Source of the DNA: a virus | Length of the DNA stretch: 49,548 nt | Strand: one strand, 5' to 3' | IMG/VR virus record: IMGVR_UViG_3300050821_005532 | Location: 1-49,548 of that record | The notes under the pieces: model-generated | Database searches by the model: none | Seen by the model: the letters and a program-made list of their open reading frames with translations, nothing else | What the model was told of the DNA's origin: nothing | Shown: positions 1-49,548 of the stretch, piece by piece | How the letters are laid out: the number at the start of each line of letters is the position of its first letter | Numbering within the stretch: the stretch's first letter is position 1 | Position numbers and translations under genes: made by a program

Positions 1-18
1 GCACCTACAGGAGTCGAC

Positions 19-714
19 GTGAGCTTTGTCGAGGACCAGGCAAGGGCGTGGAGTGAGATACGGGAGTGGGCCGAGCAGGCTGAGGCGCACCCGCTGATCC
101 CGACCCAGCCCGGCGGCAGCTGGGACGGACCGGGCGCCAGCGTGGGCTGCACCAAGACGCTGCGCGAGCAGCTGCCGCAGCTGCTCAACTACCTGGGCGT
201 CATCACCATGCTGGATGCGGCGTGCGGCGACTGGAACTGGATGCGGATGGTGAACCTGAGCGGCATCAAGTACACCGGCTGGGACGTGGACCCCGGCCGG
301 GTGGAGCGGTGCAGGCAGCGGGTGGCGATGGGCGACTACATGGGGGAGGAGCGGCCCGCGGTGGTGTTCGAGCAGGTCAACCTCCTCACCGTCGAGCAGG
401 TGCCACGGTTCGACCTGATCCTGTGCCGCGATTTCCTCGGCCATCTCACCAACGACTACATCTGCGCGGTGCTCGACAAGTTCATGGCCAGCGGCACGCA
501 GTGGCTGCTGGCCACCACCTACCCGGACTCGACCAACCAGTTCGTCTACGACCCGAACGCCTACGCCTGGGCGGGCTACATGGAGCGGCCGGTGAATTTG
601 GAGGAGCCGCCCTTCTCGCTGCGCAAGGTGCAGGCGGTGCAGGAGGACCCCGGACCCGGCGGGGTGCTGACGGAGCAGCGGGAGCTGGGCCTCTTCCCGC
701 TGGCGCACGCATGA
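19..714 (+). CDS. Class I SAM-dependent methyltransferase-like protein (copy 1)
   Basis: A 231-residue protein with a Rossmann-type SAM-binding signature: motif I reads LDAACGDWNW with Asp66, followed by a motif-II-like acidic turn (GWDVD) and the strand FDLILCRDFLGHL. The GTG start is preceded by AGGAG at 9-13, five bases away. It is clearly paralogous to the protein at 1481-2143, which has LDAPCGDFTW and DLILCRDFLAHL at matching places. The substrate is unknown. Related small methyltransferases in phages can act on sugars, proteins or small molecules. The stop overlaps the next start (ATGA). Methyltransferase fold is fairly sure; function is not assigned. Confidence 0.75.
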   Translation: MSFVEDQARAWSEIREWAEQAEAHPLIPTQPGGSWDGPGASVGCTKTLREQLPQLLNYLGVITMLDAACGDWNWMRMVNLSGIKYTGWDVDPGRVERCRQRVAMGDYMGEERPAVVFEQVNLLTVEQVPRFDLILCRDFLGHLTNDYICAVLDKFMASGTQWLLATTYPDSTNQFVYDPNAYAWAGYMERPVNLEEPPFSLRKVQAVQEDPGPGGVLTEQRELGLFPLAHA

Positions 715-848
715 AGGCGCAGGAGATGGCGAACTGCCGGGACTGCGGGCAGGCCCGCCATGTGCGCGTGCTCAACCAGGACAACGTGTGCCCGTGGTGC
801 CTGCTGGCCTACGTGCTGATGACGCCGAATCCATACTTGAAGTCATGA
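711..848 (+). CDS. Tiny CxxC zinc-ribbon protein
   Basis: A 45-residue protein starting at the ATG that overlaps the upstream TGA (ATGA). It carries CRDC near the N-terminus and CPWC about 18 residues later, a four-cysteine arrangement typical of a small treble-clef or zinc-ribbon knuckle. Its stop again overlaps the next start (ATGA), so it is probably translationally coupled to both neighbours. The function is unknown. The same type of tiny CxxC protein recurs through the window. Confidence 0.6.
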   Translation: MKAQEMANCRDCGQARHVRVLNQDNVCPWCLLAYVLMTPNPYLKS

Positions 849-1117
849 TCCGGGCGCTGGCGCTGCTGTTGGCCATGCTGGTCGTCCTGGCGTGGCTGGG
901 AATGGCGGTGTTCCTCCTCCGGCGCCGTGCGCGGCGGCTCGCTCGCGCCAAGCGTGAGCAGGCTGCCCTGCTGGCGCGGGCGCAACAGCAGGACCAGTGG
1001 TTCTTGGAGGGCGACCCACGCGGGGTGTACGGCGATCCGCCGAGCAAGGGGCAGGGGACGATGCGCGTCAACGGCCACGACGTGTCGTGGATACAGTTCG
1101 ACTACGGACGGAGATAG
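845..1117 (+). CDS. Small single-pass membrane protein
   Basis: A 90-residue protein. Residues about 3-24 (ALALLLAMLVVLAWLGMAVF) form one strongly hydrophobic helix, followed at once by a basic cluster (RRRARRLARAKR), predicting N-out/C-in topology with a cytoplasmic tail. The ATG overlaps the previous stop (ATGA). An in-frame extension to a GTG-like start further upstream would overlap the previous gene and lacks this coupling. No family was recognised. Confidence 0.6.
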   Translation: MIRALALLLAMLVVLAWLGMAVFLLRRRARRLARAKREQAALLARAQQQDQWFLEGDPRGVYGDPPSKGQGTMRVNGHDVSWIQFDYGRR

Positions 1118-1119
1118 CC

Positions 1120-1479
1120 ATGACGGAGATAGTCGACCCCATGGACCTCGGCAGATTTGGCCGGGTGCCCGCCGCGCCACCGGGAACCCTGTACGTCCGG
1201 GATCCGGACGCGGTGCGCTCTGTCTCCATCAAGGCGCAGGTGGCGCTGTACGGGGCGCTGGGTGAGCCGGTGCCACAGCACCTGGCCGACCTGGCGGCGG
1301 CGCTGCCCGCCGTGGACGACCCGGACATCGTGCAGATCGAGACCGGCGCCGGCAGTCCGGTGTCGGAGGTGACACTGAGCGGGCAGGTGCCGGTGGCCTT
1401 CGATCCGCTGACCGGCAACGTGCTGGCGGTCGACTCCCCCAACCCGCTGGCGCCGCCGGTCGTCACGCCACCGTTCTGA
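1120..1479 (+). CDS. Hypothetical protein
   Basis: A 119-residue protein with no recognised domain. The ATG at 1120 has GGAG at 1110-1113 six bases upstream, which decides the start over longer in-frame options. The C-terminal half is rich in Pro, Val and Asp (for example GQVPVAFDPLTGNVLAV) and probably forms beta strands. It sits between the two methyltransferase paralogues and is one base short of touching the second. Confidence 0.55.
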   Translation: MTEIVDPMDLGRFGRVPAAPPGTLYVRDPDAVRSVSIKAQVALYGALGEPVPQHLADLAAALPAVDDPDIVQIETGAGSPVSEVTLSGQVPVAFDPLTGNVLAVDSPNPLAPPVVTPPF

Positions 1480-1480
1480 C

Positions 1481-2143
1481 ATGGAGTTCGCCGACATGCA
1501 GGCGCACGCCTGGGCCCAGATCGTCTCGGAGATGCGGTGCAACCCCAAGTTCGCGCTCATCAACGGCAGCCTCAACGGGCCCGGCAGCAGCATCGAGTTC
1601 ACCAAGGGGTTACGGGAGCGGCTGCCGTACCTGCTGTTGGAGTACCGGGTGCAGACGATGCTGGACGCGCCGTGCGGCGACTTCACGTGGATGCAGACGG
1701 TGGACATCAGCAACGTCTACAGCTACATCGGCATGGACGTGGACGAGCACCTGATCCAGCGCAACAAGACCAAGTACCGGAGCTGGAAAAACGTCTCCTT
1801 CGTGCGCACCAACCTGCTCAAGCAACGGCTGTTCCCGCGCCGCGACCTGATCCTGTGCCGGGACTTCCTGGCGCACCTGCCCAACGAGTACATCAACCAC
1901 ATGCTGGACAAGTTCCGGGCCAGCGGCAGCAAGTACCTGCTGGCCTCCAACTATCCCGGCGCCAGCAACGACTTCGAGTACAAGCCGATGGACTACCCGT
2001 GGCTGGGCTATATGGAGCACCAGCACGACCTGACCACCGAGCCCTTCAACCTGCACCAGATCGACCGGATACCCGAGCAGTCACCACCGGGCGGCGTGCT
2101 GGCCAACGAGCACGAGCTGGGGCTGTTCGACCTGAAAGTATGA
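1481..2143 (+). CDS. Class I SAM-dependent methyltransferase-like protein (copy 2)
   Basis: A 220-residue paralogue of the protein at 19-714. It shares motif I (LDAPCGDFTW, Asp62), the acidic turn GMDVDE, the strand RRDLILCRDFLAHLPNEY and a C-terminal PPGGVL..E.ELGLF segment. The two copies have diverged throughout, so the duplication is old, or they came in separately. Both keep the SAM-loop Gly and Asp residues, so both may be active. A strong inverted repeat follows the stop. Fold fairly sure, substrate unknown. Confidence 0.75.
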   Translation: MEFADMQAHAWAQIVSEMRCNPKFALINGSLNGPGSSIEFTKGLRERLPYLLLEYRVQTMLDAPCGDFTWMQTVDISNVYSYIGMDVDEHLIQRNKTKYRSWKNVSFVRTNLLKQRLFPRRDLILCRDFLAHLPNEYINHMLDKFRASGSKYLLASNYPGASNDFEYKPMDYPWLGYMEHQHDLTTEPFNLHQIDRIPEQSPPGGVLANEHELGLFDLKV

Positions 2144-2148
2144 GACAC

Positions 2149-2184
2149 GCGCGGCGGCTAAACCCGGAACCCTGGCCGCCGCGC
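2149..2184. repeat. 10-bp perfect inverted repeat (stem-loop) after methyltransferase copy 2
   Basis: GCGCGGCGGC at 2149-2158 pairs perfectly with GCCGCCGCGC at 2175-2184 around a 16-nt loop. It fills the only sizeable gap in this part, between the stop at 2143 and the ATG at 2190. No U-tract follows, so it could be a U-less actinobacterial-type terminator, an mRNA-stabilising hairpin, or a block on the next ribosome site. Confidence 0.55.
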
Positions 2185-2189
2185 CCACA

Positions 2190-2453
2190 ATGATCCGGGT
2201 GATGTGCAGGCGATGCGGCCACCCGCGCGAGGCGCACATCCTGGGTGCGGAACACAGGTGCCGCACGCGCATCGCCTACGACTGGGACGAGCGGCGCAAG
2301 ACCTTCAACCGCACCTGCCCGTGCCTCTGTCCGGGCTACCTGGGCGCACCAGTGGAACTCGGTCCGGGTGGCTGCCCGCATGAGTACGCGGGAATCCAAG
2401 CTGGCTGCGTACACTGCGGCCACGTACCGTCCTATCAGGAGCGGAGCAGTTAA
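2190..2453 (+). CDS. Cysteine-rich small zinc-binding-like protein
   Basis: An 87-residue protein with three cysteine groups: CRRCGH near the start, CPCLC in the middle, and CPHEY...GCVHCGH near the C-terminus. The pattern suggests one or two zinc sites. No clear Shine-Dalgarno precedes the ATG, and the ATG at 2202 is an alternative start. The start lies just after the stem-loop at 2149-2184. The stop TAA shares its last A with the next ATG. Function unknown. Confidence 0.55.
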   Translation: MIRVMCRRCGHPREAHILGAEHRCRTRIAYDWDERRKTFNRTCPCLCPGYLGAPVELGPGGCPHEYAGIQAGCVHCGHVPSYQERSS

Positions 2454-2764
2454 TGGCGCTAGGAAGACCAGAAGTCACACAAGTCGGGTACGGCGCCAGC
2501 GTGCGCGTGCTGCATGAAGACGGAACGGTGACGACCAGCAAGAATAGGCCCATGCAGCGTTTCGTGCTGTACCGGCACACGGACGTGAGCGGCACCAGCG
2601 GCACCGGGATCGTGGCCGAGGGCGTGGTGTTCTCGGACGGCAGCGCGGCGCTGCGGTGGCTCACCGACATCTCGTCCACCGCGCTGTACGCCAGCATCGA
2701 GGACCTGGTCAGCATCCACGGCCACGGGGGCAGCACGGAAGTGAGATGGGTTGATGGCGGGTAG
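2453..2764 (+). CDS. Hypothetical protein upstream of terminase
   Basis: A 103-residue protein of mixed composition, with no transmembrane segment and no recognised motif. Its ATG overlaps the preceding TAA (TAATG), and AGGAG lies about ten bases upstream. The C-terminus overlaps the start of the small terminase gene by 11 bases, so the three genes probably form one translational unit. Position just ahead of the terminase genes is the only hint of a role. Confidence 0.5.
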   Translation: MALGRPEVTQVGYGASVRVLHEDGTVTTSKNRPMQRFVLYRHTDVSGTSGTGIVAEGVVFSDGSAALRWLTDISSTALYASIEDLVSIHGHGGSTEVRWVDGG

Positions 2765-3203
2765 GCCACAGCTGCCGCGCGAGCAGAAGGAGCAGCGGGA
2801 CGCGCTGATCCTGCACCTGTTCCTGACCGGCTGGACTGAGCGGGAGATCGGCAAGCAGCCCCGGATCAACCTGCACGGCAGCCAGGTGCACCGCATCATC
2901 GTCAAGCAGTTGGAGATCGCGGCCGAGCGGTTCGGGCTGATCAGCGAGAAGGCGCTCATCGTCTACAGCGAGCGGCTGGAAATGCTCATCAAGGCCATCT
3001 GGCCACGCGCCTTCGGGGACAAGGACCCCAAGGCCATCGAGGTGGCGCGGCGGTTACTGGACCAGCAGGCCAAGCTCTACCAGATCACCGACGACCGGAT
3101 GGGGATGCCGCTGGCGCCCATTGGCGACAACGACCTGGCCGACGACGTGGTGGAGCTGCAGAAGTACCGGGAGCGACACCGCAAGCCGCCCGACGCCATG
3201 TAG
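2754..3203 (+). CDS. Terminase small subunit-like protein
   Basis: A 149-residue protein directly upstream of the large terminase. Residues about 15-55 look like a helix-turn-helix (LFLTGWTEREIGKQPRIN followed by a HGSQVHRIIVKQL recognition-like helix). The rest is helical, as expected for a DNA-recognition and oligomerisation region. A TTG lies one codon before the ATG; ATG is preferred. The assignment rests on position, size and the HTH rather than on a specific family signature. Confidence 0.6.
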   Translation: MAGRPQLPREQKEQRDALILHLFLTGWTEREIGKQPRINLHGSQVHRIIVKQLEIAAERFGLISEKALIVYSERLEMLIKAIWPRAFGDKDPKAIEVARRLLDQQAKLYQITDDRMGMPLAPIGDNDLADDVVELQKYRERHRKPPDAM

Positions 3204-3207
3204 TTAA

Positions 3208-4824
3208 ATGACCACCCTGGCAACAGAAGACGTACGGACCCTCGGCAGCACGCTGCCGCGGCTGATGACGAAACCGCTGCCCGCCAACTGCCAGTCGTTC
3301 GCAGGTTCCGAGGAGTTCTGCCCGTGCGGCTGCGGCCTCAACAACGTCACCAGCTGGGGTGCCAGCTGCATCTTCTTCCTGGAACGGATATGGGGCTGGA
3401 CGCTGCTGCCCTGGCAGATCTGGCTGTATTGGCACGCACTCGAGAAACGGCTGGACCACACCGGCTTCCGGTTCCAAACCCTGGTGGTCATGGTCGGGCG
3501 GCAGCAGGGCAAGACGCGGTGGATCAAGGGCATCGGACTGTGGCGGCTGTTCATGAACGAGTACGGCCACGCCAGCAAGACGTGCCCGGCGGCGCGCGTC
3601 GCCGTCATCGCGGCACAGAACCTGGACTACGCCGAGGGCATGCTGAGCGAGGTCGTCGACGAAATCCGCGAGCACCCGGTGCTGTGCCGGGAGCTGATCA
3701 ACCACCGCGTCACCAACGGGCGGCACCGCGCTGTGCTGACCAACCGCCGCCTCTGGCGCGCGGCCACCGCCAGCCGCAAGGGCGCGCGCTCCCTCACCGT
3801 GCACCTGGCCATGCTGGACGAGGTAAGAGAGCACACCACCTGGGACGCCTACAACGCCATCGCGCCCACCACCACGGTGGCGATGTACGGCCAGGTCATC
3901 TGCACCAGCAACGCGGGGGACGCACGCAGCGAGGTGCTGCGCTCGCTGCGGGAAGGCGCGCTGCGCCGGATCACCACCGACACCACCGAGGACGCCAAGG
4001 TGGGCATGTGGGAGTGGAGCGTCCCGATGGACGTGGACCCGCGCGATCCCCGGTACTGGTACCTGAGCCTGCCCGCGATGGGCCGGCTGGCCGACTTCAC
4101 CATCGAAACGGTGAAGGGCTACTTCGAGGCGATGCAGTACAAGAACATGCCGGGCTTCCAGACCGAGTACCTGTGCCAGTGGGTGGATGCCATGGAGCCG
4201 GGCATCATCCCGGCCGAGTACTGGCAGAACGGCATGGACGGTGCCAGCCGCCGTGCGGAGGGAGCACCCGTGTATGCCGCACTCGACGTGAACTACGACC
4301 GCACCCACTCCTACATCGCCGTGGCCGCCAAGCGCCCGGACGGCTACCTGCACATCGAGATCGCGCAGGCGGCACGCGGCACGGACTGGGTGGTGCCGTA
4401 CCTGGCCGAGCGGAAGACGAAGTGGAAGGGTGTGGCCGTGCAGAAGACCGGCGCACCGGCCAGCGGGATGATCACCGAGCTACAGGATGCCGGGGTGCCG
4501 GTGGTCGAGTGGGGCCCCGGCACCGAGTTGACCGGCGGCTGCGGCCTGTTTTACGACAAGATCGTCCAGGGCGAGGTTTTCCATAGGCCCAGCCTCGTCC
4601 TGGACCGGGCGGCGGCGTCGACCCTCTCCCGCCGGGTCAACGACGCCTGGATCTTCGACCGCCGCAACAGCCCGGTGGACGCCGCGCCACTGGTCGCGTG
4701 CGCGGCAGCGGTATGGCTGTCGGAGAATTTCGTCGAGCCCATCCACCCGGAGATACATGCGTGGCCGGACGAGGAGACATTGGCGCAATGGGAGAGAGAG
4801 GCAGAGGAGAAATGGGGAAAGTGA
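3208..4824 (+). CDS. terL: Terminase large subunit (packaging ATPase-nuclease)
   Basis: 538 residues, the normal size. The motor ATPase has a Walker A-like GRQQGKT at residues 97-103 and a Walker B strand LAMLDE with Asp204 and Glu205. A C-terminal RNase H-like nuclease starts around residue 355 with the acidic strand YAALDVNYDRTHSYIAV (Asp360), and a later acidic site sits near NSPVDAAPLVACAAA. It translocates DNA into the prohead through the portal and cuts concatemers. It lies four bases after the small-subunit-like gene, and its last 13 bases overlap the next gene. Identification is firm. Confidence 0.93.
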   Translation: MTTLATEDVRTLGSTLPRLMTKPLPANCQSFAGSEEFCPCGCGLNNVTSWGASCIFFLERIWGWTLLPWQIWLYWHALEKRLDHTGFRFQTLVVMVGRQQGKTRWIKGIGLWRLFMNEYGHASKTCPAARVAVIAAQNLDYAEGMLSEVVDEIREHPVLCRELINHRVTNGRHRAVLTNRRLWRAATASRKGARSLTVHLAMLDEVREHTTWDAYNAIAPTTTVAMYGQVICTSNAGDARSEVLRSLREGALRRITTDTTEDAKVGMWEWSVPMDVDPRDPRYWYLSLPAMGRLADFTIETVKGYFEAMQYKNMPGFQTEYLCQWVDAMEPGIIPAEYWQNGMDGASRRAEGAPVYAALDVNYDRTHSYIAVAAKRPDGYLHIEIAQAARGTDWVVPYLAERKTKWKGVAVQKTGAPASGMITELQDAGVPVVEWGPGTELTGGCGLFYDKIVQGEVFHRPSLVLDRAAASTLSRRVNDAWIFDRRNSPVDAAPLVACAAAVWLSENFVEPIHPEIHAWPDEETLAQWEREAEEKWGK

Positions 4825-5216
4825 TCTGGCAGCCGGAGGCCGTGAAGCCGGAGGACATGAAGGCCGACGTGCCCATTGGGGAGCGGCTGGGTAGCGAACG
4901 TTTGTACGATCCGAACCTGCCGCCGATCCGGCCACCAACAGAGCTGGACACGGTAGTACGCCGCCGAGGGCGCCCGAGGGGTAAACGGACCAAAAACGCG
5001 CCCACCCCACCACAAGCGGTACTTTCCAATGTCCCGGCAGAGTCGAAAAAAGCCGAGGTAAATTGGCGGGATTTTGTCGCAAATGCGCTGCAATTGACCG
5101 GAATCGTCGCAATTACGGTCGGATGCGGTCTGATCGCCCTATGGCTGGCGCTGGTCGTGGGAGGCGTTGCTCTCGTCGTTCTGGGCGTGGCGACAGGCCT
5201 CAATCACGCAGAGTAG
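4812..5216 (+). CDS. Membrane protein with charged N-terminus and two C-terminal helices
   Basis: A 134-residue protein. Residues 1-90 are polar and basic, with an RRRGRPRGKRTK stretch resembling an AT-hook-like or nucleic-acid-binding patch. Residues about 95-130 form two close hydrophobic segments (IVAITVGCGLIALWLALVV and GGVALVVLGVATGL). The ATG at 4812 follows a GAGGAGA ribosome site inside the terminase end; the ATG at 4788 is an alternative. Role unknown; the position between terminase and portal is unusual for a membrane protein. Confidence 0.55.
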   Translation: MGKVIWQPEAVKPEDMKADVPIGERLGSERLYDPNLPPIRPPTELDTVVRRRGRPRGKRTKNAPTPPQAVLSNVPAESKKAEVNWRDFVANALQLTGIVAITVGCGLIALWLALVVGGVALVVLGVATGLNHAE

Positions 5217-5251
5217 TGGGACAATCCGCCGCAGTAGACGAAGGGTTAGCG

Positions 5252-5374
5252 ATGAAGTGCACCCAATGCGAGGCCGAGGGCCGCACCGGACCGATTGAGT
5301 ACACGCGGGTGGACGATGACAACTGGCAGTGCGACCGGGGCCACGTCCAGGACTGGACCGTTGTAACGGTATGA
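5252..5374 (+). CDS. Tiny CxxC protein
   Basis: A 40-residue protein with CTQC near the N-terminus and a single later Cys in NWQCDRGH, plausibly a zinc knuckle using CxxC plus Cys/His. GAAGG lies about eight bases before the ATG. The stop overlaps the portal start (ATGA), which argues that it is really translated. Function unknown. Confidence 0.55.
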   Translation: MKCTQCEAEGRTGPIEYTRVDDDNWQCDRGHVQDWTVVTV

Positions 5375-6693
5375 GCATCCTGGGCCGCCTGGTGCAACGG
5401 CCATCGGCAGGGGTTGCGGAGCAGCGCACCCTGACGTCGTCCAACTTCGTGCCGCCGCCAGCCGTGGGCGTGCTGGACGACTACGTGGGCGTGCATCGCG
5501 CCATGTCCAACCTCACCGTCATGGCCTGCGTGCGGCTGTTGGCCGACACCATCGCCAGCCTGCCGTGGAAGGCGTACCGGCGGGACGGCAACGGGGTGCC
5601 GGTCGAGGTCAACCCGCAACCGGCCATTCTGCGCCAGCCCTTCCCAGGCTTCGACCTGTTCGAGTACAAGTGGCAGATGGTGGCGTCGCTGGCGCTGCGC
5701 GGCAACTTCTACGGCATGGTGACCAGCTGGGACAAGCTGATGCGGCCCACCGCGCTGCTGCCGCTGCACCCGGACTCGGTGTTCCTGGAACGCAGGCCGG
5801 ACATCCTGATGTGGTTCGACCCGATCTACCGGGTGATGGGCCAGCGGGTGCCGGAAGAGGACATGGTGCACATCCGCCGCTTCACCATGCCGGGCGAGCC
5901 GTGGGGGCTGAGCCCGGTGCGCCAGGCGGCGGTCGCCATTGGCATGGGGCTGGCTGCCGAGGAGTACGGCTATCGCTACTTCCGCGAGAGCGCGAACCCC
6001 AGCGGGATGCTGATGACCGATCAGGACCTGGACGACGCGGCGGTGACGCGCCAGCAGCAGGCGTGGATCGCCACCCACGGCGGGCGGCGACTGCCGGCCA
6101 TCCTCACCGGCGGCTTCAAGTGGCAGAACCTGACCATCTCGCCGGATGAGAGCCAGTTCCTGGAAACCCGCCGGTTCCAGCGCGGCGACATCGCGATGAT
6201 GTACGGGATACCGCCGCACATGATCGGCGACGTGGAGAAGTCCACCAGCTGGGGCACCGGCATCGAGCAGCAGACGATAGGCGCCATCACCTACACCTTC
6301 CGGGGCTGGACGTCGCCCATCGAATCCGTGTTCTCCTCCCTGCTGCCCAGCGGCCAGTACGTCCGGTTCGACTACAACAACCTGCTGCGCGGGGACATCA
6401 AGACCCGCTACGCCGCCTACGACCAGGCCATCCACAGCGGCTGGCTGAACGTGAACGAGGTGCGCAACCGCGAGCAGTTGGAGCCCATCGGCAAGACCGG
6501 CGACATCTACCTGCAGCCGGTCAACTACGCGCCGCTCGGCTTCATGCCCGCCGCGCCCGGTGCGCCGCTGCCCACCAAGCCGCCAGCGGAGCGGCCGGAT
6601 AGCGAGCCCATTGCCGGTGGTGAGCAGGACACCCAGGTCGCCGCCGGATACTACCCATACCCGCCGAACGGAAACGGCTACGCCCGACGATGA
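5371..6693 (+). CDS. Portal protein, HK97-like
   Basis: 440 residues. Family landmarks in order: VMACVRLLADTIASLPW near residue 50, the region around RGNFYGMV, GLSPVRQAA followed by a helix and YFRESANPSGML, then YGIPPHMIGDVEKSTSWG and the C-terminal helix region GDIKTRYAAY...NVNEVRNREQL. It forms the dodecameric ring at the capsid vertex through which DNA enters and leaves. The ATG overlaps the preceding stop, and the gene sits between terminase and prohead protease as usual. Identification is firm. Confidence 0.92.
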   Translation: MSILGRLVQRPSAGVAEQRTLTSSNFVPPPAVGVLDDYVGVHRAMSNLTVMACVRLLADTIASLPWKAYRRDGNGVPVEVNPQPAILRQPFPGFDLFEYKWQMVASLALRGNFYGMVTSWDKLMRPTALLPLHPDSVFLERRPDILMWFDPIYRVMGQRVPEEDMVHIRRFTMPGEPWGLSPVRQAAVAIGMGLAAEEYGYRYFRESANPSGMLMTDQDLDDAAVTRQQQAWIATHGGRRLPAILTGGFKWQNLTISPDESQFLETRRFQRGDIAMMYGIPPHMIGDVEKSTSWGTGIEQQTIGAITYTFRGWTSPIESVFSSLLPSGQYVRFDYNNLLRGDIKTRYAAYDQAIHSGWLNVNEVRNREQLEPIGKTGDIYLQPVNYAPLGFMPAAPGAPLPTKPPAERPDSEPIAGGEQDTQVAAGYYPYPPNGNGYARR

Positions 6694-6704
6694 AAGAGGA
6701 CACC

Positions 6705-8519
6705 ATGGACCACCGCAATCGCCTGAAGCTGATCGACGTTCCGGAGCGCCGTGCGCTGGCCCAACCGCTGGAACTGCGCAAGGACGCGGCCAGCGGCCAA
6801 CTGGTGATGGAGGGGTACGCCGCCACCTGGGAGCCGTACGACTGCTACGGCGGCCCGGAGCGCGGCGGCTGGGTGGAGCAGCTGGACAAGCGTGCCATGG
6901 ACCGCACGCTGGCCGAGAGCCCGGACCTGATGCTGCTGGTCAACCACGAGGGGCTGCCGCTGGCCCGGACCAAGAGCGGCAACCTGTTCCTCAGCACCGA
7001 CAGCCGCGGGCTGAAGATGCGGGCACTGCTGGACCCGAACGACCCGGACGTGCAGCGCATTGCGCCCAAGATGCAGAGCACTGAGGCCCGCAAGCCGCTG
7101 CTGGACGAGATGTCCTTCTCCTTCCGGGTCAAGGACCAGCAGTGGAACGACAGCTTCAGCCACCGGATGATCACCGAGCTGAGCCTGCAGAAGGGCGATG
7201 TCTCGGTGGTCAACTACGGGATGAACCCGAACACGCACGCCATCATGTCCACCGACGCGGTGGGCGCGCTGGCCAGCCTGTCCAACGAGGGCCTGTTGGA
7301 GGTGCGCAAGATGGACCGCACCCAACTGCTCGACGCCCTGCAGACGCTGCAGCGGGCCTGGCGCGCTACCGGCGCCGACGAGGACGAGCCGGACGACGAG
7401 GAGGAGAAGGCCTTCGCCGGTAAGAAGGCCGCACCGTTCAAGAAGGGCGGCGGCAAAGCCGACGACGACAACGAGGACGACGACGGCAAGCGCGGCACCA
7501 TGGTCAACTTCGACGGCAGCCACCTGCTGTACGAGGGGCAGTGCGTGACGTGCGCCAACGACCGGGCCACCGGCAAGTACGGCAACGTGAAGTACGCGGA
7601 CCCGGGCTACCTGGGCCCGGACGGCAAGCAGGCGCACGACGGCAACGGGGTGAAGCGCTACCCCATCGACGAGGCCCATGTGCAGGCCGCGTGGAGCTAC
7701 ATCAACATGCCCAAGAACCAGAAGGGTTACACCGCCGAGCAGCTGGCGTCGATCAAGAGCAAGATCAAGGCGGCGATGAAGGAGCATGGGCACGACGTGA
7801 GCGAGGACAAGGCGGTCGCCGCCGCCTACGTGGACGTGGTGCCGCGCATGATCGATCCCGGCATCAACAACGCCGACGTGTGCGCCGTCGAGGCGGTGCG
7901 CAGCATGACCGGGGGCACCACCCTGGTCGCGGTGATGAGCGACGGCAGCCGGGTGCCGCTGCCCTCCTTCCGGCAGTCGGGCCAGTTCGTCAGCTCACCC
8001 ACACCCGGTGCCCCGATCCAGGGCAGCGGGCGCGGCTGGGCCGGACCCGGATACGACTGGCAGCCGCTGGGCGACAACCCGGATCCGCACTACGCCCCGT
8101 ACACCACCGACGCACCGCAGCCGGGACAGACCGAGGTCAACCCGGCCAACATGCCCGCACTGGACACCTTGCATGTGGCGGCCAGCCCGCACGCCGGAGA
8201 CGTGCCGGTGCCGGGACCGGGAGATACCGGCGCCGGCACCTTCGTGCCGAACTTCCAGAACGGCTCGCACCTGCGCGCCAAGGGCGAGGAGCCGGACGAC
8301 GACGAGCCGGACGACGACGAGGACGACCAGCGCGCCATGGCCAACCCGCCGCAGCAGGTGGATGACGTGCACGACGACGAGGACGACGTGGACGGCATGG
8401 GCGACGAGCAGATCACCCTGAATGTGGACGACCGGCTGCGCGAGCTGCGCAAGGAAGGCGAACTGCCTGATCTGCCCACGCTCGACCAGGCGGCAGGGTA
8501 CTTGCGGCAACTGGCGTGA
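6705..8519 (+). CDS. HK97-type prohead protease fused to an extra domain and acidic tail
   Basis: 604 residues, about three times the usual protease. Residues 1-215 are the herpes-type assembly protease with catalytic His81 (LLVNHEGLPLAR) and Ser137 (EMSFSFRV). Residues about 225-262 are Asp/Glu-rich. Residues about 266-375 form a second module (KYADPGYLGPDGK...YPIDEAHVQAAWSYIN) that I know as a separate domain in phage proteins. The C-terminus has two more acidic runs. The start has AAAGAGGA four bases upstream; an ATG at 6690 overlapping the portal stop is the alternative. The acidic tail could serve as scaffold, since no separate scaffold gene is visible. Confidence 0.85.
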   Translation: MDHRNRLKLIDVPERRALAQPLELRKDAASGQLVMEGYAATWEPYDCYGGPERGGWVEQLDKRAMDRTLAESPDLMLLVNHEGLPLARTKSGNLFLSTDSRGLKMRALLDPNDPDVQRIAPKMQSTEARKPLLDEMSFSFRVKDQQWNDSFSHRMITELSLQKGDVSVVNYGMNPNTHAIMSTDAVGALASLSNEGLLEVRKMDRTQLLDALQTLQRAWRATGADEDEPDDEEEKAFAGKKAAPFKKGGGKADDDNEDDDGKRGTMVNFDGSHLLYEGQCVTCANDRATGKYGNVKYADPGYLGPDGKQAHDGNGVKRYPIDEAHVQAAWSYINMPKNQKGYTAEQLASIKSKIKAAMKEHGHDVSEDKAVAAAYVDVVPRMIDPGINNADVCAVEAVRSMTGGTTLVAVMSDGSRVPLPSFRQSGQFVSSPTPGAPIQGSGRGWAGPGYDWQPLGDNPDPHYAPYTTDAPQPGQTEVNPANMPALDTLHVAASPHAGDVPVPGPGDTGAGTFVPNFQNGSHLRAKGEEPDDDEPDDDEDDQRAMANPPQQVDDVHDDEDDVDGMGDEQITLNVDDRLRELRKEGELPDLPTLDQAAGYLRQLA

Positions 8520-8695
8520 GGCAATACCAGGTCCGCTGCGACGAGTGGACCGGCACCGTGTGGATGCAGCGGGTGACCGCCCCCATGTCACAGAAGGACG
8601 CCGAGAAGATCTGCCTGAACATGGCCAATGAGACCTCCTCCGGTGGCACCCGGTACCGCAACATCGCCGTCTGCTACGACATGCCCGTGCAGTGA
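8516..8695 (+). CDS. Small hypothetical protein (GTG start)
   Basis: A 59-residue reading frame starting with GTG inside the protease stop (GTGA) and ending in TGA inside the GTG start of the next gene. It reads MRQYQVRCDEWTG... and contains three Cys residues and a central helix rich in Asp, Glu and Lys. Exact 4-nt coupling at both ends is the main evidence that it is real. No family recognised. Confidence 0.55.
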   Translation: MRQYQVRCDEWTGTVWMQRVTAPMSQKDAEKICLNMANETSSGGTRYRNIAVCYDMPVQ

Positions 8696-10017
8696 CCTAC
8701 GACGCCGACTGGTACGGCTGGCAGGCCGGTGGCTCGGCGGCGTCCGCTGCCGTGGTGGCGCCCCTGCTCAACCGGCTGCTGCACCCCATCACCGTCCTCG
8801 ACGTGGGCTGCGGCGTCGGCACCTGGGCGGCGCAGTGGCCGCAGTCGGTCGGGGTGGACGGCGACTACGTGCCGCGCCGCCAGCTGCGCATCCCGGCAGA
8901 CCGGTTTCTGCCGCGCGACCTGACCAAGCCGCTGGACCTGGGACGCCGGTTCGACATGGCGCTGTGCCTGGAAGTGGGCGAGCACCTGCGGGCGCGGCAC
9001 GCCAAGACGCTGGTGGCCAGCCTGTGCAAGCACGCCGACGTGGTGGTGTTCTCCGCAGCGGTGCCCGGTCAAGGCGGCTGCGGCCACGTCAACGAGCAGT
9101 GGCCGTCCTATTGGGCCAAGCTGTTCGCCCAGCACGGCTACCACCCGTTCGACATGCTGCGGGAGCACCTGTGGTGGGACCAGCGGGTGGAGTGGTGGTA
9201 CCGGCAGAACCTGCTGGTCTTCGCCACCGGCAAGCGCGGCTGGCCCATCCCCACCGGCACGCTGGACCTGGCGCAACCGGCGATGGTACTGCCGGAGCTG
9301 GGCAAGCAACTGCGGGCCACCGTCTGCATCCCGTGGCGCCCCACCCCCTCTCGGCTGGCGGCGTTCGACCGGGTGCAGCGGTTCTGGAAGATGTTCGGCT
9401 GGCCGGTGGTGACCGCCGACAGCGACACCGAGATCTTCTCGCTGGCACAGGCGCGCAACAACGCCGTCAGCAAAGCCAAGACGGACGTGGTGGTGGTGTC
9501 CGACGCCGACACGCTGTGCGACCCGCTGAACATCCTGCGCGCGGTGGCCGACCCGGTGGGGGTCTGGTGGCCGTTCACCAAATACCGCATCCTGCTGCCG
9601 CAGTACCTGGACTACCCGCTGGCAGAGCTGGCCAGCGTGCCCTACGTCAACACCTGGGACGGCGACGGCGTGGCGGGCGTGGGCGGCTGCATCGTCGCCA
9701 GCACCAAGGAGTGGTGGCGGCTGGGCGGCCAGCCCTCCGAGTTCATCGGCTGGGGCTGGGAGGACGTGGCCTTCACCACGGTGGTGCGCACCCTCTCCAA
9801 GGCGCGGCGGCTCAAGGGCTGCGTCTACGCCTTCGAGCACAACACCCAGGCCGAGAAGTACATCGACGCGGTGGCCGACAGCCCCGGCTGGGACCGCGAC
9901 GGCGAACGCAACAAGCCGCTGTATGAGCCGTACCGGCACGCGGATGGCAGGGCGTGGGTGATGCGCGACCTGATCCGGCGCAAGGTTGAGGCGCGGCGCG
10001 CTGGCGTGTCGGCTTGA
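8692..10017 (+). CDS. Methyltransferase-glycosyltransferase fusion protein
   Basis: 441 residues in two domains. Residues 1-195 are a class I methyltransferase (VLDVGCGVGTW with Asp37, then MALCLEVGEHL). Residues about 205-441 are a GT-A glycosyltransferase: VCIPWRPTPSRLAAF, SLAQARNNAV, the metal-binding DAD at 271-273 (VVVSDADTLCD), and GWGWEDVAF near the C-terminus. This half is paralogous to the free-standing protein at 46935-47564. It lies between prohead protease and capsid, so capsid glycosylation with methylated sugar is a reasonable inference. DNA-linked substrates are the alternative. GTG start, 4-nt overlap upstream. Confidence 0.8.
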   Translation: MTYDADWYGWQAGGSAASAAVVAPLLNRLLHPITVLDVGCGVGTWAAQWPQSVGVDGDYVPRRQLRIPADRFLPRDLTKPLDLGRRFDMALCLEVGEHLRARHAKTLVASLCKHADVVVFSAAVPGQGGCGHVNEQWPSYWAKLFAQHGYHPFDMLREHLWWDQRVEWWYRQNLLVFATGKRGWPIPTGTLDLAQPAMVLPELGKQLRATVCIPWRPTPSRLAAFDRVQRFWKMFGWPVVTADSDTEIFSLAQARNNAVSKAKTDVVVVSDADTLCDPLNILRAVADPVGVWWPFTKYRILLPQYLDYPLAELASVPYVNTWDGDGVAGVGGCIVASTKEWWRLGGQPSEFIGWGWEDVAFTTVVRTLSKARRLKGCVYAFEHNTQAEKYIDAVADSPGWDRDGERNKPLYEPYRHADGRAWVMRDLIRRKVEARRAGVSA

Positions 10018-10069
10018 TTGCCGGGGCATAGCGCGCGCAAGATTTCCTTCCAGACGTGGTGGGCGAGGC

Positions 10070-10158
10070 TGGCACGGCCCCCACCAACCGGCACGGTCCC
10101 GCGGGCGTCTCGTTCACATCGGTCAAGGCCGCCGTCTTGCGGTCATGGGGCCGTGCCA
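10070..10158. repeat. 12-bp inverted repeat flanking a 65-nt loop in the capsid leader
   Basis: TGGCACGGCCCC at 10070-10081 is perfectly complementary to GGGGCCGTGCCA at 10147-10158. The right arm is followed by CCTTTTCTC, a weak T-tract, and then the capsid ribosome site GAAGGA at 10171-10176. The 166-base stretch 10018-10183 is the longest gene-free part of the head region, with no confident promoter box seen. It may be a partial terminator, an RNase-processing site or a 5' structure that boosts capsid mRNA. Confidence 0.5.
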
Positions 10159-10183
10159 CCTTTTCTCATCGAAGGAATCCCAA

Positions 10184-11641
10184 ATGACCATTATCGAGGA
10201 CCGCCTCGACGTACCCGAGGACCGCGATCCACTCAACCCCGCCGGTGGCCTGGAGGCTTACCTGAAGCGGATGCTGCAGCGCCGTGGCCAGCTTGCGCGC
10301 CAGCGCGAGGGCATTCAGGAGAAGGCCGAGGCGGTGCTGCTTGAGGCACGCAGCGCCGGGCGTCCCACCCTGAACGTCCAGGAGGACATCGAGCTGCGCA
10401 ACTACACCAAGCAGATGAAGGAGCTCGGCGACGACATCACCGGCCTGGACGAGCGCATCGAGGAGACGCGCGCCGAGGTCGAGCGCACCGGCAGCATCAC
10501 CCGCAACCTGGTCGCGATCCGCGAGGCCGAGAACACGGTTACTCGGGTCAAGGAGCAGGAGATCTACCAGAAGGGCGACCCGCGCCGGTCCTACATGCAG
10601 GACCTCATCAAGCTGACGCTGAACATCGACGACACCGGCGAGTCCCGGGAACGCCTGATGCGGCACGCCCAGGACGTGCGCACCAGCCCGGACTACAAGG
10701 AGTTCCGCGACCTGTCCCGGGTGGACGGCAGCGGTGGCTACGCCGTCCCGCCCGCGTGGCTGATGAACCAGTACATTGAGCTGGCACGTCCGGGCCGGGC
10801 ATTCGCCAACCTGGTGCAGCGCCAGCCGTTGCCCGGTGGAACCGACAGCATCAACATCCCGAAGTTGCTGACCGGTACCAGCACGGCCATCCAGACCGCC
10901 GACAACGCGCCTGTTGCCGACGTGGACCTGACGGACACCTTCATCAACGCACCCGTGCGGACGATCAGCGGCCAGCAGGGTGTGGCCATCCAGCTCATCG
11001 ACCAGAGCCCGATCGCGTTCGATGACGTGGTGTTCCGTGACCTGGTGGCAGACCACGCCAGCCAGACCGACCGCCAGTGCCTCTCCGGTACCGGCGCCAA
11101 CGGCCAGGTGCTCGGCGTGCGGTTGACCCCGAACATCGGTTCGGTACCGGCCAGCGCCGTGACCACGGCGGGCGTGTACTCGGCGATTGCCAACGCGATC
11201 CAAACCGTGCACACCACCCGCTTCCTGCCGCCCGAGGTGATCGTGATGCACCCGCGCCGGTGGGGCTGGTTCCTCTCGCTGCTGGACGGGCAACAGCGCC
11301 CGCTGTTCCTGCCCGCCGCCAACAACCCGTTCAACGCCGCCGGTATCCTCACCGACGTGGCCAGCCAGCAAGTGGTCGGCCAGATGCACGGGTTGCCAGT
11401 CGTCACCGATCCAAACTTGGAGACGAACCTGGGCACCGGCACCAACGAAGACCCGATCTACGTGCTGCGTGCATCGGACATCGTGTTGTGGGAGTCGGGC
11501 GTGCGTGCCCGCGTGCTGCCGGAGACCAAGGCCGCCAACCTGACGGTCCTCCTGCAGATCTACAACTACCTCGCCTTCTCGGCTGCGCGGTACCCGCAGT
11601 CGGTCGTCGAGATCACCGGCCTGACCGCACCGACGTTCTAA
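10184..11641 (+). CDS. Major capsid protein, HK97 fold
   Basis: 485 residues. Residues 1-150 are charged and helical (RMLQRRGQLARQREGIQ through ELGDDITGLDERIEETRAEVER), resembling the scaffolding delta domain that the prohead protease removes in HK97. The mature part starts near GGYAVPPAWLMNQYIELARP and has the typical order TDSINIPKL...GQQGVAIQLIDQSP, IVMHPRRWGWFLSLLD, GLPVVTDPN and a C-terminal strand LLQIYNYLAFSAARYPQSV. GAAGGA lies seven bases before the ATG. Identification is firm; the cleavage site was not determined. Confidence 0.92.
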   Translation: MTIIEDRLDVPEDRDPLNPAGGLEAYLKRMLQRRGQLARQREGIQEKAEAVLLEARSAGRPTLNVQEDIELRNYTKQMKELGDDITGLDERIEETRAEVERTGSITRNLVAIREAENTVTRVKEQEIYQKGDPRRSYMQDLIKLTLNIDDTGESRERLMRHAQDVRTSPDYKEFRDLSRVDGSGGYAVPPAWLMNQYIELARPGRAFANLVQRQPLPGGTDSINIPKLLTGTSTAIQTADNAPVADVDLTDTFINAPVRTISGQQGVAIQLIDQSPIAFDDVVFRDLVADHASQTDRQCLSGTGANGQVLGVRLTPNIGSVPASAVTTAGVYSAIANAIQTVHTTRFLPPEVIVMHPRRWGWFLSLLDGQQRPLFLPAANNPFNAAGILTDVASQQVVGQMHGLPVVTDPNLETNLGTGTNEDPIYVLRASDIVLWESGVRARVLPETKAANLTVLLQIYNYLAFSAARYPQSVVEITGLTAPTF

Positions 11642-12000
11642 TGGCCGAAGTTCGAGAGGCGTTTCCCCCCGCGTCGCTGACTCCCGAGGAGGCAGCGGCG
11701 GCGGTGGGGCGCTACTGGCAGGATGAGGCACCGGAGCCGCCAGTAGCGCCGCCTGCGGATGAGGGCGCGCAACCCGACGAGGAGGTTGAGCCCGACGCAC
11801 CCGACGACACCGACGAACCCAACGGGGATGTGGATGAACCCAACGGGGATGTGGGTGTGGAGGGTGCCGAGGACGCCGCGTACGAGTCCATGACCGTGGC
11901 CGAACTCAAAGCCGAGCTCGACACACGCGGCATCGACTATGCATCGGCTGCCCGTAAGGCCGATTTGATCGACTTGTTGGAGCAGGACGACGCACAATAG
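11641..12000 (+). CDS. Acidic protein with C-terminal SAP/HeH-like domain
   Basis: 119 residues. The middle is very acidic and Pro-rich, with an exact 7-residue tandem repeat (DEPNGDV twice; 18-bp direct repeat at 11815-11832 and 11836-11853). Residues about 84-115 (MTVAELKAELDTRGIDY through LIDLLEQ) match the SAP/HeH helix-extension-helix fold, often DNA-binding. The ATG overlaps the capsid TAA. Proteins like this often follow the capsid gene and may help head completion. Confidence 0.65.
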   Translation: MAEVREAFPPASLTPEEAAAAVGRYWQDEAPEPPVAPPADEGAQPDEEVEPDAPDDTDEPNGDVDEPNGDVGVEGAEDAAYESMTVAELKAELDTRGIDYASAARKADLIDLLEQDDAQ

Positions 12001-12025
12001 ATCCTGCCGTCGAAAGAGGTAGCCC

Positions 12026-12691
12026 GTGCAGGACCTACTGAGCGTGCAGGACCCCGACTGGACCGCCTTCATCAGCGGCGATCCGGACTACCTGATGCGC
12101 AGCGCGGGCGCAACGATACGGACCTACTGCGGCTGGCACATCGCGCCCAGCGTGACGGAGACGCTGCAGAAGGTTCCTATCGGCCAGCAGGGCGTCATCA
12201 TGCTGCCCTCGCTCTACGTCACCGATGTCGCCGCGGTGTACGTGCAGGCCAACCCGCAGCAGGACCCACAGCTGCTGGACCCGTCGTCCTACGTCTGGTT
12301 CCAGCAGGGCTTCATCCAGCCCATCGGCCAAGCCTTCTTCGGCTCGGCCTGGTACGCCGGTTACTACTACGAGCCGGGCCCGTACTACCTGCCGATGAGC
12401 AACGGCGGCATCGCCACCGTCACCCTCACGCACGGCTACCCGGCGGTGCCGGAGGACATCAAGCAGGTCGCCTTCGAGACGGTGCAGGCCAGCGGCGGCG
12501 GCTCGGTCGGCGGCAGTGCTGGCGCCACGCTGCCCAGCAGCACCAACGTGAAGGAGGTCGCCTCCCCCGGCTTCCGGCTGGTGCTGGGCGCGGGCGGCGC
12601 CAATGGCGAGAGCGGCACCGGGACGGTGGGCAGCCTGACCACCAACCAGAAGAACCGGCTGGCGCCGTACCGCATACCGGGTGTGAAGTGA
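12026..12691 (+). CDS. Head-to-tail adaptor/connector protein
   Basis: 221 residues. The position after capsid and accessory gene, the size, and a beginning such as FISGDPDYLMRSAGATIRTYCGWHIAPS fit the HK97 gp6/SPP1 gp15-type adaptor that docks under the portal. The GTG start is preceded by AAAGAGG at 12013-12019. The central part is rich in Tyr and Gly and the C-terminus in Gly/Ser. Assignment by context and N-terminal pattern. Confidence 0.65.
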   Translation: MQDLLSVQDPDWTAFISGDPDYLMRSAGATIRTYCGWHIAPSVTETLQKVPIGQQGVIMLPSLYVTDVAAVYVQANPQQDPQLLDPSSYVWFQQGFIQPIGQAFFGSAWYAGYYYEPGPYYLPMSNGGIATVTLTHGYPAVPEDIKQVAFETVQASGGGSVGGSAGATLPSSTNVKEVASPGFRLVLGAGGANGESGTGTVGSLTTNQKNRLAPYRIPGVK

Positions 12692-13098
12692 GCATCATCG
12701 CCTCACCGTGGCCGGTGGTGCATGTCCCGCGTGCCATCGACCCGAACGGGCCGCTGGACGACCACAACAACCCGCCGCTGGTGGTGGGCACGCCGGTGAT
12801 GCGCAAGGTCATGTCCATCACGCAGTTTGGCCGGCGCGGTTCCAGCCGCGAGGTGATCAGCCCGGACTACCTGCTGCGCACCGAGACCACCATCCATATC
12901 TCGGTGGCCGACCCCACGGTGTACGACCCGGACGACCTGGTGTACCTCTACCCGGACTTCGACGACACCGGCACCTGGGTCAGCGACAGCGGCATCGCGT
13001 TCTGGGTCGACGGCGTGCCGAGCGACGAGCGCACCGGCCCGTGGCCGTGGCTGCTCGCGCTGTTCGGCGGCATCGTCAAGCTGCGGCGGGTGACATGA
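12688..13098 (+). CDS. Head-to-tail connector (stopper-like)
   Basis: 136 residues, mostly predicted beta (TTIHISVADPTVYDPDDLVYLYPD). Second in the canonical adaptor-stopper-neck-terminator order, so it is probably the head-completion stopper protein. GTG start overlapping the previous stop by four bases. No specific motif supports more than the positional call. Confidence 0.55.
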   Translation: MSIIASPWPVVHVPRAIDPNGPLDDHNNPPLVVGTPVMRKVMSITQFGRRGSSREVISPDYLLRTETTIHISVADPTVYDPDDLVYLYPDFDDTGTWVSDSGIAFWVDGVPSDERTGPWPWLLALFGGIVKLRRVT

Positions 13099-13583
13099 CC
13101 GACGGCCCGGCGTGGGGCGATGCCCCGGCAATCTCCGATACCGCGTCCTGGGGCGACGGCACGATTGCCCCGGACGAGGAGATCGAGGTCGACGCGCACC
13201 CGATGGACGTGGGCAACGGTCACTACATCAAGCTGGACCCGGCCGTCTTCGAGGCCATGCTGCGCGAGCAGTACGTGCGGGACGCGCTGCGCGCACGCGG
13301 GCAGAAGGTGGCGGACATCGCCAACGGCATGGCCATTACCGAGGGCGCGGTCTACACCTCCATTTACATGGACACACCCGGCTTCACCCGCCCGCAGGTG
13401 CTGGTGCTGCCCGCCAACTACAAGGCCAAGGTGGACGACGCCGCACACGCGACACTCATGGTGGCGGCTGCCATGGTCGGCTCCGACCCCAAGATCGAGG
13501 AAGACGAGGACGCCCCCGGCGAGGAGGTCACCGCGTCCGAGATCGCGCGCGTCGTCGAGGAAGTCGGCGAGGAGGAGATATGA
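13095..13583 (+). CDS. Head-tail neck protein, HK97 gp10-like by context
   Basis: 162 residues. Acidic at both ends, with a central helix EQYVRDALRARGQKVADIAN typical of gp10-like neck/tail-completion proteins, then a strand pair around SIYMDTPG and RPQVLVLPANYKAK. The C-terminus is very acidic. The ATG overlaps the previous stop (ATGA). Confidence 0.55.
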   Translation: MTDGPAWGDAPAISDTASWGDGTIAPDEEIEVDAHPMDVGNGHYIKLDPAVFEAMLREQYVRDALRARGQKVADIANGMAITEGAVYTSIYMDTPGFTRPQVLVLPANYKAKVDDAAHATLMVAAAMVGSDPKIEEDEDAPGEEVTASEIARVVEEVGEEEI

Positions 13584-14032
13584 CCGCACCGGCCGCCACC
13601 CCGTTCCCCGTCACCCAGCCGCCGCCCATCGAATCCCTCGGCGCGGCCTACTTCAGCCCGCTGATGTCCATCCCGGTCGTCACCCGCAACCCGCAGCCCG
13701 CGCCCAACCAGGTGAGCGTGACCGAGTTCCTGCGCCTGCAGTCCGGCGGCGGCAGCCAGCGGCCCAACTGGTACCTGTGGGACATGACGCTGATCCTGCA
13801 CAGCTACGCGCCCAACCCGCAGGAGACGCTGGCCGAGAACAACCTGGCCACCGCCATCGCCTGGGGCGCCGCCGCGCAGGGCCAGACCATCACGCTGCGC
13901 AACGGCGATGCGTACTACGTGACGTACAGCCGGGCCAGCGGGCTCTCGCACCGCCTCGGCGATCCATATGTGGACCTAACCCGCTACCGCGGCATGGTGA
14001 TGTGGCGGGTGATGGGCAAGGCGCTTAGCTAG
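13580..14032 (+). CDS. Tail terminator-like protein
   Basis: 150 residues at the position where the tail terminator is usually encoded, just before the major tail gene. The protein has TWYLWDM-type strand content (NWYLWDMTLILHSYAPN), a helix ENNLATAIAWGAAA, and a basic C-terminus. Its TAG stop overlaps the stop of the convergent gene at 14029-14364 by two bases. Assignment by order and size. Confidence 0.55.
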   Translation: MTAPAATPFPVTQPPPIESLGAAYFSPLMSIPVVTRNPQPAPNQVSVTEFLRLQSGGGSQRPNWYLWDMTLILHSYAPNPQETLAENNLATAIAWGAAAQGQTITLRNGDAYYVTYSRASGLSHRLGDPYVDLTRYRGMVMWRVMGKALS

Positions 14033-14364
14033 GCGAAGTGCTGCTTGTCGGCGCCCACGTGGTTGCGCTGGCAGTCCGGCCCGCAGTGCCCCGGTCGGCG
14101 CACCTCCTTCTCGGACCAGTCCGCACCTATCGAACGCGCGTACGCACGGCGCCGCTCGGTCGCGCCCACGCGCCAGATGCGCAGCTCCGGCTCTAGCGTG
14201 AGTTCGACCAGCTCCTTGTCTGCCAGCGAGCGCGCGGCGCGGTAAATCTGCTGCTGGGAGACGCCGAGATGCTTGGCCAGCTGGTGCGTGGTGAGGAAAG
14301 TGTGCGGGCGCAAAAACTGCTCCGCCAGGATGGCGCGCTCAGTGCTTCCAAGGCCCCTGCTCAC
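14029..14364 (-). CDS. Winged-helix/HTH DNA-binding protein, antisense within the structural operon
   Basis: 111 residues. The helix-turn-helix lies in residues about 22-50: FLTTHQLAKHLGVSQQQIYRAARSL, followed by a wing-like segment KELVELTLEPELRIWRVG. The C-terminus has a possible metal site HCGPDCQRNH. The GTG start at 14364 has GGAGG four bases upstream, which decides it against longer readings. It is the only leftward gene in 40 kb of rightward late genes. Palindromes just upstream suggest it binds its own promoter region. Target and role unknown. Confidence 0.7.
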   Translation of the reverse strand: MSRGLGSTERAILAEQFLRPHTFLTTHQLAKHLGVSQQQIYRAARSLADKELVELTLEPELRIWRVGATERRRAYARSIGADWSEKEVRRPGHCGPDCQRNHVGADKQHFA

Positions 14365-14378
14365 AGCGCCTCCAACAT

Positions 14379-14395
14379 CACTTAGCCGGTAAGTG
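14379..14395. promoter_or_regulatory. Operator-like palindrome upstream of the antisense HTH gene
   Basis: CACTTA and TAAGTG form perfect 6-bp arms around GCCGG. The site lies 15-31 bases upstream of the GTG start of the leftward HTH gene and overlaps a weak -10-like TACACT on that strand. The position suits autorepression. This is inference from symmetry and position only. Confidence 0.4.
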
Positions 14396-14439
14396 TAGTG
14401 GCGAGTTGATTTTCCACCCCCGCAGCGCGCGTGTCGCAC

Positions 14440-14454
14440 TACGCGATTCGCGTA
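14440..14454. promoter_or_regulatory. 15-bp palindrome between the HTH gene and the major tail gene
   Basis: TACGCGA and TCGCGTA form perfect 7-bp arms around one central T. It sits about 50 bases before the major tail protein ATG and 76 bases upstream of the HTH start. A protein bound here could control the strongly expressed tail gene. No confident -35/-10 pair was found in 14365-14503, so the exact promoter is unresolved. Confidence 0.45.
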
Positions 14455-14503
14455 ACGCTGGGATTCTGTGCGCGGGCCATCCCTACCCGAACAAGGAGGA
14501 CAA

Positions 14504-15106
14504 ATGACCACAGTTACGCCACCCACGGTGATCAGCGATGTTCAGGAAGTCGCGGCACCTAGTCCTAAGATCACCGGCGGCGTGCTACTCGCGCCCTTGG
14601 GCACCGCGCTGCCCACGGACGCGGTAACGCCACTGGACCCCGGATTCATCACCCTCGGCCGCGTCTCCGACGCCGGTGTGGACCGCACTGAGGAGCGCCC
14701 GAACACCGAGATCAACGACTGGGGTGGCGACCTGATCGCCGTGCTGCAGGACAAGTACGGCATCACCCTCAAGTTCAAGCTGCTGCAGTTCGTCAACGCC
14801 GACGTGGCCAAGGCCGCACACGGCACCGACAACGTGACGGTGACACCGGCCACCAGCACCACCGGCACCGGCATCACGTCCAAGCTGAACGCGCAGCTGC
14901 TCGACTTCGGCAGCTGGGTCATCGACGCCTACTACATGCAGATGAGCATGAGGCTGGTGGTGCCCTATGGCCGTCTGACCCTCGTCGGGCCGCTGACCTG
15001 GGTGCACAAGGCGCTGGCCGCTTACGATTTCACGTTGAAACCGTTCCCGGACACGTTCAATAACCATGCGTACGAATATCTCAACGATGGAGTACTTGCA
15101 CCGTGA
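14504..15106 (+). CDS. Major tail protein (tail tube)
   Basis: 200 residues. Preceded by the strongest ribosome site in the window (AAGGAGGA at 14493-14500), as expected for a protein made in large amounts. Pattern: an N-terminal strand GGVLLAPLGT, then PGFITLGRVSDAGVDRTEERP...INDWGGD typical of siphovirus tube proteins, and a C-terminal strand YDFTLKPFPD. It precedes the chaperone pair and tape measure in the usual order. The stop overlaps the next GTG. Confidence 0.8.
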   Translation: MTTVTPPTVISDVQEVAAPSPKITGGVLLAPLGTALPTDAVTPLDPGFITLGRVSDAGVDRTEERPNTEINDWGGDLIAVLQDKYGITLKFKLLQFVNADVAKAAHGTDNVTVTPATSTTGTGITSKLNAQLLDFGSWVIDAYYMQMSMRLVVPYGRLTLVGPLTWVHKALAAYDFTLKPFPDTFNNHAYEYLNDGVLAP

Positions 15107-15609
15107 CAGTTTCGGCCAAACGCAAGACCACAGCACCGCGTAAGGCCGCCAAACCGAGGACGAATGGGCACGCCACCGGCGTGCCCATCGCCCCGGCTAC
15201 GGAGGCCGAGCTACGAGCACCCGAGCGGTTTGAACCCACGACCACGCCCGCGCTGCCCGGTGATGCACCTCCGGTCCCGGTGGCCCAGGCGCCAGCGCCT
15301 ATCCAGCATCCCTACGGCGATATCGACGTCTACGTTTTCAGACCGAACACCGTGCAGGTGGGCGACAGCATGGATCCCATCGTCGCGCCGCACATCACCA
15401 CGCTGAACGCAGACGTGGAGTTCTTCTGGGAGCTGGACGACCTCGACCCGATGCACCAGGCGTTCCGGTACATGAAGCGTGCCAACATCCCCCGGGACAT
15501 CCAGCGCAGAGTGGTGCGGCTGCCGGAGGGTGAGCTGGCGCGCTTCCTCAACGGTTGGTTCATGGGTGTCCTCATGCCGCAGGGGGTGGGACCGCCGGGG
15601 GAATCCTGA
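15103..15609 (+). CDS. Tail assembly chaperone, upstream frame (gpG-like)
   Basis: 168 residues. A basic, Ala/Pro-rich N-terminus (KRKTTAPRKAAKPR) is followed by a folded acidic part (VEFFWELDDLDPMHQAFRYM) and a C-terminal helix LARFLNGWFMGVLM. The pair sits between major tail protein and tape measure as in most siphoviruses. It ends in GES at a TGA that overlaps the next ATG (TGATG). The short form and a frameshifted long form would guide tube polymerisation on the tape measure. Confidence 0.75.
   Translation: MTVSAKRKTTAPRKAAKPRTNGHATGVPIAPATEAELRAPERFEPTTTPALPGDAPPVPVAQAPAPIQHPYGDIDVYVFRPNTVQVGDSMDPIVAPHITTLNADVEFFWELDDLDPMHQAFRYMKRANIPRDIQRRVVRLPEGELARFLNGWFMGVLMPQGVGPPGES
15597..15603 (+). 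other. Candidate -1 frameshift site G GGG GAA
   Basis: In the frame of the upstream chaperone gene the codons read CCG GGG GAA TCC TGA. The heptamer G GGG GAA would allow a -1 slip into the downstream frame (GGG GGA ATC CTG ATG), joining the two chaperone genes. A second run, G GGG GTG at 15582-15588, is less favourable for A-site re-pairing. The heptamer is not an ideal X XXY YYZ, so coupled reinitiation at TGATG is the alternative. Confidence 0.4.
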
Positions 15610-16004
15610 TGCTGGCGTCGGTCATCAGGAAGTACTGGCACGCGCTGGTCCGGGACATCATCGCTCTCGGCTACCGCGTCAGCGATATGTTCACCACCCT
15701 GACGTTCGGAGAAATGGTGTCCATCGTCGTGGGCGCACACCCGCAGACCTCGGTGCGGTTCTTCCTGGACGGCGGCTGGTCCCGCGAGGCGCACCTGCTG
15801 GCCAACATGCAGGAACGCGACGCCGGAATCGCCAAGATCACCCAGCCCTACCCGCGACCGGGCGTGGATCAGCGGACACACGCACCCAAGCCGGGCGGCT
15901 TCTTCCAGGCCGACGTGATGACCTGGGACGAGTTCGACGAGAAGCAGCTCAAGCGATACGCGCAGAGCCAGAAGGTGGGCGCTAACCGGGTGCGGACGAT
16001 ATGA
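15609..16004 (+). CDS. Tail assembly chaperone, downstream frame (gpT-like extension)
   Basis: 131 residues from the ATG in TGATG, or the C-terminal part of a -1 frameshift product with the preceding gene. The frame is open from about 15555, across the whole overlap, as expected for a programmed frameshift. Begins MLASVIRKYWHALVRDIIALGY and ends in a basic tail. The stop overlaps the tape measure start (ATGA). Confidence 0.7.
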   Translation: MLASVIRKYWHALVRDIIALGYRVSDMFTTLTFGEMVSIVVGAHPQTSVRFFLDGGWSREAHLLANMQERDAGIAKITQPYPRPGVDQRTHAPKPGGFFQADVMTWDEFDEKQLKRYAQSQKVGANRVRTI

Positions 16005-19000
16005 CCGATCCCAGCGTAGGCGCGGAACTCTGGGTATCAGTCCTGCCCACCCTGCAAGGTCTGCAGGAGCGCTTCCGCCAGGCCGGCATCATCGCCGGGG
16101 ACGCGATGGGCCGCTCGGCCACCGAGAGCCTGACCCGCGTGCTGGCCGGTGCATCGGCGCAAGGCGTGGCACAGCATGGAGCGAAGACCGGCACGGAGTT
16201 CGCCCGCGGCTTCTCCGAGCAGGTCGCCTTCGGGATCAACGACACCTTCGAGAAACAGATCCCGGCATCGTTCCAGCGCGGCATGCGAACGGTGAAGTCG
16301 GCGTTTCCCACGCTGGCCCAGGAGATCGGGGGGCAGTTTGAATCGGCGCTGACCGCCCGCATCTCCGGTGCCGGTTCCTTCCGTGCGTTGCTCAATAACC
16401 CGGCCATCAGGACCATCGCGCACCAGACCGGGCAGCAGTTCCACCAGGAGTTCATCAACACCTTTGAGCAGGGCCTGGTGCCCTCCATCGCGGCCAGCCT
16501 GAGTAAGACGACGGGCCTGGGCGCGACCGCCGCCACCAACTTCGCCAAGTCGTTCCAGAACGGGCTGGCGCCGGAGCTGGGCAAGATCATCTCCAACATC
16601 CCGGTCCTCTCGTCCTTCGCGCCCCTGTTCAGCGGCATGGGCAAGGACGCCTCGGCGCTGTATAACGCGGCGTACAAGGAGGAAGCCGACAAGCTGGCGC
16701 CGGGCCTGAAGCCGTCGTACGACAAGGTCTACGCCAACATGGCCGACAAGGCGGCGGCAAGTGGGGCGCTGGCCGGAAAGCTGTTCAGCGGGGCCCTCTC
16801 CGCTGGCATCATCACCGCCGGTGAACTCGCCGTACACGCACAGGCCAAGATTCTCGAGTACGCCAACAAGGAGATCGCGGCGTTCGCCAAGGTCGGCAAG
16901 GAGGCAGCCGACACCCTAATGGATGGGTTCACCTCCCTCCTCGAAGGCAAAATGCCCAACGTCATGGCTGCCTTCAACGTGGTGGAGGAGGGCTTCAAGA
17001 CCGCGTTCGAGGTGCCGCTGACGGCGATCAACACCCTGATAGACGACACCGTGGGGCACATCCCATTGCTGGGCGCCCAGGTCAAGATGGTGCTGGGGGA
17101 GGCCGAGCAGGCGTTCGGCGCGGTGTTCGCCATCTTCGACGAGTTCAAGGGCTTGGCCGGCGAATACATGTCGTCGCTGCTGGAAGTCGGCAACACCTAC
17201 CTGGAGGTGTCCCGCAAGATCGCGGCCAGCACCCTGGATCCGGAGAACATCGAGGGCCTGACCGCCGCCGTGCGCGACATTATGGACTCCGGCGCCATCG
17301 TGCACCTGGACGATGTGTCCGAAGCCATCGGGCGTCTCAACAGCAACATCAAGGACCTCTCGCCCGAGCAGCTGAAAGAGCTGACCACCAACTTCGCCGA
17401 GATGGAGGAGATTCTCGGCCACTTCGACGCCACCAAGTTCGCCGGGGTGATCAACGCCTGGAACGTGGGCAGCGACAAGGCCAACGACATGCTCACGATC
17501 CTGGGCAACACCGCCCGGCTCACCGGCATCTCGATGGACCAGATGATCAGCGAGATGGAGCAGGTCGGCCCGGCCATGCGTGCCTTCGGGTACACCGCCG
17601 AGCAGGCGGGCACCTTCTTCGCGCGGATGGCCCAGGAGGGCGAGCCCGCACGCCGCGCGGTCTTCATGTGGACCCAGGCGTTCAAGGAGGCCACCAAGTC
17701 CGGCGAGGACCCGAAGTCGTGGCTGAACGACCAGATCATCGGCATTAAGCAGTTGATGGATCGCGGCGAGATGAACGAAGCCGCGAAGATGTTCGAGAAG
17801 TCGTTCGGCCAGCGCGCCACCCCGCTGCTGTTGGAGGACATCAAGAAGGGCATCCTCGACCTGCCCAGCGTGATGAAGAGTTTGGAGGGCTTGGAGACAC
17901 CCGCCAAGGAAGCGGTCGAGGCCACCCAGAGCCTGGACGACGCCCTGGAAAAGCTGAGCCAGCAGGCCAAGGCCACGCTGGCACCGCTGGGCGAGAACAT
18001 GGCCCACGGACTGGTGGACGCCAGCAACAACATCTCGCACTGGCTGACCGAGAACCAGGACAAGATCCTGCACTGGGGCACCGAGGTCGCGACCTACATC
18101 ATGCAGGCGGCGGGCAGCATCGTGCAGTTCATCGGCGACTCGCTGGTGCTGGTATCCGCGTTCCTCAACCCGCTCAAGGAGATGGTGATCGGCACCATCT
18201 CGGCCATCATCGCGCCGTTCCAGCTGCTGCTTAGCGTCCTCAACGACCTGCCGTTCATCGGCGACAAGTTCAAGGGCGCCAAGGACGCCATCGACCAGGT
18301 GCAGGGCAGCCTGTCCAAGATCGACGATTTCGACTTCACGCACATCGCCGAGGATCTCGGTCACCGGATGCAGGGCGTCGCGCGCAACGATATTCCGCAG
18401 GTGACAAGGGCCATACAAGATGCCAGCGGCGCGATGGAGGCCAACCTGCAGGTCACCTCGGCATTCACCGAGAAGATCAACGGCGAGCTGAAGCCCGCAT
18501 TCGACCAGATCAAGAACGCGCAGGGCGAGCTGATGGGCGGCACCGCCGAGCAGCCGTTCAACCTCAAGCTGTTGGGCACCCCGGCGCAGTGGCAGGACGT
18601 CACGAACAAGCTGCACAACATGGGCATCGACATCAAGACGAACACCGAGGGCGTTATCACCGCCATCGAGTTCGCCAACAAAGAGGCCCATGACAAGTGG
18701 GACGAGTGGTACAAGGAAGCCGCCAAGAACCCGAAGCATGTGCCGGTGGAGATGGACCCGCAGCGCGAGGGCAAAGACGTCAAGACATCCGGCGAGCTGG
18801 TGGAGCCCGGCAGCGTCGATGTCACGCTGAATCCCAAGGTCGGCCCCGGCAAGGGCGTGGTGGTGGACCCGAGCACCGGCCAGACGGTGCCGGAGTACGG
18901 GCCCGCTGGTCCGAGTGGCCCGGTGCGTACACCGGTCGGCGGGGCGCCGTCGTCGCTCGGCGCCCCCGGCGCCCCGGTTGCCGGTGACACAGCACTGGTC

Positions 19001-22000
19001 GCCGCGCTGCGGGCGAAGGGCTTCACCCCGGATCAAATCCGGCTCATCCAGGGCTTCAGCCAGGTCGAAGGTCGAAACCCGTCCGGTGTTCCAACACTGG
19101 GCTTCGTCGATAGCGAGATCGGCGGCTCTGATCTACAAACCCACGTCAACGCACTGGCCGACCAGTTCCAGAGGCGCGCCTCCGTAGCTGGTCCATACCC
19201 GGCTGGCGGCACCGATCAGGACAAAGCGGCGTGGATCGCCAGGCTCGTCGGACAGAGTGGCGTAGTCGATTACCACGGTGACCAGCAGCCAGCAGATTAC
19301 GTCCAACGAGTTGTCGCTGCTATGCAGGGCGTTCCTACAGTTCCCGGCAGCGGTCCCGTTGTCCCGGGCGCCCCGGCAGCCCCGGCTCCACTGGGAACCG
19401 CTGGCAATCCGCTCTTTGTCATTGGGCCGGCAACTCCCGCTGGACCGCCCCCACCGAGCGCACCCTCGGCGGTCATCACCCAGCAGTCGGGTGGCGTTCC
19501 GGCAGCACCGGCGCCCGCTCCCGGTCCGGCCCCGGTACCCGTCCCCACACCGGGCAGCCTCGGTATCCCAACGCTGCCCGGCGTCACTGCCCCGGCTGCC
19601 CCGGCCGCTCCGGCTGCACCGGCGGCTACCGGACCAAAGGCCAAGCCCGGCTTGGCATCCGAATTGTTGACGGGTCCGGATGGGAAGTTGCATTGGTACA
19701 ACGGTGAGGGGGTGGAGGTCTTTGGGCCGAGCGATGCCAAGCATGGTCAGCCTGTAACCCCCGCTGCACCGGCTGCTCCGGCTGCTCCGGCTGCTCCGGC
19801 AGCACCCGCCGCTCCTGGTGGTGCTCCGGGAGCATCCACCATCGCCGCACCCGTAGGTGGCTGGACGGACCACGGCGGCTGGGGCTACTACCACGCGCCG
19901 GATGGTCAGGTCTATTGGGTGCCCGCCGGGACAGCGCGCCCCACCGTTTCCAGCGCCGGACCGCCGGAGGCGCCCGGCGGCTACGAGTGGGTGCCGCAGG
20001 AATCCACCGAGCAGGGCCAAACCGTCCTGGTACTCACCAAGCAGGGTGGTGTCGGCAGATTCGGCGCCGTGCAGGTGCCCCCCTCCATTCAGATGGCTTC
20101 CGGCCCACCAGCCGCCGGTACGCCGGGCGGTCCACCGAAACCGGTGGTCGCGGGTCTGCCGCCGGGCGTGGTCGCGCTGACGGACGAGGAGTTCAACAAG
20201 GCGCGTGGCGGCCTGCCCACCCCTTCCGGCCCACCAGGCACCAAGACCTGGGTGCCGTACACGCAGGACGGCAAGAAGTATTGGGTGCCCGGCGATGCCA
20301 GCGGCGTCCCCATTGTGGGTCCGATGCCCAGCACCACCGCCGCCGCCGTCACTCCTCCACCCGCAGCGCCGGAGGGGGGGAAGCCGGGCACGGTTGCGCA
20401 CGGCGGCGCCAGCACCGCACCCAAGTCGCCCTCCGAGTTCTGGGGCGGTTCGGGCGCGTTCCCGCTCGGTGGCTGGGGAAGGGGCGGCGAAGGCAGGAAG
20501 CTGGGTAGCTTCTTCGAGAACCAGGGATTGGTCGACCCGCTCATCGCGCTGGGCGGGGAGATGCCTGGACTGCCAACAAGGTGGGGCAGCGGCAAAGCTT
20601 CGACATCCCTTGCCTACACCGCGCTACCCAGCGCCAGCCCCCCGGAAAGTTCACCGGACAAGGGATTCTGGTCGACGTTCGGGCACGCCGCGAGCGAGCG
20701 CTCGAAGAAGATCCTCTCCGACATCGCCGGCTGGCGGCTTGGCGGCGCGGTCGGCTTCCAGGGGGGCGGCGAGATCGACTTCTCCGGCGAACCCATAGAC
20801 CCCAACGACCCGTTGGGGCACCGCCCCAACAGCGATATGCCCGGCGACCTCGGTCCCAACGCGCAAATCTGGAAGAAGCTGCGCGAGTCGGCCGGTGGCC
20901 AATACCCGATCACCATGAGCCTCGATCCGGGCGAAACCCGCGACGTGCATGAGATAACCCACGAGGCGCCGGGCCAGAACATCCTGGGATCAGCCGACCC
21001 GGCGGTGTGGATTCCCAAGCTCAAGCGGCTGTTCGGTTTCCAGCGCGGCGGGATCGCGCAGGCCGATGTCGGTGGCCGCGACCCCGACGACTGGAACACC
21101 ACCGGGGGTGGAGGATCCTACCCACCCGACTGGTGGCCGTTCGCCACGCCGGGCGCCCATTTCGACAGGCCGGTCCCGCCGTTCCCCATGCCCCTCCCGC
21201 CCAGCAGCGCCTGGCACAAGGCCATACCGTTCAACGGCGGCGGCGACATCCCGTGGCTGCCGGGTAGCAGGAAGGGGCAGGACAGCATCTTCGCCATGCT
21301 GGCGCCCAACGAGCATGTGTGGACCGATGACGAGGTGGCCGCAGCGGGTGGGCACGGCGCGATGTACGGGATGCGCGCCGCCGTCAGGAGCGGCAAGAAG
21401 CCCAAGTTCTTCGACGCAGGCGGTCCAGGCGCCAGCTTGCAGCCGCTGCAGACACAGGGCGCGCAGGTGGACACCATCGCGCTGGGCTACGCGGTGGAGC
21501 AGCAGTTCGGCATCACCAACCAGGGCTTCTACCGCGCGCCGGACGCACCCAACGAACATGCCAGCGGGCTTGCCGTGGACATCATCGTGGGCACCGACAA
21601 CCCGGAGGGCACCACCGTCAAGGACTGGGTGATGGCCAATGCCGGGCAGTACGGCGTCGAGTACGCCATCTGGCAGAACACGCTGTGGTACCCGAACGGC
21701 CACAGCGAGGGCTTCGGCGCCAACCCGAGCGATGAGACTCAGAGCCACCGCAACCACGTTCACGTCCGCACCGTGGGTGGCGGCTTCCCGCCACGCGGCG
21801 GTCCGGGCGCGGGCGCTGGGCAACCCCGCACTGGAAGCGTCTCGTCGACGCCCGCGCCCGCTGCCGTCGCGCTCCTGGGAGCCGGGTACCAGGGCGGCGA
21901 GTCGGCACCGGCCGGTGCGGCTGCCGGTGACCCGAGCCGGGGGACGACCGGCACCGGCGGATCGACGCCGTACACGCCGATGGATTCCAGCGGTGCCAAT

Positions 22001-23248
22001 GCCGGTAGTCCCGGTGGTCCGGTGATCGGGCCCGGTGGCCCCCAGTCACCCGGCTATCCGAGCCCGTGGGGTCCGGCGCCGCCGGGCGTGGCCTACGACC
22101 CGCGCCAGCAGGCGGACTGGACCGCCCGGACCGAGCAGTGGCAGCTGGGCATCCAGACAGCCCGGCAGAACGTCACCGACCGCTACGGCGAGCTGGACCA
22201 GGCATTGCAAGACCAGGCCGCAGCCCACGAAGCCGCCGCCGCGCAGCAGCGCGAACTCTCCCGGCTAGAGGGCCTCTACAACAGCCCGGAGCTGATCAGG
22301 TCGCACGCCGAGGAACTCGACAAGCAGAAGAAGGCCGTGTCCGACGCCAACCAGAAAGAAGGGGAGGAAAACGCCAAGGTAGTCAAGGCGAGGCAGGAGT
22401 ATGGGCAGGCCACCGCCGAGCAGACTATCAAGGAGCAGGAGGCGCCCCCCAAGCCGCCCACGGAGGAGAAGGGCAAGGAGGACAAGGACGCCAAGCAGCT
22501 GGGCGCCGGCCTGGTCAAAGGCATCTTCCAGGAGCTGGGATTCCCGGACGTGTTCGGCAAGCCGTTCACCGAGTGGGGGATCTGGAAGCTGGCTATGGGT
22601 GGCCTCGGTGTCGGCGCGGGCCTGATGCAGAACATGGGCCAGGTGCAGACCGGCATGTTCGCCCCGCCCGGCAGCCCCGGCGCGCAGCTCCCCTCAAGCC
22701 TGTTCAGTGGCCTGCTCGGCGGCGTGGGCGCCCCCGGCCTCGGCAAGGACCTGTTCGGCAAGCAGCCCAGGCCCGGTGAGGGGACGCCCGGCGTCTCAGG
22801 CCAGCCGCCGACCGGCGGTGGCACCCAACACTTCACGCCGCCCCCGCTGCCGGTGGCCGGTGCCCCGGCTCCATCTGCCGGTGCCCCCGGCAGTCCTGTT
22901 CCGCAAGCGCCGTCGCAGCCTCGCTCGGCTGGTCCCGGCAACCCCCCGCCCGGCGTCACACCGGGCTCTGGTCAGGGTGGTTGGGGAATGTGGGGCGCCG
23001 GTAATGCCCTGTTCGGCGCCGGTGATGGCGCCGCCACCACGAGCTGGCTGTCCGCTTCTCAGGCTCCGGCAGAGCAGCCGCTCGGCACACCGGGCGGCGT
23101 GGGCGGCACACTGCACGTCACCGTCAACAACAGCCCGTTCGCGCCCACCCCGCCCATCGCGGACTCGATCAAGGAAATCGGCAACTCCACCAGCGCCACC
23201 GCCGTCTCCGGCGGCGCACCGTTAGCCACCGTCCCGGGCGGCGGCTGA
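16001..23248 (+). CDS. Tape measure protein with embedded hydrolase-like domains
   Basis: 2415 residues, the largest gene. Residues 1-750 are helical with hydrophobic stretches (about 700-745: SIVQFIGDSLVLVSAF...IISAI-like). Residues about 997-1109 resemble a lysozyme-like module (LRAKGFTPDQIRLIQGFSQ...GFVDSEIG). Residues 1110-1500 are Pro/Ala-rich linkers carrying DGKLHWYN, DGQVYWVP and DGKKYWVP units at 1227, 1301 and 1423. Residues about 1830-1923 match a zinc peptidase-like/ARB_07466-type domain with His1853 and Asp1860 (HASGLAVD) and His1916, 1919, 1921 (HRNHVHV). Residues about 2037-2147 are coiled coil. It sets tail length; the hydrolase parts may locally open the cell wall during DNA injection. 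Confidence 0.9.
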   Translation: MTDPSVGAELWVSVLPTLQGLQERFRQAGIIAGDAMGRSATESLTRVLAGASAQGVAQHGAKTGTEFARGFSEQVAFGINDTFEKQIPASFQRGMRTVKSAFPTLAQEIGGQFESALTARISGAGSFRALLNNPAIRTIAHQTGQQFHQEFINTFEQGLVPSIAASLSKTTGLGATAATNFAKSFQNGLAPELGKIISNIPVLSSFAPLFSGMGKDASALYNAAYKEEADKLAPGLKPSYDKVYANMADKAAASGALAGKLFSGALSAGIITAGELAVHAQAKILEYANKEIAAFAKVGKEAADTLMDGFTSLLEGKMPNVMAAFNVVEEGFKTAFEVPLTAINTLIDDTVGHIPLLGAQVKMVLGEAEQAFGAVFAIFDEFKGLAGEYMSSLLEVGNTYLEVSRKIAASTLDPENIEGLTAAVRDIMDSGAIVHLDDVSEAIGRLNSNIKDLSPEQLKELTTNFAEMEEILGHFDATKFAGVINAWNVGSDKANDMLTILGNTARLTGISMDQMISEMEQVGPAMRAFGYTAEQAGTFFARMAQEGEPARRAVFMWTQAFKEATKSGEDPKSWLNDQIIGIKQLMDRGEMNEAAKMFEKSFGQRATPLLLEDIKKGILDLPSVMKSLEGLETPAKEAVEATQSLDDALEKLSQQAKATLAPLGENMAHGLVDASNNISHWLTENQDKILHWGTEVATYIMQAAGSIVQFIGDSLVLVSAFLNPLKEMVIGTISAIIAPFQLLLSVLNDLPFIGDKFKGAKDAIDQVQGSLSKIDDFDFTHIAEDLGHRMQGVARNDIPQVTRAIQDASGAMEANLQVTSAFTEKINGELKPAFDQIKNAQGELMGGTAEQPFNLKLLGTPAQWQDVTNKLHNMGIDIKTNTEGVITAIEFANKEAHDKWDEWYKEAAKNPKHVPVEMDPQREGKDVKTSGELVEPGSVDVTLNPKVGPGKGVVVDPSTGQTVPEYGPAGPSGPVRTPVGGAPSSLGAPGAPVAGDTALVAALRAKGFTPDQIRLIQGFSQVEGRNPSGVPTLGFVDSEIGGSDLQTHVNALADQFQRRASVAGPYPAGGTDQDKAAWIARLVGQSGVVDYHGDQQPADYVQRVVAAMQGVPTVPGSGPVVPGAPAAPAPLGTAGNPLFVIGPATPAGPPPPSAPSAVITQQSGGVPAAPAPAPGPAPVPVPTPGSLGIPTLPGVTAPAAPAAPAAPAATGPKAKPGLASELLTGPDGKLHWYNGEGVEVFGPSDAKHGQPVTPAAPAAPAAPAAPAAPAAPGGAPGASTIAAPVGGWTDHGGWGYYHAPDGQVYWVPAGTARPTVSSAGPPEAPGGYEWVPQESTEQGQTVLVLTKQGGVGRFGAVQVPPSIQMASGPPAAGTPGGPPKPVVAGLPPGVVALTDEEFNKARGGLPTPSGPPGTKTWVPYTQDGKKYWVPGDASGVPIVGPMPSTTAAAVTPPPAAPEGGKPGTVAHGGASTAPKSPSEFWGGSGAFPLGGWGRGGEGRKLGSFFENQGLVDPLIALGGEMPGLPTRWGSGKASTSLAYTALPSASPPESSPDKGFWSTFGHAASERSKKILSDIAGWRLGGAVGFQGGGEIDFSGEPIDPNDPLGHRPNSDMPGDLGPNAQIWKKLRESAGGQYPITMSLDPGETRDVHEITHEAPGQNILGSADPAVWIPKLKRLFGFQRGGIAQADVGGRDPDDWNTTGGGGSYPPDWWPFATPGAHFDRPVPPFPMPLPPSSAWHKAIPFNGGGDIPWLPGSRKGQDSIFAMLAPNEHVWTDDEVAAAGGHGAMYGMRAAVRSGKKPKFFDAGGPGASLQPLQTQGAQVDTIALGYAVEQQFGITNQGFYRAPDAPNEHASGLAVDIIVGTDNPEGTTVKDWVMANAGQYGVEYAIWQNTLWYPNGHSEGFGANPSDETQSHRNHVHVRTVGGGFPPRGGPGAGAGQPRTGSVSSTPAPAAVALLGAGYQGGESAPAGAAAGDPSRGTTGTGGSTPYTPMDSSGANAGSPGGPVIGPGGPQSPGYPSPWGPAPPGVAYDPRQQADWTARTEQWQLGIQTARQNVTDRYGELDQALQDQAAAHEAAAAQQRELSRLEGLYNSPELIRSHAEELDKQKKAVSDANQKEGEENAKVVKARQEYGQATAEQTIKEQEAPPKPPTEEKGKEDKDAKQLGAGLVKGIFQELGFPDVFGKPFTEWGIWKLAMGGLGVGAGLMQNMGQVQTGMFAPPGSPGAQLPSSLFSGLLGGVGAPGLGKDLFGKQPRPGEGTPGVSGQPPTGGGTQHFTPPPLPVAGAPAPSAGAPGSPVPQAPSQPRSAGPGNPPPGVTPGSGQGGWGMWGAGNALFGAGDGAATTSWLSASQAPAEQPLGTPGGVGGTLHVTVNNSPFAPTPPIADSIKEIGNSTSATAVSGGAPLATVPGGG
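19769..19815 (+). repeat. Short tandem repeat coding for Ala-Ala-Pro
   Basis: Three near-perfect copies of the 9-bp unit GGCTGCTCC lie back to back, continuing into related GCAGCACCC units. They encode an (AAP)n linker in the tape measure. A similar Ala-Pro run with different codons lies around 19590-19630. Such runs are prone to slippage, so linker length may vary between relatives. Confidence 0.6.
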
Positions 23249-23249
23249 C

Positions 23250-24350
23250 ATGACGACCTTCATCCAGCCCGGCACCGTCTTCTCCGGCAACACCACCGCC
23301 GCGCACTACATCCCGCCGCCCGGACCCACCGCCTTCAACCAGCTGCCGCCACAGCTGCGCGGGATGCAGACGCACGCCGTCTACATCAGCCCGACCCAGC
23401 AGTACTTCAACCTGGCCGGGCCGGGCAAGGGCATCCAGGGCGTCCGGTTCGTCAACCAGCTCACCGGCGATCAGTCCTGGCCAGTCGAGCAGGTGATCAC
23501 CAACTCGCCGTACGTGATGGGCGCCGACATCGCCCGCGCCAACGTCGGCCAGCGGATGTTCACCGCGGGCATCGTGATCGGCAACCAGGCGCCGCCGATG
23601 ACCGAGTACCAGTTCCGCATGTCCGAGGCCAACTGGTGGGACGGGCAGGACGAGAACAACGACGGCTGGCTGGGCCTTTACACCCGCTTCAGCGGCTGGC
23701 GGTGGATCCCGGTGCGGCCGTTCGAGACCATCAAGACGCCACAGAAGATGGACGCCACCGCGTTCGGCAACAACGCCTGCATGTACGACATCACCTGGAT
23801 CGCCAGCCGCCCGTACTTCACCAAGGTGGCGCTCTACAGCACCTTCCAAGCCGTCCTCGCCGGTACACCCACCCCACCGCCGGACGCCCTGCTGGGCGGT
23901 CTGATCGACCAGTTGCTCGGCGACGTGTACTACTGGGGAACCCTCACGCTGGCCAACCGCGGCGACCTGCCCAGCTACGCGCAGTTCTTCGTTACCAGCC
24001 CCGGACAGGCCATCGTGCAGGACAACGATTCCAGCCGCCTGGTGCCGCTGCCCCTCACCAGTCCCAGCGTGGGCACCTATATGTGCGACACCGAGCCGGG
24101 CAAGCGCACGCTGACGGCGGCCAACGACCCGCAGGACAACCTGCTGTTCGACCTGATCCGGCAAAGCCAGATCCTCGACTTCTTCTTGTCAGGTATCGCC
24201 AACGAGGGGCTGCCGCTGCAGTTGACCTGGAACAACCGCTTCATCTACAGCGTGCCGCCACGCACCGCCGTCCAGCTCACCGTGGGCCACAGCGAGCCCA
24301 ACGGCGTCATCACCGCCCTGCTGCCGCAGCGGTACAAGCGGAGCCGCTGA
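23250..24350 (+). CDS. Minor tail protein (distal tail-like)
   Basis: 366 residues, first gene after the tape measure, where the distal tail (Dit-like) protein is normally encoded. The middle is Trp/Tyr-rich beta structure (NWWDGQDENNDGWLGLYTRF, WRWIPVRPFET), and the C-terminal strand region ends in TAVQLTVGHSEPNGVITALL. The ATG follows the tape measure stop by one base. Assignment by order and composition. Confidence 0.65.
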   Translation: MTTFIQPGTVFSGNTTAAHYIPPPGPTAFNQLPPQLRGMQTHAVYISPTQQYFNLAGPGKGIQGVRFVNQLTGDQSWPVEQVITNSPYVMGADIARANVGQRMFTAGIVIGNQAPPMTEYQFRMSEANWWDGQDENNDGWLGLYTRFSGWRWIPVRPFETIKTPQKMDATAFGNNACMYDITWIASRPYFTKVALYSTFQAVLAGTPTPPPDALLGGLIDQLLGDVYYWGTLTLANRGDLPSYAQFFVTSPGQAIVQDNDSSRLVPLPLTSPSVGTYMCDTEPGKRTLTAANDPQDNLLFDLIRQSQILDFFLSGIANEGLPLQLTWNNRFIYSVPPRTAVQLTVGHSEPNGVITALLPQRYKRSR

Positions 24351-26320
24351 TGACGCAATTCCTGGAAACCTTCCTGCCCGGCCTGGCCAGCACGGCGTCC
24401 GAGTCCCAGCTGCAATTCGACCAGTGGCTGTATGACTTCGTGCCCGGCATTGGCGTGCCGGATGTGCCGGACCCGCTGACCGCACCGGCCAGCACGGCGG
24501 TCTACCTCAACGGCATCCGCGATGTCACCATCCAGGCCGGTAACCAGCGCCCGCTGATCCGGGTGACGGACGGCAACCTCAACATCATGACCGAGCTGAT
24601 GGGCGAACTCTCCTGCACGATGGAGGACCTGAGCGCCGACACCGGCAAGGTTACGCTCACAATCCTGTACGACAACTGGCTGGTGAACTGGATGACCCAG
24701 CAGACGATGGACGTCGAAGACCTCAACCTGCTCATCGACCCCATCCCCACCCAGCCGGACTGGCGCACCCGGTGGGGCGGCAAGATCACCGAGCTGCACG
24801 TCAAGAAGGACGCCAAGGGCATCCACAGCATCGAGATCACCGCGCTGCACTTCCGCGAGCACGCCAAGCGCCTGCTGGTCGCCGCCAACCCGATCTTCCC
24901 GCCGGAGATTCAGCTGCCGCGCATGTGGGTGCTGCCGGGCCCGATGCGCACCATCGGCTTCATCACCGCGTTCGTCAACCTGGCCCGGCTGTTCATGCCG
25001 GGGTGGTCCACCATCACCAACATCGCCAACCCGGCCGGGTGGATCAACCCGCTGGGGCCGGACGCGGTGCTCAACGTGCTGCCCACCGAGTGGCCGATCC
25101 AGCCGGCCTTCGTGGACCCGGTGCTCGACCAGTCCCGATGGACCACCATCGGCGCCACCTGGAACGACTGGCACTCCGTCTTCGGCGATCTGCTCACCGA
25201 CTCCGGCTGCCAGATGCGCTTCTACACCTACCTGACCACCGACCCGGACAGCCCCAACGTCGAGCTGGCCAGCATCCTCAACCTGGGCCCGGACCTGCTG
25301 GCCCAGCTGGGCATCGACCTGGGCGGGCTCACCGAGGACATCGAAAGCGTCATCAACAAGCTGACCGCCCCGCAGCGCAACGCGGTGGTCTGCGTGTTCG
25401 AGAACATCAGTGGCGTCACCGGCCCCACCGGCACGGCGGCGGACGGCCTGATCTCCACAGTGGCGATCACCTTGGACGACCTGATCACGCCCATTGCCAT
25501 CAACCCCAGCACCGGCGAGACGTTCGACCCCGGCCAGGTGCTGAACGGCGAGCCGGTGGAGGACGCCACCGGGCTGGACCGCACCTACCTGTTGGAGCAG
25601 CTGACCGACACCGCACCGGCACCGCCCAAGGTGATCTGGTGGGACAGCTACTACAACGGCATGGAGTCCACCGACCTGACGTGGCACAAGGGCTCGGTCA
25701 AGACGATCATGACCGGCTCGAAATCGCCCACCATCGTCAACGAAGCGCAGACGTTTGCTATCCGGTATGCGCTGGCGCAGCTTTCTATGGTGCTCAACTG
25801 GTGGCTGGGCGTGGGAGCAGGAGGTCAACAGCAGACTCCGGGCACCCCAGGACTCGACAATCTCTACCAGAACCAGCTGGACAACACTTTGCTGGCCTGG
25901 GAGAGGTTCACCGATCCCATCCGTGCCGTGTACGCGGGCGACATGGCGTGGCAGGAGCATTTCGAGAAGGGCAGCGGCACCGCGTACACGCTGGCCTCCA
26001 TCCTCACCCTGCGATCCGGCGACTGGAAGACGCGGGCGTTCGCCGCCTTCAAGGCCAAAACCATCGACGGTCATCCCTGGATCGCCCACCTGGACTTCAA
26101 CGTAGGGGACCGGGTGGGCTTCGAACAGAACGGCATCATCTACGTGGACAACGTGGTGGGCATCAAGCGCGAGTGGGACTGGCAGAAGCCGATTACCGTG
26201 TCGGTCTCCATCGGCGAGGACAAGAACAAGAGCGACCCGTTCAATGCCGCGTTCAAGACGATGGCTGCGATGTACTCGTTGGTGGGCGAGCTGGCAGGAC
26301 AGGGGACGCTGTTCGGATGA
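24350..26320 (+). CDS. Minor tail protein, Gp37-like
   Basis: 656 residues. The pattern VTIQAGNQRPLIRVTDGNL...GELSCTMEDLSADTG near the N-terminus and the C-terminal DFNVGDRVGFEQNGIIYVDNVVGI...ITVSVSIGEDK match the siphovirus Gp37-like/ baseplate hub family (Tal-like proteins of actinophages). It probably forms the hub at the tail tip. The ATG overlaps the previous TGA (TGATG), and the stop overlaps the next ATG. Confidence 0.75.
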   Translation: MTQFLETFLPGLASTASESQLQFDQWLYDFVPGIGVPDVPDPLTAPASTAVYLNGIRDVTIQAGNQRPLIRVTDGNLNIMTELMGELSCTMEDLSADTGKVTLTILYDNWLVNWMTQQTMDVEDLNLLIDPIPTQPDWRTRWGGKITELHVKKDAKGIHSIEITALHFREHAKRLLVAANPIFPPEIQLPRMWVLPGPMRTIGFITAFVNLARLFMPGWSTITNIANPAGWINPLGPDAVLNVLPTEWPIQPAFVDPVLDQSRWTTIGATWNDWHSVFGDLLTDSGCQMRFYTYLTTDPDSPNVELASILNLGPDLLAQLGIDLGGLTEDIESVINKLTAPQRNAVVCVFENISGVTGPTGTAADGLISTVAITLDDLITPIAINPSTGETFDPGQVLNGEPVEDATGLDRTYLLEQLTDTAPAPPKVIWWDSYYNGMESTDLTWHKGSVKTIMTGSKSPTIVNEAQTFAIRYALAQLSMVLNWWLGVGAGGQQQTPGTPGLDNLYQNQLDNTLLAWERFTDPIRAVYAGDMAWQEHFEKGSGTAYTLASILTLRSGDWKTRAFAAFKAKTIDGHPWIAHLDFNVGDRVGFEQNGIIYVDNVVGIKREWDWQKPITVSVSIGEDKNKSDPFNAAFKTMAAMYSLVGELAGQGTLFG

Positions 26321-26982
26321 CGAAGATTGTCGAGGGCGTACCGGGCCAGGGCGAGGGGCCGCGCAACACCAACGTGGGCAGCCGCTACTCCTTCCCGGCG
26401 GCGAACCCGTATGCGCGGCTGGCGGGGCCACCCAAGCTGCAGTTCGGCGATCAGGGCGAGCTGACCCGCAAGACCATCGAGCAGGCCGGGCTTACCGGCG
26501 AGGAGCGCAAGCGCGCGATCGAGATGATGAAGGTGCAGCAGGCGTACCTCGACATCTACAACGCGCTGGACTATCCGAACGACCCGGACGGGCACATCGT
26601 CGACCTGAGCGGCGTGCACATGACGCAGCCCAAGGTGGCCATCGCGTGGACGCTGGCGCTGCTCGGCTTCCGGCGCACGCGCAGCGCCTACATCAAGAAG
26701 CGGCATTACCAGGCGGGGCTCACCTACGACAACGCCTACTACTACGTCGACTCCCGCGCGCCGGACGACGCGGCCGAGGAGCTGCAGCCGGAGCACACCG
26801 CCGCCGACCCGTACCTCCCGCCGGACACCCGGCGGCTGGCCGCCATCCGCGATCACGCACCGGGCCAGCAGCTGCCGGACGGGTGGCACACCAAGCCCAA
26901 GATCGTGTGGGAGGACGCACCGCGCCCGCAGCGCGGCAACCCGAAAACGCCAGGCACGGCTGACACGATGGGTACGCCATGA
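26317..26982 (+). CDS. Tail-associated hypothetical protein
   Basis: 221 residues, strongly basic and helical in the centre (ERKRAIEMMKVQQAYLDIYN, AIAWTLALLGFRRTRSAYIKKRHY), then an acidic and Pro-rich C-terminus. No family recognised. 4-nt overlaps with the genes on both sides put it in the baseplate/tail-fibre operon; a structural or assembly role is inferred from position. Confidence 0.55.
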   Translation: MTKIVEGVPGQGEGPRNTNVGSRYSFPAANPYARLAGPPKLQFGDQGELTRKTIEQAGLTGEERKRAIEMMKVQQAYLDIYNALDYPNDPDGHIVDLSGVHMTQPKVAIAWTLALLGFRRTRSAYIKKRHYQAGLTYDNAYYYVDSRAPDDAAEELQPEHTAADPYLPPDTRRLAAIRDHAPGQQLPDGWHTKPKIVWEDAPRPQRGNPKTPGTADTMGTP

Positions 26983-28163
26983 CCCTTGCCGTCAGCAACG
27001 TGATCCAGCAGCCGCCACCCATCGGCAGCCTGCTCTACATGGCCAGCTACGTGATCAAGGTGGCGCTGAGCACCGAGGTCACGCCGCCGGACACGCCCAA
27101 TATGTACTCGGCCAACCTGGAAATCCAGGGCGACCAGGGCGACATGGACCTGAGCGGGCTGGTCGGCCCGCGTGGCTTCGCCGGTAAGGCGGACTTCCAG
27201 CTGCGCCGCCAGGACACCCCCATCGTGAACAGCACCGCCGACCTGCCGACGAACCTGACCAACACCCCCACCGACATCGGGAAGTACTGGCAGATATCCA
27301 CCATCACCGATGGCGTCATCACGGCGGTCACCTCCTACGTCTGGTACGGCAACCGCTGGAAGCCGATCCAGATGGGCACCACCGGCGCACCGGGCCCGGC
27401 ACCCCTGATCCAGCCGGACGTGATCCTGATAGAGCCGCAGCCCATCCCCACCTACCCGGACACCACCAGCTTCATCGCCACCAGCGGCACCCGGCTGGAA
27501 CCGAGCTGGCAGTACAACCTCGCGGTGCCCTTCGGACCGCCGGGCCACCCCGGTCCCATCCACGGGATGCCGGACGTGGACGAGCACACCAGGGCGCCGG
27601 TGGCCGGCGATGTCTTCGCGTGCAGCGGGCACGTGGACACCGCCGGGCGGGCGATCTGGAAGCCGCTGTCCATGGCGGCGTTCTCCACCCAGTTCTATTC
27701 GATGCCGGAGCAGTCGTTCGTCTCCTACAGCGGGATGAGCCAGCAGGCCCCGGTCGGCAGCTTCGCGGTGCCGCCGCAACCGTTCCCGTGGACGCCCATC
27801 GTGTGGGGCCACATGGGCATGGGCGGTGCCGAGCTGTCCTCGCGCCCGCTGATGATCGGCTGCCAGATCCTGCTGGGCGATCCGGTCACCGGCACGCTCA
27901 TCTCGCGTGGCCTGGGCAATGCGCTCGGCGAGGTCAACATCATGCCGCACTACAGCGGCGCCAACCATCTGGCCGACAACATCACCCCGCTCAACAACAA
28001 GGCGGTCGTCCCGGCCAACCACACCAACCCGGCTCAGGGCACCGTCTACATCAACCTGTGGAATGACGGCGCGCTGGGCGTCTACAGCTTCAACCCGCCT
28101 GGTGCGCAGCTGTTCCTGCTCATCATGCCGATGGAGCGCAACGTGGCGATAGCACCTTTCTAG
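26979..28163 (+). CDS. Minor tail protein, paralogue A
   Basis: 394 residues. N-terminal part contains a collagen-like stub (GLVGPRGFAGK). The C-terminal half is shared with the protein at 29843-30982: PFPWTPIVWGHMG, IGCQILLGDPVTG, GLGNALGEVNIMPHYS, PANHTNPAQGTVYINLWNDG. These conserved segments probably form a receptor-facing or trimerising beta domain. The two paralogues are separated by three unrelated genes. Likely a tail fibre or tip subunit. Confidence 0.65.
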   Translation: MTLAVSNVIQQPPPIGSLLYMASYVIKVALSTEVTPPDTPNMYSANLEIQGDQGDMDLSGLVGPRGFAGKADFQLRRQDTPIVNSTADLPTNLTNTPTDIGKYWQISTITDGVITAVTSYVWYGNRWKPIQMGTTGAPGPAPLIQPDVILIEPQPIPTYPDTTSFIATSGTRLEPSWQYNLAVPFGPPGHPGPIHGMPDVDEHTRAPVAGDVFACSGHVDTAGRAIWKPLSMAAFSTQFYSMPEQSFVSYSGMSQQAPVGSFAVPPQPFPWTPIVWGHMGMGGAELSSRPLMIGCQILLGDPVTGTLISRGLGNALGEVNIMPHYSGANHLADNITPLNNKAVVPANHTNPAQGTVYINLWNDGALGVYSFNPPGAQLFLLIMPMERNVAIAPF

Positions 28164-28177
28164 TGAGGCGGTGAGTT

Positions 28178-28678
28178 ATGAGTGAACCAACCAACGGCGC
28201 CAGCGAGCCGGACGCGCCGGAACCGACCGCCACCGTGCGGTCCTACGAGACCCCTGCCGGGACCTGGCACCTGGTGGACTACAACGGCTGGCAGATCAGC
28301 GTGGGGCCGGACGGGCTGCTTATGCTGCCACGTCACCTGCGTCCCAGCGAGGTCACCGATTTCTGCAACGCCGCGCTGGCGGCGGTGGACGTGGGAAACA
28401 AGGTGGTGGCGGCCAATGCGGCGAACACCACGCCGCCACCCACGCCGGAGGAACTGGAAGCCACCGGCGCCCCCATCGTCACCGAGCGCGGCGCCCGGCG
28501 CATCCGGTCCGCTGAGGGGGACGTGCCGGCCAACGCCGTCAAGATGGCGGTGACCGCACGGGCGCCGATAGACCGCAGCGCCATCGGGCGCCCACGACGG
28601 CGCGACCCACGGCAGCCGCGCACTCACCAGACCCCGCAGTCACCGATCCCAGGAGTCCAAAATGCCCGCAAAGCCTAA
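28178..28678 (+). CDS. Hypothetical protein in tail-fibre operon
   Basis: 166 residues. N-terminal half has a small folded segment (TWHLVDYNGWQISVGPDGLLM), then an Ala-rich helix, and a very basic Arg/Pro-rich C-terminus (RPRRRDPRQPRTHQ). GAGGCGG lies about seven bases before the ATG. Overlaps the next gene by 17 bases. Function unknown. Confidence 0.5.
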   Translation: MSEPTNGASEPDAPEPTATVRSYETPAGTWHLVDYNGWQISVGPDGLLMLPRHLRPSEVTDFCNAALAAVDVGNKVVAANAANTTPPPTPEELEATGAPIVTERGARRIRSAEGDVPANAVKMAVTARAPIDRSAIGRPRRRDPRQPRTHQTPQSPIPGVQNARKA

Positions 28679-28952
28679 GCAGGTTCCGCAGTCACCCGCC
28701 GTGCGTGTCGAGGTGCGCGTCGGTGGCCGGGTGAAGTTCTCCCAGGATGTCTACGACCCCTCGCTGACCACCGACGACGACGTGCTGCACTTCAGCGCGG
28801 CGCTGCAACCCACGCTGGTGGACGTGAAGCCCACCAGGCCGCCCACCAGGTTCGGCGACGACCCGCGCGACGGTGACACGGTGATCCAGCAGGTCCACAG
28901 CGGCAGCCGTAAGGAGACCGCCGCGCCCAGCCCGAAGGGGGCTAAACCATGA
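28662..28952 (+). CDS. Small hypothetical protein in tail-fibre operon
   Basis: 96 residues, with AGGAG eight bases before the ATG. Contains a beta-rich start (VRVEVRVGGRVKFSQDVYD), then a disordered basic C-terminus. The stop overlaps the next gene (ATGA). No family recognised. Confidence 0.5.
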   Translation: MPAKPKQVPQSPAVRVEVRVGGRVKFSQDVYDPSLTTDDDVLHFSAALQPTLVDVKPTRPPTRFGDDPRDGDTVIQQVHSGSRKETAAPSPKGAKP

Positions 28953-29839
28953 GCACCGCACTCACCTTCTTCAACGTCAGCGGCGACTACCAGAGCACCG
29001 ACGACCCGCTGCCGCAGTCCACCGCCAGCACGCCGTGGATGGGCCCGATCCAGGCGCTGGTCGCCTTCACGCCGCGGGTGCCCAGGGGCTTCACCGCGTT
29101 CGTGGACGACTTCGAGATCAGCCAGGACACCAACAACCAGCAGACGGTGCAACTCATCGGGGCCATCAACGGTGGCACCTGGGGCCTGAACTTCGGCGGC
29201 GTCTGGATCAACCCCTACATCGCGCCCAGCGCCACCGCCGCGCAGGTGCAGACGGCGCTGGCCGCGCTGTCCTCGATAGGCGCGGGCAACGTCCAGGTCT
29301 CTGGACCGGCCGGTGGTCCGTACGCCATCGAGATGGTGGGCGCACTGGCCAACAGCCCGCAGCCGCAGCTACTGGCCGATGCCAGCAACCTCACGGTGTC
29401 GTCCGGCGCGGCCAACATCTCGATGGAGATGCTGAACGCGGGCTCGGCGTCCCGGGTGGCCCCGGCCGCCATCGGCATCCCGGTGCGCGCCGGGCGCATC
29501 TGGACCACCGGCCAGCTGTGCGCGATCAACCAGGCCGACAGCCCCAACGTCGAGCTGGTGAGCAATATCCCCGAGTTCGGGCTGGCCTTCGACCTGATCT
29601 ACGACGTGACCTTTACCCAGGTCACCTACAACGGGGTCAACCAGAACCTGGCGCCGTTCGCCTTCACCGCGCCGGTGGACGCCACGCCGATCTGCCTCAC
29701 CGATCCGGCCACCGTGCTGCTGCCGTACCAGCCGCCGCTGCAGTCCACCTGGTTCCCCGGCTGGGTGCCCACCACGCCGCCGTCCGACTCGGGCGGGATC
29801 GGCGTCACCGAGCTGCGCACATGGAGACAGGCGGGGTAA
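28949..29839 (+). CDS. Minor tail protein with surface-protein beta module
   Basis: 296 residues. Residues about 68-155 contain a module familiar from phage and actinobacterial surface proteins: GTWGLNFGG, then SATAAQVQTALAALSSIG, GNVQVSGPAGGPYAIEMVG and a Leu/Thr strand. It probably forms an Ig-like or small beta domain on the tail. The ATG overlaps the previous stop; three bases separate it from the next gene. Confidence 0.6.
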   Translation: MSTALTFFNVSGDYQSTDDPLPQSTASTPWMGPIQALVAFTPRVPRGFTAFVDDFEISQDTNNQQTVQLIGAINGGTWGLNFGGVWINPYIAPSATAAQVQTALAALSSIGAGNVQVSGPAGGPYAIEMVGALANSPQPQLLADASNLTVSSGAANISMEMLNAGSASRVAPAAIGIPVRAGRIWTTGQLCAINQADSPNVELVSNIPEFGLAFDLIYDVTFTQVTYNGVNQNLAPFAFTAPVDATPICLTDPATVLLPYQPPLQSTWFPGWVPTTPPSDSGGIGVTELRTWRQAG

Positions 29840-29842
29840 AAC

Positions 29843-30982
29843 ATGACGGCCACGCTCGACCCGACACTCGACACCAACTTCATCGCCAACTACCTGATCA
29901 ACACCAAGGTCTATGCCGTGGTGGTGCCGCCCGGCGCCGACCAGGAGTTCGTGGCCACCTTCGAGGTGCAGGGCGACCAGGGCACGCTGACCATGGCCGC
30001 GATCATCGGGCCACGCGGCCCGGCCGGTATCGACATGTTCGTGCTGCACCTGATGACCGACGACCTGGACGACCCGAGCGAGCTACCGCAGACGCTGCAG
30101 AACACCACCGCCGACCAGGGCAAGTTCTGGGTCTTCGACGACGTGGACAACGGCGGCAACATCATCGGGTCCAGCGGCTACATCTGGTACGGCAGCAGCT
30201 ACAAGCGCATCATGCTGGGCACCCCCGGACCGCCGGGCCCGGTCCCCATCATCACGCCCAGCGCGGAGCTGGTGGACCCGGACGACCAGAACTCCCTCGT
30301 GGTGCCGGGCGGCACCCCGCTGTTCCCCACGCAGCTGTTCCAGCTAGCCGTGCCGCCCGGCCCACAGGGTCCGGGTCCGGCCATCGCGGTGGCCTCCGAC
30401 GTTGACCTGAGCACGCCGCCGGTGGCCGGTGACGTGCTGGGCTTCACCGGCCGCTTCACCACGGACGGGAACAACTACCCCATCTGGGTGCCGGTGTCGA
30501 TCAGCCAGCTGATCCCCAGCCCGTACTCGATGCCGGAGAACGCCTTCACCAGCTTCTCCGGCCTCTCCCAGCGCGCGGCCATCGGCTCGTTCGTGCTGCC
30601 GGCCCAGCCCTTCCCGTGGACCCCGATTGTGTGGGGCCACATCGGTGCCTTCGGCCTGGAACTGAGCGCGGACCCGCTGCAGATCGGCTGCGAGGTGCTG
30701 CTGGGCGACCCGACCACGGGCCAGCAGGTCGGCCGCGGCTTCGGCAACACCTTGGGCGAAGTCAACATCATGCCGCACTACTCCACGCCGGGTAACCCGA
30801 CCAACGCCATCACCCCGGCGAACGGGCTGGCGGTGGTGCCCGCCAACCACACCAACCCGCAGCAGGCCACCATCTACGTCAACCTCTACAACGACGGTGC
30901 GGAGGGCATCTACACGTTCAACCCGGTGGACGCCCAGGTGTTCGTCCAAGTGACCCCGGTCGCGCCCGCCCGAGGCGGGTAG
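29843..30982 (+). CDS. Minor tail protein, paralogue B
   Basis: 379 residues, homologous over most of its length to the protein at 26979-28163: QGDQGTLTM, IGPRGPAGID, PPGPQGPGP, PFPWTPIVWGHIG, IGCEVLLGDPTTG, GFGNTLGEVNIMPHYS and VPANHTNPQQATIYVN. The short Gly-Pro-rich stretches look like remnants of collagen-like stalks. Likely a tail-fibre or tip subunit that arose by duplication. Confidence 0.65.
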   Translation: MTATLDPTLDTNFIANYLINTKVYAVVVPPGADQEFVATFEVQGDQGTLTMAAIIGPRGPAGIDMFVLHLMTDDLDDPSELPQTLQNTTADQGKFWVFDDVDNGGNIIGSSGYIWYGSSYKRIMLGTPGPPGPVPIITPSAELVDPDDQNSLVVPGGTPLFPTQLFQLAVPPGPQGPGPAIAVASDVDLSTPPVAGDVLGFTGRFTTDGNNYPIWVPVSISQLIPSPYSMPENAFTSFSGLSQRAAIGSFVLPAQPFPWTPIVWGHIGAFGLELSADPLQIGCEVLLGDPTTGQQVGRGFGNTLGEVNIMPHYSTPGNPTNAITPANGLAVVPANHTNPQQATIYVNLYNDGAEGIYTFNPVDAQVFVQVTPVAPARGG

Positions 30983-30984
30983 CC

Positions 30985-33900
30985 GTGGCCGGGGCAGTCG
31001 ACCTCTTTGCGGGCAGCGGTTCGATTCAGGGCAGCAACCTCTTCCAGGTTGACAAGAGCCCGCTGCAACAGCTCGACGCCGGTATCGAAGACATCATCGG
31101 CAAGCAGGCCCAGGTTCCCGGCAGCAGCCTGATCACCGCGTTCGAGACGATCATCTGCGGCATCCTCGGGCTGCCGATGCCCACCGATCCGCTACAGGTG
31201 GGCAGCGAGGTGCTGGGCACCTTCGAGAACATCGTCACCTTCTTCGGCAACGTGATGAAGTTCCTCGGCGAGCTGAACCCGCTGGACCCCAACTTCGATC
31301 CCATCGCGGCCATCGAGAACTTCATCGAGACCATGTTGAAGCCCACCAACATGATCGCGATGCTGATCGCTGACGCCACCGGATCGCTGGGTCTGACCGG
31401 CTTCATCCCGCTGGAAAACCTGGCCATGGACCTGATCGCGGAGGTGGTGGGCGGCGCACAGTCGCTCATCGACGCCATCCTGGCCGCCCTCGGTTTCCCG
31501 CCCGGCAGCGGCACCACCGAGGATGTCAACAAGCTGTTCACGGACCTGCTGGACATGCTGGGCAACCCGGCCAACATCGCCACCGATCTGTTCGATGCCG
31601 GGGAAGCGATCATCAACCTCATCACCACGATGATCAAGCCCACCAACCTGATCGCCATGCTGATCAGCGATGCCACCGGCTCGGCCGGGGTCACGGGTTT
31701 CATCCCGATCGAGAACCTGGCGATGGATGTCATCTCCGGCATCGTCGGCGGCGCGCAGGATGTCATCGACGCCATCCTCGCGGCGCTGGGCTTCCCGCCG
31801 GGCAGTGGCACCGCCGACGACGTGGACCAGTTCTTCACCAACCTGACCGCGATGCTGGGCAACCCGGCGGACTTCGCCACCGACCTGTTCAACGAGGTCA
31901 CGGCGGTGGAGAACTTCATCACCAGCATGATCAACCCGACCAACCTGCTGGCCCCACTGAACCCGTTGACCAGCCTGCTGTTCCCCGGCAACGTGCCCGG
32001 CCTGGACGCCAGCAAGATCATCACCGGCATCTTCGGGACGGGCCAGATTCCCAACCTGGACGCATCGAAGATCGTCAGCGGCCTGTTCAACGCCCTGCAA
32101 ATCCCCGGCTTGGATGCCACCAAAATCATCTCGGGCGTTTTCACCGTCCCGCAGATTCCCAACCTGGACGCCAGCAAGATCGTCACCGGCGTCCTCAACG
32201 CCCTGCAGATACCGGGCCTGGACGCCAGCAAGATCGTGACTGGTCTGTTCAACACGCTGCAGATTCCCGGTCTGGACGCCACCAAGATCGTCAGCGGCCA
32301 GTTCCAGCAGTGGCTGCTGCCGCTGATCCCGGTGGGGTCCGTGGGCAACATCGCGCCCAACATGCTGGCGAACCCGACCTACGCCACCGCCGCCAGCGTG
32401 AACGACGTGACCGGGGCATGGACGTGGGACAGCACCGTTACGCACACCGCCGACGGCACCGGCTCGGTCAAGGTGATCGCCAACGGCACCTTGAGACAGC
32501 TACTCTCCGACCCGCCGACCCCGGTGGCCAACACACATGTGCTGGCCTGCTCGCACTGGGTCGAGTGGAGCGGCGCCAGCGGCACCGGCGCCTGCTACAA
32601 GCTGTCCGTCATCGCCTACCTGGCCGGTGCTCTGGTGTCCACCACCGACCTGCAGATCATTTCCAGCCCGGCCGCCAGCTCCGGCTGGATTCAGCTCTCC
32701 GGCAGCTACACCGTCCCCAACAACGTGGACAGCGTGCGCCTGCAGCTCACCGTGCTACCGGCGGCCACCGCCGGAACCCTGCACTGGGATGACGGCAGCA
32801 TCACCAAGACCAACCTGTTCGATCAGGGGTTCACGTCGGGGCTGGTGGGCTCCCTGTCCAACCTCAACACCGCCGTGCTGGCGCGGGCGCTGCAGACCGA
32901 CCTCATCAGCCTGGTCAACAACCTGGGCCTGGGCAGCTTCTCGTCCATCAGTGCGGCGCTGGCGCCGATCACCACCCGGCTGGGCAACATCGGGTCCGGT
33001 GGTTTGTTCGACGCCAGCCAGCTCGGCAACATCGTCAACATCCCGCTGCTGCCCGCCATCTCCATACCCGGCCTGGACGCCAGCAAGATCATTACCGGCG
33101 CGCTGAACATCCTGCAGATCCCGACCAGCCAGCTCACCCACCTCAACATCCCGGACCTGGGCTCGGTCATCGACGGCATTACCAACAACTTCGGCGGCAC
33201 CACCGTCAACGGCAGCGGGTTCACCCAGGCCATCGCCAACAGCGCCATGTTCGGCATCTTCAACTCGGTGGTGCAGAACGGCCAAGCCATCCAGGGCTTG
33301 ATGCAGAACACCACCGGCAACAACAACTCCGGCACGTTCGATGCGGTCAACTTCAACGGCCTACCCAACTCCGGCACGCTGCCCTCGGTGTTCACCACCA
33401 CCTACTCCGGCACCGGGACGGCCACCTGCGGCATCAACAACGGGGTGGCGCACTGGACCACCCCCGGCAACGGCAACCGGACCGGCATCTTCATCTTCAA
33501 CACCGAAGACACCGACAGCGACTACCAGCGCCTCGGCGCCACCGTGTCCTCCGGCCCCGGCTTCTCCGGTGGCCAGTCCGGCGCCAACTATCTCGTCGCC
33601 CGCGCCAGCAGCCTGTCCAACCCGCAGAACTACGTGTACGCCAAGTTCACCACCAACGGCATCCTCGGCTACTTCGCCGAGCTGGGCTGTGTGGTGGCGG
33701 GCGCCCGCACCATCTTCAAAGCCGCCACCGCGATGCCGGTCAACACCACCATCTGGCTACTGGCGGGGGTGGGCGGCAACCCGCGCCGCTACCAGGTGCT
33801 GTCCGGTACCACCCCGGTCATCGACTACACCGAAACCGGAACCACCAGCCAGTTCGGCGCCGGGTTCCGCAAGTGGGGGTTCATGGGCGACGTGGTGGGC

Positions 33901-34425
33901 GGCGGCAACGCGGCACCCGGCGACGGCTCGGCGGTCAGCGCAGCCGACAACGTGCCGCCCACCGTCAAGGGCTCCTCGTTCCGCGCCTACCGCACCGGCG
34001 GCACCGTCAACGTACCCACCGGCAGCGCCACGCTGGCCACCAACTTCTTCGACACCCAGGACTTCTGCTCTGGCGACATGTCGTTCAACCCGGCCAACGC
34101 CACACTGACCATCGGCATCGAGGGCACCTACCTGGTCAACGTGCGCTACAACGTCAACAACATCCCCGGCGGCGCCAAGATGAATCCGAGCCTGAGCAAG
34201 AACGGCCAAGTCATCAGGCAGATGGGGGGCGCCTTCGCAGACGGCTCGTTCTCCGCTAACTCGGCGAACGGCGCGGAGGGCCTGGCGCTGGTCTACTGCC
34301 TGGCGGGTGACACCCTGACACCGGGCACGGTGGCCAGCACGGCAATGAGCAACTGCCTGACCGGCGACGCCACCGGGACCTCCTGCTACTTCGAGGTCGC
34401 CTTGATGAACCTGAGCTACAACTAG
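30985..34425 (+). CDS. Large repetitive tail fibre protein with C1q-like tip
   Basis: 1146 residues, GTG start. Residues about 108-310 hold a tandem 99-residue repeat (first copy around Lys119, second around Lys218; shared FPPGSGT, AILAALG, IENLAMD). Residues 337-444 are six copies of an 18-residue unit (IPGLDASKIVTGLFNTLQ type), with a seventh near 694. Residues about 462-612 look like a carbohydrate-binding jelly roll, 786-989 like a concanavalin/LamG fold, and 996-1146 like a C1q/TNF-type trimer head. The modular order suits a long host-binding fibre. Confidence 0.75.
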   Translation: MAGAVDLFAGSGSIQGSNLFQVDKSPLQQLDAGIEDIIGKQAQVPGSSLITAFETIICGILGLPMPTDPLQVGSEVLGTFENIVTFFGNVMKFLGELNPLDPNFDPIAAIENFIETMLKPTNMIAMLIADATGSLGLTGFIPLENLAMDLIAEVVGGAQSLIDAILAALGFPPGSGTTEDVNKLFTDLLDMLGNPANIATDLFDAGEAIINLITTMIKPTNLIAMLISDATGSAGVTGFIPIENLAMDVISGIVGGAQDVIDAILAALGFPPGSGTADDVDQFFTNLTAMLGNPADFATDLFNEVTAVENFITSMINPTNLLAPLNPLTSLLFPGNVPGLDASKIITGIFGTGQIPNLDASKIVSGLFNALQIPGLDATKIISGVFTVPQIPNLDASKIVTGVLNALQIPGLDASKIVTGLFNTLQIPGLDATKIVSGQFQQWLLPLIPVGSVGNIAPNMLANPTYATAASVNDVTGAWTWDSTVTHTADGTGSVKVIANGTLRQLLSDPPTPVANTHVLACSHWVEWSGASGTGACYKLSVIAYLAGALVSTTDLQIISSPAASSGWIQLSGSYTVPNNVDSVRLQLTVLPAATAGTLHWDDGSITKTNLFDQGFTSGLVGSLSNLNTAVLARALQTDLISLVNNLGLGSFSSISAALAPITTRLGNIGSGGLFDASQLGNIVNIPLLPAISIPGLDASKIITGALNILQIPTSQLTHLNIPDLGSVIDGITNNFGGTTVNGSGFTQAIANSAMFGIFNSVVQNGQAIQGLMQNTTGNNNSGTFDAVNFNGLPNSGTLPSVFTTTYSGTGTATCGINNGVAHWTTPGNGNRTGIFIFNTEDTDSDYQRLGATVSSGPGFSGGQSGANYLVARASSLSNPQNYVYAKFTTNGILGYFAELGCVVAGARTIFKAATAMPVNTTIWLLAGVGGNPRRYQVLSGTTPVIDYTETGTTSQFGAGFRKWGFMGDVVGGGNAAPGDGSAVSAADNVPPTVKGSSFRAYRTGGTVNVPTGSATLATNFFDTQDFCSGDMSFNPANATLTIGIEGTYLVNVRYNVNNIPGGAKMNPSLSKNGQVIRQMGGAFADGSFSANSANGAEGLALVYCLAGDTLTPGTVASTAMSNCLTGDATGTSCYFEVALMNLSYN
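31993..32316 (+). repeat. Six tandem 54-bp coding repeats
   Basis: Units begin at 31993, 32047, 32101, 32155, 32209 and 32263, exactly 54 bases apart, each coding for a variant of the 18-residue IP(G/N)LDA(S/T)KI(V/I)(T/S)G unit. A seventh copy begins at 33064. The DNA copies differ at several synonymous and non-synonymous sites, so the array is not newly expanded. It likely forms a repetitive helical shaft. Confidence 0.85.
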
Positions 34426-34433
34426 GAGGAACG

Positions 34434-34721
34434 GTGGCAACCATCGACCTGAACGACCCCAACCAGACCTCGAGCATGGTGGCCGCCATCTCCGAGCAGG
34501 TGGGCGACGAACTCACCCCGGCGCAAATCCAGAAGGTGCTGACCGCGTGGAACGCCACGCAGGCCGGTGACCCACCGGGCACCATCCGGCGCGACGAGGC
34601 CACCGGCATGGTGGCGCACCGGGTGGAGGAGGAGGGCATCCTGATCTGGCGCGTCACCCACCCCAACGGCGCGCAGCACAACGACCTCTCCCCCACCCTC
34701 GACTGGCCTGAGATCGGGTAA
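34434..34721 (+). CDS. Small hypothetical protein between fibre genes
   Basis: 95 residues, GTG start with AGGAGGA at 34424-34430. Helical N-terminus (SSMVAAISEQVGDELTPAQIQ), then a compact C-terminal part GILIWRVTHPNGAQHND. No family recognised; might be a fibre chaperone or an accessory to the large proteins on either side, by position only. Confidence 0.55.
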   Translation: MATIDLNDPNQTSSMVAAISEQVGDELTPAQIQKVLTAWNATQAGDPPGTIRRDEATGMVAHRVEEEGILIWRVTHPNGAQHNDLSPTLDWPEIG

Positions 34722-34726
34722 CCCTC

Positions 34727-36487
34727 TTGGCCTGGGTCACCACCCCCGCGTCGGCCGCCCAGAATCAGCAGGGGTGGGCGACCAGCCCTGTCACCCGTAC
34801 CGTCCCGGTGCAGGGCTGGACGCGCGGCACCTACGCGCTGTTCACCGGCAGCGGCTCGCTGGTGGCCCAGGTGATGCAGGTGCAGCTGACTCTGTTCCCG
34901 CAGTTCTCCGGGCGCGGCGCGCTCACCGCACCGGGCATCTCGCCCATCGTCCCGCTGGCTGCCGCACTCACCGGCAACGGTGCGCTGGCCGCGCAGTTCC
35001 TGCAGATCTACGCGCTGGCGCTGGCCCGGTCCGGCGGCGGCACGCTGGAAGCCGGGGCCTCCATTCCGGCCGCGATCATGCCCGACTTCTCCGGCCAGGG
35101 ATCACTGTTCGCCGCTGTCGAGGGTGGGTTCTCGCAGGGCGACGGCCTGAGCGCGTGGTGGTATCAGATCTACACCCAGCTCGCCGCCTTCAGCAGCAAC
35201 GGCCAGCTGGTCGGCACCATCCTGTCGGTACTCACCCCGGTGGCCGCGCACCTGCTGAGCAGCGGCACGTTGTCGGCCGGGGTGGTGGTGCCGATCTATC
35301 AGGCCGTGGTCGCGCTCACCGGCAACGGTGCGCTGGCGGCACAGGCCAACCAGCTGTTCTCCATCCTGGCCAACCTCTACGGCTCCGGTGCGCTGGGCGC
35401 GCAGGCGGTCGGCGCCTATCTGCAGGCAGCCGGCTACTCCGGCAACGGCGCGCTGATCACCCTGCTCTCGCAGATCTACCCGCAGCCGGGCGCGACCGGC
35501 GGCGAGGGCACCGTGGCCGTCACCGTCATGCAGCTCTACACCGTCGCCCCACCGCTGGCCGGTGCGGGCGTGCTGTCGGCATTGGTGTTGCCACTCTTCC
35601 GCGCAGCGCCCGCGCTGGCCGGTGGCGGCACCTTGACCGCCACCGCTGTCCGGACCCTCTCGCGTCCTGCCGCGCTGTCCAGTGTGGGCACCCTGAGCGC
35701 CGCCGTGCGCGGCCTGTTCAACGAGACCAACCAGCCGTGGACCAACCGGGCACGACCGGCCGGTGCCACCGGCTGCTGGGTGACGCTGATCGGCGGCGGC
35801 GGCGGCGGCAGTCCCGGTATCGCCTCGCAGGCGGGCACGAACCGCGGCGGCGGAGGCGGCGGCGGCGGCGCGGCCATGGTCCAGCGGTTCTTCGTCCCGG
35901 TGGCCAGCCTGGGCAGCACGTATTCGGTGGCGGTCGGTGCGCCGGGTGGCTCGGCCGTTGCCGGTACCGCATCGTCGTTCTCCTCCGGCAGCGTCGTCCT
36001 CACCGCAGGCGGTGGCGCTACCGGAGGTAACGCCGGTCTGGGCGGCGGCGGCAGCGGCGGTGCCGGTGGCACCGCGACCACAAGCGGGATTACCGGGGTG
36101 CCCGTCGCCAACGGCACGGCGGGCGGCACCGGCAGCCCTGGAACCAGCACCGGCGGCGGGGCCAGTGCGGGCGCAGCGAACGGGAGTGGCTGCGCGGGCG
36201 GCGGTGGAGGCGGCGGTGTCGCCAACGTCGGTACGACGCCAGCCAGCGGCGCCGGCGGTCAGGGCGCGGGTGGTTCGCCCGGCGCCGCTGGCGGCGGCAG
36301 CGCGACGAATGCCGGTGCCGGAGTAGGTGGTTCGGGTGCCGGTGGCGGCTCGGGGGTGAACGGCACTGGCGGGACGGGCGGTACCGGCGGTCAGTGGGGC
36401 GCCGGTGGCGGCGGCGGTGGAGCCGGAACGACCGCCGGACCCGGTGGACCCGGTGGACCCGGCTACACCCTGATCGAGTGGGTGTGA
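34727..36487 (+). CDS. Glycine-rich minor tail protein, long copy
   Basis: 586 residues, TTG start. Residues about 36-330 carry about a dozen copies of a roughly 22-residue repeat with the core (L/F)xGxGxLxAxV (for example ALTGNGALAAQ, AYLQAAGYSGNGAL). Residues about 345-586 are a glycine-rich domain starting CWVTLIGGGGGG and ending GYTLIEWV. This arrangement is common in actinophage tail tips and resembles polyglycine-II spikes. The protein at 36489-37526 is a shortened paralogue. Confidence 0.7.
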   Translation: MAWVTTPASAAQNQQGWATSPVTRTVPVQGWTRGTYALFTGSGSLVAQVMQVQLTLFPQFSGRGALTAPGISPIVPLAAALTGNGALAAQFLQIYALALARSGGGTLEAGASIPAAIMPDFSGQGSLFAAVEGGFSQGDGLSAWWYQIYTQLAAFSSNGQLVGTILSVLTPVAAHLLSSGTLSAGVVVPIYQAVVALTGNGALAAQANQLFSILANLYGSGALGAQAVGAYLQAAGYSGNGALITLLSQIYPQPGATGGEGTVAVTVMQLYTVAPPLAGAGVLSALVLPLFRAAPALAGGGTLTATAVRTLSRPAALSSVGTLSAAVRGLFNETNQPWTNRARPAGATGCWVTLIGGGGGGSPGIASQAGTNRGGGGGGGGAAMVQRFFVPVASLGSTYSVAVGAPGGSAVAGTASSFSSGSVVLTAGGGATGGNAGLGGGGSGGAGGTATTSGITGVPVANGTAGGTGSPGTSTGGGASAGAANGSGCAGGGGGGGVANVGTTPASGAGGQGAGGSPGAAGGGSATNAGAGVGGSGAGGGSGVNGTGGTGGTGGQWGAGGGGGGAGTTAGPGGPGGPGYTLIEWV

Positions 36488-36488
36488 G

Positions 36489-37526
36489 ATGGGCGGCACC
36501 CTCTCGGCCAACGCCTTCATCGGAGCCTCTGCCCAGCCAGCCCTGGCGGGTAACGGGTCACTTGCGGCAGTGATCCTGGAACGCTTCGCGGCGCTGGGTG
36601 CGCTGGCCGGGTCCGGCGCGCTCACTGCCCACGTCGTCCCCAGCCAGTCGGCTGCCCCGGCCCTCTCGGGTACGGGTGTGCTGAACGCCCCCGTCATGCC
36701 GGTCTACTCCACTGTCCCGGCCCCCTTGGACGGTAGCGGGTCGCTGACGGCCACCGCGACCATTGTGTTCACCCCGTTCACCGAGGACAACATCGCCCGC
36801 AGCAACCAGCCGGTGCCGGTGGGCACTCAGGGCTGCTGGGTCACCCTCATCGGCGGCGGCGGTAACGGCGGCGGTGCCAGCAGTACGTTCGCGGGCGCGG
36901 GCGGTGGCGGTGGTGGCCGGATGGACCGGGTGTTCATCCCCGTCGCGTCGCTCGGACCCGCCTACACGGTCAGCGGCGGCGGCGTGGCCGGTGCCGTGGC
37001 GTTCCAATCCAACGCCGTGGGCATCCTCCTTCAGGCCCGCGTCGGTGGTGCGGGGAACAACGGTGTGAGCACCGGGGCGATTGGCGGCGCTGGCGGCGTG
37101 GCATCGGCTACCGGCGCCTCGGGTTTCACCCCTGTCCTGAGAAACGGCAGCCCGGGAGCCAACGCTTCCACCACCACCAGCCCGCCCTCCAACGCTGCCG
37201 CCGCCGCCAACAACATTCCGGGCGGCGGTGGGGCCGGTGGTAACGGTCCGAGCACCCCGACTCCCGGCTCGGCGGGCGGTAGCTCCACCACCGTCGCGGG
37301 CGGTGGGGCCGGGGCCGTCAACGGCGGTACGGGTGGCTCCCCCGTGAACGCGGTCGCACCCAACGCCGGTTCCGGCGGCGGCGGTGGCGGCGGAAGCGCG
37401 ACGACCGGCGGCAACGGCGGCACCGGAGGCACGCCCGGTGGCGGTGGAGGTGGCGGTGGTGTGGGCTCCACCAACGGCACCCGCGGCGTCGGCGGCCTCG
37501 GGTTCACCCGCGTCGAATGGACCTAA
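36489..37526 (+). CDS. Glycine-rich minor tail protein, short copy
   Basis: 345 residues. Residues 1-95 contain about four (L/F)xGxGxLxA repeats (ALAGNGSLAA, ALAGSGALTAH, ALSGTGVLNA, LDGSGSLTA). Then QGCWVTLIGGGGNGGG starts a Gly-rich domain that ends LGFTRVEWT. Homologous to the end of the preceding gene, starting one base after its stop, so a tandem partial duplication is likely. Probably tail tip or fibre. Confidence 0.65.
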   Translation: MGGTLSANAFIGASAQPALAGNGSLAAVILERFAALGALAGSGALTAHVVPSQSAAPALSGTGVLNAPVMPVYSTVPAPLDGSGSLTATATIVFTPFTEDNIARSNQPVPVGTQGCWVTLIGGGGNGGGASSTFAGAGGGGGGRMDRVFIPVASLGPAYTVSGGGVAGAVAFQSNAVGILLQARVGGAGNNGVSTGAIGGAGGVASATGASGFTPVLRNGSPGANASTTTSPPSNAAAAANNIPGGGGAGGNGPSTPTPGSAGGSSTTVAGGGAGAVNGGTGGSPVNAVAPNAGSGGGGGGGSATTGGNGGTGGTPGGGGGGGGVGSTNGTRGVGGLGFTRVEWT

Positions 37527-37580
37527 AACATGGACTGCAAATCCGCAGGTAATCAGTAACCGAATGAGAGGATGACCGCT

Positions 37581-37931
37581 ATGGCCATCGCAGTTGCCAC
37601 TACCAGACAGTCGCTCGCTAATGCCTACGCGGCGCTGGGAACCTGGATCGGGGTGTGCACCGGCGACCCCGGTACCACCAGCACCCCGGCCAACGAAGCC
37701 TCCGGCGGCAGCCCCACCTACGCCCGCCAGCAGACCACCTGGACGGCTGGCTCCGGTGGGGTGTCGAACGGGTCTGCGGTCACCATCAACGTGGCCGCAG
37801 CGACCTACACCTTCATCCTGCTGGCCAGTGCCGCCACGGGTAACACCATGATTGACAAGGCCAGCATCACCAGCGTGGTCATGTCGGCGCAGGGCCAGCT
37901 GGTTGTCACGCCGACCTACACTCAGACCTGA
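37581..37931 (+). CDS. Conserved tail-associated protein
   Basis: 116 residues. Starts MAIAVATTRQSLANAYAALG and continues IGVCTGDPGTTSTPANEASGG...YARQQTTW, a pattern seen in small phage proteins encoded near tail fibres. The ATG at 37581 has GAGAGGA eight bases upstream, which favours it over the in-frame ATG at 37572. The 54 bases before it hold no gene that I can support. Confidence 0.55.
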   Translation: MAIAVATTRQSLANAYAALGTWIGVCTGDPGTTSTPANEASGGSPTYARQQTTWTAGSGGVSNGSAVTINVAAATYTFILLASAATGNTMIDKASITSVVMSAQGQLVVTPTYTQT

Positions 37932-38140
37932 TGTTGCAGAAGCTGATCGACAAGCTGGTCGCCGCGCTGGCCCCCGCCGTCACCAAGGCGGTGTCCGATG
38001 CCATTGAGAAACAGATGCCGGTGCTGATCGAGGCGGTGGTGAAGGCCATCGCCACCACCGTCGGCGGCATCATCCCCGGCAAGTTCGACGACAAGATCAT
38101 CAACGACATCATGAAGAACGTGCTGGGTGGGAAACGGTGA
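37931..38140 (+). CDS. Small amphipathic helical protein
   Basis: 69 residues made of amphipathic helices (LIDKLVAALAPAVTKAVSDAI, LIEAVVKAIATTVGGI) with balanced charge, and no clear transmembrane helix. The ATG overlaps the previous TGA (TGATG), and the stop overlaps the next GTG. Could be a membrane-active or oligomeric protein; no family recognised. Confidence 0.5.
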   Translation: MLQKLIDKLVAALAPAVTKAVSDAIEKQMPVLIEAVVKAIATTVGGIIPGKFDDKIINDIMKNVLGGKR

Positions 38141-38517
38141 CGGATTTTCCTTTCCCAACAGACACGGTGCTGCCGGGGCTCGGCGACGGCATCCTCTCGG
38201 CGGTGGTGTGGCCCACCTACGCGGGCGCGATCAAGTCCAACGGCGAGGAGCCCATCTTCACCACCGACTATGCGCGCGGCTCGATCACCTGGGAGTTGAA
38301 CCAGGCCGGGCAGCTGCGTGGCCGCGCCGTCATCGACGTGCCCGCCGGAGAGTGGGCGTGGATCATCTACTGCCACAACGCCCATCGGCCCAACTTCGTC
38401 ACGGCACAGAAGCTGGCGCACCCGCTGGTGCTGGTCGAGCCCGGCACCATCGCGCTGCACGACATCACCGAAGAAGAAGTCAAACCCCTCAACCCGGATC
38501 CGGTGTTACATGACTAA
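38137..38517 (+). CDS. Hypothetical beta-rich protein
   Basis: 126 residues, GTG start overlapping the previous stop. Predicted beta sandwich: SITWELNQAGQLRGRAVIDV, EWAWIIYCHN, HPLVLVEPGTIAL. The position near the end of the tail region suggests a virion or assembly role, without a specific motif. Confidence 0.5.
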   Translation: MTDFPFPTDTVLPGLGDGILSAVVWPTYAGAIKSNGEEPIFTTDYARGSITWELNQAGQLRGRAVIDVPAGEWAWIIYCHNAHRPNFVTAQKLAHPLVLVEPGTIALHDITEEEVKPLNPDPVLHD

Positions 38518-38704
38518 CCCCACCCCCACGCCGCCTGAATACCAGCCCGGCGCGGTCAAGCAGGACCCCGATTCCCAGGCGGTCGCGGTGCGCACCAACA
38601 TCCCCGACCCCAACGGCAACCACGACTGGGGCGTGATGACCATTGATCGCGGTGGCCATTACGCCAGCTACGACGAGGTAGGAAGCTGGACAGACAAACC
38701 ATGA
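38510..38704 (+). CDS. Small hypothetical protein
   Basis: 64 residues, mostly polar and Pro/Asp-rich, probably disordered at the N-terminus (TNPTPTPPEYQPG). Starts inside the end of the preceding gene with an 8-base overlap, and its stop overlaps the next start (ATGA). No function assigned. Confidence 0.45.
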   Translation: MTNPTPTPPEYQPGAVKQDPDSQAVAVRTNIPDPNGNHDWGVMTIDRGGHYASYDEVGSWTDKP

Positions 38705-38904
38705 CCGCAACACAGACCCGCAACGGATCGGCCACCGACGCCCGCATCACCAAGTTGGAGAACGACCTCGCCCTGATGGCGTGGCTGCACGCCGAGCAGA
38801 CCGGCAAGGTCGAACGGCTGGCCGGTGCGGTGGCCGCGATGATGGCGCAGCATATGCAGCCGCAGATGCAACAGGCCATCCTGGCGCGCCTCACAGGTGG
38901 TTGA
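38701..38904 (+). CDS. Small coiled-coil protein before the endolysin
   Basis: 67 residues. Residues about 12-60 form one amphipathic helix (ITKLENDLALMAWLHAEQTG...VERLAGAVAAMMAQHMQ) that could be a coiled coil. ATGA overlap with the previous gene. Last gene before the lysis cassette. Confidence 0.5.
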   Translation: MTATQTRNGSATDARITKLENDLALMAWLHAEQTGKVERLAGAVAAMMAQHMQPQMQQAILARLTGG

Positions 38905-38935
38905 GGCCCGACACACCGGCAATATTCATTGCGCT

Positions 38936-38953
38936 GTCGCATAAGCGTGCGAC
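38936..38953. repeat. 6-bp hairpin just upstream of the endolysin
   Basis: GTCGCA and TGCGAC form perfect arms around TAAGCG. It ends nine bases before the GTG start of the endolysin and may hide its ribosome-binding region. The gene-free stretch 38905-38962 has no other clear signal. Confidence 0.3.
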
Positions 38954-38962
38954 CATCCGAGC

Positions 38963-40417
38963 GTGGCGTATTACACCAAGGACGGGATCGCCATTGCGAT
39001 CATCCATGAGGGTAAGCGCCGCGGCATCACTCAGAAGGGCATCCAGATCGCCATAGCGACTGGCCTGGTGGAGTCCAACCTGACGATGTACGCCAACCAG
39101 GGCGACCCGGAGAGCCTGACCTTTCCATACGACGCCATGGGCAGCGACTACAACAGCGTGGGCGTCTTCCAGCAGCGCGCCGAATGGTGGGGCACCTGCG
39201 CGCAACGCATGGACCCGGCGCAGAGTGCCGGCCTGTTCTACGACAGCCTGGTCAACCAGCGCATCGGCGACCAGGACTACAACACCGACGCGACCACCCC
39301 CGGCGGCTGGGCCGACATGGTGCAGCGCAGCGCCTACCCGGCGCGCTACGACGAGCGGTACCCGGAGGCCCAGGACTACTACGCCAGGCTGAAGGACGCG
39401 CCGTGCCCGGCCGAGCCGGGCAACTGCGGCGACGGCGGTGCCCCGCCTGATGGTGAAGGAGGAGGGGAACTCGTGGGTGAAGTGGTATTGCCGTACGACA
39501 GCAGCGTGGTGCCGCAGGAGACGTACTGGGACTGCGGCCCGGCAGCCGCGCAGATCGTCCTCAACGGCCACGGCATCATCGTGTCCGAGATGGACCTGGT
39601 GAATCAGATCGGCACGCACGAGGGCGGCACCGACAGCATCGACCAGATCACCCCGGTGATGAAGAAGTACCTGCCGGACGGGCAGTACGCGACCACCTGG
39701 CTACAACAGGACCCGCCCACCCAGCAGCAGAAGGACAAGCTGTGGGCCGACCTGACCAACAGCATCAACGGCGGCTACGGGCTGGTGATGAACTGGGTCG
39801 CGCCACCGGCCAACTACCCACGCGGCATCAAGGGCTCGACCAGCCCGAGCTACGGCGGCGGCGTGGTCTACCACTACGTGTCCTGCATGGGCTACGACGA
39901 CAACCCCAGCCAGCGGGCCTGCTGGATCGCCGACTCCGGGTTCAACCCGTTTGAGTACTGGTGCAGCTTCGATCAGGTGGCCACCCTGATCCCGCCCAAG
40001 GGCTACCTGTGCGCGATGGCACCCTCCGGTGTGCCCACCCCGACCCCGCCCACCCCGACGCCGGTACCACCCGAGCCAGGTCCGGCCGGGCCGGGACTCA
40101 CCCAGGAGGAGCACGACAAGCTGCTCGCGGTGTGGGACGCGATCTACGGCAAGCGGGTGTCGCTGTCCGAGTACAAGCCGCCCAGCGAGGGCGCGATCTG
40201 GGCTGCCGCCGACCTGTGGTGGAACGACGACGGCATGGTGCACACCATGTTCATCGAGCACCGCGCCATGATCGGCGACCAGAGCGCCATTGCCCTGATC
40301 CAGCAGCAGGTCGACGCCGGTAACGAGTGGGCCGCGCACGTCTACTCGCTGATCCCGGAGCAGTACAAGCCGACTCAGAGCATCACCTCCAAGTTCCCCC
40401 GAACCCCGCCACGCTGA
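38963..40417 (+). CDS. lysA: Endolysin (LysA), lysozyme-like plus C39-type peptidase
   Basis: 484 residues. Residues 1-150 are a lysozyme/transglycosylase-like domain with candidate catalytic Glu37 (GLVESNLTMYAN) and the typical GSDYNSVGVFQQR. Residues about 170-350 are a C39-like cysteine peptidase with Cys191 (DCGPAAAQ), His304 (VYHYVSCMGYDD) and Asp324. A Pro-Thr linker lies at about 355-377, and the C-terminal 100 residues are probably a wall-binding domain. Together the domains would cut glycan and peptide bonds at the end of infection. GTG start, with no strong ribosome site visible. The next gene's ATG overlaps its stop. Confidence 0.85.
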   Translation: MAYYTKDGIAIAIIHEGKRRGITQKGIQIAIATGLVESNLTMYANQGDPESLTFPYDAMGSDYNSVGVFQQRAEWWGTCAQRMDPAQSAGLFYDSLVNQRIGDQDYNTDATTPGGWADMVQRSAYPARYDERYPEAQDYYARLKDAPCPAEPGNCGDGGAPPDGEGGGELVGEVVLPYDSSVVPQETYWDCGPAAAQIVLNGHGIIVSEMDLVNQIGTHEGGTDSIDQITPVMKKYLPDGQYATTWLQQDPPTQQQKDKLWADLTNSINGGYGLVMNWVAPPANYPRGIKGSTSPSYGGGVVYHYVSCMGYDDNPSQRACWIADSGFNPFEYWCSFDQVATLIPPKGYLCAMAPSGVPTPTPPTPTPVPPEPGPAGPGLTQEEHDKLLAVWDAIYGKRVSLSEYKPPSEGAIWAAADLWWNDDGMVHTMFIEHRAMIGDQSAIALIQQQVDAGNEWAAHVYSLIPEQYKPTQSITSKFPRTPPR

Positions 40418-40824
40418 TGGGTTCCCCGATACGCGGCATCCCGCCGCCCAGCTACCAGCCGGGGCCGTATGAGTCGGACCGGCCGGAGGACCAACCGGGC
40501 TACCGTCCGCCCGGTGGACGGGCACCGGCTCCAGCACCGGTGCCCGTACCCAAGGAGGACGAGGACGAGAAGCCACCCTCGAAGTGGCAGCTGGTGATCG
40601 CCACCTCCTGGAAGGCCGTCACCGCGATTGCCGGCGGTGCGCTCATTATTCTCAACACCCTGCTCGGCCAGGACTTCTGGCCGGAGAACGTGGCGCACAT
40701 CATCACCGTGTCCATCGCCTTCATCACGCCCATCGCGGTGTGGCTGACATCGAACACGGCCACCGCCGAGGACGTGACCGGCGTGGACCTCGACAAGGAC
40801 GGCGTGATCGGACGACGGCGATGA
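40417..40824 (+). CDS. Two-helix membrane protein, holin candidate
   Basis: 135 residues. The N-terminal 55 are Pro-rich. Two hydrophobic helices follow: SWKAVTAIAGGALIILNTLL and VAHIITVSIAFITPIAVWLT. The C-terminus is charged with a DKDGVIGRRR end. The gene is directly coupled to the endolysin (TGATG), the usual place for an actinophage holin. The two membrane proteins that follow are rivals for the role. Confidence 0.65.
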   Translation: MGSPIRGIPPPSYQPGPYESDRPEDQPGYRPPGGRAPAPAPVPVPKEDEDEKPPSKWQLVIATSWKAVTAIAGGALIILNTLLGQDFWPENVAHIITVSIAFITPIAVWLTSNTATAEDVTGVDLDKDGVIGRRR

Positions 40825-41165
40825 TGCAGCGCCAGGAATGGTTTGCCGGGGCGCCGATCAAACGCGGCCGGTGGTCGGCGCTGTTCTGCCTGTGGTGGAG
40901 CGGCTACATGTTCGGCAGGACGCACATCATCAGGGAGTTCTGGAATGAGATGTATTGGGGGGATTGGCGCAATTGGTTCTATATCGCGATGGGCTGCATA
41001 TTCATGGCGCTGGGTGTCTTGTTTCTCGACCAGTACGGGCGCAGCTGCTATTTCGAGTGGGCGCCCGACGAAGCGCGGTGGAAGAAACTAAGTCGAGGCA
41101 ATGTGAAACGTGATACCTGGTTCTCATGGCTGCGCCATCGGTTCCCGACATCGCGGCGCTCTTAG
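40821..41165 (+). CDS. Small membrane protein in the lysis cassette
   Basis: 114 residues with two hydrophobic segments (ALFCLWWSGYMFG and WFYIAMGCIFMALGVLFL) separated by a Trp-rich loop (EFWNEMYWGDWRNW). The C-terminus is basic. An ATGATG pair overlaps the previous stop. Could be a second holin or an antiholin; no family was recognised. Confidence 0.55.
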   Translation: MMQRQEWFAGAPIKRGRWSALFCLWWSGYMFGRTHIIREFWNEMYWGDWRNWFYIAMGCIFMALGVLFLDQYGRSCYFEWAPDEARWKKLSRGNVKRDTWFSWLRHRFPTSRRS

Positions 41166-41353
41166 GGGCGCTGGGCAGCAGTGGGCTTGCGACGATCATC
41201 AGCACGTTTATGACGCTGAAACTCTCCGGCAAAAGCTCCGCTGCCCCACCGCCCCCAACCGATACAGAGCGTGAGCGACTCGCGGCCGAGGTGGACTGGC
41301 TTCGCCGGCAGATCGAAAAGGAACGACCCGGCAAGTATTGGGCCGATGAATGA
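41126..41353 (+). CDS. Small membrane/coiled-coil protein in the lysis cassette
   Basis: 75 residues. N-terminal hydrophobic stretch IAALLGALGSSGLATIISTF, then a Pro-rich hinge and a charged helix RERLAAEVDWLRRQIEKER. This layout of one membrane anchor plus a cytoplasmic helix is common among mycobacteriophage lysis-cassette proteins. It overlaps the preceding gene by 40 bases and the next start by four. Confidence 0.55.
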   Translation: MAAPSVPDIAALLGALGSSGLATIISTFMTLKLSGKSSAAPPPPTDTERERLAAEVDWLRRQIEKERPGKYWADE

Positions 41354-41979
41354 GACTGCGGCGGCTCATTGTTGGCCTGGTCGGCGTGTGCGTGGGCTGC
41401 CTGATGTTCACCAGCCCGGACGCCAAGGCTGACCCGCTGCTGCCACCCATCCCGATCATCCCCGGTGGCATCGGCAGTGGCGTCGTCAGCGGCGCGCTGC
41501 TCGGGTCTTCCTTGGGTGCCGACGAGAGCCTGCTCTACCTGTGCCCCGGCGTGGGTACCGGCGTCAACGTGATCGGCGCGGGCGGCGGCTACTGCGATTT
41601 CGAGTTCGCCTCCACCGGCCACATCCACTGCGAGTGGGGTGGCTTCGGGCCCATCGCGCACGTCTGGAACTGCTGGCGCGTTTTCCCCGGCGAACCAGAC
41701 CACCCGCGGCTGATGGACCCGGACGTCATCCCCGATGGCTGGATGGTGCCGGGCGCGCTGACCGGACCCACCCCGCTGGACCAGTGGCCACCCAAGGGTC
41801 TACAGCCCATACCTCCGCCACCGCCGCCGGACGAACCCCCGCCGCCCCCGCCCGGCACCGGGCCACCGCCAGGTCCACCACCGCCGCCACCGCCGCTACC
41901 AGCTGAGGTATACCAGGGCGTAATAACGCCGCCACCGCCCACAGAGGCTATGGGGCCACCCCCAGGTCCGCAGCACTAG
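41350..41979 (+). CDS. Secreted proline-rich protein with signal peptide
   Basis: 209 residues. A classical signal peptide (RLRRLIVGLVGVCVGCLMF, then AKA before DPLLPP) suggests Sec export, with cleavage near residue 27. The mature part has a Gly-rich middle with four Cys residues and a proline-rich C-terminus with several PPPPPP runs. The composition looks like a mycobacterial exported protein, so host origin is possible. Last gene of the rightward late operon; its stop overlaps the stop of the convergent gene. Role in lysis or exclusion is a guess. Confidence 0.6.
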   Translation: MRLRRLIVGLVGVCVGCLMFTSPDAKADPLLPPIPIIPGGIGSGVVSGALLGSSLGADESLLYLCPGVGTGVNVIGAGGGYCDFEFASTGHIHCEWGGFGPIAHVWNCWRVFPGEPDHPRLMDPDVIPDGWMVPGALTGPTPLDQWPPKGLQPIPPPPPPDEPPPPPPGTGPPPGPPPPPPPLPAEVYQGVITPPPPTEAMGPPPGPQH

Positions 41980-42479
41980 CTCTTGGCGGGCAGGCAGGTC
42001 GGCAGGCTGGGCTCGGTCGCACTGTTGGCGGCGCGCACCGTGCGGTCGTTCTCCACCGTCACCCGCCAGCGCACCAGCTCGTCCAGGTTCGGCTGCTGCG
42101 CCGCGATCAGCCGGTCCAGCACCGCCAGCTCGGCCTCGTCGCGGGCCTCCACGCTGCGGTCGCGGTTGATCTGGTCCTGCACCCACGCCTCCAACACCGT
42201 GATCGTCTGCGTGTTGCACTTTTCCAGCGCCGCGTCACGCGGCAGCGTCACGTCCACGTAATGGTTGAACCTGTTCTGCAGCACGATCAGGTCGACGCTT
42301 ACCGTCAGCGCCACCAGGGTGAAGAACACCGACAGCGCCACGTTGAGGCGCCGGGTGAGCAACGGGCGCGTCTTACTCTCCTCACCCGGCCGGCGCATCC
42401 ACGCCTGCTCTGCGGCCACCCCGACGACGAAGATGGCTGCCGCAATACCGATCAGCAGCGCCAGCGATGTGACGGTCAC
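41976..42479 (-). CDS. Membrane protein with two helices and extracellular-like domain
   Basis: 167 residues. Hydrophobic helices at about 5-24 (LALLIGIAAAIFVVGVAA) and 46-68 (VALSVFFTLVALTVSVDLIVL), with a basic loop between (RRPGEESKTRPLLTRR). A long helical, charged C-terminal domain with two Cys residues follows, probably outside the cytoplasm. Last gene of the leftward operon. Function unknown. Confidence 0.55.
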   Translation of the reverse strand: MTVTSLALLIGIAAAIFVVGVAAEQAWMRRPGEESKTRPLLTRRLNVALSVFFTLVALTVSVDLIVLQNRFNHYVDVTLPRDAALEKCNTQTITVLEAWVQDQINRDRSVEARDEAELAVLDRLIAAQQPNLDELVRWRVTVENDRTVRAANSATEPSLPTCLPAKS

Positions 42480-42685
42480 GCTTCTTCCTCCTTGCGGGAC
42501 ATCGCGGAGGAGCCGAACCAGAACCCGAGCAGCAGCAGCATTGCGGTGTCCACCGCCGCGCTGCCCTCGTAGCTATGGTGGAGAATCCGGGCCACGAAAG
42601 TGGCGAGCCATGTGGCGCACACGATTATGGTGAGCGCGGTGAGGATCCACTTGGCGTGAGCAAAACGGCCGGGCATGGAGCACAT
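42476..42685 (-). CDS. Small two-helix membrane protein
   Basis: 69 residues, with helices WILTALTIIVCATWLATFVA and DTAMLLLLGFWFGSSAM and a charged KEEE tail. Overlaps the downstream gene by four bases. The ATG lies within a 16-bp palindrome, and an in-frame ATG nine bases further in (42676) is an alternative start with GGAG ten bases upstream. Function unknown. Confidence 0.5.
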   Translation of the reverse strand: MCSMPGRFAHAKWILTALTIIVCATWLATFVARILHHSYEGSAAVDTAMLLLLGFWFGSSAMSRKEEEA

Positions 42686-42691
42686 GCTCCA
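42676..42691. repeat. 16-bp palindrome over a leftward start codon
   Basis: TGGAGCA and TGCTCCA form perfect 7-bp arms around CA. The palindrome contains the GGAG ribosome-site core and the start codon of the leftward small membrane protein, so a hairpin in the mRNA would block its translation; alternatively it is a protein-binding site. Confidence 0.35.
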
Positions 42692-42714
42692 CGATCCCAG
42701 CCGCCGCGTCTTGC

Positions 42715-42936
42715 TTATGCGCTACGTGTCGTGCGCTCCAACTCAGCGATCAGATCGGCCAGCGGCACCATCTGCCGGGCGCGCGAGTGGTGCGGGCACA
42801 CCGGCCACCAATGCCCGTCCTCGGAATCGACGGTGACAGCGATGGCGGTCTTGTCGCACGGTTGCAGCTCACCGGCACGGATGACCTCGGCGCAGCACTT
42901 GTCCGGGAACTGGCGCCAGAACGGCTTACCCGGCAT
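42715..42936 (-). CDS. Small Cys/His-containing protein
   Basis: 73 residues, from the ATG that follows GAGGAGAAGG by six bases. Contains CC and C...H.WWPVCPHHS residues in a pattern that could bind a metal (CCAEV, PVCPHH). The start lies within a 23-bp repeat shared with the neighbouring gene pair, and it overlaps the upstream gene by 11 bases. Function unknown. Confidence 0.5.
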   Translation of the reverse strand: MPGKPFWRQFPDKCCAEVIRAGELQPCDKTAIAVTVDSEDGHWWPVCPHHSRARQMVPLADLIAELERTTRSA

Positions 42937-43246
42937 CGTCGTCCTTCTCCTCGTACCGATCGAACCTCGCGTCGTAGATTCGTTGGGCATAGGCGCGCAC
43001 GTCGTCAGGATCGCCGCTGTCGAGTTGGCCGTAGCTGCACACCATCGGGTCGGGATCGTACAGCTCAACATGCACCGTACCGGTGGTTTGGTCCCGGTAG
43101 ACGAGCCACTCAAACCCCTCGGGCACCGCCGGTAAGCCGTCGATCCGTAACCGTTGGGTCGGCTGCAGCGGGTTGCCGCCGTACTCTTCCAGCTTCCCGA
43201 AGAGATCATTGATGAACCCCATCATCGCCATCCTCTCCCCCGGCAT
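42926..43246 (-). CDS. Hypothetical protein, distant paralogue of the next gene upstream
   Basis: 106 residues. The segment WLVYRDQTTGTVHVELYD resembles VRVYRKDTGETVHCELLH in the upstream-encoded protein, and both have an EKDDDAG motif near or at the C-terminus. The ATG at 43246 has AGGAGAAGG six bases upstream; ATG 43225, with GGAGAGG six bases upstream, is an equally good alternative. No family recognised. Confidence 0.5.
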   Translation of the reverse strand: MPGERMAMMGFINDLFGKLEEYGGNPLQPTQRLRIDGLPAVPEGFEWLVYRDQTTGTVHVELYDPDPMVCSYGQLDSGDPDDVRAYAQRIYDARFDRYEEKDDDAG

Positions 43247-43261
43247 CGTCGTCCTTCTCCT
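42929..43261. repeat. 23-bp direct repeat spanning gene junctions (42929-42951 and 43239-43261)
   Basis: Both copies cover the end or near-end of one leftward gene (EKDDDAG), the ribosome site GGAGAAGG and the start of the next gene (MPG). They are 310 bases apart and identical over 23 bases, with matching bases beyond. This looks like the trace of a tandem duplication of a gene with its junction. Confidence 0.7.
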
Positions 43262-43484
43262 GGTACTGCATGGAGAATCCGGTGTTGAAGGGCCCGGCGA
43301 AGCTGATGCCGGTCATGGGCGGCAGCACGTCGATCTGCAGCTCGTCCAGACCGGCCCGGAACTCGACCCCGGCCACCAGCCAGTTGTCCATTCCCTCGTC
43401 GTCGACACCCTGGTGGAGCAGCTCGCAGTGCACCGTCTCGCCGGTGTCCTTGCGGTAGACCCGAACGTTCTCCGGCTTAGCCAT
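43206..43484 (-). CDS. Hypothetical protein (upstream paralogue of the pair)
   Basis: 92 residues from the ATG at 43484, with AGAGGA nine bases upstream. N-terminal VYRKDTGETVHCELLHQG aligns by eye with the downstream paralogue. C-terminus is acidic (EKDDDAGGEDGDDG). It overlaps the genes on both sides. A longer in-frame reading upstream is unlikely because it would run through the preceding gene. Function unknown. Confidence 0.5.
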   Translation of the reverse strand: MAKPENVRVYRKDTGETVHCELLHQGVDDEGMDNWLVAGVEFRAGLDELQIDVLPPMTGISFAGPFNTGFSMQYQEKDDDAGGEDGDDGVHQ

Positions 43485-43818
43485 CCTTCTTCGTCCTCTG
43501 TGCCTTCTTGATGGTCCGGTCGATGGCGGCGTGCAGCCGCTTCTGCATGTTCTCGTCGTCCAGGTCGCCCTCCACGATCTCGTCGGCCACCTTGGCGAGC
43601 TTGCGCGGCACCTTGGCACCCGGTGCGACCACGGCGATGATGGGCTTGTCCAGCATGATCATGAAGCCCAGCTCGACGGCGAACTTCACGTCCGTCTTGT
43701 TGCCGCCGGGCACCAGTGAGATGGCAATGGCCGACTGGTCGATCTTCGGGATGAGTTCTACGATGACATGCTCGGCAAACCCAGCCCATTCCTCGCCCTG
43801 AAACGGATCGTCGCTCAC
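43477..43818 (-). CDS. Nucleoside 2-deoxyribosyltransferase-like protein
   Basis: 113 residues, GTG start overlapping the previous stop. The core SAIAISLVPGG...DVKFAVELGFMIMLDKPIIAV resembles the nucleotide-binding Rossmann-like fold of nucleoside 2-deoxyribosyltransferases, in which a Glu in an E-(I/L)-G-x motif (here Glu49) is the nucleophile. The protein is shorter than typical enzymes (about 150 residues), so activity is uncertain. If active it would exchange bases on deoxynucleosides, which is notable in a phage with 7-deazaguanine genes. Fold assignment moderate. Confidence 0.55.
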   Translation of the reverse strand: MSDDPFQGEEWAGFAEHVIVELIPKIDQSAIAISLVPGGNKTDVKFAVELGFMIMLDKPIIAVVAPGAKVPRKLAKVADEIVEGDLDDENMQKRLHAAIDRTIKKAQRTKKDG

Positions 43819-44063
43819 AGTTCTCCTCTCGCGTGTTCTCGTGCGTTGGATTCCAGTTCGCCGGCACGCTTCCAGGTGGTGAGCATGTCGGCGATCAGCA
43901 CCAGCTCCCGCTCGTTCAGGTCGTTGGTGCTGCTGATGGTGGGGTCGGCCACGATCCAGCGGAACAGATTCAGGCGTTGCTCCCGCTCGGCGATACCGGC
44001 CTCGCGCAACAGCGCGAAGACGTGTCGGCAGCGGCGCTCCCAGCGGGCGTCGTCAGTCATCAT
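43815..44063 (-). CDS. Small helical hypothetical protein
   Basis: 82 residues, all helical: RHVFALLREAGIAEREQRLNLF, then STNDLNERELVLIADML. This faintly resembles small phage proteins found near recombination genes that share a (S/T)xxDLTxxE helix. MM start, with no clear ribosome site. Overlaps the neighbours on both sides. Confidence 0.5.
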   Translation of the reverse strand: MMTDDARWERRCRHVFALLREAGIAEREQRLNLFRWIVADPTISSTNDLNERELVLIADMLTTWKRAGELESNAREHARGEL

Positions 44064-44298
44064 CGCGCAGCGTGATCATCAGCACCAGGATGCGCAGCCA
44101 CAGGCGTCCCACCACCCAATTCAGCACCATGTTGGCGATGACCCAGGTGGCGTGCAGGGGACCCCAGAACGGGTTGTACGGTATCCGCGCTATCCAGTGC
44201 GGCGTTTCGATGGCGTAGGACACCAGCGTGTACCCGCACCAGATCGTGAGGGCCAGCGCCAGCGTGGCAATCAGCGTTCGCTTAGTCGTCAGTGACAT
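44053..44298 (-). CDS. Two-helix membrane protein
   Basis: 81 residues with helices TLIATLALALTIWCGYTLVS and ATWVIANMVLNWVVGRLWL. The ATG at 44298 has AAGG six bases upstream. C-terminus ends in RDDD. Function unknown; one of three membrane proteins in this leftward operon. Confidence 0.5.
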   Translation of the reverse strand: MSLTTKRTLIATLALALTIWCGYTLVSYAIETPHWIARIPYNPFWGPLHATWVIANMVLNWVVGRLWLRILVLMITLRDDD

Positions 44299-44473
44299 CG
44301 GGCGCCTTAGCCGCCGCCTCGCGCAGGAACCGCTTGGCCACCTCCAACGTATCGACGTGGGACGTGTAGCCGTGGCAGTAGCCGCACCAGCCCATCTCCA
44401 CATCCATCGGGTGGTAGCTGGTCCGCTTGCATACCGGGCAGGTGATAGACGGGGCCGGATCGGTGTAGCTCAT
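44282..44473 (-). CDS. Small zinc-ribbon protein
   Basis: 63 residues with CPVC near residue 12 and CGYC about 17 residues later, a classical four-cysteine zinc ribbon. The C-terminal helix is VAKRFLREAAAKA. AAGGA lies eight bases before the ATG. Overlaps both neighbours. May bind nucleic acid or protein partners. Confidence 0.6.
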   Translation of the reverse strand: MSYTDPAPSITCPVCKRTSYHPMDVEMGWCGYCHGYTSHVDTLEVAKRFLREAAAKAPDVTDD

Positions 44474-44679
44474 GGGGCGTTTCCTTTCGATTCCAGCTGC
44501 TGGTCGCGTTCGATGCTGAAGGGGCGGCAGTGGGCACACGCCGTCCAGCCGTGGTCAAGCGCGGCCTGCAGAGCCTCCACGCGGTTTTTGCCGTACGCCC
44601 ACTCCCACGGCGGGGCGCCCAGCGCATGTCGGCAGCCGGGCCGGTGCAGTCGCCCGGCTTGGCTGATGGCAAGTTTCAT
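44470..44679 (-). CDS. Small Cys/His protein
   Basis: 69 residues. HRPGCRH near the N-terminus and CAHCRP in the middle suggest a zinc site. GAGAAGGA lies five bases before the ATG, which decides the start over a longer frame. Overlaps the next gene by four bases. Function unknown. Confidence 0.55.
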   Translation of the reverse strand: MKLAISQAGRLHRPGCRHALGAPPWEWAYGKNRVEALQAALDHGWTACAHCRPFSIERDQQLESKGNAP

Positions 44680-44697
44680 GTCTGTCCTTCTCGGTGG

Positions 44698-44782
44698 CCG
44701 CGACGGCACTCCGGTACCAGCAGGGTGTTAGGTTCCCGGCTGGTTTTGACCGGCACCACCCGGAACCGGAGTGCCGCCGCGG
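44698..44782. repeat. 18-bp near-perfect inverted repeat (large stem-loop)
   Basis: CGGCACTCCGGT at 44704-44715 pairs perfectly with ACCGGAGTGCCG at 44765-44776. After one A/C mismatch, CCGCG at 44698-44702 pairs with CGCGG at 44778-44782. The 49-base loop has further short complementary runs (GGTTCC/GGAACC, CCGG/CCGG). It fills the 106-base gap 44680-44785, by far the largest within the leftward operon. It could be a terminator-antiterminator, a processing site or a small structured RNA. Confidence 0.6.
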
Positions 44783-44785
44783 GGC

Positions 44786-45049
44786 TCATTTCTCTAACCG
44801 GAACAATGCTTCAGCCGGGACTTCCAGCACCAGTAGCACCCGGTCCTCGGGCATCACGTGGCTGCCGACCACGGTGGCCACGTCCCGGTTGGCGCCCAGC
44901 GCGACCTTGTCGCCGTGCGCCAGGTGTGCGGGGATGACGTAGGTGCCGGGGCGCTTGTCACCGGGCACGTGGTCTTCTGGCTCGCGTGTTAGGTAGTCAC
45001 CTGGCTGTGGGGCGCCCGGAATGTCCCACGGCATTGGCGTATCTGACAT
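44786..45049 (-). CDS. Hypothetical protein
   Basis: 87 residues, beta-rich (GTYVIPAHLAHGDKVALG, ATVVGSHVMPEDRVLLVLEV), with a Pro-rich N-terminus. The ATG has a GGAGGAAGGG run about eight bases upstream. Separated from the downstream genes by the large stem-loop. No family recognised. Confidence 0.5.
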   Translation of the reverse strand: MSDTPMPWDIPGAPQPGDYLTREPEDHVPGDKRPGTYVIPAHLAHGDKVALGANRDVATVVGSHVMPEDRVLLVLEVPAEALFRLEK

Positions 45050-45094
45050 CTCACCAACCCTTCCTCCCCGCGCGGCGCTCTGCCGCGCGTAGGT

Positions 45095-45343
45095 CTACTT
45101 CCCCCCGGACCCCCCTCGCGTGCCCCGCTTGATCTGGTACAGGCGACTCACCGTCAGCCCGGTTTCCTCACGAATGGGCGTCACGGAAAGGCCGGCGTCA
45201 AACGAATCGCGCACGCACATGCGCTGGAAATGCTCGGCCCGCAATGCCTCGGCGCGCTTGCGTTGCAGCTCGACGGTGGCCTCACGGAGCACCTTGCGCC
45301 AGTGCTCCTCCACGTCGGGCGGCGGCTTCGGCTTGTTAGCCAC
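45095..45343 (-). CDS. Small helix-turn-helix protein, probable regulator
   Basis: 82 residues. A charged N-terminal helix (VEEHWRKVLREATVELQRKR) is followed by an HTH at about residues 48-74: SFDAGLSVTPIREETGLTVSRLYQIKRG. The C-terminus is basic and glycine-rich. GTG at 45343 is chosen; the GTG at 45358 is possible, and neither has a good ribosome site. First gene of the leftward operon, next to the palindromic control region, so autoregulation of a genetic switch is likely but inferred. Confidence 0.65.
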   Translation of the reverse strand: MANKPKPPPDVEEHWRKVLREATVELQRKRAEALRAEHFQRMCVRDSFDAGLSVTPIREETGLTVSRLYQIKRGTRGGSGGK

Positions 45344-45377
45344 CTGCCGACACCACACCCGTTTGCGCCATACCGTT

Positions 45378-45383
45378 ATTATA
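45378..45383 (-). promoter_or_regulatory. Leftward promoter -10 element (TATAAT, extended TGG)
   Basis: On the minus strand the sequence reads TGGTATAATAACGG: a perfect TATAAT with an extended TGn motif. No good -35 lies at the usual distance. Transcription would start near 45371, 13-28 bases before the HTH gene starts, and would serve the operon down to 41976. This is the best promoter-like sequence in the window. Confidence 0.6.
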
Positions 45384-45403
45384 CCACACCGCGCTGTGGT
45401 ATA
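45380..45403. promoter_or_regulatory. 24-bp operator-like palindrome in the divergent control region
   Basis: TATACCACA (45380-45388) and TGTGGTATA (45395-45403) are perfect 9-bp arms around CCGCGC. One arm overlaps the leftward TATAAT and the other overlaps a TATATT (45400-45405) that could be the rightward -10. A dimer bound here would block both promoters. The HTH proteins encoded on both sides are the candidate ligands. Confidence 0.6.
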
Positions 45404-45415
45404 TTCAGGGTTGGG

Positions 45416-45432
45416 CCCGGCAGAGCGCCGGG
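45416..45432 (+). repeat. GC-rich hairpin in the rightward leader
   Basis: CCCGGC and GCCGGG form perfect 6-bp arms around AGAGC, ending five bases before the AGAAGGGG ribosome site of the rightward gene at 45452. It could modulate translation or attenuate the rightward transcript. Confidence 0.35.
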
Positions 45433-45451
45433 GCTGAGAAGGGGTTTTGAC

Positions 45452-45610
45452 ATGCCGCAACGACCGATTTGTCCTGGACCGCAACAACTTACACTGAGGG
45501 CGCCGCACGGTGCCTGGACCATGGAGTGCCCGATGTGCGGGGCCTGGGTCCGGGTCCGCAAGGACGGCAAGATGGTGTCTCACCGCGCGAAAGCTACCGT
45601 GACGCCATGA
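45452..45610 (+). CDS. Tiny CxxC protein, first gene of the rightward early operon
   Basis: 52 residues with Cys at position 7 (PICPG) and CPMC about 20 residues later, then a basic segment VRVRKDGK. AGAAGGGG lies seven bases before the ATG. Its TGA overlaps the next ATG (ATGA). Likely a zinc knuckle; function unknown. Confidence 0.55.
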   Translation: MPQRPICPGPQQLTLRAPHGAWTMECPMCGAWVRVRKDGKMVSHRAKATVTP

Positions 45611-46098
45611 CCGAAACGCTGCCCGCCATCACCGGCGCCGAGTTCCGATCCATGCGCGAGTATCTCGGTCTGTCCCAGGGGTGGATGGCGCGTTACCTGA
45701 TGTGCGATGGCCGTCGCCTGTCCCGGATGGAGAACGGCGGCGAGGACATCCCCAACCGTTTCGCCGGGCGCCTGGACGATGTGTACGAGGAGACCGCCCA
45801 GGTTGTCTCCGTCCTGGTGGCCAAGTACCAGGACCTGCTGAAAACCCGCAGCAGCGGCGAGGCCACGCTCTCCGTCTACCGCACCGACGAGGAGTACCGC
45901 AGCGACCCGAAGCGCAAGCTGGACAACGGCGGGAAGTTCAGCGCCAGCTGGCACCGCATGGTCGCGCAGCGCGTGGCCGATGCGGTGCCGGGCGTGGTGC
46001 TGGTCTACAAGGAGGCGATACTGCGCAAGCCGCGCCCATGGGAGGGCGACGGTAAGCGGTCAGCCACAGCCGCGGGCCACCCGAAGGATGCAGGGTGA
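45607..46098 (+). CDS. HTH (XRE/YdiL-like) regulator
   Basis: 163 residues. Residues about 8-48 form a helix-turn-helix: GAEFRSMREYLGLSQGWMAR...RRLSRMENG, as in XRE-like repressors. The C-terminal region (VYRTDEEYRSDPKRK, SASWHRMVAQRVAD) recalls the YdiL/DUF1870 family. Coupled to the tiny CxxC gene (ATGA) and transcribed away from the other HTH gene, the classic layout of a repressor pair. The last 39 bases overlap the convergent gene at 46060-46254. Confidence 0.65.
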   Translation: MTETLPAITGAEFRSMREYLGLSQGWMARYLMCDGRRLSRMENGGEDIPNRFAGRLDDVYEETAQVVSVLVAKYQDLLKTRSSGEATLSVYRTDEEYRSDPKRKLDNGGKFSASWHRMVAQRVADAVPGVVLVYKEAILRKPRPWEGDGKRSATAAGHPKDAG

Positions 46099-46254
46099 CT
46101 TGCGCGGCAACCGGGTGATCGGGTTGGTGCACAGCTCCATCGGGTCGGCACCGCAGTTCGGGCAAACAAGCGCGATCACGCCGTCATAGGCACGCGGCCA
46201 GCTGCGCTCGACACCACCCACGATGTCGAGGTACGCCTGGCTCTGTTCGGACAT
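46060..46254 (-). CDS. Small zinc-finger protein
   Basis: 64 residues with VCPNCGADPMELCTNP, the C-x2-C-x-A-x-P-x3-C pattern common in actinophage zinc-finger proteins that often bind nucleic acid. A further Cys (SPC) lies near the basic C-terminus. No strong ribosome site. Convergent with the HTH regulator, divergent from the ParB-like gene. Confidence 0.6.
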   Translation of the reverse strand: MSEQSQAYLDIVGGVERSWPRAYDGVIALVCPNCGADPMELCTNPITRLPRKSPCILRVARGCG

Positions 46255-46365
46255 ACCACCAATTGTCCCAGTTCTTGTGCGTGTCTACAAACGGCAATGT
46301 GACGAACCGATTCCAAACAGGCGTGGCGCGCATGGTGAATCGAGGGTTAGCTCTACGCTGCCCCT

Positions 46366-46935
46366 GTGACAGTCACATTCATGGGCCAGAAGGAAATGCC
46401 TGTCGGCAAGCTGCATCCACACCCGGAGAACCCGAACCGTGGCGACGTGAACGCCATTACCGAGAGCCTGGAACAGCACGGCCAGTACCGCAGCGTGGTG
46501 GTCAACAAGGACGGCACCATCCTGGCCGGGCACCACGTCTGGCAGGCGGCCAAGGGCCTCAAACTCAAGACACTACGGGTGGACATGGTGGATGCCGACG
46601 AGACGAGCGCACGCAAGATCCTGTTGGCGGACAACAGGATTGCCGAGCTTGGCCCCGGCCCGGACATGGAAGCCCTGCTGGAGGTGTTGCTCAAGATCGA
46701 CACCCTGGAAGGCACCGGCTTCGACGAGGACTACGTGCAGATGCTGCAGGAGATGCTGGCCGGTGCGCCGGACCTGGACGAGTTGGAGAACGAAGCGGGT
46801 GGCCCGCTGGGCGACGAGGACTTCATGAGCCGCCTGCTGCTGGTGGTGGACACCCCGACGCTGGCGGCGTGGAAGAAGCACCGGGACGAGTTCGAGAACG
46901 ACACCACGGCGATGAACGCCCTGCTGGGCATCTGA
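46366..46935 (+). CDS. ParB-like nuclease-domain protein
   Basis: 189 residues. The ParB/sulfiredoxin-type fold is seen in residues about 10-95: MPVGKLHPHPENPNRGD, AITESLEQHGQYRSVVVNKD, GTILAGHHVWQAAKGLK, followed by SARKILLADNRIAELG. The C-terminal half is acidic and helical. Such proteins are frequent in phages near DNA-modification or methyltransferase genes, and some are nucleases or CTPases. GTG start without a ribosome site: TACGCT ends seven bases upstream, which would suit a leaderless mRNA. First gene of the 7-deazaguanine cluster. Confidence 0.75.
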   Translation: MTVTFMGQKEMPVGKLHPHPENPNRGDVNAITESLEQHGQYRSVVVNKDGTILAGHHVWQAAKGLKLKTLRVDMVDADETSARKILLADNRIAELGPGPDMEALLEVLLKIDTLEGTGFDEDYVQMLQEMLAGAPDLDELENEAGGPLGDEDFMSRLLLVVDTPTLAAWKKHRDEFENDTTAMNALLGI

Positions 46936-47564
46936 TGCGGGTTGCCGTCTGCATCCCGTGGCGGGCGCAGCCCACCCGGCTGCCCGCCTTCTACCGCGCC
47001 ATGGAGTTCTGGGCAGACTACCCGGTCTACCTCGGCGACAGCGAACCCACGCAGCCCTTCCACCGCAGCCAGGCGCGCAACAACGCGGTGAAGTCGGCGG
47101 CGGCGGAAATCGTCATCATCGCGGACGCCGACACGGTGTGTGAGATGCCCGCGCTGCGGCGGGCGGTGGACCTGGCCAACGGCGGTGCCGTGGTCTACCC
47201 CTTCACCCGCTACCGGGCGATGCCAGCCGAGGCGGTGGCCTACGACCTGGACGACCTGTACGTGGTGGAACCGTGCTTCACCAAGTACGACGCGGCCGGC
47301 GGCATCCTGGTGTGCGCGTCCGATCTGTTCTGGTGGCTGGGCGGCTACGACGAGCGCTTCGGCGCGGTGTGGGGCTACGAGGACAAGGCGTTCAAGGCAG
47401 CCGCCGAGACACTGGCGGCGGTGGAACGGGTGGAGGGCATCGCCTGGTCGTTCGACCACGAGAACGACAGGGAACCCACCGCGGCCACCACCCGCAGCCG
47501 CTGGAAGTTGTACCAGTTCGCCTACGGCAAGCCCGAGGTCATGCGCGAGCTGCTGAAGCGATGA
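46935..47564 (+). CDS. GT-A family glycosyltransferase-like protein
   Basis: 209 residues. Motifs in order: VAVCIPWRAQPTRLPAFYRA, QARNNAVKSAAAE, the metal-binding DAD at residues 64-66 (IIADADTVCE), YPFTRYRAM, LFWWLGGYDERF and WGYEDKAFKAA. The same series appears in the C-terminal half of the fusion protein at 8692-10017, so the two are paralogues. Being inside the DpdA-QueD-QueE operon, it may glycosylate modified DNA or act on the virion. The ATG overlaps the ParB-like stop. Confidence 0.75.
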   Translation: MRVAVCIPWRAQPTRLPAFYRAMEFWADYPVYLGDSEPTQPFHRSQARNNAVKSAAAEIVIIADADTVCEMPALRRAVDLANGGAVVYPFTRYRAMPAEAVAYDLDDLYVVEPCFTKYDAAGGILVCASDLFWWLGGYDERFGAVWGYEDKAFKAAAETLAAVERVEGIAWSFDHENDREPTAATTRSRWKLYQFAYGKPEVMRELLKR

Positions 47565-47911
47565 TGCTGGCGCTGGTGATCCACCCCATTCTCGGTCCGT
47601 TGGAGGTGCAGCCCTTCGACCTGACCGGCTTCGTGCAGCGGCTACAGGGCATCATCGGCGCCGACCTGGACAGCGCCAGCACCGAGGTGGGCAACGTGCT
47701 GTTCTGGTACACCCACATCTGGAGTGGCGCAATGCCGCCGCGCAACGACACCGCGACCAAGCTGTGGCACGAACTGAACCCCAGCGGGCGCACGGAGCCG
47801 GTGAACGGCTGGGTGCACTTCTACGGCACGGTGGTGATCAGCGGGCGCAAGGACGTGGACCTGCCCGACGACCTGCACCTGCCGGACGACATCAGCTGGG
47901 CGATACCGTGA
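47561..47911 (+). CDS. Unknown protein between glycosyltransferase and DpdA
   Basis: 116 residues, MM start overlapping the previous stop (ATGATG). Contains a hydrophobic N-terminus (LALVIHPILGPLEVQPFDL), a middle region rich in Trp and His (VLFWYTHIWSG), and an acidic C-terminus (DVDLPDDLHLPDDISW). Not a family I recognise. Tight coupling on both sides suggests it works with the DNA-modification enzymes. Confidence 0.55.
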   Translation: MMLALVIHPILGPLEVQPFDLTGFVQRLQGIIGADLDSASTEVGNVLFWYTHIWSGAMPPRNDTATKLWHELNPSGRTEPVNGWVHFYGTVVISGRKDVDLPDDLHLPDDISWAIP

Positions 47912-48813
47912 CCATCGCACCGCCGCGCAACCTGCTGGTGTCCTTCGCGTACTACCACAAGTACGACCTGGACAGGCTGGCCCCGTGCCGGATCGCCGCC
48001 GACTCCGGCGCCGTCAGCCTGCGCACGCTGGGCAAGCCGGTGGAGACGAGGAACCTGGTGACGTGGGCGCAGATGTACCACCACCGCATCTCGTGGATCG
48101 CCAGCCTCGACATCACCGGCAACGCCGAGACGAGCAAGTACAACTGGAACGAGATGGTGGACGCCGGTATCCCCGGTGTACCCACCATCCACCTGCGCGA
48201 GCGGCCGGAAACCATGGACTACTACGTCGAGCGCGGCGTGGACTTCATCGGGCTGGGCGGCATGGCGCTGGTCGACGCGGGCATCCAGGAGAAGTTCCGG
48301 TGGATGGTGGCCTGCTTCAAGTACGCGCGGGACAACCACCCGCACGTCCGGTTCCACGGCTGGGGGCTGGCCAACAAGAGCCACCTGCGGCTGCCGTTCT
48401 TCAGTGTGGACTCCTCCGGCTGGGGGTCCAGCTACCGCTACGGGCGGCTGCACCTGCGCGACCCGCAGCGGCAGGGCAAGGTGCACAGCATCGACCTGAA
48501 CGGGCGCGGCACCTACAGCCAGGACATCGCGTGCCTGCTGCGCGATCACTACGGGGTGAACCCGAGCGAAGTCTCCACCAGCGCACCGCACAACCGGCTG
48601 ATGATGGTGCGGCTATCGGCGCTCTCGGCCAGCGTGCAGGAGCAGCAGCTGCGCTACTTCCACCGGCACAACCCGGTGCCGTCGCCCAAGTGGGGTCGCC
48701 TCGGCGGCTGGGCAGAGGATTTCACCGGCCCGATCCTGTACCTGGTGGACGGCCATCCGCAGCACATCGAGACCGTGGCCAAGCTGGCACGGGGAGAGCA
48801 GGTGTACTCATGA
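47908..48813 (+). CDS. dpdA: DpdA-like DNA 7-deazaguanine transglycosylase
   Basis: 301 residues, of the tRNA-guanine transglycosylase (TGT) fold. ADSGAV with Asp32 matches the DSG(G) base-recognition motif of TGT; WIASLDITGN holds Asp68; FIGLGGMALVDAG at about 113-125 matches the (G)LGG strand. It is shorter than tRNA enzymes, lacks their C-terminal zinc site by eye, and is next to que genes in a phage, as expected for DpdA, which swaps guanine in DNA for a 7-deazaguanine. GTG start, 4-nt overlap with the preceding gene. Which DpdA subfamily it belongs to was not determined. Confidence 0.8.
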   Translation: MTIAPPRNLLVSFAYYHKYDLDRLAPCRIAADSGAVSLRTLGKPVETRNLVTWAQMYHHRISWIASLDITGNAETSKYNWNEMVDAGIPGVPTIHLRERPETMDYYVERGVDFIGLGGMALVDAGIQEKFRWMVACFKYARDNHPHVRFHGWGLANKSHLRLPFFSVDSSGWGSSYRYGRLHLRDPQRQGKVHSIDLNGRGTYSQDIACLLRDHYGVNPSEVSTSAPHNRLMMVRLSALSASVQEQQLRYFHRHNPVPSPKWGRLGGWAEDFTGPILYLVDGHPQHIETVAKLARGEQVYS

Positions 48814-49268
48814 GCACCATTTCGGTACGTACCCACTTCGCCGCCGGGCATCGCATCCTCGGGCTCACCGGGCCGGGCGCCAAATGTCGTAATATCCACG
48901 GCCATACCTTCCACGTCACCTGGACCTACGCCCAGGATGTCGGCGACCCGCTGGAGTTCGGCGCCGTCAAAGAGAAGCTGCGCGCGATGATCGCCACGCT
49001 GTTCGACCACGGGTTCATCATCGACCGCGAGGACGAGTTCATCGGCTACCTGCGCGCCGGGAAGCTGAAGTACTACGCGCTGATCGGGCAGCCCACCACC
49101 GAGGCCATCGCCGCCGAGATCGCCAAGCACAGCCGACGCGCGCTGCCCAAGGCGCCGCTGCTCTCGGTCGAGCTGCGGGAGGGGCCGGACAACACGGCCA
49201 CCTGGTTCCCGTCGATATCCGACTCCGGGCCGCTGCCGCACGTCGTGCTGACGGGTGCGGGCACATGA
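48810..49268 (+). CDS. queD: 6-carboxy-5,6,7,8-tetrahydropterin synthase (QueD)
   Basis: 152 residues. Zinc ligands His14 (FAAGH), His30 and His32 (HGH) and the catalytic Cys26 (AKCRNIHGH) are all present, along with the DHG motif (FDHGF) and PTTEAIA before the last helix. It converts 7,8-dihydroneopterin triphosphate to carboxytetrahydropterin, the second step to preQ0. It follows DpdA with a 4-nt overlap and overlaps QueE in the same way. Function firm. Confidence 0.9.
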   Translation: MSTISVRTHFAAGHRILGLTGPGAKCRNIHGHTFHVTWTYAQDVGDPLEFGAVKEKLRAMIATLFDHGFIIDREDEFIGYLRAGKLKYYALIGQPTTEAIAAEIAKHSRRALPKAPLLSVELREGPDNTATWFPSISDSGPLPHVVLTGAGT

Positions 49269-49548
49269 CGCTGCCGGTGGTGGAGGCGTTCACCAGCATC
49301 CAGGGCGAGGGGCCGCGCGCCGGCCGCCTGTGCGCGTTCATCCGCTTCGGCGGCTGCAACCTCTCCTGCGGCTACGCGGGCGGCTGGGTCTGCGACTCGG
49401 CATACACCTGGGACTCCCGCTTCTACGACCTGAAAGAGGAGATCACCCGGATGAGCCCGGCCAGCATCGTGCGGCTGGTGGACCCGGAGGTCAACGAGGT
49501 CATCCTGACCGGCGGCGAGCCGCTGATGCACCAGAAGAATCCGGAGTG
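49265..49548 (+). CDS. queE: 7-carboxy-7-deazaguanine synthase (QueE), N-terminal part
   Basis: The window ends inside this gene after about 94 codons. It has SIQGEGPRAGR, FIRFGGCNLSC and LTGGEPLMHQ, all typical of the radical SAM enzyme QueE, which contracts carboxytetrahydropterin to CDG. The iron-sulfur cysteines are spaced CNLSC-GYAGGWV-C (CX3CX7C) instead of the usual CX3CX2C, a five-residue insertion before the DSAYTWD segment. Reading frame and overlap with QueD (ATGA) are sound, so this is not an obvious frameshift. Truncated by the window end. Confidence 0.85.
   Translation, partial: MTLPVVEAFTSIQGEGPRAGRLCAFIRFGGCNLSCGYAGGWVCDSAYTWDSRFYDLKEEITRMSPASIVRLVDPEVNEVILTGGEPLMHQKNPE

What the first reader, a model, noticed from the sequence alone, without database searches (positions are those of the whole stretch)
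8692..10017. Methyltransferase-glycosyltransferase fusion between protease and capsid genes
One polypeptide joins a SAM methyltransferase to a GT-A glycosyltransferase, and the gene sits inside the head-assembly block just before the capsid gene. Glycosyltransferases and methyltransferases near structural genes have been linked to virion glycosylation in mycobacteriophages. A single-chain enzyme that adds and methylates a sugar would be a compact version.
Basis: partly seen in the sequence, partly recalled or inferred. Interest (0 to 1): 0.74.

Follow-up and report, generated by a model that had tools for sequence, protein, structure and literature searches.

The report
Phage sugar-adding and methylating fusion enzyme
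A probable mycobacterial phage carries, between its head protease and capsid genes, one protein that joins a methyl-adding enzyme to a sugar-adding enzyme, most likely to decorate its own particles with a methylated sugar, although the target is unproven and similar fusions are already known in related phages.

Summary
Window 8692-10017 is one intact 441-aa gene: an N-terminal SAM methyltransferase (Methyltransf_23) and a C-terminal GT-A glycosyltransferase (phrog_1721), coupled downstream of the head protease and just before the capsid gene. Four other uncultured phages have the whole fusion, a fifth a truncated one (60-69% identity); catalytic motifs are intact and both halves are under purifying selection. 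In phage L007 the two domains are separate genes at the same protease-capsid position, with two more glycosylation genes between them. Three phages with other head genes carry this methyltransferase type beside a related GT, just after or near the capsid gene. So the MT-GT pairing and its link to head genes are real. The acceptor is not shown: capsid and tail-tube C-termini match those of GT-free relatives, and the phage's 101-kb contig has no homologue of Che8 gp110, the GT type reported essential in Che8 and Corndog. A second GT lies beside 7-deazaguanine DNA-modification genes, but sister phages carry the fusion with no such genes found. MT-GT fusions are already on record (LittleE gp17) or present in Che8 gp108. 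Best reading: a compact variant of a known mycobacteriophage glycosylation cassette, probably adding a methylated sugar to a virion protein.

The parts
8692..10017 (+). MT-GT fusion gene, 441 aa, GTG start
8692..9234 (+). N-terminal class I SAM methyltransferase domain, aa 1-181
   Evidence: Methyltransf_23 E 2.3e-8; AF2 model matches TylM1/CalS10/KedS8 and O-methyltransferases at Z about 15
8794..8826 (+). SAM-binding motif I VLDVGCGVGTW, aa 35-45
   Evidence: V35, D37-G41, G43 and W45 invariant in all five full-length fusions
9235..9309 (+). interdomain linker, aa 182-206, variable in length and weakly constrained
9310..9981 (+). C-terminal GT-A glycosyltransferase domain, aa 207-430
   Evidence: phrog_1721 E 9e-30; K4CP chondroitin polymerase Z 16.2, beta4GalT1 and ppGalNAc-T about 14.5
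9502..9510 (+). DXD metal and nucleotide-sugar motif, D271-A-D273
   Evidence: invariant
9748..9765 (+). GWGWED motif, aa 353-358, like the WGxGGED motif of GT7 enzymes
   Evidence: invariant; Glyco_transf_7C match
9832..9843 (+). FEHN, aa 381-384, candidate third metal ligand His383
   Evidence: invariant; role inferred from GT7/GT27 enzymes
8516..8695 (+). 59-aa ORF overlapping the protease stop and the fusion start (GTGA overlap), implying translational coupling
6690..8519 (+). head maturation protease
   Evidence: phrog_7053 E 1e-57
10184..11641 (+). major capsid protein, C-terminus -ITGLTAPTF
   Evidence: phrog_2263 E 2e-78; C-termini compared
14468..15106 (+). probable major tail (tube) protein, C-terminus -NDGVLAP
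   Evidence: position and C-terminal similarity to the annotated Bipper and prophiGD43A-5 tail proteins
46935..47564 (+). second, free-standing GT of the same family, 35% identical to the fusion's GT half

Best explanation
A late-expressed bifunctional glycan-modifying enzyme. The GT-A domain uses a host nucleotide sugar to add one sugar to an acceptor, and the N-terminal domain O-methylates a sugar, capping the glycan. The acceptor is most likely a structural protein of the phage's own virion, so the gene is a one-gene condensation of the multi-gene MT plus GT cassettes of related mycobacteriophages. Shown here: the fusion, intact motifs, folds, purifying selection, and recurrent pairing of this MT with this GT family near head genes. 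Inferred: late expression, catalysis, that both domains act on the same glycan, order of reactions, sugar identity, O- rather than N-methylation. Least certain: that the acceptor is a virion protein, and which one.
For: Fusion conserved in four other full-length phage genes and one truncated by its contig end, with dN/dS about 0.4-0.45 in the closest pair for both halves. Split orthologues at the same protease-capsid site in L007 (MT 61%, GT 65%), together with a gene carrying a TylF-type sugar O-methyltransferase domain and another GT. In L057 and L058 an MT 44% identical to this one is followed by a GT7C-type double GT directly after the capsid gene, and L059 has the pair a little further downstream. 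The MT alone also sits in dense GT arrays of AT-rich phages L013-L015 and L017, in some with PglD-like acyltransferases (identified by eye). In L052 the MT half is truncated but a different MT gene is present in the cassette, as if a methyl step is kept. The GT family includes homologues of Che8 gp109, Wildflower gp35 and Baka gp16, all in cassettes with an MT or MT domain. Glycosylation of capsid and tail-tube proteins is reported for such phages (PMC11600133, PMC12363180, citing Freeman 2023). No promoter- or terminator-like site separates the gene from the head operon. Nearest structural matches are sugar methyltransferases among others, and protein or glycan GalNAc/Gal transferases.
Against: No homologue of Che8 gp110, reported essential together with Corndog gp38, was found in the 101-kb contig. 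Capsid and tail-tube C-termini are of the same type as in GT-free Bipper and prophiGD43A-5. In L003 and L005 the fusion lies upstream of the terminase genes rather than beside the capsid gene. Fold similarity does not fix substrate. The MT substrate could be something other than a sugar.
Confidence: 0.52

Rival explanations
1. The enzyme remodels a host envelope glycan or glycolipid (for example an O-methylated glycopeptidolipid-type sugar), changing the receptor and excluding superinfecting phages; its place in the head block is only a convenient late-expression site.
For: Phage GTs of this PHROG occur far from head genes in C1 mycobacteriophages and Gordonia Trax. In L003 and L005 the gene is not next to the capsid gene. 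The window's capsid and tail-tube C-termini do not differ in type from those of GT-free phages.
Against: Same MT plus GT pairing just after or near the capsid gene in other head lineages and in cluster J and O-type cassettes. No obvious membrane segment in the sequence, though no predictor was run.
Confidence: 0.18
2. The two domains share a chain but act on separate substrates, for example the MT on a protein or small molecule and the GT on a glycan; the fusion only couples expression.
For: Flexible, weakly constrained linker; class I MT folds are not substrate-specific.
Against: Repeated association of this MT and of unrelated MTs with GTs, including separate MT-GT fusions in LittleE gp17 and Che8 gp108.
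Confidence: 0.14
3. The fusion belongs to DNA hypermodification: it glycosylates and methylates 7-deazaguanine DNA made by the DpdA, QueD and QueE genes at the window's right end.
For: Those genes are present, and a second GT of the same family sits beside them (46935-47564), one gene away from DpdA.
Against: DpdA was found only in the window's own phage and not in the L005 phage (97-kb contig), the L003 phage or the other contigs that carry the fusion or its GT; Bipper has the Que/DpdA genes but no GT of this family; the fusion is about 37 kb away in the head operon.
Confidence: 0.07
4. A decaying or non-functional gene left by recombination between cassettes.
For: Related contigs show a truncated MT (L052) and duplicated GT fragments (L009-L011).
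Against: All catalytic motifs intact, purifying selection on both domains.
Confidence: 0.03

Closest known systems
LittleE gp17 (cluster J mycobacteriophage; PMC3706429)
   Same: 408-aa protein with N-terminal SAM methyltransferase (Methyltransf_23) and C-terminal GT domain, in a cassette inserted in the head block next to the capsid gene
   Different: Not the same GT family by sequence (best BLAST hits E above 0.01; profile alignment finds only the MT, weakly); lies after, not before, the capsid gene; embedded among three further GTs and a kinase
Che8 gp108-gp110 cassette (cluster F mycobacteriophage; virion glycosylation shown by Freeman 2023, paper not held; cited in PMC12363180)
   Same: gp109 is a distant relative of the fusion's GT half through the phrog_1721 family (Baka gp16, 70% identical to gp109, matches it); gp108 is itself a GT plus O-methyltransferase fusion
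   Different: TylF-type methyltransferase, opposite domain order, three genes at the right genome end; has gp110, for which the window phage has no homologue
Cluster O-type cassette (Wildflower gp33-36; Corndog type)
   Same: O-methyltransferase plus GTs inserted in the head block between portal and protease
   Different: Four separate genes; TylF-type MT
Cluster C1 GT (QBert gp235) and Gordonia Trax gp123
   Same: 35-37% identical to the fusion's GT half
   Different: Free-standing, no MT domain, not in the head block
L007, uncultured relative (IMG/VR)
   Same: MT 61% and GT 65% identical, same position between protease and capsid gene
   Different: Separate genes with two more glycosylation genes between them

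Membership tests
phrog_1721 GT-A glycosyltransferases | Profile match over the domain | tested here: met
   aa 208-430, E 9.2e-30
phrog_1721 GT-A glycosyltransferases | DXD motif and WG.ED acceptor/base motif | tested here: met
   D271-A-D273 and GWGWED 353-358 in all five full-length fusions
phrog_1721 GT-A glycosyltransferases | GT-A fold | tested here: met
   AF2 model; K4CP Z 16.2 over 180 residues, beta4GalT1 about 14.4
phrog_1721 GT-A glycosyltransferases | Sugar transfer activity and donor | not testable with these tools
   needs enzyme assay
Class I SAM-dependent methyltransferases | Motif I and Rossmann-like MT fold | tested here: met
   VLDVGCG.G.W; Methyltransf_23 above cut-off; Z about 15 to many MTs
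Sugar methyltransferases (TylM1, CalS10, KedS8, DesVI type) | Methylation of a sugar | not testable with these tools
   fold match only; genomic context supports it
Mycobacteriophage virion-glycosylation cassette (Che8/Corndog type) | GT homologous to cassette GTs | tested here: met
   GT half matches Baka gp16 (E 4e-9), which is 70% identical to Che8 gp109; phrog_1721 also matches Baka and WXIN
Mycobacteriophage virion-glycosylation cassette (Che8/Corndog type) | Homologue of the GT reported essential (Che8 gp110 / Corndog gp38) | tested here: not met
   no match in the 100,917-bp contig of this phage
Mycobacteriophage virion-glycosylation cassette (Che8/Corndog type) | Associated methyltransferase | tested here: met
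   fused MT domain; MT types differ between cassettes
Mycobacteriophage virion-glycosylation cassette (Che8/Corndog type) | Glycan on the C-terminus of capsid and tail-tube proteins | tested here: inconclusive
   window C-termini lack the terminal Ser seen on (candidate) tail-tube proteins of nine GT-bearing phages, but GT-free Xeno has it too, so it is not diagnostic; the glycan itself cannot be tested here
7-deazaguanine DNA-modification system | Consistent linkage of the fusion with DpdA | tested here: not met
   six other contigs carrying the fusion or its GT have no DpdA hit, one of them 97 kb; contigs may be incomplete

The most novel reading that the evidence does not exclude
A single polypeptide by itself installs a methyl-capped sugar on a phage virion protein, at a site other than the capsid and tube C-termini and without the GT set used by Che8 and Corndog: a one-enzyme protein glycosylation and capping system. 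In the L003 phage's 64-kb contig the fusion is the only GT that the two GT profiles used here detect.
Probability: 0.2. Interest if true: 0.65.

Novelty: new variant of a known kind. Interest (0 to 1): 0.4.

Why it matters
If it does decorate virions, it is a minimal enzyme for attaching and methyl-capping a sugar on a protein, useful as a simple model for phage particle glycosylation, which is reported to shield mycobacteriophages from antibodies. The repeated pairing and fusion of different methyltransferases with glycosyltransferases beside capsid genes suggests that methyl-capping is a common step of phage glycosylation that has received little attention.

Tried and rejected
A DNA search of known phages with the first 24 kb of the window found no relative, only a low-complexity match. 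A scan of the bacterial and archaeal genome collection with the fusion's two conserved patterns found no relative; only two short patterns were used, so this is weak. Solved-structure sequence search gave nothing useful. PADLOC and NCBIfam gave no match for the fusion, so a defence role has no support. A C-terminal Ser 'tag' as predictor of glycosylation was tested and dropped as non-diagnostic because the GT-free phage Xeno has it too. Whether fusion or split came first: the tree does not decide, and one origin of the fusion is neither shown nor excluded. The primary paper on virion glycosylation (Freeman 2023) is not in the library, so statements on it rest on citing papers and on memory. 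Corndog and Myrna records were not in the collection under the accessions tried; Wildflower stood in for the cluster O type.

Full report
What is there. The ORF at 8692-10017 is a single open frame of 441 codons starting with GTG. It starts four bases inside the end of a 59-aa ORF, which itself overlaps the end of the protease gene by four bases, so the three are probably translationally coupled. No promoter- or terminator-like site was found between 8400 and 10300. Pfam places a methyltransferase at aa 22-148 and sub-threshold GT2 and GT7C matches at aa 242-362; PHROGs places phrog_1721 'galactosyl transferase' over aa 208-430. The gene to the left is a head maturation protease and the one to the right is the major capsid protein.

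Real and functional by sequence. IMG/VR holds four further full-length fusions and one cut by its contig end, at 60-69% identity. In the five full-length sequences motif I of the methyltransferase (VLDVGCGxGxW) and the GT motifs DAD (271-273), GWGWED (353-358) and FEHN (381-384) are conserved, with their key residues invariant. Codon comparison shows purifying selection in both halves (window against L002: MT dN 0.29, dS 0.65; GT dN 0.17, dS 0.42) and a weakly constrained linker. An AlphaFold2 model (mean pLDDT 80.8) gives two domains: residues 1-181 match TylM1, CalS10, KedS8 and several O-methyltransferases at Z about 15, and residues 207-421 match chondroitin polymerase K4CP at Z 16.2 and beta4GalT1, B4GALNT1 and ppGalNAc-T at Z about 14-15. 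These are fold matches and do not fix substrates.

How it is built. In the L007 contig the same two domains are separate genes at the same place between protease and capsid gene: MT 61% and GT 65% identical, with a 489-aa gene (C-terminal TylF-type sugar O-methyltransferase domain, 54% identical to the Che8 gp108 C-terminal domain) and a GT2 gene between them. The fusion joint lies between the MT's conserved C-terminal motif and the GT's first residues. The fusion therefore looks like a condensed cassette, though the tree does not decide whether fusion or split is older.

Recurrent association. L008, L012, L045, L048 and L052 carry another MT gene plus a GT2-type gene plus this GT, beside the terminase genes. 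In L052 the MT half has been truncated but that other MT gene is present. L057 and L058, with other head genes, have a 44%-identical MT followed by a GT7C-type double GT directly after the capsid gene; L059 has the same pair about 2 kb after its capsid gene. Homologues of the MT alone lie in GT-rich arrays of AT-rich phages (L013-L015, L017), in some with PglD-like acyltransferases (identified by eye). Cluster J (Baka, LittleE) and cluster O-type (Wildflower) phages carry MT plus several GTs inside the head block. Not every relative keeps an MT nearby: none was seen beside the GT in L010 and L043.

Host and kin. The capsid protein is 43-57% identical to those of cluster J, Bipper-type and a M. 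abscessus prophage, so the phage is probably a Mycobacterium phage (inference). The window is essentially the same virus as positions 44773-94320 of the 100,917-bp contig G001, reversed.

What it acts on. For a virion protein: the repeated link to head genes, and reports that GT-bearing mycobacteriophages of these types glycosylate capsid and tail-tube proteins (PMC11600133, PMC12363180; the primary paper is not held). Against or open: no homologue of Che8 gp110 in the 101-kb contig; capsid and tail-tube C-termini match those of GT-free Bipper and prophiGD43A-5. A terminal Ser, seen on the tail-tube protein (or candidate) of Che8, Wildflower, Baka, LittleE, WXIN, Brujita, Trax, L057 and L058, is missing here, but GT-free Xeno has it too, so this is weak. 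Against DNA as target: DpdA was found only in the window's own phage among seven contigs, not in the 97-kb L005 contig. A second GT of this family beside ParB-like, DpdA, QueD and QueE genes at the window's right end is the better candidate for any DNA-linked role.

Precedent. The cluster J paper of 2013 (PMC3706429) described LittleE gp17 as a methyltransferase joined to a GT in the insertion next to the capsid gene. Its GT is not recognisably the same family by sequence, and its MT is only distantly alike. Che8 gp108 is a GT2 plus TylF-type methyltransferase fusion. The idea of a one-chain enzyme is thus not new in kind; the domain combination, and the near absence of other GTs in the genome, make it a new variant.

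Verdict. Observation confirmed; interpretation plausible but acceptor unproven. Personal estimates: about 0.9 that both domains are active enzymes, 0.75-0.8 that both act on glycans, and about 0.5 for the full best explanation, including a virion-protein acceptor.

Noticed in passing
46366-49546: 7-deazaguanine DNA-modification genes (DpdA-like phrog_7068, QueD, QueE) with a ParB-like gene and a second phrog_1721 GT beside them; a GTP cyclohydrolase-like gene appears to follow at G001:43246-43803 (by eye). Bipper has a similar Que/DpdA block but no such GT.
   Followed up: partly
19-714 and 1481-2143: Two 44%-identical paralogous methyltransferases of phrog_3382 upstream of the terminase genes; relatives (L012, L033, L036, L045, L048) also appear to carry one. 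Function unknown.
   Followed up: partly
L057 5953-7928, L058 5920-7886, L059 5992-7892: MT gene followed by a double GT (GT7C type plus Trax gp121 type) after the capsid gene in other head lineages; L057 and L058 capsid proteins end -IGS and candidate tail-tube proteins end -IGGS.
   Followed up: partly
L021 6172-7347: Che8 gp108, annotated only as glycosyltransferase, also has a C-terminal TylF-type O-methyltransferase domain.
   Followed up: yes
L052 5677-6696: Fusion with a truncated MT half and intact GT; a different MT gene stands in the same cassette, like non-homologous replacement of the methyl step.
   Followed up: partly
L009-L011: A GT fragment (residues about 191-263) duplicated just upstream of a complete GT copy.
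   Followed up: no
L051 4107-7778: TerL homology is split into three blocks within one long open frame of 1223 aa, which suggests inserted sequence (intein-like?) in the large terminase.
   Followed up: no
16001-23248: Tape measure protein of 2415 aa with a long Pro/Ala-rich low-complexity stretch.
   Followed up: no

Follow-up and report, generated by a model that had tools for sequence, protein, structure and literature searches.

A probable Rosebush-type DNA-modification operon in an uncultivated phage carries a glycosyltransferase gene and a putative DUF3846-like gene between ParB and DpdA

The window analysed here, the whole 49,548-nucleotide stretch of IMG/VR virus record IMGVR_UViG_3300050821_005532, closes with six plus-strand genes. 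In order they encode a ParB-like protein (46366..46935, 189 aa; phrog_723, 8e-36), a predicted GT-A glycosyltransferase (GT; 46935..47564, 209 aa; phrog_1721, 2e-41), a 116-aa protein, probably a divergent member of DUF3846 / phrog_3777 (47561..47911), the DNA guanine transglycosylase DpdA (47908..48813, 301 aa; phrog_7068, 5.5e-117), the 6-carboxytetrahydropterin synthase QueD (48810..49268, 152 aa; phrog_2389, 3e-26) and the N-terminal part of the 7-carboxy-7-deazaguanine synthase QueE (49265..49548; phrog_2076, 1e-27), whose gene is truncated where the record stops. A sequence-only reading of this DNA had proposed that the six genes at 46366-49548 are coupled by overlaps of 1 or 4 nt, and we confirmed all six reading frames at these positions; in a profile search ParB, GT, DpdA, QueD and QueE gave family matches far beyond chance, with QueD additionally matching PF01242 (2.6e-18) and TIGR03367 (2.7e-13). 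The ParB and GT genes have one base in common in the junction TGATG, and each of the GT/116-aa, 116-aa/DpdA, DpdA/QueD and QueD/QueE junctions is a 4-nt ATGA or GTGA overlap. All frames are intact and their codon composition is normal, with third-position GC of 0.88-0.97.

The region beyond the window could be followed in a twin record, IMGVR_UViG_3300021404_000007 (G001, 100,917 bp), to which the window end maps at position 44773. In the parts compared, which are the first 20 kb and the operon, window positions 1-20000 and the operon match it at 100%, and positions 1-821 at 99.6%. Because its own ends have 113 bp in common at 99%, G001 is probably a complete genome. The order past the window is a complete QueE (235 aa; TIGR03963, 6e-24), an HNH gene with an AP2 domain, and then FolE. 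The search past 49548 that had been proposed, for QueC and GTP cyclohydrolase, thus found FolE, but QueC is absent both from inside the cassette and from directly after FolE. A weak match at G001:43396-43545 that was considered as QueF is FolE itself, and nothing over the cut-off was found for QueF. The cluster cysteines of QueE are spaced CX3CX7C, with a 5-residue insertion between the last two that is similar in kind in only one of 31 other loci.

The identity of DpdA had been made to depend on the protein at 47908 having the fold of a tRNA-guanine transglycosylase (TGT), and this is the fold of its AlphaFold2 model (pLDDT 91), which matches TGTs at Z 16.1 with an rmsd of 3.0 over 240 residues using VIA-align 2. 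Foldseek alone ranked general TIM barrels, TGTs coming out on top only with VIA-align 2, and direct sequence search against PDB chains gave no match. The protein is 57% identical to DpdA of the Rosebush-genus phage TA17A (Rosebushvirus), and its Asp32-Ser-Gly-Ala, His150-Gly and Asp168-Ser-Ser motifs are invariant across 22 homologs.

As a core cassette, ParB-DpdA-QueC-QueD-QueE-FolE is already well known from actinophages, and the same cassette is present in about 30 loci and in known phages. Similar to Rosebush, Saguaro and CRB2 (Bclasvirinae), the window phage has a DpdA of the same subfamily (51-58% identical), a ParB-like gene upstream, and QueD, QueE and FolE in the same order with the same tight overlaps. 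Unlike these phages, it lacks canonical QueC between DpdA and QueD, has the GT and DUF3846-like genes separating ParB from DpdA and an HNH gene separating QueE from FolE, and its cassette does not adjoin the terminase gene. The nearest relative is an uncultivated phage (G002, IMGVR_UViG_3300013093_000001), with identities of about 50-51% for ParB, 61% for QueD, 54% for QueE and 64% for FolE, which likewise has no QueC within the cassette and possesses the QueC-like paralog together with a member of the same GT family. In G002, however, ParB abuts DpdA, a canonical QueC lies elsewhere in the genome, and the GT is far from DpdA, adjoining a second GT. Mycobacterium phage Bipper also has a QueC-less cassette with ParB, DpdA, QueD, QueE and FolE, and a related major head protein (52%), but carries a 141-aa unknown protein in the place of QueC and no GT. 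In nearly all relatives ParB is the first gene of the cassette, ahead of DpdA; it is likely the counterpart of bacterial DpdB, and the authors of the CRB2 study read ORF1 of that phage as DpdB-like (PMC6392294).

The GT and 116-aa genes are inserted between ParB and DpdA, such that the gap between these two is 972 nt here versus a 4-nt overlap or direct abutment in most relatives (0 in G002). This junction has received other genes in other phages, namely DnaQ in StAugustine, a FolE-like gene in Knocker and a second DpdA-like gene in two further loci (L034 and L041). Together with the lack of a detected canonical QueC and the CX3CX7C spacing of QueE, these inserts are what sets the operon apart from the known cassette. 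The 116-aa protein, previously put down as unknown, probably belongs to DUF3846 (PF12957 / phrog_3777) as a divergent member, judging from an hhalign score of 31.6 against a DUF3846 alignment, where the best of 100 shuffles reached 20.9; in profile searches it matched phrog_3777 at E 0.059 and nothing in Pfam, PF12957 included, even at E 10. Its relatives are none in phages by tblastn and only the same phage in IMG/VR. We also considered kinship with the Bipper gp4 family, which takes the place of QueC, and rejected it at an hhalign probability of 0.2%.

Considered together, the DpdA homology, its TGT fold and the shared actinophage cassette support the proposal of a 7-deazaguanine DNA-modification operon, and place this uncultivated phage in a known family of such systems. 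The reading that we favor, and regard as reasonably probable, is that of a Rosebush-type operon in which the GT and DUF3846-like genes are cargo, most likely with other functions. FolE, encoded downstream in the twin record, would with QueD and QueE convert GTP to 7-carboxy-7-deazaguanine (CDG), and a last step, perhaps by a QueC-like ATP-pyrophosphatase encoded 25 kb away, may turn CDG into preQ0 or another derivative. We infer that DpdA, aided by the ParB-like protein, would replace guanines of the phage DNA with the 7-deazaguanine and that this modification would block host restriction enzymes; DNA of Finch, which has the same cassette, is resistant to MseI (PMC13313380). The GT and DUF3846-like protein would have entered the ParB-DpdA junction and be co-translated with the operon, and for the GT our leading guess is glycosylation of the virion or of another non-DNA target. 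Against this stand the missing canonical QueC, the insertion between the last two cluster cysteines of QueE and the separation of QueE from FolE by the HNH gene, and the tight coupling of the GT into the operon would also fit a role in modification.

Which base is made is a sub-question that overlaps with this favored reading. The minimal set for dPreQ0 is FolE, QueD, QueE, QueC and DpdA, and dPreQ0 has been measured, for Rosebush only, at about 28% of G (PMC6884629). A possible reading, to which we give somewhat less than even weight, is that the base here is dCDG or the product of a QueC-like enzyme and not dPreQ0, canonical QueC having been lost and the GT being a passenger. Canonical QueC was not found in G001, a probably complete genome, whose only strong PF06508 match is the QueC-like paralog; this protein exceeds the broader PF06508 cut-off, reaches 45 bits on TIGR00364 (cut-off 150), and lacks the YPDC motif. 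In G002 canonical QueC and the QueC-like paralog lie side by side, and therefore the paralog has a separate history there. Additional support comes from the major head protein, which is closest to those of Mycobacterium phages; the host is probably a mycobacterium or a relative, and because queuosine genes are absent from mycobacteria (PMC6884629), a mycobacterial host could not provide QueC. For Bipper, which is QueC-less, CDG was put forward as the possible base by Hutinet et al. (PMC6884629). On the other hand, in Stenotrophomonas phage Moby a QueC-like gene of the same group adjoins a TGT gene, QueE and FolE, and thus the QueC-like subfamily may simply be divergent QueC. The window phage thereby offers a natural case in which canonical QueC is apparently gone while QueD, QueE, FolE and DpdA are kept, and makes testable both the base in the DNA of QueC-less phages and the role of QueC-like paralogs.

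The operon GT is predicted to be a GT-A fold, GT2/GT7-like enzyme of phrog_1721, with intact DAD metal (residues 64-66) and WGYED (residues 146-150) motifs and an AlphaFold2 model (pLDDT 92.6) that matches heparosan synthase 2, K4CP and beta4GalT at Z 15-16. It had been taken to raise the possibility of a glycosylated deazaguanine, and our data do not support this. Within the phrog_1721 family a GT lies beside DpdA in 1 of 13 viral loci, that of the window phage, and none occurs in 31 other DpdA loci; nor was a second GT-DpdA pairing found among bacterial genomes, where the one related cassette found (Nocardia transvalensis) is canonical. We thus see no conserved genomic link of this GT family with a DNA-modification gene. 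Elsewhere phrog_1721 GTs usually pair with a second GT in phages without DpdA: those of Syleon and Neville (Gordonia phages) and Sebata (Mycobacterium Bixzunavirus) share 39-46% identity with the operon GT, that of the distant Porcelain (Omegavirus) 29%, and in none of these four annotated phages was DpdA detectable. Moreover, the window encodes a GT paralog (8692..10017, plus strand; 41% identical) fused behind a SAM methyltransferase domain (Methyltransf_23, 2e-8, plus GT domains), located between the head maturation protease and the major head protein, which also argues against a glycosylated base. In related phages, modules of a GT plus an O-methyltransferase act on capsid proteins (PMC11600133). 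A GT with a methyltransferase beside capsid or tail genes holds for the paralog and for Porcelain, whose GT follows capsid and O-methyltransferase genes, but not for the operon GT.

That the GT acts on the inserted base, with CDG made, DpdA inserting it and the GT glycosylating its carboxylate or an amide made by a QueC-like enzyme, is in our view unlikely. GT2-type enzymes glycosylate queuosine of animal tRNA, the GT gene is tied into the operon and its product keeps the catalytic motifs intact, and the fold matches of the GT include AvpGT, whose structure was solved with the nucleoside Ara-A; because canonical QueC was not found, a carboxylate or amide could chemically serve as acceptor, where preQ0 would offer none. 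The GT-DpdA linkage is confined to one lineage, however, its homologs sit with other GTs in phages without detectable DpdA, G002 carries GT and DpdA far apart in one genome, and a literature search gave no description of such a base. It is quite improbable that the product of the operon as a whole is a 7-deazaguanine bearing a sugar or another conjugate, with CDG inserted unconverted and its carboxylate elaborated by the GT with or without a QueC-like enzyme, and the case cautions that coupling into a modification operon does not by itself make a modification gene. We also hold it to be highly doubtful that the cassette is decaying and yields little or no modified base, as the CX3CX7C spacing of QueE, the missing QueC and the inserted HNH gene with its AP2 domain, along with the cargo, might suggest, since the frames and codon composition are those of intact genes, the overlaps are tight, the DpdA residues are invariant, and a comparable QueE insertion occurs in one locus (L050) whose cassette is otherwise complete.

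Re-examination of the reading frames at 46366-49548 showed that all six genes named in the sequence-only reading (ParB-like protein, glycosyltransferase, a 116-residue protein, DpdA, QueD and QueE) are present with their overlapping or shared stop-start junctions. They form a genuine 7-deazaguanine operon, of a type already known but remodelled here; what is shown is which genes are present, their order, fold and conserved residues, the host, the final base and the chemistry being inferred. The core order ParB-DpdA-QueC-QueD-QueE-FolE is an already known system, found at the left genome end in Saguaro, CRB2, TA17A and Sour, and internally in Finch and Sonali; it also occurs in one Nocardia genome and in the majority of 26 IMG/VR loci. 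In Rosebush, dPreQ0 amounts to about 28% of G and the DNA resists several restriction enzymes (PMC6884629); Finch has the same cassette genes and its DNA resists MseI (PMC13313380). The ParB-like ORF1 of CRB2 was proposed by its authors to be a DpdB homolog (PMC6392294), and DpdB has been described as a ParB-like ATPase that serves dPreQ0 insertion (PMC12839542).

The window record ends within QueE, and the operon and window positions 1-20000 are found at 100% identity in a twin record, IMGVR_UViG_3300021404_000007 (G001, 100,917 bp; 99.6% over the first 821 bases of the window), where the window end maps to G001:44773. There QueE runs on to its full 235 aa and is followed by an AP2-containing HNH protein, FolE and then opposite-strand genes; of the two enzymes to be sought past 49548, GTP cyclohydrolase is there and QueC is absent from the cassette. 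Both ends of G001 have 113 bp in common (99.1% identity), and it is therefore probably a complete genome, although its IMG/VR record carries no completeness value.

DpdA (301 aa) matched two families that carry the annotation queuine tRNA-ribosyltransferase, phrog_7068 (5.5e-117) and phrog_887, and shares 57-58% identity with its counterparts in Saguaro and in the Rosebush-genus phage TA17A. Its AlphaFold2 model, built from 22 viral homologs (pLDDT 91.1, pTM 0.89), gave general TIM barrels with Foldseek alone, while in VIA-align 2 all of the best 50 matches listed were tRNA-guanine transglycosylases (the top one with Z 16.1 and 240 residues aligned at rmsd 3.0), bearing out a TGT fold for the protein at 47908. 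Asp32-Ser33-Gly34-Ala35, His150-Gly151 and Asp168-Ser169-Ser170 are invariant in the 22 sequences, and from known TGT chemistry the two Asp would be the catalytic pair. Tandem DpdA paralogs occur within single cassettes at L034 5142-5762, L041 4336-4956 and L026 670-2543.

In most relatives the ParB and DpdA genes share 4 nt or lie almost end to end, and the gap is zero in the nearest relative, the uncultivated phage IMGVR_UViG_3300013093_000001 (G002), whereas in the window phage the inserted glycosyltransferase and 116-residue protein genes put 972 nt between them. This slot is variable, since StAugustine has a DnaQ-like gene there, Knocker a FolE-like gene, and L034 and L041 a second DpdA-like gene. 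The 116-residue protein (47561-47911), previously an unknown, has no Pfam match in a profile search; in hhalign it scored 31.6 against four aligned DUF3846 proteins (top of 100 shuffles, 20.9), and its weak PHROG match, phrog_3777, hits the same places in G001 and G002 as DUF3846. It is probably a diverged member of DUF3846, a family common in actinophages and itself of unknown function.

The glycosyltransferase (46935-47564) retains the GT-A active-site motifs DAD and WGYED, and its model (pLDDT 92.6) matches heparosan synthase 2, chondroitin polymerase K4CP, beta4GalT and ppGalNAcT. A glycosylated deazaguanine, raised earlier from the coupling of this gene to DpdA, is possible and finds little support: among 13 IMG/VR loci of the family only the window phage has it adjoining DpdA, none of the other DpdA loci carries it (32 compared), and profile search found no DpdA in the glycosyltransferase-bearing Gordonia phages Syleon and Neville, Mycobacterium phage Sebata, or Porcelain, whose enzyme is more distant. 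Eight of the other loci sampled for the family (L077-L083, L085) have a second glycosyltransferase-like gene nearby. The operon gene is not itself adjacent to head genes, but a 41% identical in-genome paralog, fused to a methyltransferase domain, lies between the head protease and major head protein genes, and actinophage glycosyltransferases adjoining O-methyltransferases have been reported to add sugars to capsid and tail tube proteins (PMC11600133). The family's distribution, this paralog and that precedent together favour a non-DNA substrate.

The remodelling extends to QueE, whose cluster motif is CX3CX7C rather than CX3CX2C; of the 31 other loci whose motif could be read, L050 alone shows a similarly long spacing (CX3CX8C, a radical SAM motif in a different, complete cassette). 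In G001 a single protein matches QueC strongly; 252 aa long (G001:19359-20117, + strand), it has SGGLDS and a four-cysteine zinc site. It lacks the YPDC-type motif of the cassette QueCs compared and reaches 45 bits on TIGR00364, where the cut-off is 150, but clears the broader PF06508 cut-off. In G002 such a paralog adjoins a canonical QueC, and the gene before this pair is 61% identical to the gene that precedes the paralog in G001. Both paralogs group in a tree with the QueC-like protein of Moby, though on very long branches. In Stenotrophomonas phage Moby (L090 2989-5877) this YPDC-less gene adjoins a TGT gene and QueE, with FolE near, which suggests that the subfamily is linked to the deazaguanine pathway and may still act in it. 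In G002 the pair stands in tandem with a phrog_15826 protein, TGT-like by eye and of a family without known function, apart from the DpdA cassette (L066 2765-4846; G002:42764-44845).

The window phage's major head protein is closest to those of Mycobacterium phages, Bipper included; mycobacteria have no queuosine genes (PMC6884629), so a mycobacterial host, if such it is, could not provide QueC. Both dCDG and dPreQ0 are possible as final base, as Hutinet et al. remarked for Bipper (PMC6884629). In three QueC-less cassettes, that of Bipper among them, precisely the position of QueC is filled by a 124-141-aa protein (L027 2047-2472, L053 5019-5390, L055 6882-7253; 52-56% identical), the Bipper copy of which has no match in Pfam, PHROG or NCBIfam, and which could act on 7-carboxy-7-deazaguanine (CDG). 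Most likely, FolE, QueD and QueE would convert GTP to CDG, the QueC-like enzyme would carry out a last step, if there is one, and DpdA with the ParB-like protein would insert the base into DNA, allowing escape from restriction as in Rosebush.

Elsewhere, the twin phage record encodes a Ku-like DNA end-binding protein (L011 7592-8443), locus L012 has a repetitive stretch of short recurring words (about 8100-9960) in which both strands carry long overlapping frames, and two phrog_3382 methyltransferase paralogs (window 19-714 and 1481-2143) lie upstream of the terminase large subunit gene.
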